Shown here one piece after another: positions 1 to 64,000 of a stretch of 64,000 bases of DNA. Position numbers and translations under genes: made by a program. Source of the DNA: Panorpa germanica. Its lineage: Eukaryota > Arthropoda > Insecta > Mecoptera > Panorpidae. The notes beneath the pieces were generated by a model. That model saw only the letters and a list, made by a program, of their open reading frames with translations, did not search any database and was not told where the DNA came from. The stretch lies in the NCBI GenBank assembly GCA_963678705.1, contig OY783208.1, positions 13,885,782 to 13,949,781 on the forward strand, written 5' to 3'. Within the stretch, counting starts at the first letter, position 1; each line of letters begins with the position of its first letter.

Positions 1-660
1 ACTCGCCCTAATCTTAAGACATACATGCGCTAATGAGATGGCACTACTAATTTCATAACACAGAGTGAGAGGCATAACTGTACCCTAAAAGAGTCTAATT
101 CCGAGAATCAACATATGAGTTTTTCTGAGCACAGAACAGATGAGATGGAGATATAGCGTCTCTCGCTGATTCACTCATACTAATTGAGAACGAAATATGT
201 TGTGTTTTTAGATTTTAGCGGGAGTCTGATTGGGTTTATTAACCGAGCTACATCTGGAAGCTTGTCGATTATCAGGTACCGAACTCCTGATCGTCGCGCG
301 GCTTACCAACACGTTTTTATACAATATTGCGATAATTATACCAATAATATTAATTCGTGATAGTTATACTATAAGTCTAGTTTTGTTTTCAACCAATATA
401 GAAGTTTGTCGATTATCAGGTACCGAATTCCTGAGTTTATCAAATACCGCGATTTTTCGTTAAACCATTACATCCGATTCGCGACTTTTACATAGTAGTG
501 ACAGATCGCAACCGGTGATTATTATTCCTTTATAAATTTGATGGTTTCATATGTGTAATTAAGTAAATCAAGTATTGATACTGTTGTGTGTAGTGTAAAT
601 ACTCTTCCAGTTTATATCAATTTAAATATATATATATATATATGTTTCCCGTGGAATGCC
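1..660. repeat. Dispersed repeat, inverted partner at 54455-55060
   Basis: This stretch matches the reverse complement of 54455-55060 over most of its length, including the segment around TTAAGAACGAAATATGTTGT and the stretch ending in a (TA)n tract. The copy here has an extra segment of roughly 130 bases. In it, the sequence around TTGTCGATTATCAGGTACCG occurs twice (about 264-283 and 408-427), so the extra part probably arose by local duplication. The left end is cut by the window edge. It could be a solo LTR or another non-coding element end; no coding capacity is seen. The short reading frame at 230-463 lies inside the repeat and resembles no known protein. Confidence 0.75.
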
Positions 661-927
661 CTTTGACTTAAACCGCTACCCGCTAAAGATTTGATTGTTT
701 TAAGTGCTAAAATTATCTTTCCAACTGATTTAATTGACAATAACCGAGCGCCGGTTTCATTAAGTGACGGCTAGAGGGTTACAAAATGATCTTTCTTCAC
801 TGATTAAAATTCGAAAAATTCTATTTTGAAGGATTTAATTTCTTCTGTAGTTAAACACTAAATAAAATGTTTATGAAAATTTTTGACATTATATTTTGGA
901 GTCTAAAGTGACACTATATTTGTATAA

Positions 928-1035
928 CTGCTAACAGCAAGGCATACAACACTAAAACATGAAACAGCAAAGCATGGAACCACAAGGCAGGCAACACTAA
1001 AGCATGGAACATCAAAACAGGCAACACCAAAGCTA
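928..1035. repeat. Short degenerate tandem repeat
   Basis: A block of imperfect units of about 18-20 bases built on CAACACTAAAGCATGGAACA. The phrases AGCATGGAAC and GGCAACAC recur several times. No reading frame is associated with it. Confidence 0.7.
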
Positions 1036-2283
1036 AGTAAAGTATTATTTATCTTATCGCGCTCTTTGTCGATTGTCAGATTCCAATGCTTCGATGTTTT
1101 TGTTTACCGCTATTATAGCGAATATGTTCGTATTCGTGTACGGATACATTAAATGTTTCGTATTCATATCACGCATATAGGAACGTAGCGTTAGGCTGTA
1201 GTCTAGCGCACTTATTAATATTTCACTGTTTGGACTAAAAAGACTGTTTGGTCATGCACAGCAAGGCGTAGAATTTTCTATTTTGATATATTTTTTAATA
1301 ATTCAGAATTTGAATATATAAAATCAGAATGTTTTGAATATTTAAAAAATCGTAAACCATAATTGAAATAAATGAAAAGAAGTTCGTTGCTTTGCTGACA
1401 ACAACATATCTTCACGAATAAAAAAGTGTTTGCATTAGTACGAGTAAACATGTAAAGTTTAATATGATAAAACCAATCCGCGAGTCAAGCTAATAGACAT
1501 TTACTTTTAAAGACCTTATTAACCAAACAGTGTTTTGGTTTAGCAAAAATAAAAGTTTCCACAAAATATCAAATACTTTTTTGGGTATATAGACCTTTGT
1601 ACTACATTTTGAATGAATTATTACTTAAGTAGATTGTAGCTTTTAGCATCTTAAATGGGTTCGATCTCTTAGGAGATGATACTTAGCTCAGAAGACACGA
1701 ATAAAGATCGTAACGGTCGCTGAAGTATTGGTGGATGTGTCATAGGTACTTTTAAGTTTTGGTTGCCTTGTATTTTCACATAACTGTAAGTCGAAGTAAA
1801 CATTTACTATATTTTGTGAATGCATAGGAGTAATAGACGAGAATTTCTTGGGTTCGGCTGTTATCAAGTTAAAATGGTTGAAATTCTACTTCTGTACAAC
1901 TCAGTTTCTGTAACGTATAACCCGTAGTTAATTTTCTATAAAATTGTGTCAAGTTCTAAGTATAATAGAACGGTTTGAACCATAGTGAATCACAACATCT
2001 GAATGGCATTTTGTTTATTAGTTTTAATCACACTATATTTCACTGGAATTCTGAATTTCATTGGAATTTTTTGAGCAACACTTTATAGTACCAGAAATAA
2101 AGGAAGTGTTGGCGCAACAGAAAGACAGAACTAGTGTTTTGAATTTGAAGTTCTCCAACGAATTTCCTACATTTTCTTTTGAGGTTTGTACTGATGCTTT
2201 TACATTTGTAACATATTTTATTTATCCATTATCTAATCCAAACAAACTATATGTACTGCAATTGAATTCACAATGATTTGACA
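1036..2283. other. AT-rich DNA with no recognised gene
   Basis: I see no convincing gene here. One open stretch at 2061-2276 could be an orphan exon (a possible acceptor TTTTTTGAG and a possible donor GAGGTTTGT), but nothing around it confirms splicing and its peptide is not recognised. Confidence 0.4.
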
Positions 2284-2455
2284 TCAACGAAAATATTTTT
2301 TTTTTATATTGCTAAATATTATTACAATCTGTCCTGCCTATAGGACATTTAGTGATAGGATTGTCAAAAAGAATAAATAAAATGTCTTGCGCGGGATATG
2401 CCCATCGACCTATCCCTCAATTTTAATAGATCCTAGATTCTATTTATTTATGGAT

Positions 2456-5128
2456 TTATAGATCTGCTAGTAGGTCCTGAGGTAACTTCTTTTTCAGTCT
2501 GCGTACTGCGGAAATATTGGACATTAGACAGCTGGCCAAGTTGTTTGGATGTTCCATTATTCTCTCCTTGTATAGTTTGGTTCTAAGCACTATTTCTTCT
2601 TTTACTGTAGGTATATCCAGGTCTCGATGAATTATGTGATTAGGTATGAACCATGGTGCATTCGTGACAATCCTTAGCATTTTGGACTGAAATCTTTGGA
2701 GTATCTCAATATTTGAAGTAGATGCAGTACCCCAAATTTGTATACCATATGACCATACCGGTTTAAGTATGGTTTTGTAGAGCAGGAGTTTGTTTTCTGT
2801 GCTAAGTTGTGACTTCCGTCCTATCAGCCAGTACATCTTCCGCAGTTGTAGACCAAGTTGCTTTCTTTTTGTAAATATGTGCTTCTTCCAAGTAAGCCTC
2901 CTATCCTGGTGTATTCCCAGGTACCTCACATGGTTAGCCTGCGGTATATTGACATTGTTTAAAGCGATACTTGGGCAGTTTCCCTGTCTAGTTGTGAATG
3001 TGACATGTATTGATTTTGATTCGCTGGCCTTGATTCTCCAGTCCTTCATCCATGAGGAAAGTTTGCCTAGATTTTTCTGTAGCATAGTCGAGGCATTAGC
3101 TGGATCATTATGCGATGTTAATATTGCCGTATCGTCAGCAAAGGTTCCGGTTATTACTGAACTTTTCACAGGTAGGTCTGCTGTGTATAATAGATATAAT
3201 ATAGGCCCCAATACGCTACCCTGTGGTACTTCAGCCTGGATCTGGTAGATGTTCGTTATTGCATCCTCATGTTTGACCATGAAGTATCTGTTCTGAATGT
3301 ATGATCTTAGTATACTGTAGTAGGTGAGAAGTTTTTGCTTAATTTTACAAAGAAGTCCTTCATGCCATACACGGTCAAATGCCTGTGAGATATCTAGGAA
3401 TACTGCTGAGCAAAACTGTTTCCTTTCTAAAGCCTGGTGAATTTTGTTGACTATCCTGTGAACCTGCTCAATAGTTCCATGTTTATGCCTAAAGCCAAAT
3501 TGGTGATCTGGAATTATGTGGTTTTCTGCAATGTCAAGAAGCATACTCGAGAGCAACAGCGACTCGAACATCTTTGCAGTTATCGGAAGAAGACTTATAG
3601 GCCTATATGATTTCGGTTCTTCTGCAATTTTATTTGGTTTAAAAATCATCATGACTTGCGCGACCTTCCATTGAGGGGGAATGAAACTAATTTTGACGAT
3701 TGCATTAAAAAGTTATGTAAGGAATTTGATTCCAATCTCAGGTAGTTCTTTTAGTATTTTCCCCGTTATGAGGTCATAGCCTGGAGCCTTTTTACCATTC
3801 AGATTCTTAATTGCTTCAGCAACCTCGGAAATATTAATTTTTTTAATTGGCTTATGTGGTGATGTCTCATTCCTTAATGCACTCAGAACCTCATTCATAT
3901 GCTCTACTGACCCTTCATACGGGTGAGGAGTAAAAACTTCTTGCAGGTGCTTAGGGAAAGTGTCAGCCTTATCTTCGCATTTTCTTGCCCAACTGCCATC
4001 CTCGCGTCTTAACGGTGGAGAGGCTTCTTTTGGTTGTCTTAACTTTTAGGTTGCCTTCCACAAGGAATAATCACTAGCCGCCGAAGTATTAAGATGCTTC
4101 AGATATTGTTGTACACTGCGGTTCTTTTCAGCTGCAAGTAGATTTTTCAGTTCTTTTATGGCCTTATTTAGACGGTTCTTGAGGCGAGGGCATTTGTTAG
4201 ATTGCCATTGTTTCCGAAGTCGCCTTTTCTCAGCTACCTTTACCATTATAGATTTAGAGAACGTTAATCTTTCGTCTTTACACGGGTGCAGTGGGGTTGA
4301 TTCCCAGGATGCTACTTTAATTGTAGCATTAAAGTGTTCTACAGCTGCTTTAATGTCCTCTTCATTTTTTAATGGGATATTCACACAAAGATAGGTTTCC
4401 AAGTGGTTGTTAAAATGATTCCAGTCAGTCATGCTGTTGATGAGTGTACATTTCCTTGGTTTCGTTTTAATCTCACTAGCCAGAGTGATTATTACAGGCG
4501 TATGATCCGAAGACATCTCGCAGCAATGTACGCATTCGATGTAGTTTTCAGAGATTCCATTTGTTACGCAGAAGTAAATGAGATCTGGGAATTTCAATCT
4601 GTTCGTTGGCCAATAGGACGGGTGTCCTGAGGATGCGACCTTCAGTCCCAGTTTTTCAGTAGCTATCAATAGTTCTCTTCCCTTGGAGAGTGTGATACGT
4701 GAGCCCCAGTGTGTGTGTTTAGCGTTGTAGTCGCCTCCGGCAATGAATTTTTTCCCAAGAGAATTAAAAAATTTCATATAAGAATCTCTTTTAATATTGT
4801 GTTTAGGTGGGCTATATACGGCCGATATCATAATGGGACCTGTCCAGTCCTCGACCATCACATTGGTAGCTTAAATATGTTCTTCTCGATGTGGAGCAGC
4901 TAGATAGTGCCTAATTTTTTCCTTGATCAGGATAGCCGTTTCTCCATGCGCTTTGCCATCAGGGTGGTTTGTGAAGTAGGCTCTATATCTTGGGATGTTC
5001 ATGTAACTTTTAACTGTGAAATGCGTTTCAGATAATAGCATTACATCAATATTGTAGGTATTAAGGAATATCTTCAATTCCTCAATATGGTGTGACAGCC
5101 CGTTGGCATTCCATAAGGCTAATTTTAA
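2456..5128 (-). pseudogene. Jockey-type ORF2 (endonuclease and reverse transcriptase), three stops
   Basis: One frame runs from about 5128 to the stop at 2456. The endonuclease starts with LWNANGL and has SETHF, GGDYNAKH and SSDHTPV motifs. The linker is followed by the reverse transcriptase with SYRPISLLP, GFRHKHGT, FLDISQAFDRVWHEGL, PQGSVLGPILY and the catalytic FADDTA. The C terminus is typical of the clade and has no RNase H. The frame is broken only by three in-frame TAA codons, at 4871-4873, 4046-4048 and 3713-3715. No frameshift is seen. The copy is therefore inactive, but only by point changes. It would normally make the nicking and cDNA-synthesis enzyme of the element. Confidence 0.9.
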
Positions 5129-6555
5129 TGAGTTGAATTTTGAGCCAGTTTTGTCAGGAGTTCAGCCATCATATTAGTGATGGTTGTCATATTGGTCATC
5201 ATTATCTGGAGCACCTCCTTCAAGTGTGTAATGATATTTCTGGACTGGTTGGGACTAGGAGAGTTTGGATTGAGGTTTTGTTCTTGCCTAATATTTTCAT
5301 TTGCATTTGGTTGAGAGGAGTGACTACCCACTCTGGTTTTATTGTTTCCACTGACTAGTTCAGCATACGTAGGGGCTGTGTTGTTGTCACTGAAGCGATG
5401 AGCCGAAGCTTTTCTTGGTCTAAGGCTGGGAAACCTAACTTTCTGTAGCTCTTTGTAGACACTACACCCTCTATAATTTGCCGGATGATTTCCGTTGCAG
5501 TGTACACATTTTACATCTTCGGAGCGTGTTTTTCTCGAGCACTGATCCGTGGCATGCTCGGCTGCGCACTTAACACATCTAGGTCTTCTGTAACAAAAGG
5601 CTCGTGTGTGACCATATTTCTGGCATGTAACACACTGTGGAATTTGTCTTTTGGGTCTGGGCGCTTCGAAGGTTATTCGGCAGTGTAGGAGGTGCTTTAT
5701 ATTATATATTTGTTTATTATCAGGGCTTGGTTTGAGGTCTATAAAAAATAAAGGCAAGGGTTTTTTGTCTATCCTATCCTTGATATTCCAGACATTGACT
5801 ACCTGGTGCCCCAGTTCCTCAATTGCGGTCTTCAATTCTTCTATATCTGTTGTGGGGTGCATGTTTCTTAAAACCACTCTAAAACTTCTATCTTGTTTAA
5901 GTTTATATGTATGGAACTCAGTGCCTCTTTTTTGAAGCTCCTTAATTATAGTGGTGTAAGCTTCAGTGGTTTTTGGTTGAATTTTAACTTCCTCAGCTCG
6001 CAGGATTTTAATTTCATATTCGTTTTCGATGATGTCATTGAGCAGTTTGGTTAGAGGTTGCATGTTGCTTACTCTATCAACGTAAATTGGCGGGGGTTTG
6101 ATTGGTTTGGGTTCCTGTATATTCTGTTCTTTTGGATGACTTTCATTATCGAGAGCAGAAAATCTATTTTCCGTTTGAACTGGAGCACTCAGCCAGTATC
6201 TATTGAGCTTCGCTTGCTTTAAGTTTCTTAATGGCACCTCTGGGCTATTACGTGCCCTTTTCTTACTGGTTACATTCGTCCAACTATTGTCATGAACAGC
6301 TTCTGTCTTGCCACTGCTACTAAGTGACATTGACCGTTGTCTGTTACCAGAAAAGTCAAGAGGACACTTATTTTTATTATTTTCCATTATCTTATCCGTT
6401 GTTGATTTAGATGGTATGGTATTAAGTTTTTCTACAGCAAACGATGGTTGGCCTCCCCCAGAATCCATGAGGCCGACCTCCAAAGAGGGTGGATTTTCCA
6501 GGTTCAATCCTGGTCTACCACCTGGGGTAATTTTATCCGCTTTTGTATTATCCAT
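5125..6555 (-). CDS. Jockey-type ORF1 (gag-like, zinc-knuckle RNA-binding protein)
   Basis: This is an uninterrupted frame of 476 codons from an ATG at 6553-6555. The N-terminal third is polar and low in complexity. The middle (roughly residues 165-300) fits the PRE_C2HC region associated with zinc fingers in Jockey gag proteins. It is followed by three Cys/His knuckles around residues 305-365, seen as CVTCQKYGHTRAFC, CVKCAAEHATDQC and CVHCNGNHPANYRGC. Such proteins bind the element RNA and form the particle used for retrotransposition. The last codons overlap the start of ORF2 in another frame, which is the usual Jockey layout. The length is normal for the clade and no inactivating change is visible. 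Confidence 0.88.
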   Translation of the reverse strand: MDNTKADKITPGGRPGLNLENPPSLEVGLMDSGGGQPSFAVEKLNTIPSKSTTDKIMENNKNKCPLDFSGNRQRSMSLSSSGKTEAVHDNSWTNVTSKKRARNSPEVPLRNLKQAKLNRYWLSAPVQTENRFSALDNESHPKEQNIQEPKPIKPPPIYVDRVSNMQPLTKLLNDIIENEYEIKILRAEEVKIQPKTTEAYTTIIKELQKRGTEFHTYKLKQDRSFRVVLRNMHPTTDIEELKTAIEELGHQVVNVWNIKDRIDKKPLPLFFIDLKPSPDNKQIYNIKHLLHCRITFEAPRPKRQIPQCVTCQKYGHTRAFCYRRPRCVKCAAEHATDQCSRKTRSEDVKCVHCNGNHPANYRGCSVYKELQKVRFPSLRPRKASAHRFSDNNTAPTYAELVSGNNKTRVGSHSSQPNANENIRQEQNLNPNSPSPNQSRNIITHLKEVLQIMMTNMTTITNMMAELLTKLAQNSTH

Positions 6556-6879
6556 CGCTTGAAACTTCGTTGATTTTGGCCGCCACCTGAGGAGGCACCC
6601 GATGGGGGATCAACAAACCCCACACTCTTTCACCAGAACTCGTATCTTATGTTAAATATTTTTTCAATTTTGAAATATTTTAAAATATTTTAGCACTATC
6701 TATTTTAATCTGGTTTTTTAGTTGTTTGAATATCTATTGTTCTTTAGTTCACAAGTAAATAATAGTAGTTTAAATTTATTTTATTTAATTATTTATTTGG
6801 AGAACGAAAGAAAGACGTCCGCACTGTTGTGATTCACAATCGATCTTCAACGAAAATATGGTAATAGCAATTATATCAG

Positions 6880-8345
6880 GTATAGCAGTTTCTTTTTTAA
6901 AAATGATTTAAAACAGTAATTTTCCATATATATCCTATTTTTTAGTTCAGTTTCACCAAACAACATAACTTTTAAATGTGAAAAAATGGGGTGGCACAGT
7001 TTTCCTAAAACCACTTGTACATAAAAACATCTTTTTTGAAACTATTTAAAAAAGAAAATTATCAAATGGGTATCTATTTACGAAAATAATTAAATAAAAG
7101 CAGTAAGAAATAGTAAATAAGGGTATTAACGGGCAACGTTGCAAATGTAGAGAAAAATTCAAATCGAAACGAGATTAAACTCCATGAAATAAATAAAGCA
7201 TACATTCCTTTTGCCAACGTTGCCAAATTTATTACTACTTTTTTACAGATATTTAATTTGAATTAATATAAATTTGACATTAAGTATAGTTAATATTTAA
7301 ATTATTAAACTATTATATGCATGAAATAATCATTTTAACCGCTAAAAACCATTTAATTTGGAAATGAAAAATTAATTGGCAAAGGTTCAGTCTGAAGATT
7401 TGCTCGTCTCTCAGATATTTCGTATTTCGTATTACAAAGCGATGAACTTTTTGCAGTGACGATTGCAGTACGTCCTGTACTTCCTTAAGGTGGTACAGGA
7501 GGTAAACGTAAATGATGAAAACGTCGTGAAATTTGGAGGGTCGATTAAAATAGGTAAAACACATACTGTTTAAAAATTTTAGAGACCGAGGTTGCATAGT
7601 TTTTTTTATACATGATTGAAAATAGTCATTTTCCATGCAAATCATAAGTTTTAGCTCAATTTCACCACATAATATAACTTTTAACTATAAAAAAAATGGT
7701 GACACTACTTTCAAAAACTAGGTGTTTTGTTGTAGAAGTTTAATTTGATAAAAAATACCTTCGCTGAACTTGGTAGATTAGGATTTTAGTAAAAGGTACT
7801 TGGTTTTATTTTTTTAACACTTATAATACACGCACAATTGAATACATACAATATAATTAATTCAATTTGCCCTTGTTGCTGGCTTGAGAGCTGTAGATAG
7901 AGTGATTTGAAAACAAAGGGGCAAATCGAAATTACATTAAATAACAAAGAATATAATATTAGCATAAAAGAAATGAACAAATAATCAAAATAGTACAATA
8001 TCTCTTTTAAACTAAAAAATACAAAAAATACATCACATTAAAGGGATATTTTGCTTTACCACTAGGTGTATATAAAAAAATCTTTTCTGAAACTATTGCA
8101 AAAAGAAAATTATCAAAAGGATACCTATATACAAAAATAATTAATCAAAACCATTAAAAAACAGTACGTGTGGGTTATGAGCCGGCAACGTTGCAAATGG
8201 CAAATCGAGCGGCAATTTTCAAAATATGAAAAAATAGTGACACGGGTTTCAAAAACTACTTGTATGTAGAAAAATCTTATCACAAAAGTGCCTATTTTCA
8301 AAAATAATTAAATAAAACCAATACTAAATACAAAAAATGTTTGTC
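6880..8345. repeat. Related non-coding units (several diverged copies)
   Basis: A block with the order AATTTTCCAT, CAATTTCACCA, ACATAACTTTTAA, ACAAAAATAATTAA and GGCAACGTTGCAAATG recurs in diverged form at about 6880-7150, 7620-7740, 8050-8200 and 8200-8345. The phrase GGCAACGTTGCAAATG is intact at about 7133 and 8182. No protein-coding signal is convincing. The open stretches at 7313-7645 and 7786-7998 (minus) match nothing known to me and are probably chance frames in AT-rich repeats. Confidence 0.55.
7216..7505. repeat. Dispersed direct repeat, second copy at 11443-11725
   Basis: About 285 bases match 11443-11725 in the same orientation. Shared phrases include GCCAAATTTATTA/GCCAAATCCTTTATTA, TTAAACTATTATATGCAT and AAGGTTCAGTCT/AAGGTACAGTCT, ending in a tract that contains CCTGTACYTC. 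The function is unknown. It may be part of a larger non-autonomous element. Confidence 0.7.
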
Positions 8346-8480
8346 ATTTCTTTTTGAAGCATGGTGGGATTGGGAATATTTGTAAGAAGATTGTAAAATC
8401 GTAGACATATACCATAAATATGTTCAATATTAAAGAAAAATAGTAAATAGTAGTAAATAAATATTTTAAACATTTTACAA

Positions 8481-8486
<6 letters not shown>

Positions 8487-8542
<56 letters not shown>
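8487..8542. repeat. (TA)n microsatellite
   Basis: A nearly pure TA dinucleotide tract with a single interruption near its right end. Confidence 0.95.
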
Positions 8543-8759
8543 GTATATATTTCACTATAATTCATACAATTAAATGTAAATGTAAATGAATTGTTGATTA
8601 TATTCATATAATACACTTTAGGATTTTATATTTTTAAATAATTCAACAGGCTACTGATAATTTTTTTTCACTTCGAGACTCGAACTTTTTCCTTTTCATC
8701 TTTTCCTAATCATTTTCTTATACCAGCGTCTCCATCTTCACGAAATGTTTTCACTAAAT

Positions 8760-9948
8760 CATTGTAACTTATGTTAGAGTATTTGTGACACCCCGACTTG
8801 TATGGTTTTTATCCGAAAATTTAATAACAGGCGTACTACTTGCTGCTCGAACTGCAGCAATTGTTGAGCTATCGTCATCTCCAATTAAAATTCCTAACTC
8901 CATATTTAAATCTTTTAATATCGTACTCTCTGAAATAATACGAGCAGCAGCAAATGGCTACATAGCTTTTGCACTCCCAATAAAATTAGGTCTGCAGTCG
9001 TGATCTGATTTTGGATGACCAAGTGAACATTTTCTACAACTGCGATTTTTGGTGTAATAATCAATTGCTTTGCCAGTTTCTCTGCCTAAAAATGCACCGT
9101 AACCATTTTTGCTGTCATATGTCCGTCCTCTTCCTTTGGTATTGTAACCTATATCATATGATGCAGCAACACGTACAACACCATCATATGTTACCTTCAA
9201 ATTTTCAACATCAATTAACCCCTCACAATTATTTTTCTCAACAAAGGTATCATCATCAACCGAAATAGACATGGTTTCTTTATTGTTGTGCATGGCAGCT
9301 TTTATTGCAGACTCTGTCGGTCCTGCATTTAATTCAGGGAGAATGAAATTGGACGGTGCACTTTGTGGTCTGTAACATATATTTTTAAATGAACAATTAA
9401 GCAGAATGAAAATATTCATAAGTCTTACATATTTAAATACTAATTTTCAATCGATTGCCAATTTTAAAGATGACATCATTTAATTTATAATGCTTACAAC
9501 AGCTGTTGAATTTTCTCAGAATTTTCAGTTGTCATTTTTCGTTCGATTTTGGCCCATTCACAACAACTATCCTTCGCCACCTTCTCAATAGTTGTTCCTA
9601 TTTCATATTCATAATTTTTGAAAGTTTTTCTATCAAGTGATGGAATATTTAATGACGCTATAAGCTTGTTTAGGTGTGTTGATCCCATCCCAGCATGTAG
9701 CACACCTAGGAAAATAGTTCATATATATTACATACACAATACACATGTATAATTATTTTCTATTGTCTAATTTATTTACCAATGACAACTTTGGAATTGA
9801 CGTCAAAGCGTTTTCTTTTTGTAGTAGAAGTCACTTCATGCTGCTTGTCAGTTGGCACAAGATTATTTATATTACAAACAATGCACAAAATGTAAAAAAT
9901 TGAACCCAAGCCTTGCAGTTCTTCTGATGTAATATTTTCTAAATCCAT
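8760..9948 (-). pseudogene. Mutator-like (MULE-type) transposase, three exons, broken
   Basis: I recognise the Mutator-like transposase domain found in many insect and cnidarian genomes. The exons on the minus strand are 9948-9780, 9705-9498 and 9369 to about 8764. The introns begin GTAAAT and GTAAGC and end TAG and CAG, in phases 1 and 2, and the codons join without a break. Exon 2 has the HAGMGSTHLNKLIASLNIP segment. Exon 3 has KGRGRTYDSKNGYGAFLGR and a Cys/His cluster CRKC...HDC, followed by IGDDDSSTIAAVRAAS. A TAG at 8958-8960, just after GSAKAM, stands where relatives usually have Glu. Further stops follow near 8765, where the similarity fades. The protein would have cut and pasted its own element. 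No terminal inverted repeats were found around it. Confidence 0.8.
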
Positions 9949-10344
9949 TACATTTCATACATTTCATGTGTTTAGCCAAATGATATATTTCTATTATTCT
10001 CCTTCCCTGTACGATATTACATATGGGAGATATTGGGTTATCTAATATTTATCTGTTTTGTCCTGATTGTTGGTTAAAATTCTTTTCAGTAACTCTTTTC
10101 CCTTTCCAATAATAACGTTTTATTTCTTCACTCATTTTTATTGCACTCTATTACACACTACCCAGTAAACATTTTGGAGAAAATTCTACTTCATTTCTAA
10201 TACATATCATGAGTTTTTTGTCTGGAACGTGTTCGTTTTCTATTCAGTCGTTCATAGGAAAGGCCCTTTTTATGACCTACAGAGATCGCAACGACGGTTC
10301 ACTGCTGAATTAAAAGCGGAGTCCGTTTATGATTTATGACCGGA
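9949..10344. other. No gene recognised
   Basis: Upstream flank of the Mutator-like gene. It is AT-rich and I see no open frame or RNA gene in it. Confidence 0.4.
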
Positions 10345-10850
10345 GTTATAAACTTGACACTAGCAGGGGTATAAAACTTAATGGAATTCTACTTTTTAGA
10401 GTCTGCAAAATATAAATATTTAAATGAAGAAATAAATAGATGTAATCTTTAGTACGGATCGTGGTTTTTTTAATGAATATTATTCATCTTCAACAATACT
10501 CGTTAAATTAGTTTTTTACATTGTTTTGGTGATTCAAAAATCCACGATCGGCAGGTCTGCGTTAGGTTTAAAACCTCTGTCTTAGCATCGTATAAGTTAT
10601 AAACTTGACACTAGCAGGGATGGCAGGGGTATAAAACTTAATGGAATTCTACTTTTTAGAGTCTGCAAAAAATAAATATTTAAATGAAGAAATAAATAGA
10701 TGTAATCTTTAGTGCGGATCGTGATTTTTTTAATGAATATTATTCATCTTCAACAATACTCGTTATATTAGTTTTTTACATTGTTTTGGTGATTCAAAAT
10801 TCCACGATCGGCAGGTCTGCGTTAGGTTTAAAACCTCTGTCTTACCATCG
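10345..10850. repeat. Local tandem duplication, unit about 250 bp
   Basis: Copy 1 (10345-10590) and copy 2 (10596-10850) both start with GTTATAAACTTGACACTAGC and end with AACCTCTGTCTTA(G/C)CATCG. They differ by a handful of substitutions and one insertion of about 8 bases (GGATGGCA) in copy 2, so the duplication is young. Each unit contains the inverted words ACGATCGTG/CCACGATCG. No coding potential is seen. Confidence 0.92.
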
Positions 10851-11442
10851 CTGGATACTATCTTCGTTTATATACATTATATTCGGGGATTGAGGGAGAT
10901 AGCGTCTGTCTATTACCATTAAAGAAATATTTGTTGAAAAACGATAGCATATACTTTAAACATACTGTACTGAACGAAATATTATACAAGTATATAAGTG
11001 TAACGGTGAAAAATATATTTTACCTGTCTAACCGCATCTTGTTTCTCTCTTACTTTGGAATGAAAGTCAACTAAGAAAAATATGAAAGAAATAACTCCTA
11101 CTTAATGAATGATGTTGGAAAAAGAAAGAATATTATTATGAAAAAATTCTAACAACTAACACAAAATCTGTGACAGGTAGAGAATGAATTTGAACTAAAA
11201 TTGGTTTCTGTGTTGTTGCTTCGAACTTGTAAAGCGTTAGAATAGAATTGTACGAGTGACTCGAACTTCTCCAAATAGGGCACTTCACCAAATTGTTTAC
11301 TGGGTATTGTAAATAATATTTTAAATATTTGCACAGTATATAATATTTAATATATTTATAAATATTATATAAAATATAACAATTTGGCTGTCAAAAATAA
11401 AACAAAACACGCATGCGTCAACATACGAAAAATTTACAGCGT
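10851..11442. other. No gene recognised
   Basis: AT-rich sequence. A short open stretch at 11149-11334 on the minus strand shows no recognisable domain. Confidence 0.4.
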
Positions 11443-11725
11443 TGCCAAATCCTTTATTAATTTTTCAAAATATTTAATTTGAATTTAAATGGAATTAATA
11501 TAAATTTGATATTAATTATAGGTAATTTTTCATTTCCTAAACTATTATATGCATAAAAAAATCATTTTAGCAGGCAAAAAGCAGTTTAATAGGGAATTGA
11601 AAAATTTATTTTCAAAGGTACAGTCTCAATATTTGCTCGTCCCTCACATACTCCGAAATTCGTATTTCATTTTACAGGGAGATAAACTTTTTGCATTGAC
11701 GGTACCTCCTGTACCTCATTAAAAT
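11443..11725. repeat. Second copy of the 7216-7505 repeat
   Basis: Same orientation as the copy at 7216-7505 and about equally decayed. It abuts the end of the Helitron coding fragment at about 11735. Confidence 0.7.
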
Positions 11726-11734
11726 AACTAAAAT

Positions 11735-12200
11735 ATGAATATGAGGTAACCCACGTTTTTAAAATTCGACACAGACATCATAATTGCTACTGTTCCAAAA
11801 ATGTTTGTTTTTAATAAATCATTTAATAAATCTTTTATTTTTAAATTAAACACTCTAGTAACTAAATCAGGTCGATGTTCCACACGTTGATTTTCATTTA
11901 AATTATTTTTAATTTCAGGCCATTTTGGATTGCAAGGCATTGTGATAAATAAATCAAGAGAACCGAATTTTTTAATTATAGATATTGAGTCAAAGTAATT
12001 TTGTATTAATGAGCGAGAACTTCCAACGTAAGTAGATGGAAAATAACCATATTATTACTTGTCCTATATTGTACGTACTGTATAGTTCGAAACGTAGTTT
12101 TCTCTGACTATTACTAGTTCTAATAAAATTTAATCGATTGCTATCTGTATTTGAATATGCATCGACGATATTGTTGTGAGAAGATTATCGGCGGGACGTT
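11735..12200 (-). pseudogene. Helitron helicase-like N-terminal domain, internal fragment
   Basis: Reading the minus strand gives the order typical of Helitron_like_N proteins: DAYSNTDSNRLNFIR, STYVGSSRSLIQNYFDS, KKFGSLDLFITMPCNPKWPE, HRPDLVTRVFNLK and then FGTVAI. Frameshifts separate some blocks, so it is not functional. The blocks at 18639-19110 on the same strand are the preceding part of the same domain. The errantivirus-like element at 12264-17996 sits between the two. A Helitron protein nicks and copies its element by rolling-circle replication. Only part of the replication-initiator region is present here, and no helicase domain was seen. Confidence 0.75.
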
Positions 12201-12263
12201 ACACCTGACACCAATGTTATAAAAAGCGGCGGATGATCGTTGGATGGAGAGATTCCTTCAGCC

Positions 12264-13132
12264 AGTTAACATATGATTACGTAATACATAATATCTTTGT
12301 TATATTTACTTAATATATAGGAAATGAAATCATTATTTACATCTACTATGAATGATGAATTGAAATATTAAATAATTATAATATTATGTTGACTCAAATA
12401 ACAAATAACTTGCAACGCATTTCATCATAAACAAAATAGGACCATTAAAAATAACTATAAATCAGAACCTTAAGTGTTACTCAGAAATATAAACATTTCC
12501 TCGCGACTATTGTGACCTATTTAAAAAATGATTAGCTAAACAAAAAGTCAGCATAAACACATTTGTTTGAGACGATTCCAGTCAATCTCTAGAATAACAT
12601 CACAATAGCTGTACATGTTATTTTGATTCAGTAATAGTAAATTTTTATCGCATACTATTGACATTGCCAATTAGATTTAAGAAACAAAAGTCGAAAAAGA
12701 CAAAAGCACAAATTGCAAAAGAAACAAAAGTGTTAATTCACAAAACAAGAAAGATTTAAAAACGAATAACAAACAAACGAAACAAGTAAAACTAAAGATT
12801 AACAAATAAATTAGAAATTAGTGTATTAAAATAATCAACCAACTAACAATTAATATTAATCATACATAATTATATAATAATCAAAACTAACAACAAGTGT
12901 AACTTTGCATTTGAATTTTATTAAATAAAATACAGTTTTTTAAATATATGTTTTCATTCGAATACTAATGTCAACAAATACTAACAATCTATAACAACGA
13001 CGACCACGATATATGAACTAGCACAACGTTCTTCAAACTACGACTCAATAAATTTATGAAGTAAATTAATCTACTAAAATATAAATTTGTTAATATTTTC
13101 GGCTCTCAGAAAATATATAACTGGCGCAGTGC
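12264..13132 (+). repeat. 5' long terminal repeat
   Basis: It starts AGTTAACATATGATTACG and ends CTCAGAAAATATATAACT. It is nearly identical to 17155-17996. By eye there are about a dozen substitutions and one 26-27-base segment present only here (around 13010-13036). The LTR would supply the promoter and the polyadenylation signal. Confidence 0.95.
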
Positions 13133-13149
13133 TGTAGGATAATTTGCTT
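13132..13149 (+). promoter_or_regulatory. Primer-binding site, tRNA-Ser type
   Basis: TGGCGCAGTGCTGTAGGA follows directly on the 5' LTR and overlaps its last T. It resembles the TGGCGCAG... sites used with tRNA-Ser by the 17.6/297 group of errantiviruses. Confidence 0.7.
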
Positions 13150-13783
13150 TTTGAAAAAAAAGTAGAACCAAGTTCTTAAACAAAATTAAAAAAAGAACCT
13201 ACAAAAGTGAAAAATAAATATCTACAAAAGTGAAAAATAAAAATCTACAAAAGTGTATTAAAATTATAATTGTTTAAAAAGTGTATTAAAAAGAAAGTGA
13301 ACAGTGTACAAAAGGGCATTTAAAAAAAAAAAGTGTAGAAAGTTTTTTTTTTAAAGAAAAAGAAGTGTACTAAAAGTTTTTAAATAATTAAAAGAAGTGT
13401 ACAAATGGGCAATTAAAAAAAATACAAAAAGTGTTTTATAAAAATAAAAAATAAGTGTATTTTTTGTTAAAAGTGCAAAAGCAGTCGTGACCATCGCACA
13501 ACCCCATGGGCAATGTCAACTAACCTCTGAACAACTAGAAAACTATCACAGCTTGAAAACAGAGACCATAAGAATCTACATTAATGATATTTGTAATCGA
13601 ACTGTAAGTAGTAAATTTTTCTGAAATTCCTTTTCACAAATTCCTAATATCCAATTATTACATTTTCAAAAAAATAAAAAATAATAATAAACATTATGGG
13701 TCATAGCGAACTAAAACAAATAACAAATATAATAATAATGAAACAATGAACTAACAGAAATTGAACATACCACAAATTTAAAA
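13150..13783 (+). other. Untranslated leader of the LTR element
   Basis: An A-rich leader between the primer-binding site and gag. It contains many repeats of AAAAGTG(T/A)A spaced irregularly between about 13196 and 13470. No open frame of note is present. Confidence 0.6.
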
Positions 13784-14997
13784 ATGGAAAACGTAATATT
13801 ACAATTACAATCACAGAGAAGACAACTCATACAACTCAGGCAAGATATAGCTGAATCACAACAACAACAAAATGAAGACAATATCACTTATAGCAATTCT
13901 TATTTTGAAACTGTTAAAACATTTTACGGAGAACCAACAAAATTAAATGCTTTTATAAGACAAGTAGACAATATAGTTTATATGTTTAGAAATGCAGTTA
14001 ATGAAATCAAAACGTGGATAGTTGAAGTAATTTTATCTAAGTTAGAGGGATCCGCCGAAAGAGTAACGTTAGGTAGACGGATTGATACATGGGACGAACT
14101 TAAAAAAATATTAATTTCTAACTTCTCAATCAAAGGGATGAAGCAACGCTTATCGTAGAAATTATTGAACTGATGCAGAAATCGCAAGAAAGTACGCAAG
14201 ACTTTTTTAACAGATGCTCAGATCATCTAGCAGCTCTATTAGCCAACAGCAGTCAAAAAGATTGTGAAACTCTCTTTAATGGTAAGTCAAACCTATATAC
14301 AACGGTAATACTAAAAGCTTTTACTAGAGGTTTGAGAGGAAGAATGGGAGAGAGTATAAGGGCTAGAATTCCAAATTCAATGGAACAGGCATGGGCTTAT
14401 GTGTTAGACGAAGAAAACGTGCAACACATGCAGTGGAAGAACTACTCATCTCATACACCCGACAGACCAATACAAAGTTTAAAAACATTCCAATATAAAC
14501 CACAAAATATACCCTTCCAACCAAGACCATCATTTATACCATTTCCACCACATTTTATTCCAAAACCACAATATCAACCTATTAACAAAGATATCCGAAA
14601 CTTTGAGCCCATGGAGACTTCAGAAGTGACACGTCTGAATTACCTGAGAAAAGAAAAACAAAAACCCGATATTGACAAAGAAAATATATCTAAAGAACAT
14701 TATGAATATTTTCAACAACAAAAAGAAGAGGACAATAAAGATGCACCAGAAGAATATTTTGAATACATAGAACAACAACCAAAAATAAAATATGTATCAG
14801 AAAATAAATGTACTTATATTCCATACAGACAACAAGCTGGAATAAAAAATACTAAAATTAAACAAAAGTATGTTTATCCGCATCACAAACAACCTGGTGT
14901 TATAACATCGAGAAAAATTGAGAAAATACCTGCCGTATATTATAAATATTACGAACAACCTGGTGAAACTCAACAATGCAAAGACTATGATTTTTAA
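13784..14997 (+). pseudogene. Errantivirus-like gag, one frameshift
   Basis: A start codon at 13784 opens a frame of 124 codons that ends at 14158. The same protein continues in another frame through 14173-14997. The break lies around 14140-14160 and fits a single-base indel. The first part has the YFETVKTFYGEPTKLNAFI and W-containing segments typical of gypsy-type capsid proteins. The second part keeps the RGLRGRMGESIRARIPNSM region. No CCHC knuckle is present, as is usual in errantivirus gag. The C-terminal third is unusually rich in Gln, Lys, Pro and Tyr and holds short repeats of the type EQQP/QQPG. The frameshift should prevent a full product. Confidence 0.8.
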
Positions 14998-14999
14998 CA

Positions 15000-15600
15000 T
15001 CCATCAGATAAAAATAATTAGAGTAAAAACCAACATCCAAAACCTTACTCAAATAATATCTAGATAACAGTGTATAGATATATACTCACTCGAATATAGA
15101 AAATTTAATAAACTAAATAAAGTTTATTTTATCTAGAATTAAAATTAAAATTATGACAACAAATGAGCTATGACACTGACCTCCTAAATAACTACTATAT
15201 AATTACCGTACTTTTTAAAAAGAAATTAAAAAAATTCTGAACTAAATAATCAATATAAATAATTATTAAACAAACAATTAAATATATGAAAATATACCAA
15301 CACGTTTCATACGCTTAACTCTTAGCATACAGAAGAAATACGCTGTACTTAAAATACAGAAGTAATAAACCTTTTGATCTTATAATCAACTTAAATTTAA
15401 AACATTCAATCTAAATTTAAAATATTCAAAATTAACCTAAAAAAAAAAATCTAAAATAATATACGAATATAGTATTGGGATTCGAAACCTTATAAAGAAA
15501 TATAATCCTTATAAAAAATTGAACTTATAAACATATAAATAATATGATCGACTATGAAATAGAGAGTGACGTATTGTATAACAACCCTGCTTACACAATG
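15000..15600 (+). other. Residual sequence where protease and RT should be
   Basis: About 600 bases with many stops and none of the RT motifs. It marks the site of an internal deletion, or of complete decay, of the pol core. Confidence 0.6.
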
Positions 15601-15619
15601 AATCTCTATCGAACGAAGA

Positions 15620-16725
15620 AATGAATGTTGTTTACATCAACTGTACAATACATTCTCAAGAAGAAGATGCTACAGGGATACCCATAAGCGAAAGACCTTT
15701 TGAAACTCATAACCAACAAATTCAAATTAAAATACTATTATACAGATTTAATAAAAAGATTAAAAGAAAAATATTATTGGTATAATACGTAAAAAGAAAT
15801 TGAAGCTTATGTAAACACTTGTACTCTTTGTAAAACTAATAAATACAACAGAAAGCCATTAGATACTATTATGAATCTAACTGAAACACCCAGTAGGCCG
15901 TTTCAAGTATTACATATAGATACCTTTACAATCGATAAACAAGATTTTCTAACAATGCTAGATCCATTAACAAAGTTTGCAATTTCAAACTTCAAAGCAA
16001 AGAATAACTTAGAAATAACTGAAGGAATTCTGAAACTATTTAAACATCACGGAATACCGCAAACAATAATTATGGATAATGGATTAGAATTCAAAAACCA
16101 TCTAGTACAACAATTACTAGGGACACACAAAATAAATGTGCATTTTACAACACCAATTGGACACACAGGAAACAGTCCCGTCCAAAGGCTACATAGCACA
16201 CTTATTGAAAACTATCGAATATTAAAAACACAAAGTAAAGAAGATCCTACTAAAATAATGTTGATTTGTATTATAGCCTATAACAATACAATTCATTCTG
16301 TAACGGAACTAACTCCTATGGAAGCATTGTATGGCAGTCAACATCGAAGAAACATATTTGACCTAAATATCAACACTGAAATTGTTCAAGACAAAATAAA
16401 GGATTACCATAGTAATATGAAAATATTGCATGATAAAATACAAAATAATATTATCAAAAAAAAGAATGATACTATAAACAGAATAAACAACACTAAAAAC
16501 TTAACCAAAATCAAAATAGGTGACTTAGTATATATAAAATTAATCAACAGATCGAAAAGTCAACCACTCAAACAAGGACCATATATAATAACCAAATTGG
16601 ATGACAAGCAAAGAGCTTATATAAAAAATACAGCTACAAACAAAACACTAATTAGACACATTCGAGACTTAGAAAAAACTAAAACAAATCTTACTATTAC
16701 AGAAGATAATGAATCTACGATTTAA
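15620..16725 (+). pseudogene. Errantivirus-like integrase (end of pol)
   Basis: Decayed frames at about 15620-15870 give the linker and part of the zinc-binding HHCC domain (CTLCK), with a TAA within it. An open frame at 15871-16725 (284 codons) carries the core with HIDTF, the second Asp in MDNGLEF, and TPIGHTGNSPV. At the position 36 residues after the second Asp, where the catalytic Glu of the D,D-35-E triad is expected, the codon is CAA (Gln). The C-terminal part has the GPYIITKL-type segment. The enzyme would insert the cDNA. The lost Glu and upstream stops indicate that it is inactive. Confidence 0.85.
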
Positions 16726-16959
16726 CAACAAATCCTATTTAAATAAAAGATATCCTATATCAAACTTGTAAAACACCTTTCCTTTCATCAAACAATAATC
16801 CTTTCTAAGAAATATTTATTATTGTCTAATGAGAACTATTTACAGAACAACGAATTATAAAAAAAATCTAGAATTTAACATCAAACTAGACAAATTCAAT
16901 GATATTCAAAAAAAAAAAAAACAATATCATGAATTAACATCTCGAAAAGAATCTAACAT

Positions 16960-17125
16960 AGAAATATAAAACTATTATAAAAATACTAACTATTATTGTA
17001 CTATGTTTAATTATAGCTATAAGCATTATAATATGTTAAAAAAATAAGAAAAGAAAAAAATTTACAATTATTAATAAACTAAACTCAGCCAATAAATTAG
17101 GAAGAAAATCAATTTTAATAAATTA
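16960..17125 (+). pseudogene. Possible env remnant: membrane anchor and basic tail
   Basis: A reading of this stretch gives about 20 very hydrophobic residues (Ile/Leu/Val-rich), one stop, then a Lys-rich tail just before the purine tract. That is the position and character of the C-terminal transmembrane anchor of an errantivirus envelope protein. The rest of env is absent. The evidence is weak and rests on position and composition. Confidence 0.35.
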
Positions 17126-17142
17126 AAATACGATTTTCATTC

Positions 17143-17154
17143 TAAGGGTGGAGA
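17143..17154 (+). promoter_or_regulatory. Polypurine tract
   Basis: TAAGGGTGGAGA lies immediately before the 3' LTR. It is the expected primer for plus-strand synthesis. Confidence 0.75.
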
Positions 17155-17996
17155 AGTTAACATATGATTACGTAATACATAATATCTTTGTTATATTTAC
17201 TTAATATATAGGAAATGAAATCATTATTTACATCTACTATGAATGATGAATTGAAATATTAAATAATTATAATATTATGTTGACTCAAATAACAAATAAC
17301 TTGCAACGCATTTCATCATAAACAAAATAGGACCATTAAAAATAACTATAAATCAGAACCTTAAGTGTTACTCAGAAATATAAACATTTCCTCGCGACTA
17401 TTGTGACCTATTTAAAAAATGATTAGCTAAACAAAAAGTGAGCATAAATACATTTGTTTGAGACCATTCCAGTCAATCTCTAGAATAACATCACAATAGC
17501 TGTACATGTTATTTTGATTCAGTAATAGTCAATTTTTATCGCATACTATTGACATTGCCAATTAGATTTAAGAAACAAAAGTCGAAAAAGACAAAAGCAC
17601 AAATTGCAAAAGAAACAAAAGTGTTAATTCACAAAACAAGAAAGATTCAAAAACGAATCACAAACAAACGAAACAAGTAAAACTAAAGATTAACAAATAA
17701 ATTAGAAATTAGTGTATTAAAATAATCAACCAACTAACAATTAATATTAATCATACATAATTATATATTAATCAAAACTAACAACAAGTGTAACTTTGCA
17801 TTTGAATTTTATTAAATAAAATACCGTTTTTTAAATATATGTTTTCATTCGAATACTAATGTCAACAAATACTAACAATCTATAAACAACGACGACCACG
17901 ACCACTTCAAACTACGACTCAATAAATTTATAAAGAAAATTAATCTACTAAAATATAAATTTGTTAATATTTTCGGCTCTCAGAAAATATATAACT
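17155..17996 (+). repeat. 3' long terminal repeat
   Basis: Copy of 12264-13132 that lacks a 26-27-base segment near 17897. It is followed directly by the target duplication AGCC. Confidence 0.95.
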
Positions 17997-18000
17997 AGCC

Positions 18001-18638
18001 TATTACATCCCACGGGGTTGCTAGCTTCTGAATGTAGATTCCTCCGTAGACGATATCCTCCAGATAAGACTTTGATCCTTTATTTTAGTTAGATTTCTTG
18101 TCCGAATAGTAATGTTGAAATAGAGACCTCTTTGAGCGGCAAAAGTGAGTCTTTCTTTCAACATTCCACGTTGAAGAAATAATATCTTTTATATTATTAA
18201 TTAAACACTTTTTATTAAAAATAAGTAATTGATTAGTTTTATTTAGACATCTAGTTACTTAGTTACAATAGTATTTCACTTAATTAAAAAGGATGCTAAA
18301 TATTTAACTTAATATATCAATTCTTGTACAATATTTAATTAATAGAAAAACGTGTTCAATAAATTATGATAAACGATGAACACTGACTGTAACTCTGAGT
18401 CTGGCGAGTGACTTACGACTACTGCGTTTCTAGTACAACTCCTGAGTTTCTAGTGTAACTGGCGATCTGGCCCTGATGTCATGTACACCAATTTAGTGTT
18501 GCCGAAGACTGAAACAATACAAAAATGTCCCACAGACCAGCGCCAAGGTTTAAAACGCTTAATTTAAATAATAATTTGTTACGCTTTCAATATTAAAATT
18601 GAAGGTAACATAATACAATTCTTGTATATTTATAACAT
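18001..18638. other. Unassigned sequence between LTR element and Helitron piece
   Basis: No coding signal. It follows the LTR element and precedes the Helitron fragment. It may belong to another inserted element or to Helitron non-coding DNA; I could not decide. Confidence 0.35.
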
Positions 18639-19110
18639 TTATATTAAAACTAAAAAGATAAGTACGACATTGTACGTACTTACAACAATATATTGCTGAG
18701 TTAGTTTACCAGCACTTAAATACGGATTAAATGAATTTGTGCATCTTAACCGAAAACTATAAAATTGTCTATGTGTTACTCTTTTATGCTTAGTAACATT
18801 TAATAGGCTTTCCGAACAACCTTTTTCACCGGTTGGACACAGGAGAGGATATATCACTAGGTCACAGTTTTCATTTAAAATATTGATAGTATACAGATTA
18901 CTGCCTTTAAGATAGACAGGTTGGAGGTTTACATCAAGACTGGTATAAATTAATGCCACTTCATTAGTTGTAGGAAAATTATAACGGCGTGAATCATTTG
19001 ATAAGTTTTACACAATTCGAATTTCGATTTCTATTTCTATTCTCTAAACTGGTCTTTCGTTGTTCTGCTTATATGACTACCCTCATCATTTTATAAGTAT
19101 TAGCATAAGG
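18639..19110 (-). pseudogene. Helitron helicase-like N-terminal domain, first fragment
   Basis: The minus strand reads NPYANTYKMM (about 19100), then after a frameshift TNEVALIYTS and CDLVIYPLLCPTGEKGC, RVTHRQFYSFRLR and SAGKLTQQYIV. This is the conserved order leading into the DAY...NRLNFIR block found at about 12150. Both fragments lie on one strand in the right order for a single Helitron that was later split. Frameshifts make it non-functional. Confidence 0.72.
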
Positions 19111-19299
19111 ATTAACATTTCTTAAAAGTGTATCTATACCCTTTTATTAGTGCACTCTAAAATTGTTCTACATATAATAATGAAGGAATACAGATCTGAA
19201 CAAATATATCTTAAGAAACTGATTGGAGTTAAATGAACCAATGGAAATAGAAAATCTCGCCGTACATCAGAACAGTGAACAACTACAAAATGCATATTA

Positions 19300-20215
19300 T
19301 CTATAAAGCATTTTATTTGTGATGTATGTAACAAATTGTTGAACACTAAGGCACAAATAAAACATTTGCGTTGACATTTAGATAAGAAATTACATTCTTG
19401 CAATAAATGTAATAAAACGTTTAGTCGTTCATCGAGTTTAAAACTACATGAAAACACACATTTATGTTTGAAACCATTTTCTTGCGACAAATGTAGTAAA
19501 ACGTTTAGTCATTCATCGAGTTAAAAACTCCATAAAAACACATTTGGCTTTACCATTTTCTTTTGCAATGAATATAGTAAAACGTTTAGTCAATCAATTC
19601 ATTTAAAACAACTTAAGAAACACATTTACTTTAAAACCATTTTCTTGCAATTAATGTAATAAGTGTAATTAATGTAATTGAGTTTAAAACTACATATAAA
19701 AACATATTTTGGTTTAAAACCATCTTCTTGCGACGAATGTATAAATAGTTCAGTGATTCAATTAAATTAAAATTACACGACACACCTTTAAGTTTAAAGC
19801 CATTTTCTTGCGATGAATGTAGTAAAACATTTAGTCAATTACATGATTTGAAGCGACATAAAAACACATTTGGGTTTAAAATTATTTTCTTCCGTCAAAT
19901 GTAGTAAAAATTTTAGTCTGTCACAGAATTTAAAAATACATAAAACACATTTCGGTGGAAGTCATTTCCTTGTGGCAAATGTAATAAACCGTTTACTCAC
20001 TCATCGAGTTTAAAACTCCATAAAAACACACATTTGACTTTTAATCCTTTTATGTAATGAATGTAGTAAAACGTTTAGTCAATCTGTTCATCTAAAACGA
20101 CATAACACACATGAAAGGCCATTTTCTTGCGGCGAATGTAGTAAAACGTTTTGTCGATCACATGATTTAAAATAACAAAAAACACATATTTTGGTTAAAA
20201 ATCTCTTTTTTTTGT
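19300..20215 (+). pseudogene. C2H2 zinc-finger array, decayed
   Basis: Units of about 84 bases repeat through the stretch, each reading C.(E/K)C(S/N)KTFS...LK.H with linkers such as KPFSC. Recognisable fingers include HSCNKCNKTFSRSSSLKLH near 19395, FSCDKCSKTFSHSSS near 19480, and [20 protein letters not shown] and [16 protein letters not shown] near 20060-20170. Stops and frameshifts separate most fingers, so no continuous protein remains. Intact relatives are DNA-binding regulators. Scraps of related fingers on the minus strand lie at 23.8-24.5 and 33.1 kb. Confidence 0.85.
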
Positions 20216-20229
20216 TACGCTTGTAGTAA

Positions 20230-22400
20230 ATAAAGGAAGATACTATAGTTATCCAAGTCCACTGTCTTCTCTGATAATCTGCTCGATCCTTTGATACTAT
20301 TATTTTAATTTTTATGTACTACTACTATACTACTATATTTACTTACTACTATATTTTTAGAATCCCTTAATAGTAAACTGGTTGGCCTAAAGATAAAATC
20401 TTCAAGTAATAATTTACTACCACCAATTGACAGAATTAAAAATAAAAATCATTATTAGTTATTAACAGTTTTTGATGTAAGAACGGTAATCTTATAAAAA
20501 ATTTCGCTCTTTTTTTGTGACCTTTTTTAATTTTTAATATATATAATTAAAATAAAAAGTTATCAAACAAGAAACGAAACCATTTTTAAATAAATTTTAA
20601 AATGCTGTAAAAACAAATGGGTTGTGAACTCATTTTTTGGAGATAGATTTTTTAATTCTTCTGAAATATTGGTTAATAAACGTTATTTAATTCTATTAAC
20701 AATTAAAATAGTCATTTTGTCTCTTTATTAATTAAGGGGATCCAGAGGTAGATACAATATCACTGCATACGTAACGTCCGTATATTTGCAGATTTTTTAT
20801 ATAACTCTGCAATCTTTTGATATTTAAAAAAATAAAAACGTCTATGTACATTAGAGTCGCCCTTTTTTTTATATATTTATTTGAGTGCATCAACTTTCAA
20901 CAGTTATTTGCACTTAAAACAATATATACATTTTTAAACGTTTACAATACATAATTTACAACTTATAGACACATGAGTATGGATATTTAAAATAAAGTGA
21001 TAAAATTAGTTTTATTTATAAAGTCAATAAGGTTTTACATACTAAGAGTGGCCCTTATTTATTCTGGTGTCATTGCATGAAAAATTGATTGTAAATTACA
21101 GGCCATTCGAGTAATGGGAAAGCGTGCTCCAAGTACTTTGAAAATCGAAAAATCATCGAAAAAAATTATTTTATTTATTTAGCGAAATTTATTTTATGCA
21201 AAACATCTATTAAAAATACATATCTTTACATATACGTCTTTTTTCTGGACGAGCAACGGTTTTCGATAAAGAAATCCACGCGAATCGAAAAAGCACTAAA
21301 AAAAATTAACTTTATTTATTTTACAAAATATCTATTATATTTATATCTCAATCCTATACTATGTTTTAAGTGAAAATTTATATAGTGTTTAAATGAAGAA
21401 TTATTTGTTGTTATACGTAAAATAAATATGGAACAAGTTAAATATTTCAATTCAAAAATGGAATTAAAATTTGAAATGAAATTCAATTCACACGCAAAAG
21501 ACAGTCGTCGCTTGCCTATTGCCAAATTTGCCATTTGAATCAAAAATTAAAATGGTCAAAACAATTGAAAGAAAGATTCGACTTAACTCAGAAAAATTAA
21601 AATTATGTAAATGGTCTGGAATTAGTGCAATTAAAAGTTATAAATGATTGGGCCGAGAGACGGATAAAGCTAAACAGAAACAGTATGTGCTTACTTCTGG
21701 TTGTATATGATTATCCCCGAAAGTTTCCCGGCTATAAAAAATCAATTTTATCTCAGCAACATTTTTCTCGGAAATCGTTAGCCGTACAAAAAAAAGTGAC
21801 AGATGATAATAGATCTACAACTTTTGTACAACACTTTTTTGTATACTGTATGTACAACTTTTGTATAATACTTCTTCGCATAAAATTAATATTTCGCAAG
21901 ATACATAAATATTTTTTTTTTTTTTATTTTCAAGGCTCTTTGGGCATGCTTTTCCGTAAATCGATTGATGTAAAATTTTACACAGATTATTTTTCATGCA
22001 TCGCACCAAAGTAGAAGGTAGCGGAAAAACTATTTTAACATTGAAAAGAAAGGCCACCACCCTAATGTACATATATTTACCTATATATTTATCATAAATT
22101 ATAAAACAACCCCTAGAAAATAAGATCATGACACCATATTTGCATTATTATTTGAAGCATGTTTTTAAGAACGAAATAAAAAATATATTTGCAAATATTT
22201 ATTTATATAATTGAATAGATATATATGAACATTTAATGCAATTAATAATTATTATTGTCTAAAATACATATTTGAAATTCATGTCTCTGGTGAGAAGAAC
22301 TAATGTCAAAAATAGCGCAAATCCTATTCGATGACGGTCAATAGCGCAAGGAAATTAGTTTTTATTCTAGGTCCCTGTTATGTTGGCCGAACAGGCGCAA
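20230..22400. other. AT-rich DNA, no recognised gene
   Basis: Stops are frequent in all frames. At 21480-21515 the words TTCAATTCACACGCAAAAGACAG and CGTCGCTTGC resemble the right end of the large inverted-repeat structure at 63.39-63.45 kb, so a remnant of that element family lies here. Open stretches at 21316-22129 show no known domain. Confidence 0.4.
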
Positions 22401-22446
22401 ATAATTTTTGACATTTGTATTTATAATTATTGAAAATTATATTAAT

Positions 22447-25400
22447 ATGGATAAGACAACGGAAAGGAAGTTCAGAACTTGCTTTATAAGCAAGTGTCCA
22501 AATAATACTTCCAATGCACCAGAAAAAATATATATAGCTGTTCCAAGAAAAACAAGTGAAGCAAAAGCTGCGTGGTTTAAATGTGCAAATAAGAGGTTGC
22601 CAGAATCAAGTTCTTCATATTTTTGTTGCGAAGATCATTTTAATGTAAGGATGCACATAAATTTAATATATTTTATACATAATATATTTATTAAATCGTT
22701 CAAATGTTCTACATTTATTGAATTTAGCTGGAAGAAGATTCAGAAAATTATGTGAGACACAAGATGACAGGATGTCGTATTATAATAAAAAAGGGTGTAG
22801 TACCACATATTTTTGACACACACGTACTAAACCCATTTGAAGAGGAATTAAAAAGAAAACGATTAGTAGCAGATGCTCTTGAGGAATATAATGGAAATAT
22901 ATCCTCGCCTTTTGAATTAGGTAATGTCAAAGTAAGGTACGACATAATTACATTCGTGGATTAAAAATAAATTTCTCATGTATTATATAATTCTCTTTCA
23001 TATATCAAGAGTACAGAAGTGCACATACTTCAAAAGATGAGCCGGCAACTACTCTCCCTACAACAGGTACGATAAAACACTTCACTCATTTTTCTTTTTG
23101 TAATTATTTAATTCAGGGGCATCTTTTGTTTAATTCTTATAAAAAAAATTACTGCATTTCTGTATGTTTTGTGGCGCTTGTTCTATACTCAAAACATGTA
23201 CAAATTACTATTGAATATTCATTATACCACTTTTTAATTAGAATTAGACAATATTCTTGGTTAAAGTTGACCAATAAATGTGAAATATGCCATTTATATA
23301 TGACGCCACTTATATATGGAACAATGTCGTATTATTTATAACCTCAAATTTTAAATTTGAACTTTAACCATTAATATTGTTTATTTCTAATTAAAAAGTG
23401 GTATAAAGACAATTATGTAGAAATTTGCACATGTTTTAAGTATAGAACAAGCGCCACAAAACATACGAAAATGCAGTAATTTTTTCATAAGAATCAAAAC
23501 TAAATAATTACCTTTTTGTAAATTTTTACTAAGAGTCTAAAAATAGTAAAGTACTTTCACCATTGTCGTAAGTGTAAAGCTGCAATTTATGTAGTAAACG
23601 CGCTAGCAAATCATATTTAATAAAAAATAGCATGAAATATAAACAAATTTATATTTAGAAATATGTGGTTTAAGGACATGGAAATGTAACAGATTATTCA
23701 GCTTAATGCAGACTAATGCAGATAAGGATTCTAACTAAATTAAACATAAACAGAAATAATAAAGTATACTTTCTATACATTGGATTTTATTTTTGTTAAG
23801 AAACTACTAATAACATTAAAAAGATAACCGAATTAATAACCAACTGTTAATTAAGTAAATTTCTATACCATAACAGTTTGTTTTCATTGTTTTAATTTCG
23901 TTGTATTGATGAATGAACGACTTTTCACACTCAACACAATAATATGGGTTTAATTTTAAATATGTGCTTTTATGCATTTGATTGAAATTACTACTAAATT
24001 ATTATACAACAAAAACTACAAGTAAATTGATTTTGAATAAAATAGAATGTATCTGATACATAACTGTTCATTAACTAAATATTTTTGTTTTAAATGTGTA
24101 TTTTTGTTACTCTAATTTATTTAAATTGAGGAACAGTTATTATATTTATCGCGTCGAAGAACTGCGTTTCTTATATATTTCATTTAAATTAATTGATTTT
24201 TATTTAGAAATGTGTTTTAAAAATCCACTATGTAAAAACACAAAAACAGTTTCTTATCTGAGTTTATCGTTTTTTGATTCCAAATTTATCAAACATCGAA
24301 ATGTTTTATTATACTTCTTGTATGAAATCAATATTGAGTTATATATATTATTACGAAGATTTAAATGTTTCAATCTATAAAATGTATTGTGACATATCGT
24401 ACAAATATTTGGCGCATATTGACTTGCTTTTGCAATCATTTTATTACAGATGTCTTAAGAAAATAGCCGTACTTTGGGCATTTTTGTTTCCGTGTTTTGG
24501 TTGTTTTAGTCTTTTTGCCTAAATATTTCAATTTCAATTACAAAATGTTACACATAAATTAAATTTTTGCACTTTTAACTTTGTTTTACTTGTATTTCTA
24601 TCACCACATTTATAGTTTGAGCGTACTTTGTGCACATTATGTGCATTTTTTCACATTATTCACACTTTCTCAGATTTAGACAGGCAGCAGAACTGAATTC
24701 TTCTTAAATGAAAGATCAGATCATTTTAATATTGGTGTTTAGTCGTTATTTCAGTGAACAATGTGTATTAATAAATGTGTTGGACCGAGAAAGACTAAGG
24801 AATATTGTAAAGCCGTCAGATGGAACCATAATTATACCATATTTTAATAGGCACTAGTCCATCTAATCTATAAGCAGTAAAGATGAATAATAATAAGCGT
24901 AGTTAATATGAAATCGGATTGCAATCGATTGGGAACATTGAGTGTTCCTGTTGACATAGGCAGCTGTGTGCACTCATATGCTGATTTGCATTTTTAAGCA
25001 TTCTAAGTAGTCTCTTTTACATACTAGTCTTTAGCACAACTTGAACATAAAAATCAGATATAAATCTATATTTCATTTTATTTTTTACAAAAATGAATGG
25101 TCATTATTGGATAACGATATACGACAATGCAGTATTTTTTTTTACAAGTTTCAAAACAAAAAAATGAAGTAATATTTAATAAATTAATTGAATCTCATTT
25201 CAATTTTATTATTATGTTACAGAACAGAATTATTATATAACTTCTACTCATTCGGATGCAACGCCTTTAAATACTTTGCCGTCAAGATACTATATTCCTC
25301 AGAAAATAGCAACAAGGTCAATTGGCATTCAGGTGAAGCCTCAAATGAAAAGTAAAGGAACTACATTTAAGCCCTCTGTTGCCGATAAAAATTTAGCGCC

Positions 25401-25557
25401 AATAAAGTGGAAAAGAACTCGTGATGCAGCTACATCACCAATAAGATTCCCTACATATAAGTATTCTCCAGAAACTTCAAACTGTTCTGAAGTAATATCA
25501 TCAGATGGATTTGTAATGTCCGAGCATAGCACAAACAGTTCAGAATCTGATGACTAA
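22447..25557 (+). CDS. THAP-domain protein, copy A (four exons, 260 aa)
   Basis: My exon model is 22447-22644, 22728-22920, 23010-23066 and 25223-25557. The introns are 83, 89 and 2156 bases, start with GTAAGG, GTAATG and GTACGA, end in AG and fall in phases 0, 1 and 1. The joined frame is open. Residues 1-100 form a THAP zinc-dependent DNA-binding domain: CFISKCPNNT supplies the first Cys pair, a conserved Pro and Trp (AAWFKCANK) follow, CCEDHF gives the last Cys/His, and GVVPHIF stands for the AVPTIF box. Next come the motif KRKRLVADALEEY and a tail with SIGIQVKPQ, a Ser-Pro-rich segment and SEHSTNSSESDD before TAA. THAP proteins bind DNA as regulators or as transposase parts. No transposase domain is seen. 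The start was chosen at the ATG that matches copy B in exon length. Confidence 0.72.
23130..23505. mobile_element. Palindromic MITE in intron 3 of THAP copy A
   Basis: The ends are inverted copies of each other over more than 150 bases. The left arm reads AAATTACTGCATTTCTGTATG, TTTTGTGGCGCTTGTTCTA and ACCACTTTTTAATTAGAA. The right arm is the reverse complement, ending GAAAATGCAGTAATTTTTT. There is no coding capacity. Related copies lie at 26155-26860, 29760-30120, 33480-33815, 41690-41990 and 49840-50000. Confidence 0.8.
23830..24470 (-). pseudogene. C2H2 zinc-finger fragments, antisense in THAP A intron
   Basis: The minus strand reads APNICTICHNTFYRLKHLN near 24420 and NPYYCVECEKSFIHQ near 23935. 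These are single zinc-finger units with the spacing of the array at 19.3 kb, interrupted by stops. A homologous stretch sits in the same intron of copy B (about 29220-29600), so the fragments were there before the A/B duplication. Confidence 0.6.
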
Positions 25558-25976
25558 CTTGTTGGTGAAGTTATAAAAGAGAAGAATCAACTGTTAAAAG
25601 AAAGTGGAAAACAAGTTACTATAAACCCAAAAATTAATAATAAATTTTCTATCATGAAGTTTTTCTATTATATTTCTGGCAAGCAAGTTCAAAAATGTCA
25701 TTAAACTGATGAATATCTTCAAATACGGGAGTGAGTTCTGACATCTGATATTTTATAGCTAAGTATGTCAAGGCTTGCCCGTTTAAAAAGTTGTTTTCAT
25801 ACTTTCAATACAGTCATAGAAATCGTAGGAATGCGATTTTAACAACAAAGTTTATTTTCAGAATATCCGAATCACATTAATCAAATTATCGGTCATCAGA
25901 TACACAATTTTGAAGATGTTCAGTATCTGAATTATGACAATTTTGATTTTTCAGACGTAAATTTAGAAATAAATGT
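25558..25976 (+). other. Downstream conserved exons of THAP copy A (after the stop)
   Basis: Beyond the TAA the sequence stays alignable with the reading frame of copy C (DD[stop]LVGEVIKEK against DDEYVGKVIKKK). A small piece ending in a GTGAGT donor (about 25684-25727) and a piece at 25862-25975 (YPNHINQII ... FEDVQYLNYDNF, donor GTAAGT) match exon-like pieces of copies B and C. They look like exons of a longer ancestral protein that now fall in the 3' untranslated region or are dead. Confidence 0.5.
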
Positions 25977-26154
25977 AAGTTACAAGTATCAAATTTTAAA
26001 ATAATAATTTTCATATTTGAGAGTAACAGCCGACACTGTAAAATGTACGGGGCCCCGAAAGTTTTCTTTTATATTTTGTGATTATTTGCTTTGGTAATCA
26101 ATTATAATAAGACTGATATGGAATTTAAGGTAATTATTAGATGCGACTATCCTC

Positions 26155-26860
26155 TTTTGTTTTCACTTTGTAAAAAAAACTACTGCATTTTTGTATGTTT
26201 TATTATGCTTATTGTATTCTCAAAACATGTCAAAATCACTACGTAATATTTATTTTACCACTTTTAATTAAGAAATAGGAGATATTGAGGGTTAAAGTTG
26301 ACCAAAAAATGTGAAATTTGACATTATTTAACGCATAATTTCGTTACTATTAGCCAGTGTAATACTTACTTCCCAAGATTCCAAAAAATTATAAATATAT
26401 GTGATGGGTTTGAGAATATGATAAAATAAATTAACAAAAGGTTTAAATATATTGACATATTTAAATAGAATTAACATGTAAAATAAAATATTTAGAGTGA
26501 GAAAATTTTTTTGTTATAAGAAAAGGCAGTTTTGGTATAAATAAAGCGCCTATTCTTATAACAAAAAAATGTTTCTCATTCTAAATACTTAATTTTACGT
26601 TTCATAGAACATTTGGTTTGAATCTAAATAAGCCAGTATTAAACAAAAAATCTGTCAATTGATACACATAACAGTGGTGACATAACCTCAATTTTGAAAT
26701 TTCAACTTTAACTCTTAATATCTCCTATTTATTAATTAAAAGTGGTAAAATAATTATTACGTAGTGATTTTGACATGTTTTGAGAATACAATAAGCATAA
26801 TAAAACATACAAAAATGCAGTAGTTTTTTTTGCAAAGTGAAAACAAAAGAGGATAGTCGC
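26155..26860. mobile_element. Palindromic MITE copy carrying an inserted second element
   Basis: The arms at about 26155-26340 and 26690-26860 are inverted copies of the family at 23130-23505. They are split by an insertion of about 350 bases (26340-26690). The insert contains its own hairpin (about 26488-26592) around TTTTTTTGTTATAAGAA and TTCTTATAACAAAAAAA. Confidence 0.7.
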
Positions 26861-27079
26861 ATTTAATAATTACCGAATTTAATTCTAATAATAATAATAA
26901 TATCTAATGGTAGTTAAGATTTGTTAGTATGTTATAAAACAAAATACTATTTATCGATTAGTGAAATTAATGTATTGTAATCATTTACATATTTATTTGA
27001 TTGAAGCATATAGAAGCTAACCTTAAGTACAATTATTACAATAATTACTTTCTTTCTTAATAAATATATTTTTTAATTT

Positions 27080-27345
27080 TAAATGAATTTTATTCTTGAG
27101 TTTTCTCACATTTTTCTTCAATTTTTAAGTGTCGATTTTTTAATTGTTAATTGAAATAGATGTTAATAAATGTGTAATAATGGCGTTTTTATTTTATTAA
27201 ATATCGAAATATTGATGGAGATATAGAAATTAAAAATTTGAACTGTAGTTTAGTGTGCAAATTTCAGTCATATTTATGACGTAGCATGTCGCACTATTTA
27301 GGTTTAGGTCAATGCTGTGGTAATGTTTGGTAGTCCTGTGTATCT
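27080..27345. repeat. Decayed half copy of the GGGCTTGTGTCCT element
   Basis: It has the internal words of the family described at 32415-33037 (GTCGATTTTTTAATTG, GTTAATAAATGTGTA, TTGATGGAGATATAG, GTAATGTTTGGTAG) but no clear terminus. Confidence 0.55.
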
Positions 27346-27362
27346 AACACGTGCGTTATGCA

Positions 27363-27900
27363 GCGTTCTCACGGAGCCACCGTGTAAATCTATCGTCAGA
27401 ATCGACCCGTAAGAAGCTACCATTCCGTCCGATCCATCAACAGTTGAATGGTTGAATAAAAGTTTGATCCAGTCAACCTTGTCGTTCAACTAGCATGGGA
27501 TCCCCGGCATTACTACTTTATTATAATGCATTTGACAGATGATACAGTGTTTTCGCTTTATATTCTTATAAAAAGAGTTTTAGATAAAAAGAATAAGATA
27601 AGAAGAAAAAATCTAGAATAATTTATATAAATATGTATAAATAAATAAATTATCTATTAAATACATTTTTGTTCAGGCATCATAAAATAGTTTCTTTATT
27701 GCAATGTAGTGCTCTAGCGTAAGTTTCTTTACTAATGTTTCAGGTACACCCAATTTATGTCTTCTCAAAATCCATTGCCGGACCGAATAACGGCCCTTGT
27801 TACGTTTCTTCTCCATATTAGATAACATTATTTTTAATTCTTCTTAGTAGAAGTGCTAATTAATGTATTACTGTTTCTCAACTGCATTCACCGGTATTTT
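27363..27900 (-). mobile_element. PIF/Harbinger fragment
   Basis: The left edge has GCGTTCTCACGG, which matches the inverted end GTGTTCTCACGGGGCGA of the complete element at 42213-42930. The interior carries the start of a Harbinger transposase on the minus strand (27673-27816), alignable base for base with the plus-strand remnant inside 42213-42930. The right edge is unclear because another repeat starts at 27913. Confidence 0.6.
27673..27816 (-). CDS. Harbinger transposase N-terminal fragment, 47 codons
   Basis: A small open frame from ATG (27816) to TGA (27673) encodes a very basic peptide with KKRNKGRYSVRQWILRRHKLG followed by an ETLVKKLTLE segment. It fits the R-rich start of PIF/Harbinger transposases (the ...RR.W.R.W..RR...G....L..EL pattern). 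The DDE catalytic part is missing, so it cannot be active. It is unlikely to be a separate gene. Confidence 0.55.
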   Translation of the reverse strand: MEKKRNKGRYSVRQWILRRHKLGVPETLVKKLTLEHYIAIKKLFYDA

Positions 27901-27912
27901 AATTTCTTCTTC

Positions 27913-28220
27913 AATGGGCTTGTGTCCTCATTTTTTAGTGGTCGATTTTTCAATTATTGATTAAAATTGATGTTAATAAATGTGTATTGGCGTGTCTCTT
28001 TTATTAAATATCTAAATGTTGACGGAGATATAGTAATTAAAAATTTGAATTGTAGTTTTAGCGCTAGAGATGTCAGCTATTTGTATTACGTGAAAAGTAT
28101 AGGTCACTTATTTGTTGATTAGGTCAGTGTTCTGGTAATGTTTTGTAGCTATTGTAGCTTTTGTAAATATTCAAGTCAAGTCAAAGAATATAGACTTCCT
28201 ACTTTTGAGACACTCTGTAT
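27913..28220. repeat. Left half of the GGGCTTGTGTCCT element
   Basis: It begins AATGGGCTTGTGTCCTCATT and keeps the family order as far as AGGTCAGTGTTCTGGTAATG. The right half is absent. It is followed by ACTTTTGAGACACTCTGTATA, which resembles a mariner-like element end. Confidence 0.75.
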
Positions 28221-28519
28221 ATTAATTTTTAAAAAAAATTGATAATTAAAATAATAAATTTATAATTTTAGTTGTATTTATTATTTAACCTTTAACTATT
28301 TTAATGTATTCTCTATTTATTTTTTTGCTATTTAAATCAAATTGAAGTGATTCTACCGCGTTTTCCCTTTTCATGACAAATCACAATCATAAAAGGCGCT
28401 CAACCTCGTATACTCTTCCCCTCTATTTTATCCTCTTGCTTTAACACTGTCAGACAGACAGTACTACAGCCAATTAAAGCTTTATTATTTCTCGAAATTG
28501 CTGTAAATAATATTTGACA

Positions 28520-28523
<4 letters not shown>

Positions 28524-28566
<43 letters not shown>
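28524..28566. repeat. (TA)n microsatellite
   Basis: A pure TA tract a few dozen bases upstream of the start of THAP copy B. Confidence 0.95.
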
Positions 28567-28568
<2 letters not shown>

Positions 28569-28596
28569 GAAGAAATTTATATTATTGAATATTGTT

Positions 28597-31317
28597 ATGG
28601 AAGGCATAGCGAATAGTGTGAAAACACCATGCTTTGTAGATTGGTGTCCAAATAATACTCTTACTGCGCCTGAAAAAATATATTTACCTGTACCAAGAAA
28701 AAAAAGTGATTTGAAAGCCGAGTGGTTTAAATTTGCAAATAAGAATATGCCAGAATCTACCACCCCATATTATTGTTGTGAAGACCATTTTAATGTAATT
28801 AAATAGTTAAGCATATACGTAAATTTATAATATTTCACACATGATATATTTAATAATCTGTGAAATAATATTTATTATGTTCTACATTTATTTACTTTAG
28901 TTAGAAGAAGATGCAGAAAATTATGTAAGACACAAGTTGACAGGATGCAGAATTGTATTGAAAAAGAATGTTATACCACATCTTTCGGACTGTCGATCTA
29001 ATGATGAGCAGGAAGTGAAAAGACAACGTTTGGTAAAAGATGCTTTAGAAGAATATGATCAAAAAATATCCTTGTCTTCTCAATCAGGTAATGGAGATAC
29101 AAGGTGTCATATTCTTTATTTAGTGGTAATGCATTTCTCATGCGTTATAATCTCAATTTTCAGAAATCAAGAGTAGACAAGGTATCCAAACTTTTCCTTC
29201 AACAGTTACAGGTGCTATAAAATTCTTATATATTTCATTTAAATCAATTGATTTTTATTTAGATGTGTTTTAAAAGTAAACTTGAGAAAGCGGAAATGAC
29301 TTGTGACATTTATAAAGAAAAAGTTAGTTTCATATCTAAATGCATCTTTTTACATTCCAAATATTAAGCAATCATCTAAATTATTTATTATATTTGTTGT
29401 ATGAAATGAATTTTGAATACGATTGCGTATGTTATTAATTATTATGATGATTTAAATATTTCAATCTTTAAAACGTATTGTGACATGACGTACCATTATT
29501 TGGTACACTTCTTTCACTTCTACATATTTAAATCTATGAAAATTTAATTGAATTGCCTTTGCAACCATTTTATTACAGACGTCACTTGAAAATAGGCGTA
29601 CTTTGTACATTTTTTGATTATTTATTTTGGCTTTAGTTGCTTAGCCTTTTAGTCTTAATCTTTCAATTTCAATTACAAAATATTACACATAAATTTTAAA
29701 TTACATTACACCTGAATGAAATTTTGGTAATTATTTGATGTTACAATTTTGTTTCGAATCTCAAAAGAAAACTACTCCACTTGTCTATATTTTATGGCGC
29801 TTTTAATATAGTCAAAACATGTACAAACTTCTTTGTAATATTCATTATACCACTTTTTATTAAAAAATTGACAGTATTTGTGGTTAAAGTTGACCAATAA
29901 ATGTGAAATATGACATTTATATTTGAAGCCTCATATATGGAACAATGTCGTATTATTTCTAACCTCAAATTGGAAATTTCAACTATAACGGGTAATATTG
30001 TATATTTCTAAATAAAAAGTAGTATAATGTATATTACATAGTGATTTTTAGATGTTTTGGGTATGCAATCTCCATAAAGCATACGATAATGCAGTAGTTT
30101 TTCTTTATAAGTTGCAAAACTAAAAGTGACTTACACTTTTAAGTATATTTCAGTTATACTTTTATTTGTTTGTCCATTATAAATTGCACAACACATTTAG
30201 TCAAATTACTTCTCACATCTGAAATCAAATATAAATCATTCACAAGTTGATAGGTATTTTTATTAATAATATTGATATTGAGTAATGCATATATCTGACT
30301 CTATTTTTGCTCAACATATTTGATCAAGAGTACCTTCTTCACCATCATTATAGTTGGGAGTATACTTTGAATTCTCAAATAATTCAATAAAATCAAGCTT
30401 TTGGCATTCAACGCAATTTTTAAATGTGTTTCTTGTTTATACAGAGAAGTACTTTAGATATAAAATGGTTTTCACATTCACACTTTCTCGGATTTAGAAT
30501 GACAGGGGAACTGAATTCTTCTCAAATGAAAGATCAGATCATTTTTATTTATTTTTTCTAATTTAGGAGTTTAGTTGTTTTTACATTGTACAGTTTTACA
30601 ATATTTACTAATAATGGACGGACCGTGAACGGACTAAGGAATAATAGTAAAGCTGTTAAGAAAAGCTACCTTTAGTGCTCCGATCACTTCCAACATTGTC
30701 GAAACTCCTCTGGGGGCCTGGTCTATTTCGTATTTTGTGCACATCTCTACAAGTGCATTAAGCATTCTAAATAGTTACCTTTTATAATATTTTTTAGCAA
30801 AACTAAACATAAAGTCAGAAATAAATCTATACTTCATTTTATTTTTTACAAAAATTAATGGTCATTATTGGATAATGATATTTGAAAATGCAGTTTTACA
30901 AGTTTCAAAACAAAAAATGAAGGTATATCGAATAATTAATAAATCAATTTAATCTCATTTCATTTTTATTAACATATTACAGATCATAATTATTATGCGA
31001 CTTTACCTTATTCGGATGCAACGCCTCTAAATACTTTGCCGTCAAGATACTGTCTTCCTCAGAAAATAGCAACAAGAACAATTGGCATTCAAGTCAAGCC
31101 TCAAGTTAAAAGTAAAGGAACAACATTTAAGCCCTCTGTTGCCGATAAAAATTTAGCGCCAATAAAGTGGAAAAGAACTCGTGATGCAGCTACATCACCA
31201 AAAAGATTCACTACATATAAGTTTTCTCCAGAAACGTCAAACTGTTCTGAAGTAATATCATCAGATGGATATGTGATGTCCGAGCATAGCACAAACAGTT
31301 CAGAATCTGATGACTAA
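28597..31317 (+). CDS. THAP-domain protein, copy B (four exons, 255 aa)
   Basis: My exon model is 28597-28794, 28901-29087, 29164-29211 and 30983-31317, with phases 0, 1 and 1 as in copy A. The first and last exons are exactly as long as in A (198 and 335 bases). The joined frame is open. The THAP features are CFVDWCPNNT, AEWFKFANK, CCEDHF and NVIPHLSD. The motif KRQRLVKDALEEY and the tail with TIGIQVKPQ, KWKRTRDAATSP and SEHSTNSSESDD follow. Exon 3 uses the acceptor TTTTCAG at 29163; a site 8 bases later would give a stop. The last exon is almost identical to that of A at the protein level. That suggests recent duplication or gene conversion, or constraint. Confidence 0.7.
29760..30120. mobile_element. 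Palindromic MITE in intron 3 of THAP copy B
   Basis: Same family as 23130-23505 and in the equivalent intron. The arms carry TACTCCACTTGTC / ATGCAGTAGTTTTTC and TTATACCACTTTTTATTAAA with its inverse. It appears to have been copied with the surrounding duplication. Confidence 0.7.
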
Positions 31318-31800
31318 CTTGTTGGTGAAGTTATAAAAGAGATGAATCAACGGTTAAAAGGTACTAGAGAGCAAGTTAGGATATATCTTATATAAAATTA
31401 ATAACATTATTCTATCATGAAAGTTTTTCTATTATATTTCTTGCAAGTAGGTTCAAAATGTTAAAGTTAGTAAATACAAAAATGTCATCCAACTGATGAA
31501 TGTCTTCGAATACGAGGGTGAGTTCTGATATCTGATATTTTATCATATTAAGCTAAGTATGTCAAGTCCTGCCCGGTCAAAAAGTTTACTCTATGCATTT
31601 AACAAAGTTTATTTTTATTTCAGAATATTCGAATCATTTTAATCATATTCGATCCAGCCACAGATAAAACATTTTAGCATGAAACTTTCACGCCAGACCA
31701 GAATTTTAAAAATGTTCAATATCTTGATTATGGCAATGTCGGTAGTAATTATTCTTTAGACCTAATTCAATAAAAAAATGTTAGTTGCAAGTATCAAATT
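31318..31800 (+). other. Downstream conserved pieces of THAP copy B (after the stop)
   Basis: The TAA at the end of the frame is followed by LVGEVIKE-like codons, as in copy A. An exon-like piece with a GTGAGT donor lies at about 31468-31515, and a decayed counterpart of the last exon at 31623-31790, which contains stops. These are remnants of a longer ancestral gene. Confidence 0.45.
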
Positions 31801-32414
31801 TTATTCAGGTTTTTTTTTTGGATTTTTGCTCATAACTCGAATACGCTGCAATAGCAATGTGAACTATAGGCCTAAATCTATGTAAGGAGGCGGTATTCGC
31901 ACATGTCTAGTACATTGTTTTTTTTGTAGCTATAAGATTTCACAAGTGACAGTGGGGTTTTTACAAATATTTTCTGATTCTCAGTCAATTTTATATGGAG
32001 AATGTTTAAAATAGCGTAAAACGACTTATTTTATCAATATTATTATTTTTATATTTAAGTGTGTTAGAGGCGCATTAAGAAAGATACCGTAAAATTTACG
32101 GGACCGTCAAAGGTTTCTTTTATATGGTGCGTATAATGCTTAGTAATTAATTATAACAAGACTGATATGAAAATTAATGATTTTCGTGAAATATATATTA
32201 CATACTTTTTTTCTTAATAATTACATTTTTATATATAGTTTGTACCCCAAAAATGAAATATATTTTTGAACTTTAAATTAATTTTATTTTTGATATTTCT
32301 CTTTCAAATGCATTTATTATTTGGATTATTTGGTTACAAATGTTGCACGAAGCAACAAATTCTGTTTAATATTTTTGTGGTTTCGAACAAAAATTTTACT
32401 GTTTAAATGATCTT

Positions 32415-33037
32415 AATGGACTTGTGTCCTCATTTTTTAGTGTTCGATTTCTCAATTGTTGATTTAAATTGATGATAATAAATGTGTATTGGCGTGTCTA
32501 TTTTATTAAATATCTAAATATTGACGGAGATATAGCAATTAAAAGTTTGAATTGTAGTTTTAGCGCTAGAAATGGTCGGCCATATTTGTATGACGTGAAA
32601 TGCATTTTCACGTCTGTTATATGTTCAGTAGGTCAGTGTTGTGGTAATGTTCTGTAGCTGTTGGTAGTCAAATAATCAAGTCAAGTCAAAGAATAATAAG
32701 TTTTTATTTTATTTAACCCTGCTAAGGCAGACATAATATTGAAATTTTATTGTTCCTTGAAATATCTGTAAATAATATTTGATATTTTGATATATATATA
32801 CACATAGCAGAGATTTACGATCTGTAAGGTTGGTAAGGTTACATAAGGATTGTGATGTCACATGCACTTGGAATGCCTTTAATAATTAAAAAGACAAAAT
32901 GACTTTTTTAATGGTTAATATCTCTTAACATATAATGAGTTATTAAAAAATAATTGAACATTTGAGGTTCTAGTAACCCACTTTATCAATATATAGTACA
33001 CTTTTATCGAAATTAAGACATAGGACACAAGCCCATT
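32415..33037. mobile_element. Complete non-autonomous element with GGGCTTGTGTCCT ends
   Basis: The left end AATGGACTTGTGTCCTCATT pairs with the right end AGGACACAAGCCCATT. It is about 620 bases long and non-coding. Other copies: 45105-45741 (complete), 27913-28220 (left half), 27080-27345 (decayed), 47539-48127 (inverted, right end missing) and 49130-49838 (rearranged). The class is unknown; no clear target duplication was found. Confidence 0.8.
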
Positions 33038-33059
33038 GAGTCACAAGAAAATGGTCTAA

Positions 33060-33240
33060 TGGTCTTCTTCGTAAATGCACGTCTTTAGGTCGCTTTAACA
33101 GATAAATGTATGTTCTTATGTTCTTTTTAATGAGATGAAGTGGTAAACTTCTATCACATTCGTTGCAGAAAAATAGTTTTAAACCTAAATGTGATTTTTA
33201 ATGTGGTTCTAAATTAGATGAACGATTAAATCAATACATA
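33060..33240 (-). pseudogene. C2H2 zinc-finger scrap
   Basis: The minus strand reads FFCNECDRSLPLH, preceded by a KTH-like linker with stops. One finger only, related to the array at 19.3 kb. Confidence 0.45.
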
Positions 33241-33289
33241 AATCAGTGAATATTCAATCTCAATCGAAAATTTCAATCAAGAATCGAAA

Positions 33290-34100
33290 TGGTTACAAGC
33301 TTTATCATGTGGCATTAACTTTAAATTGCATTTTCTACAATTTACTGTTCTCCATTTCATGCACACTAAAAACATGGAAATTTAATATTATTCAAAATTA
33401 ATTAAAACAAAATAGTATTTTCTGTCACAATTAGCCCAATTTAATTTTAGTACTATTGGTACTATTTGAACATTAGGTGAAAAGTTCTGTTATGAGCATC
33501 TTAAGTAAAAAATCATTGGGCTATTGTTAATTTTGGTAATTATTTTACTCAGTGCTTTCTATTTAAAAATAGACAATATTAACTAGTAAAGTTGACATTT
33601 CTAATTTACAGTTAAAAATAAAATGACAATGTTTCATATACAAGTCAAAATGGCGTTGTACTTTACATTTATTGTTCAACTTTAACCAGGACTATTGCTT
33701 ATTACTTAATAAAACATGATATAATAATTATTACGCAGTCATTAGGTATGACTATATTCAAAGCACCATAAAACACAAATGCAGTAGTTTCTTTTAGAGC
33801 TTCAAAACAAAAAATGCCAGGAGTATTAAATACATTTTGACAGATCATTGTAAAAGTTAAATTAATATTTTTCCGAAAAAAAAAACTAGGTATATTCTTC
33901 TAGATATCTAAGAGTGGAGTATGCAATAATATAGGTAAGTATTATTACATTTTAATTTTAATTGAAATGTTGTGTAAGGTATTTCGTATTTATTATACTT
34001 TTATGAATAATGCACAAAACAATTAATCATAAATAAGCTAGTAATTTACAACATTCCCTAGAATGCTTATTTTCGTTTTAATTCTATTTTTATTATTCAA
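33290..34100. repeat. Duplicated segment, partner at 41430-42212 plus 42931-43010
   Basis: About 800 bases align in the same orientation with DNA just upstream of THAP copy C. Shared words include CTGTTCTCCATTTCAT, AAAATAGTATTTTC, ATATTCTTCTAGATATCTAAGAGT and GAGTATGCAATAATATAGGTAA. It includes a palindromic MITE copy (33480-33815). At the partner locus a PIF/Harbinger element is inserted. This copy lacks it and shows the empty site near 33984. Confidence 0.75.
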
Positions 34101-34637
34101 CCATATATTACAGCACAGTTTCTACGGTAATTGTACTTAACTTCACATATTTATCTGTATTTTATCGTCTTAATTATGTTCTATTTTTTGAGTAATAATC
34201 CGGTAAATTTAAACATAAAAATAGTGGTCAAATAACAAAAATTCCCGGAGAGCCAAATATTGGTGGAGAGCTGGGGTTTACCATTACAAATAAAGTTTTA
34301 AAAATCACCATCGATTCTATGTGTGCTTCAAAAGTTATTCGGGGTCAAAGGTCAAAATTTGAGGTTTTTTGGATTTTCCTCAAAAACGGTAAGCTTTATC
34401 AAAAAAAAGCTCAAACCAAAGTTGTACATCTTAAAATTCTCCACAAAAATGGTCCTTATATCTTTTCCCTAAGAGTTACCATTCCTGAGTTATCGCGATT
34501 CTAAGAATTTTTGTTATTTTAAATGTCTATATTGACCGGGCTATAAGTTTCTTTTTGTTTTTAGAAACAGTTAAATTTTTATATCAAAATGTAAAAGTGC
34601 AAATGCAAATATAATTATTGCAGTTTATATTTCCTTC
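34101..34637. other. No gene recognised
   Basis: A stretch at 34200-34500 is less AT-rich and partly open (34319-34504), but it reads like a non-coding repeat. No domain is recognised. Confidence 0.35.
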
Positions 34638-34782
34638 TTAATTAACGTCTATAATATCATTGTTATCAAGATTGTCATAATCAAGATATTCAACATCTTC
34701 AAAATCCTGGTCATCATCTTGCGTGGAAATTTCATACATGCCTTCAGGTGGATGATTGTTTGATTCAAATAGTTCGGATATT
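34638..34782 (-). other. Last exon-like piece of THAP copy C
   Basis: An acceptor TTTTGTTTTAG precedes 34782. The open frame then runs to TAA at 34638 and includes the acidic stretch FEDVEYLDYDNLD. It matches the downstream piece of copy A (FEDVQYLNYDNF at 25900-25945), with a different phase at the left because A has lost bases. It is likely the C-terminal exon of the ancestral protein. Confidence 0.5.
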
Positions 34783-34799
34783 CTAAAACAAAAATTAAA

Positions 34800-36150
34800 T
34801 TTATTACTAAAACGAAAAGAATTAAGCCCCGTTCCCACTCACTGTTTTTAGTTTTAACACTGTTTTAAGGTTCTAACTAGGGCTTCTGGACCCGAACTCA
34901 TTTAGTATTGGCAATAACCCCGAACCCGAGTAGACAACTCGACGAATCCGGGTCCGAATGATTTTGATGGTGTAAATGCAAAACTAAATAAAACCTAATG
35001 CCACTCGAATTACACAGCCTAAAAATTAAAAAAATATTACTTAAATATTTATTTATATACCTATATATATACAGGGTGTCCCAAAAGTCAACGTCAAGCC
35101 GGAATTGGGTCATAGGCCAAATTATAACAGTTATCAAAAAAATATTTTAAAAAATTTAATTCGAATGTTTTAAAAATCATTGCCATTTAAAAAAAATCGT
35201 GAAATTCTGCACCCTTCATAACTTCATAACTTTTACAAAAAAAAAATTTCTTATGTGATCCTGAATAATATTTGTGTAAACTCTTGCCTAAAATGTAAAG
35301 CCAACTGCTCCAGCTTGGAAGAAATTGTCTTTTTTTGTCTAACCAAATATTCAAGATTAATTCTTCGCCCAACTTTGAGCTGAAAAAAAAAGTACTATGC
35401 GAGTTTGACAAGTAACATTAAAAGTTGGCGCATTTAATAAGGATTCCAAAATAGTATGACACTATTTTAGGAATACAAAAAAAGAACGCTAAATCTAGAA
35501 AAGGTTTATGCCGCGTTATGCAAGGTCAAACCAACTTCGACAGATAATAAAAGAACATTCTCGGTGTTTCCAAATTTTTGCACCAATGTAAAGACTAAAC
35601 CTTAAGACACTAAAGGGTCTCACCCAGCCAAAAAATTAATTTTCCGATTTCATAATAAATTTTTGGGGAACTCCGTCTACATAGATAGAGACCATTAATA
35701 GAGATGTGGTAATTACTAACATCTCCGTCACAAAAATTATTTCAGCCGGCAGCGAATGACACAAAAAAATTGTTTGGGTATAGTCTTATCAAGCTGAATA
35801 TACGTCGGAGTATATCACCTTCGGTTGATAGACTCGAAGATATTTCAAATCGTCTAAAATATTCTTTTCCTGAACGAAACCAAATATACTTTCTCCGTGT
35901 TGTAAAGGACACAGGACACATGTACAGGCTTCGATAAATCGTACTCAAATTGTAATCATACATATTCGACATTACTACGATACGATAAAATGTTTATAGG
36001 GTATTTATTTCAAACACGATTTCAGAATCATTTGCAATTGAGAGATGAGTGGAAAGACACATTCTGCGCAGGTCACATTATACATTTCCATCATTGAATG
36101 TCCTCTAAACAGGACACATTGCAATAATCACTAGGAATAAAATTAACAAA
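34800..36150. other. Intronic or intergenic AT-rich DNA
   Basis: The only recognisable mark is ATACAGGGTGTCCCAAAAGT at about 35069, a typical single end of a mariner-like element whose other end I cannot find here. The open stretches on the minus strand at 34898-35972 show no known domain. Confidence 0.4.
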
Positions 36151-36152
36151 TA

Positions 36153-37592
36153 TAGTCAAAGTTACGATAGATCGGCGATGACGTATGGCTAGGAAATGCT
36201 GAACTAAGATTTGATGAACGTATTTCTCTTATTATACAGCAAAAATATATTTTATAACAGCGTCATCTATGAGAGCTACTGTGAAATAATTTAAAAAAAC
36301 TATATGTACGAATATGTTTAGAAATTATTTATATTGAAATTAACTATTTTTTACTAAATTAACTTATTAAAGATTTAGTTGTCATGCACTTCTTAATTAT
36401 TAATTAATGTTTATACATATTGAAATATTTGTAATGGATATTATTGTACTAAGTCAATAGCATTGAAATTGCAGTGATAAGGTGGAAGACACATACTTTG
36501 TGATGCGGTGAATTTCATATTCTTTTTATAAACGGTTTTCCTTAGCAAGAAACGAAAGTTCGGTTTTTAGCATTTCTGGTGTGGTTGAGATATTATTTTT
36601 TTGAAGATAAATAAGCAAATCGTTTTTTTTCATGTTGTGTTAGGTAGAGGTTCCAATATTATTTGGAATGTATGTTGCGTTATCCGTGATCATTAAGAAT
36701 GGCTCATGTAAATTGGGAATAAGTTGTTCTTTAAACCATTTCTTGGACAATTCAGCATTCATATCATGGTAATCCAATATCTGACATTTTGTTGAAAATA
36801 TTAGTGGCGCATTTTCTACTGAAATTAGTTTGCAAATAATTAATATTTCAGAATATTTTTTAAGTACATACATCTAAATATATTCTTACATTGAAAAATG
36901 AATCGCTTATTACGGCATCTTTAACAAATTCATCTTCATCTTCCGACTTAGCTTTGACACGATTACGTGTTTTCTGTGGTGAAATGGGTACTCCAAACCA
37001 GCATCAACTACACACTTTTTGACACTCACACTGATTTTTCTCCTATACTACATGCTTCTGTTGTCCTCTACACGTACAGAAAATGTTTGTACTGTAGGAC
37101 TCCAATTATCCAGACTAATTGGGGTTCAAGTCAATCCGGAATTGTAGTTCTATTGCGGCTTTAAGTAATATTTGAATAATAAATAATCCAATATTTATGT
37201 TAAACTTTACCAATATTATAAATGTCAACGGCAATAATGTTGGTCCATCATTTTCAAAATATCGCAATGATTTTCTTTTCAAAGATCTAAATATTTCCAC
37301 ACTTATATGCTTAAAATATTATAATATTTGACAATAAATTTGACAGTTCGTTCTATTACAATAAATAAATTTGACAAATTTAAATTTGTTTACAAAATAA
37401 ACACAGACATACGTTTATACATCAATCTATACTTAACATATCAGACAACTGGTGTTTTTTATCCTTTTCACTCCCATATACGAGTATATTATAGTAATAA
37501 GAGTGAGATAATGCTTTTTTAATATGTCGTAGCTTTATGCAGCTGAATTTTTAAAAGTATGACTCATCGCCGATCTATCGTAACTTTGACTA
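36153..37592 (-). mobile_element. Tc1/mariner-type element with 30-bp inverted ends
   Basis: The left end TAGTCAAAGTTACGATAGAT continues CGGCGATGA. The right end is its exact reverse complement over about 30 bases. TA dinucleotides flank both sides (36151-36152 and 37593-37594), as expected for TA target duplication. The interior holds a decayed transposase on the minus strand. It sits between exon-like pieces of THAP copy C. Confidence 0.85.
36410..37120 (-). pseudogene. IS630/Tc1-type DDE transposase, decayed
   Basis: Minus-strand reading in order: SPQKTRNRVKAKSEDEDEF near 36960; PLIFSTKCQILDYHDMNAEL, KKWFKEQLIPNL and the catalytic Asp in ITDNATYIP (36660-36810); KKNDLLIYLQKNNIS near 36600; and, after a frameshift, LPPYHCNFNAIDLVQ near 36470. 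This is the order of an insect DDE_3-type transposase that cuts and pastes the element at 36153-37592. Frameshifts and missing parts make it inactive. Confidence 0.78.
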
Positions 37593-37639
37593 TATATAGG
37601 TGTATGATAAAATACCAAATATAACTCACCTCCACGTTT

Positions 37640-40600
37640 GAAGAGAGCCATCAGTTTGATGATATTTTTGAACCTGCAGACAATAAATATATTAGAAAAA
37701 CTTCATGCTAGGAAATCAATATTAATTTTTGGATTTAGACTAACTTTTTTTACATTTCTTCTTAACTGTTGTTTCTTTTTCTTTATAACTTTGCCAACAT
37801 ATTCATCATCAGATTCTGAACTGTTTGTGCTATGCTCGGACATCACATATTCATCTTCACTTTCTTCAGAACAGCTTGATGTTTCTGGAGAAGGCTTGTA
37901 TATAACGAATTTGATTGGTGAAGTAGCTACATCACGAGTTTTTATCCACCTTATTGGCGATAAACTTCTATCGGAAACAGAGGGCTTACATGTTGTTCCT
38001 TTTCTTCTAACTTGAGGTTTGACCTGAATGCCAATTGACCTAGTTTTTTTTTCATTCAATGCCGGTGCTTTTTGTGGAAGATCGTCTGTTGATGGCAATA
38101 TATGGTTAAAACGTCTCTAGTATATTATTAAAAATTAAATAACAAAAAGGAGATTAAACGCTGAGTAAAAATTAAAAAATAATAAATTAATTACAATTCG
38201 AGCACTTAATATAAGCTAACTTTAAGTTTTTTATAATAAACCACTTAAAATTAAACATGTTTTTAATTATCTTTCAATCCATATCAAAACATTTTAACAT
38301 CGTTAATAAAAGATTGTTTTACTTAGTAACAAGCCTTTTTTTAACTTATTAATTAGTTTTGACTTTTGGCGTTTATTTAGAAAAGGATTTCCTTTTTTAT
38401 AACAGTAAGATACAAGTCTTCGTATCATACCATTCCTGTATCAACAAAAGCAAGTTTTTAAAGTGCTTAGCTCATTTCCTGTCTATTTTTTTTTCATAGC
38501 AGCTGATGAAGTTAATGTATTTGCTGAGGATTTAAGTCATGATAAAGCCAGCAATTTTTCGTACATTACATTAGTCATCGTCTAAGTAACTACTCATGAT
38601 AGCATGGAAAAAAAAACTAAAAGAGAGAGCTATCCAAGAAAACGCTGGCTCTAACAAAGTTAAAGAATGGATAATTTTAAAAAAAATCTTTAAAATGACG
38701 AAAGCTCGAGAACCATGTGACTTTTGCTGAGGTCATGTTAGGCTTATTCGATGCATTTGAGGCAGATTTACCCCCGGTGACGTGCCCTTTTTGGCAAATC
38801 CTGTATAAATTTAACCATTATTATATTGACCCTGAAACTTCATATATTTTTCACCTTCAAACTAATGACTACAGTCTAATAACTTTTTTGATAATTATAG
38901 CGGTTGAAAGCGGTTTACATTTAATTAGTGGAAAAAACATTTAAAGGCTAAAAAACAGACAAAAAAATTAGGAAAAACTTCCTTTTGTTAATAAAAATTG
39001 GTATTTGTTTACCGTATAATCGATTTTCAAATATCGAACGAGGTTTTGAAGACACATTACCCTATCCTATAAAAAAAGTACTAGCTCTATGTTCAATTAA
39101 AAAAGTGTATTTAATTTGGACATTGAAAAGTATGATATTTAACGAAAAGTAAATTAAAAGTCACGAAAATTTTATTTGAAACATGTATATTTTTTAAATT
39201 CATACTATAAATTTAGATGACTGACGCAAAATTAATGCACATGGCTTGCATTATTTTGCACTTTTGCCTTTTTGTTCTAATATTTGTTATTGTCAGTGAT
39301 TATTGAAGCCACAATCATTCTAATACTACTATTAGATCTTTAAATTGAATTATGGGTCAGATGCAGAGTCGGAAATATCGTTATCGTACAGGTGAACAGT
39401 CATGAGTACTAAGTTATACACAATAACGTACATACGATTTGCTACATAGTTTACAAGAACACTGCTTCTATGTATAGCGTTATTCAAGAGTTAATACGGT
39501 AAATATTTACTTCGTGTACAAAAAAAATAAAAATTGGTAAAATTTTGACAAAATTACTCTAGTTTCGATTGTTTTAAGCTCATAATAAAGCAATCATCAT
39601 AATAGATATGTATTATAATGTTTATTATATAACTTAAGTTTAAGAAATATTAAATGTTAATGGTTAAATTAGATAAATAAATATTAAAGCTGTCATTTTA
39701 ATAAAATAGAGTTAACATAGGCCATTGTAATTAAAACTAAAACTATTTGTAAAAAATTGAAGTAATTTAAATGGTCACAAATAAATATATTTTATATATG
39801 CAACTGTAATTGAAGTTGCATAGTATCAGAACTGCATTTAAAAGTGAAATCTTATATCTATTTAAACAAAGAAATTTAGCTAATTAAATTAGTTATTAAA
39901 TAACTTTCAACTTTTCAATTTAATTATTTATCGCGATTAATTAGTGTTTATCATAAATATAATATTTTTATTTATTTAATACACATTACTTCAAATTATG
40001 AATGGTTAATAATAAGAACTAAATATAACTTTCGAACGTAACCATGACGCAGACCTAATTTAAGCATAAATAATCTAGAATTCAGCTCCTTTTATTTCTA
40101 TCCGACGAGAGGTCCTTACTAGCACGAGAAATAAGCAAATTAGGTCATTTGTACTTCGTTTCTGTAAGCAATTCTGCAGGTTTATTACAACAAATTAATT
40201 ATTATATTAAATATATATTTTTAATTTGTTTTATTTGATTAGAACACTAATAAGCCAGCTAAACAATATGTTACATAACCTGGCGTTGTAAGTTCATATT
40301 TAATTTTCCATTTCAATCAGCCAAATACTTAATTTTTTTACCATTTATTACATTTTAAAAAGATGCGGAATTGTAATAGATAATATACTGAATTGCTATT
40401 ATATTTTCTATATCAAAAGCACCTTAAATGACATTTTTTGCAATTTTGATTAATTATTTATTAAGTAAACATTTACTAAACAAATCAATTAAAATAAAAT
40501 TAAAAAACATGAAAATAAAAATAAATATTTCAGGTTTCTATCGTACCTGCAACTGTAGAAGGAAGAGAAGTTCTGTCAGCTTCAGAAGTATATACCCATT

Positions 40601-41294
40601 TGCACTCTTGATATATGAAAGTTGAAAAAATAATACACAAAACATACGTTTTAAATATATGAAAATTTGAAGGTGAAATTTTTGAAGGATATTTTACAAT
40701 ACCTGGTTTTGACAACGATTTTATACGATTGTATTCTTCAAAAGCATCAGCTACTAAACGTTTTCTTTCTAAATACTTTCCTAATGAAATAGGCGAGTCT
40801 TTAGAATGTTTATCAATAGGTTTATCAAGCGCGAATATTCGATCGTATTCTTCGAGAGCATCTGCTACTAACCTCTTCCTTTTCAAATGGATTAGGTGAG
40901 TCCTTAGAACGTTTATAATTAGGTTGACAGTCAAAAACATGTGGAACTATACCGTTCTTTATTTTAATATGACATCCTGTTAACTTGTGTTTTACTAAAT
41001 TTGCTGCGTCTTCTTCTAACTAGAATCAGTAAATGTAGAACATAAACAACATTTAGTAATATTTAAAATTAATGCTTAATGCTTATCTATATATTTATTT
41101 ACATTAAAATGATCCTCGCAACAATAATAGGATCTACCAATTTTCGGTGTTTTGGTGGTACTTGCAGCTTTAAACCATGCAGCTTCATAATACTTTGGAG
41201 CTCTGACAAAAATTTTGTTTGGTGCATTACATGTACTATTTAGACACAAATAAACAAAGCAATTTTTAAAATGTTTATTCACTTTCTCTTCCAT
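37640..41294 (-). pseudogene. THAP-domain gene, copy C (inverted, broken)
   Basis: Exon 1 is 41294-41103 (MEEKV..., CFVYLCLNST, CCEDHF, donor GTAAAT). Exon 2 starts at 41019 (LEEDAANLVKHKLTGC, GIVPHVFD). After PNPFE, 11 bases present in copy A are missing, which shifts the frame before the KRKRLVADALEEY motif. That motif occurs twice here (about 40890-40840 and 40770-40720; ERKRLVADAFEEY in the second). A short exon with a GTACGA donor ends near 40544. The last long exon (38098-37740) keeps TRSIGIQVKPQ and SEHSTNSSESDD, then reads on with EYVGKVIKKKKQQ where A and B stop. Its 5' part is truncated. A mini-exon with a GTGAGT donor lies at about 37683-37640. It lies in inverted orientation to A and B. 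Confidence 0.7.
38110..40530. other. Intron-like DNA of THAP copy C, no gene recognised
   Basis: AT-rich with frequent stops on both strands. The open stretch at 38717-38944 has no recognisable domain. Confidence 0.4.
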
Positions 41295-41689
41295 ATTAAA
41301 CAAAAATTAGTATTTCAGTATGTGCGTCCTAGCTACTTTTAGAGATTTATACAGATTTCCATTAATTTTTTATAATTAAAAAAAAATTAAAATGTTAGTT
41401 TCCAAATTCATTAACCAATATTTCATATAATGAGATAATGATGTTTAAACTTCAAACTGCATTTTCTGCAAATTGCTGTTCTCCATTTCATATACCCTAA
41501 AAAAAGAAAATTTATTTGAAATATTATTTTAAATAAATTAAAGGAAAATAGTATTTTCAGTCAGAATCAGCTTAATTTCATTTTAGACTATTTGTACATT
41601 TGCTGACACCCTTTATCACGCTAAATTAAATATAAAACACTGAAGTCATTTCACATAGAATCTTATGTAAAAAAAAACCATTGATCTAT

Positions 41690-41990
41690 ATATTGGTTAT
41701 TTAGATAATTATTTTGCCCATTACTTTTTATTTAGAAATAGACAGTATTATTTATTAAAGTTGATTCTTTTAAATTTGAGGTTAGAAAAATCATGACATT
41801 TGTCATCAAGTGAAAATGGCGTCATAACTTACATTTATTGATCAACATTAACTGTATGTAACATTATGAATATTGTCAATTGCTTAATAAAAAATGATAT
41901 AATTAATAATACGTTCTGATTATTTTAACTATATTAAAAGCACCATAAAACATACGAAAATGTAGTATTTTTTTTAAGTTTCAAAACAAA
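41690..41990. mobile_element. Palindromic MITE copy near THAP copy C
   Basis: It belongs to the family at 23130-23505. The right arm ACCATAAAACATACGAAAATGTAG and the central word AAAGTTGA...TTTGAGGTTAG are clear, while the left arm is decayed. Confidence 0.6.
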
Positions 41991-42212
41991 AAACGTAGTT
42001 GAATAGAACAAATGCCGCCAGGAGTATTAAATGCATTTTGACAGATAGAAAAGGCTGATTCATAAAACACAAGCAAATTAATGTATCTGTACCATTAAAT
42101 TATCATTTTTCAGAAAGAAACTAACTATATTCTTCTAGATATCTAAGAGTTGAGTATGCAATAATATAGGTAAATATATTAACATTTTATGTTTAATTAA
42201 AATGTTTTGTAA

Positions 42213-42930
42213 GGGCGTGTTCTCACGGGGCGATTTGAGTTGAACGATCTTGGTTCATAATAGAATAAGAATAATTCAAGGAGTTGAGGTTCACACGATC
42301 CAAAGGAAAACTGATCGTCAATTAAAGTAGAAATTTAATTTTACTGTAAACGTCAGAAAATTAATAGCACGAAATATCTATTTATAAATTAATACAAAAA
42401 GATTTAAGAGATTATAGTTTTAAAATCCAAGTCAATCCAACGTAATCAACTGAATCCTGTTGTGGTTTAGCACTTAAGCTAACAAAAGAATTAAAAACAA
42501 AGTTTTTGAATATTTGGAAGAAAATGTAACATGTGCCGTTATTGGGTTCGGCGATAGATCTGAGAATACATAAAGTAGGTGCATCCGAAACAATAGTAAA
42601 AGAACTTGGGTTAGACGCCAAAGAACAATATGGAAACCATTTTAGGATGTTTTAAGAAAAAATTATTTATATGTAATTTTTATTATTTTTAAATTCGTAT
42701 CTATTTTGTTTCTATTTTTATTATTTAAATATATAATGTAATTTAGATTGCTCATGAAATGTGAGTCATTAAATCTGTTTCAGATAATATTCTTCTTTTG
42801 TACGTATAGATAATTAATTACTGATCCGATCAAGTCGCCTCGTTCATAACACTCCTTTAAGTTTCTAACGAGTCGATACTAACGATCGATTTAACTCGGT
42901 CGAGTAAAATCGCCCCGTGAGAACATGGCT
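42213..42930 (+). mobile_element. PIF/Harbinger non-autonomous element with TAA target duplication
   Basis: The ends GGGCGTGTTCTCACGGGGCG and CGCCCCGTGAGAACATGGCT are inverted repeats, flanked by TAA at 42210-42212 and 42931-42933. The plus strand inside keeps a transposase remnant after a stop (IHKVGASETIVKELGLD, about 42560-42620) that aligns with the Harbinger fragment at 27673-27816. The homologous sequence at 33984 lacks the insert. A 3-bp TWA duplication is characteristic of PIF/Harbinger. Confidence 0.82.
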
Positions 42931-43101
42931 TAAGTTATCTCGTCTTTATTACTTTTTTTTAGGAATAATAACCAAATCAGTTTATCAACGAATATTACAA
43001 CCAGCATTCCAATGAATGTAATAAAACATTTAATATGTTGGCTTATTTATTAAATAGTTATGTACTTTTACGCTATATACAATTTTTTATGTAGTGTAGT
43101 A

Positions 43102-44071
43102 TATTGACAACTGACCACTTTGGCCACGACGCCTGGTGGTCAAAAGAAGTACTAGTTCTGGTGTGCACTTGATACACAATTTTGATTGGTTTAGTATAAA
43201 TTTTTTAACCGTACGGAAAAAATGCAAGTTAGATAAATTGTAGAGAATTTAAATGCGCATCTAGCCGTACTATTTTAAAAATTTAAAAAATATATTTTAC
43301 CATAGTTTTTGTGTTTTTCTGTTTTTGACCTCACGTTTTTTGACCATCACTAGGCGACAAAATCAAAAAGTCCACGTTGTTTGTTCTACAAGTTGTAAAA
43401 CTTATTGTTTTAAACATATTTATACATTAGAAAAAAAAACACTTTTCATATAATTTTATGAAAAAAACGTGAAAAAACGTTTCGTAAATGTTGAAAATTA
43501 ATTTTTGTTGGTCCACGTTTTTTCACGTTTTTTCATAAAATTATATGAAAAGTGTTTTTTTTTCTAATGTATAAATATGTTTAAAACAATAAGTTTTACA
43601 ACTTGTAGAACAAACAACGTGGACTTTTTGATTTTGTCGCCTAGTTATGGTCAAAAAACGTGAGGTCAAAAACAGAAAAACACAAAAACTATGGTAAAAT
43701 ATTTTTTTAAAATTTTTAAAATAGTACGGCTAGATGCGCATTTAAATTCTCTACAATTTATCTAACTTGCATTTTTTCCGTACGGTTAAAAAATTTATAC
43801 TAAACCATATACTTGTGTATCACAACGTCACTGTTTGGATTATCATTATTTTTACCACATTTTATCAAATGTCCAGCTTGCAGAATTTTTTCTGCATTTC
43901 TAACAATTTTCTGAGCTGGATTTGATCCAACCCAGTGAAAAAGTTGGTTTAAAGAAAACATAAATAATTAAAATTCATGACACTAATTCAATGTAAACTT
44001 ATGGTTAATTCTTTGGTTGCACACCGGCAGTAGCCATGTTTTTTAAGCCCCGCCTAGTGGTCAGTTGTCAA
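43102..44071. mobile_element. Foldback element with long near-perfect arms
   Basis: The arms 43188-43480 and 43514-43806 are almost perfect inverted copies around a 33-base spacer. Outer ends TTGACAACTGACCACT and AGTGGTCAGTTGTCAA are also inverted. The direct repeat TAGTGTAGTA occurs at 43092-43101 and 44072-44081. On the left, two extra bases (TA) separate it from the inverted end. A duplication of 9-10 bases and long arms suggest the Mutator group, but that is inference. No coding frame is present. Confidence 0.88.
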
Positions 44072-44081
44072 TAGTGTAGTA

Positions 44082-45104
44082 ACTCTTATTGGGACAACTG
44101 GTACTATGATAACTTCATGCCACACAAAGATTTGCTCTGTATTTTATAAGAAAGTTTATTGGCTTGACTGTACATATTTTAGACACACGCCATTTAATCC
44201 AGATACCAATTCAGGAAGAATTATTTAAGTGCTCCAGAATAATAAAAAAATTAAAATATCTTATTTAAAAGGAAAGAAAAATCAACAGACATAGAAAATC
44301 AAAGAAACAAATATTTATATTTGCCTTTCATGTTGATTTTAGTTATAATTATTTTGAATAAGTACTTTAGGGTCACCATTAGAAGAATTTGATTCTTTAT
44401 ATTAAGTATAGACGTTATTAATTACATTTTTTTCTGGATAAAATTAGGAAATTTTGTAATGTAGAAATAATAATAGATTTTTGAATCTTTGCTTTAGATT
44501 ACCTTCAGTATTTCAACAAAACAACATTGCTTTTAAAGAACGCCTTCAATGAAACTTCTAAATACGCCTCTTACTAATATACAAATTTATCTTAGTCCTC
44601 TGACGTCATATTTCCGAGCATCTCCAAGTTTAATGCATATGGCTGCCGTACTGTCATATTTCTAAGTGATTACTGTTTTACTTTAAATAAAAATTAATAA
44701 ATAGTTTAAAAGTGCAAATTTAATTGAAGTTTCTCGTATTTTATACAAATAGCGATAAGAAAAATAATAGTTGGCAGGTAAAATATTGATAGTTGTTATT
44801 ATCTTAAAGCAAATAGACTAACTCTTAACACTGGCGTCATTGTTAATTATATAGAACATGTTATTTTATTAGACTTTATGATACTGTTCAGAACTATATA
44901 TTGGGGCCAAAGCACTATATATTGGGAGCTGCCAAAGAAATGTAAGAGGCAATAGGCAGCAGATGAATTAACTAGCTAGCTGAACTACATCATCAAAAAT
45001 CAAGAAGGATTTTGGTTTATATACAAATACATTAATTACAATAAACATTGTTAACTAAAAATTGCGGTTTTTTTCTTATTTATAAAATTTTTGATACTTA
45101 TAAT
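44082..45104. other. No gene recognised
   Basis: AT-rich DNA between two transposable elements. No open frame above chance and no RNA gene seen. A zinc-finger-like scrap (NECNKTFN) lies just upstream of the foldback element, at about 43010-43045. Confidence 0.4.
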
Positions 45105-45741
45105 AATGGGCTTGTGTCCTCATTTTTTAGTGGTCGATTTTTTAATTGTTGATTGAAATTGATGTTAATAAATGTGTATTAGCGTGTCTATTTTATTATA
45201 TCTAAATATTGACGGAGATAAAGCAATTAAAAGTTTGAATTGTAGTTTGTAAATGGTCGGCCATATTTGTATGACGTAAAACGCATAACGTCAGTTTGCG
45301 TCAGTTATTTGTTGAGTAGGTCAGTGCTGTGGTAATGTTCTGTAGCTGTTGGTAGTCAAATAATCAAGCCAATTCAAAGGATATTAAGTTTTTATTTTAT
45401 TTAACCCTGCTAAGGCAGACATAATATTTAAATTTGAGTGTTACTTGAAATAGCTGTAAATAATATTTCATATTTTTATATATAAATACATATAGCAGAG
45501 ATTTATGAGCTGTAAGGTTAATAACCTTACACAAAGATTGTGATGTCACATGCACCTGAAATGTGTACAAAGTTGAATCCCTTTAATAATTAAAGAGACA
45601 AAATGACTTTTTTAATTGTAAATACCTCTTAACGTATAAGGAGTTATTAAAAAATAATTGAACATTCGAGGTTTTAGTAACCCACTTTATCAATATATAG
45701 TACACTTTTATAGAAATTAAGACATAGGACACAAGCCTATT
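45105..45741. mobile_element. Complete copy of the GGGCTTGTGTCCT element
   Basis: Same orientation as 32415-33037 and alignable throughout, from AATGGGCTTGTGTCCTCATT to AGGACACAAGCCTATT. Confidence 0.85.
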
Positions 45742-46302
45742 CAAACATCCACGCATTGCCGCCTCTATTGTGTCTTGCAAGAACTTCTCGCCGAACAAAG
45801 GCAGAGGTTCCTGGCCAATAACATGAATATATCACAGGACCAAAGCTTAACATGGCAGTTACCGATCTATAATATATATATTATCTTTGGTAGCTAATAT
45901 GTAGTTATTAAATCATATTAACCTTAACTATTGCTTAATTATTCAACACCATAAACACAGATCCTGACAATTAACAACTTATATAATTTTATTAAATAAA
46001 AGGAAAACTGATTTCTATATACAAGAGTCCGCCATTGATTCATTTTAATTTGAATGAGCTAAATTCTAAGTTAATAGGATTGCAACAGGTCAAAATTAAA
46101 CATAAAGAAAGTGCAAAGTGTAATTAATAGTTATGTAATAATTCAAGGTGATTTTGGACGTATCTTATGACAAGAACAATGGAATTGGACGTCATAAGGC
46201 CGCACTTAACGATAAGCCATCGCTTACGTGTGAAAGCTATCGACAAGGCATCGAAGAAATCCACCAGTTAACCTAAGACACGAACTTCGCAGAAAGAACT
46301 TT
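45742..46302. other. No gene recognised
   Basis: Contains a short less AT-rich stretch (45750-45850) with no clear frame. Otherwise non-coding. Confidence 0.35.
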
Positions 46303-47538
46303 GGCGCTTATTTTGCTTATTCCGACGGGGCTGTTTCACGATGGTCTGGTGTCGTGCCACCGATTTAGGTATTGTGAAAGCCCCGTCGGAAGTATTTGGT
46401 AACTATCAGACGTCTAAGTCGATTGGTTGAAAACATAGGTGAAGTTACCAACAAAAATTTAAAATATTAACTAAAAAAAAGTCCTTTTTAAATTCAAAAT
46501 GTTATGATTAATAAATAAAATACACTTGTATTTAACAGTACAAACGTTTGTATTAAAATTGATTTAATGATAAAATGCGAAAATAACAATTAGACACCTA
46601 GAGTTACAGGAAAATAAATACAACATTTATTGTAATTAATTTATTATACTATAATAATTCTGTACGTATAATTTGTATCATAATTTGGAAATTGGAAATA
46701 AATGATACAAACTAATAAAATTAACAAAATAACATAATTCAACAACACTCATCAGAGTAATACAAGTACATTTACAGAAGCACATCATCGAAACTGTCAA
46801 ATAACTACATTATTATCAATATAATCGTTTGTTGTTCTTGTCAAATAATCCTAACCTATATTTTTTTAAAGTCAAACTATTAAATATGCTAAATAAAAAA
46901 TATTAAAACATAATTCGTATTTGCAAATATAAAAATTATAGGCAATTATTTAATTAGCTAGACCACTCTTTTTAAACTTGTACAAAAATTACTGTATTTT
47001 CATATGTTTTATTTTTAATATCATTCAATATTTGGAAAAAGATTAGATTTTTATATAGAATACTGTAGATTTCTACCAAGTCCGATGTCGGATCAGTGTT
47101 ACCAGGCAGCTTAATAGGTGCCTGGTAAATAGCGTCGTATTCACGGCGTTTCCTAGACACGTCGTGTATCAGACGTCGTTGTCAGAGTTGCAAAATAAGT
47201 CTAATCTAATCTAATTTTTATTTTCGCACTTTATCATTAAATCAATTTTAATACAAACGTTTGTACTGTTTAATACAAGTATATGTTTATTTACTAATTT
47301 AAAAAAAAATAATTTAAAAAGAACTTTTTTTAGTTAATATTTTAAATTTTTGTTGGTAACTGTAGCTAAGTTTACGACCAATCCAATTTAACGTCAGGTA
47401 GTTATCAAACACTTCCGACGGGGCTTTCACAATACCTAAATCGATGGCACGACACCAGACCATCGTGAAACAGCCCCGTCGGATACAAATACGAACACGA
47501 CGCCTGTTCTCTACCCGACGGAGTTGCAAAATAAGCCC
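46303..47538. mobile_element. Element with about 280-bp terminal inverted repeats
   Basis: The left arm (about 46303-46586) starts GGCGCTTATTTTGC and contains CCGACGGGGCTGTTTCACG and AGCCCCGTCGGAAGT. The right arm (about 47219-47538) is its reverse complement and ends GCAAAATAAGCCC. The left arm has lost about 40 bases near its tip. A further partial copy of the tip (GAGTTGCAAAATAAG) lies inside, at about 47190. No transposase is seen. The class is unknown. Confidence 0.8.
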
Positions 47539-48127
47539 CTACTAGAACCTAAGATGTCTAATTATTTTTTAATAGCACTTTATATGTTAGGAGATATTAA
47601 CAATTAAAAAACTCATTTTGTCTCTTTAATTATTAAAGGAAAGATTCAACGTTGTATAACATTCCAAGACATGTTATCTTGCTATCTTTTTTATACAACA
47701 GAGCGTAAAATAGATATATTCCTAACAGAACTTTGACAACTTTACAGGTTACCAACCTAACAGCTCATAAATCTCTTCTATATGTATTTATATATCTAAA
47801 TATGAAATATTATTTACAGCTCTTTCGAGGAACAATAACATTTCACCATAAGGTATTATTCTTTGAATTGACTTGGTTATTTCCACTACCAACAACTACA
47901 AAACATTACCACAGCGCTGACCTACTCATCAAATAACTGACGTATACAATGCATTTCACGTGATACAAACGGCCGACCATCTCTAGTGCTAAAACTACAA
48001 TTTCAATTTTTAATGGTAAATCTCCGTCAATATTTAGATATTTAATAAAATAGACACACTAATACACATTTCTTAACATAAATTTCAATCAACAATTGAA
48101 AAATCGACCCCTAAAAAATGAGTACAA
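47539..48127. mobile_element. GGGCTTGTGTCCT element, inverted, missing one end
   Basis: Reverse orientation relative to 32415-33037. It runs from the CTAGAACCT word to AAATGAGTACAAC and abuts the long-TIR element at 47538, which seems to have inserted in it or replaced its tip. It ends about 190 bases before the start codon of the EGF/PKD-like gene. Confidence 0.72.
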
Positions 48128-48280
48128 CAAAAGAGTTCAAATATTTAATTTCTAGAAGCTATCGTTAGAGTCCAATTTAAAATGAAATATTTTACTTTCC
48201 TGTTAAAGCTAAATCTAGCAATCGCTTTAATTATATAAAACTATAACATCAGAATAAATGTGTGAACGATTTATTTTATC

Positions 48281-48290
48281 TTTATAAAGT
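48281..48290 (+). promoter_or_regulatory. Possible TATA box
   Basis: TTTATAAAGT lies about 40 bases before the ATG at 48321. That would leave a very short 5' leader. Weak evidence in AT-rich DNA. Confidence 0.25.
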
Positions 48291-48320
48291 ATTTTAATGA
48301 ACTGAACTAAAATTATAACA

Positions 48321-63817
<15,497 letters not shown>

Positions 63818-64000
63818 GTAAAGAAACTGCTATAAACTTTGTTATAATAATCAATTTAAGAATCCTTATTGAAAACTAACATGTTAAACAAAGGAAACTC
63901 TTTGGATGTGTAATTATGTCATTATTACATTATTAGTCACAAAGTTAGAAAAACTATTAACAAAATCAGAAGTGTGAGAGTCGATGTAAATGAAAATATA

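Follow-up and report, generated by a model that had tools for sequence, protein, structure and literature searches.

Copy B of a tandem THAP gene pair in Panorpa germanica probably carries the left end of an ISL2EU-type transposon

The window analysed here, one 64,000-nucleotide stretch of the Panorpa germanica genome, carries two tandem THAP genes, copies A and B. With a probability of about 0.7, we read both as genes that descend from an insect transposase gene of ISL2EU type (THAP-linker-HTH-DDE) and lack the DDE domain, and B as chimeric: an ISL2EU element would have contributed its left end with THAP exons 1–3, joined within intron 3 to a linker exon of A type. This reading is built on the gene anatomy, the mosaic of B, the terminal repeat upstream of it, the lack of a DDE match in the window and the occurrence of the transposon family on several contigs.

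Anatomy of the THAP gene cluster

The exons of copies A and B are as follows.

22447..22644, + strand: copy A exon 1 (THAP, part one), 198 nt
22728..22920, + strand: copy A exon 2 (THAP, part two)
23010..23066, + strand: copy A exon 3
25223..25557, + strand: copy A exon 4 (transposase linker; TAA end common to A and B), 335 nt
28597..28794, + strand: copy B exon 1, 198 nt; ATG at 28597
28901..29087, + strand: copy B exon 2
29164..29211, + strand: copy B exon 3 (acceptor common to transposon copy L041)
30983..31317, + strand: copy B exon 4, 335 nt

The sequence-only reading of this DNA had described two open four-exon frames with matching introns, and this anatomy was reproduced: the reconstructed frames encode 260 aa plus stop in A and 255 aa plus stop in B, all introns are GT..AG with phases 0, 1 and 1 in both copies, and the first (198 nt) and last (335 nt) exons are equal in length. 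Their assignment as THAP genes was borne out by Pfam PF05485 (THAP), which matched A (32.3 bits, E 1.7e-7) and B (30.1 bits, E 8.3e-7) above its cut-off of 23.9 bits. The exon-3 acceptor of B lies 8 nt upstream of the homologous site in A and C; B as a broken pseudogene was considered on account of this shift and set aside, because L041 has the same acceptor. A comparison with solved structures gave no convincing match (best E 0.32). A structure model of A, low in confidence (mean pLDDT 46.6), has a THAP-compatible strand-helix-strand order and was not used as evidence.

A and B are not alone: a third copy, C, belongs to the same cluster and runs on the minus strand from 41294 to 34638.

41103..41294, − strand: copy C exon 1
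40703..41019, − strand: copy C exon 2 (frame-shifted, internal duplication)
40547..40606, − strand: copy C exon 3
37703..38116, − strand: copy C exon 4; its frame stays open for 33 codons beyond the A/B stop
34638..34782, − strand: copy C exon 5 (acidic tail and stop)
25862..25990, + strand: sequence in A with homology to C exon 5; stopped when read in the frame of C
31624..31790, + strand: sequence in B with homology to C exon 5; stopped when read in the frame of C

The TAA common to A and B falls before the extra part of exon 4 and exon 5 of C. The long open frame of C exon 4 is not the one that would be entered by phase-1 splicing at 38116. An open frame of C through an internal intron was also tried, and its 56 splice solutions were too many to have any meaning. 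A profile search of the window at E 1 gave no HTH or DDE match beyond the exons and chance-level hits; what A, B and C represent of a THAP-DDE transposase gene is the THAP and linker half, the catalytic domain being absent.

The two halves of copy B

ISL2EU elements (PHIS superfamily) are described with a transposase containing THAP, HTH_Tnp_4 and DDE_Tnp_4, a convergent YqaJ ORF, terminal inverted repeats and AT on both sides (PMC4482050). The same group features are seen in a family of this genome represented by copies L041, L033 and C4, which has a THAP-HTH-DDE transposase and a YqaJ ORF; its transposase domains were pieced together from several copies, no single intact copy having been read. 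Exons 1–2 of L041 match THAP (E 5.9e-8), the exon-4 ORF of L033 matches DDE_Tnp_4 (E 3.9e-39), and L033 also matches HTH_Tnp_4 at E 3.8e-5, under that profile's own cut-off (23.6 vs 27 bits). The C4 copy has a 327-aa ORF, 187 aa of which match YqaJ (PF09588, E 7e-13), and perfect terminal repeats with AT flanks, CATAAT/GGGCTTGTGTCC...GGACACAAGCCC/ATTAGG, so that the family shows terminal repeats and an AT target duplication in A/AT/T context. Copies or fragments were found on at least six contigs (C1, C4, C5, C7, C20 and C21), a lower bound, as 40 of 2635 candidates were scored. In 264 kb, AT flanks either end of 3/3 paired short elements, and short complete elements lie in the window.

32418..33034, unstranded: short complete element flanked by AT at either end, with the terminal repeats of ISL2EU
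45108..45738, unstranded: short complete element flanked by AT at either end, with the terminal repeats of ISL2EU

Copy B is a mosaic of an ISL2EU-like front half and an A-type back half.

27912..29222, + strand: 5′ half of B, ISL2EU-like (left end with exons 1–3 and the start of intron 3)
27916..27927, + strand: GGGCTTGTGTCC, ISL2EU-type left terminal inverted repeat that precedes B, matched with 0 mismatches
29219..29223, + strand: approximate mosaic junction in B intron 3 (L041-like before, A-like after)
29223..31803, + strand: 3′ half of B, of A type (intron 3 with exon 4 and the 3′ flank)

Across the front half, 20 of 21 overlapping 60-nt windows are closer to L041 than to A and the remaining one is a tie. 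Identity to L041 vs A is 0.872 vs 0.737 in exon 1, 0.866 vs 0.780 in exon 2, 0.849 vs 0.795 in intron 1 and 0.842 vs 0.592 in intron 2. Sisterhood of A and B was rejected for the front half (p-AU 5.8e-6 with DNA, 0.023 with protein), and so was the grouping of B with L041 for the back half (p-AU 1.8e-69). The 60-nt windows and the sisterhood tests led us to reject simple tandem duplication in the front half of B. Upstream of B lies a left end that L033 also has in place, and the C4 copy in turn shares that of L033; at 28165–28473 the left end of B is ∼230 nt longer than that of L033. Copy B is not a whole element with both terminal repeats and a DDE domain: it has the left repeat only, with no right terminal repeat at ≤2 mismatches within 27928–33022, and no DDE match in the window. 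No terminal-repeat match at ≤2 mismatches occurs in the window before 27916, so none lies beside A, and neither A, B nor C has a pair of them. The earlier statement that the pair does not represent two separate transposon insertions is not supported, given the ISL2EU-like 5′ half of B, its terminal-repeat match and the spread of the family over contigs.

In the back half, A and B were compared over alignable parts: six of them, which span intron 3, exon 4 and the near 3′ flank, are 81–92% identical, and the next two parts of the 3′ flank 59% and 78%. Noncoding identity differs between the front (introns 1–2) and the back (intron 3 and flank; p 0.0024). Exons 1–2 are as divergent as introns 1–2 (Fisher p 0.59). 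The proposed duplication of introns and flanks stands for intron 3 and the near 3′ flank; it fails for the 5′ flanks, which are identical at only 26/60 nt (0.489 over 500 nt).

A palindromic MITE in intron 3 of both copies had been taken as part of the duplicated sequence.

23095..23525, unstranded: palindromic MITE in A intron 3, not collinear with the MITE of B
29722..30150, unstranded: palindromic MITE in B intron 3

The MITE of A starts 28 nt past the donor, and that of B lies beyond the stretch homologous to A 24168–24565. Since these positions are not collinear and related MITEs occur elsewhere in the window, the MITE is unsafe as evidence of a shared ancestral intron and was set aside as proof of a duplicated one. 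The two are mutual nearest among seven aligned, with an identity of 0.79, like other intron parts, and may be one ancestral copy that was locally rearranged. Among the inverted-repeat pairs listed around A (25 of 56) and B (25 of 35), we found MITEs, (TA)n and short chance-like pairs.

Origin of B and selection on the frames

Insertion of an ISL2EU element beside an A-type copy, followed by recombination or deletion in intron 3, would produce the fusion seen in B, and the common intron phase (1) would have kept the fused frame open. That A and B have identical intron phases then follows from the origin of both halves in one kind of transposase gene. Like B, A may be a chimera, and an older one, because its front half is closer to the transposon than to C or L032. 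Much more tentatively, A and B, if expressed, might be small zinc-dependent DNA-binding proteins devoid of transposase activity, which could bind element ends or nearby host sites as regulators or competitors.

Frame preservation in A and B exceeds what neutral chance allows. Neutral simulation predicted 9.7 stops, and 0/5000 runs were stop-free; both frames are open. At most 3 coding indels are seen vs 15.7 expected under neutrality (P 1.2e-4). The plain likelihood-ratio test of omega is biased, with neutral simulation medians of 0.68–0.82 rather than 1; therefore simulation counts were preferred. Constraint, claimed earlier for both genes, is seen over the long span A-L032, with omega of 0.177 over exons 1–2 and 0.390 over exon 4 (0/150 neutral simulations as low, each). 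A-B has an omega of 0.415 (1/300 as low) and of 0.233 over exons 1–2, pairwise values being scattered on such short exons. As signs of a domesticated host gene these values point both ways, since no purifying selection is evident for B-L041, for which omega is 0.589 (61/150 as low).

That last value suits a reading to which we give nearly even odds, namely that A, B and C are decaying, functionless transposase relics, their frames open through recent origin or past selection inside transposons. It is compatible with the chimera history and does not exclude it. The A-L041 comparison (omega 0.557 over exons 1–2, 45/150 as low), the neutral-like exon 4 of B-C and A-C (78/150 and 33/150 as low), the shared TAA, the stopped exon 5 and the frame-shifted C all agree with decay. 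However, the indel deficit and the low A-L032 values speak against it, although no DDE was found beside either copy (for L032, within the 3.3 kb examined).

A reverse transfer, in which ISL2EU captured the front half (exons 1–3 and left flank) of a B-type donor and then spread, is unlikely in our judgement. A single event would be enough for it, because A, B, C and L032 come in one order in either half once L041 is set aside; nor was a front-half tree that places L041 outside A+B+C+L032 rejected at 0.05 (p-AU 0.053). B nested in the transposon clade and B basal to it fit equally (p-AU 0.512 vs 0.489), so the tree does not fix the direction of recombination, and the deep divergence of the transposon's own linker leaves room for such a capture. 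Yet the front half of L041, L052 and L053 continues into their own exon 4 type (in L054 for ∼35 nt), the left end is in place in L033 and C4, and B has a left repeat only.

Segmental duplication of one constrained host THAP gene, with no transposon involved, is very improbable: the intact frames, the A-B omega, the similarity of the back halves with their noncoding parts, an exon 4 more conserved than the adjoining noncoding parts (p 1.8e-6) and the restriction of exon-4 matches to the window's own contig (14/14 genome-wide, 12 of them DDE-less) all accord with it, but the front half of B clusters with ISL2EU copies rather than A, an ISL2EU-type terminal repeat lies upstream of B, and the 5′ flanks are unrelated. 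What survives of that proposal is the duplication of the 3′ halves, the location of the exon-4 matches on one contig and the better-than-neutral frames.

Relation to known systems

Under the chimera reading, B lets one trace how a neighbouring gene type seems to have received a DNA-binding domain, a start codon and a 5′ flank from a DNA transposon, by a join within an intron of matching phase. Because relatives of both parents, ISL2EU copies and an A-type paralogue, are present in one genome, the fusion should be datable and its function testable. Tandem position and matched intron phases are insufficient to call a segmental duplication. Among the titles and passages of the literature search, no report of such a fusion was found.

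The KP protein of Drosophila retains the THAP domain of the P-element transposase. It is described as a 207-aa repressor from small non-autonomous P-element copies (PMC7776569). Like KP, A and B would be short proteins derived from a transposon with an N-terminal THAP domain in its transposase, their repressor role being hypothetical; different from KP, they belong to another transposon superfamily, the DDE-less matches are confined to a single contig, and two lineages meet in B. It is a long shot that the catalytically dead genes of the cluster repress a recently active ISL2EU transposon in the manner of KP. In that scenario B would have refreshed its DNA-binding half by fusion with the invader's left end, and repressor and transposon would thereby go on recognising the same ends.

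Domesticated insect genes derived from PIF/Harbinger resemble A and B in their transposase origin, one likely tandem duplication and lack of terminal inverted repeats (PMC9710019); they differ in retaining the transposase, and the word THAP is absent from the text of that paper. Two beetle proteins, P0023 (Dendroctonus) and P0026 (Anoplophora), are single gene models that may be truncated predictions of DDE-bearing genes. As modelled, they are DDE-less THAP proteins of 232–234 aa, 32–35% identical to A; they resemble the genes described here in a THAP with a CCEDHFNL motif and, behind it, an IQ(V/A)..K(P)...SP linker.

Gene models and protein identity of copies A, B and C

The window (G000:C5:13885782-13949781) belongs to a genome of 464 Mb in 249 contigs. 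The two neighbouring four-exon THAP genes proposed by the sequence-only reading, A and B, are borne out: the exon joins are present in the sequence, both copies have GT..AG sites and intron phases of 0, 1 and 1, and their first and last exons are equal in length. Both also score above the Pfam THAP cut-off. There is a third copy, C, in minus orientation; besides A, B and C, tblastn found no further copy in 264 kb around the window.

Exons of the three THAP copies (window positions)
22447-22644, 22728-22920, 23010-23066, 25223-25557, plus: copy A, exons 1-4, joined frame of 260 aa
28597-28794, 28901-29087, 29164-29211, 30983-31317, plus: copy B, exons 1-4, joined frame of 255 aa
41294-41103, minus: copy C, exon 1
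41019-40703, minus: copy C, exon 2, with frame change and internal duplication
40606-40547, minus: copy C, exon 3
38116-37703, minus: copy C, exon 4
34782-34638, minus: copy C, exon 5, acidic tail with a stop at its end

Exon 4 of C stays open for 33 codons beyond the position of the TAA common to A and B. Phase-1 splicing at 38116 would miss this frame; C must therefore carry one or more additional defects or use a different acceptor. By sequence and alignment, the stretches of A and B homologous to C exon 5 carry a TAA in C's frame within six codons; in A, a different frame stays open.

The named protein relatives are mostly from beetles and other insects. They contain the THAP motif CEDHFNLEED or a near form of it, followed by a linker and a transposase. 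In the precomputed annotations, P0014 and P0016 carry THAP, HTH_Tnp_4 and DDE_Tnp_4, P0013 THAP and DDE, P0020 and P0021 HTH and DDE, and P0019 DDE. Alignments of A with several transposase relatives span the THAP domain and the linker, and a search of the window with the HTH/DDE part of the relatives gave no convincing match. C exon 4 aligns with the transposase of L033, a DDE-bearing copy elsewhere on the same contig, over 114 aa (33.9%, E 4e-17), and the alignment stops at the first HTH/DDE residues. By these comparisons, all three copies represent the front portion of a gene for a THAP-DDE transposase and lack the part that codes for the catalytic domain.

The ISL2EU family and the mosaic structure of copy B

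PMC4482050 describes most autonomous candidates of the ISL2EU transposons as having one ORF for a transposase with DDE, HTH and THAP and one ORF with a YqaJ domain, and gives their target duplications as AT. All 14 genomic matches to A exon 4 are on contig C5: A, B and C, L032 at 17.71 Mb, eight loci (L034-L040, L042) at 17.88-20.35 Mb, a region that also contains THAP matches, and the DDE-bearing L033 (15.92 Mb) and L041 (7.60 Mb); the other matches are classed as DDE-less within ∼1.5 kb on each side. L033 (DDE_Tnp_4 E 3.9e-39, HTH_Tnp_4 sub-threshold) is without exons 2-3; in L041, exons 1-3 are open and the remainder contains two TGA.

A DNA search with L041, in which the best 40 of 2635 candidates were scored so that contig and match counts are lower bounds, gave at least 56 matches, with copies or fragments on C1, C4, C5, C7, C20 and C21; among the 56 matches listed, 21 are another dispersed repeat occupying L041 375-748. 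Eight of these matches, at C5 14.707-14.812 Mb, are ISL2EU THAP-half fragments that follow one another on the same strand, and in seven a short DDE piece is attached; in both fragments inspected, L052 and L053, exon 1 has a gap of one base and exon 2 contains a TAA. The copy on contig C4 ends in GGGCTTGTGTCC and GGACACAAGCCC, with AT flanking both; it contains THAP exon 1 and about the first 55 nt of exon 2, together with a DDE remnant and, in convergent orientation, an ORF of 327 aa, of which 187 aa match YqaJ (E 7e-13). Its matching parts are 99% and 97% identical to L041; therefore, the family has moved or been copied recently. Seven ISL2EU terminal repeats with at most two mismatches occur in the window against 0.70 expected (0/100 shuffles reach seven), and all three paired short elements in the 264 kb have AT on both sides.

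A and B had been read as a plain segmental duplication, which is contradicted by the two halves of B: its front follows L041 and its back follows A. Compared to L041, B is 0.872 identical in exon 1, 0.866 in exon 2, 0.849 in intron 1 and 0.842 in intron 2; compared to A, the values are 0.737, 0.780, 0.795 and 0.592. Among 21 overlapping segments across 28560-29219, 20 favour L041 over A and one is a tie, and the exon-3 acceptor of B is the same as that of L041. From ∼29223, B resembles A (0.81–0.85 in the compared parts of intron 3, 0.925 in exon 4, 0.826 in the near 3′ flank, 0.59 and 0.78 further on), and its linker is only 0.573 identical to that of L041. Front-half trees reject an A+B grouping (p-AU 0.023 for protein, 5.8e-6 for DNA); the back-half tree supports it (96/92) and rejects B+L041 (p-AU 1.8e-69).

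Because the front-half trees place B inside or beside the transposon clade with no preference (p-AU 0.512 v 0.489), and one with L041 outside A+B+C+L032 is narrowly not rejected (p-AU 0.053), which way the transfer went is judged from the terminal repeat upstream of B at 27916 and from the left end, where L033 matches 27912-28165 and, across the start of B, 28473-28805. Taken together, B is most likely a transposon-gene chimera adjoining an older DDE-less paralogue. A itself may be an older fusion: its front-half DNA is nearer the transposon (0.761) than C (0.683) or L032 (0.700), and its back half is nearer C and L032, which is suggestive only.

The most probable course of events is that an ISL2EU element landed next to or inside an A-type copy and that sequence was joined within intron 3 at ∼29219-29223, with loss of the A-type front and of exon 4, DDE, YqaJ and the right end of the element. 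As an alternative for intron 3, A would have received a 1.1-kb insertion just past the donor, and the join would be located in the transposon instead. For the chimera, splicing of the fused transcript would still be possible because both versions of intron 3 are phase 1; if the product is made, it would consist of THAP and linker, with possible DNA binding and no catalytic domain. The P element offers a precedent, since its small copies code for repressors, among them the KP protein of 207 aa (PMC7776569); a KP-like role for A and B is no more than an inference.

Constraint on the reading frames

The sequence-only reading had also proposed that A and B remain under constraint, which stands in part. 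The codon-model omega between A and B is 0.415 overall (1/300 neutral simulations as low), 0.25 in exons 1-3 (0/300) and 0.444 in exon 4 (28/300); a counting method gives 0.65. Between A and L032, omega is 0.177 in exons 1-2 and 0.390 in exon 4 (0/150 each). However, it is 0.589 for B-L041 (61/150) and 0.557 for A-L041 (45/150), and in exon 4 it is 0.594 for A-C (33/150) and 0.780 for B-C (78/150). Exon 4 is conserved above the adjoining noncoding parts in the A-B comparison (p 1.8e-6), but conservation in exons 1-2 does not exceed that in introns 1-2 (p 0.59).

The 24 A-B indels in 1174 bp of six alignable noncoding parts predict 15.7 in the coding parts, where at most three are seen (P 1.2e-4). 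Simulated neutral drift of A-B size gives a mean of 9.7 stops, and 0/5000 runs are stop-free; for the front half of B alone, 272, 111 and 51 of 2000 runs are stop-free at 30, 45 and 60 changes, respectively. Within the THAP domain, A and B differ less often at columns conserved in the family (14/50 vs 22/44, p 0.035); only 28/49 highly conserved columns are matched by A and only 27/49 by B. These comparisons support constraint over a long span, as distinct from present host function. Part of this history passed inside transposons, where transposase selection likewise preserves open frames.

Other elements in the window and genome

DDE_Tnp_4 has at least 151 matches genome-wide, many of them equal-scoring, with a 325-aa open frame and on different contigs; this set is apparently another mobile family. 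Non-LTR retrotransposon ORFs (RVT_1, Exo_endo_phos_2, PRE_C2HC) lie at 2456-6609 and a Mutator-like transposase fragment (PF20700, E 3.6e-16) at 8958-9446, both on the minus strand. An ORF at 48306-48608 resembles EGF-type repeats by eye and has no Pfam match at 0.01. Direct repeats at 12264-13125 and 17155-17999, 96% identical, flank an integrase ORF, and 12264-17999 is a probable LTR retrotransposon. A near-perfect inverted repeat is located at 43187-43807 (280-nt arms, 99% complementary, 61-nt spacing). The MITE at 26129-26874 is of the intron-3 type (173-nt arms, 97% complementary, 400 nt between them) and has relatives at 33555-33818, 41722-41991 and 49832-50030.
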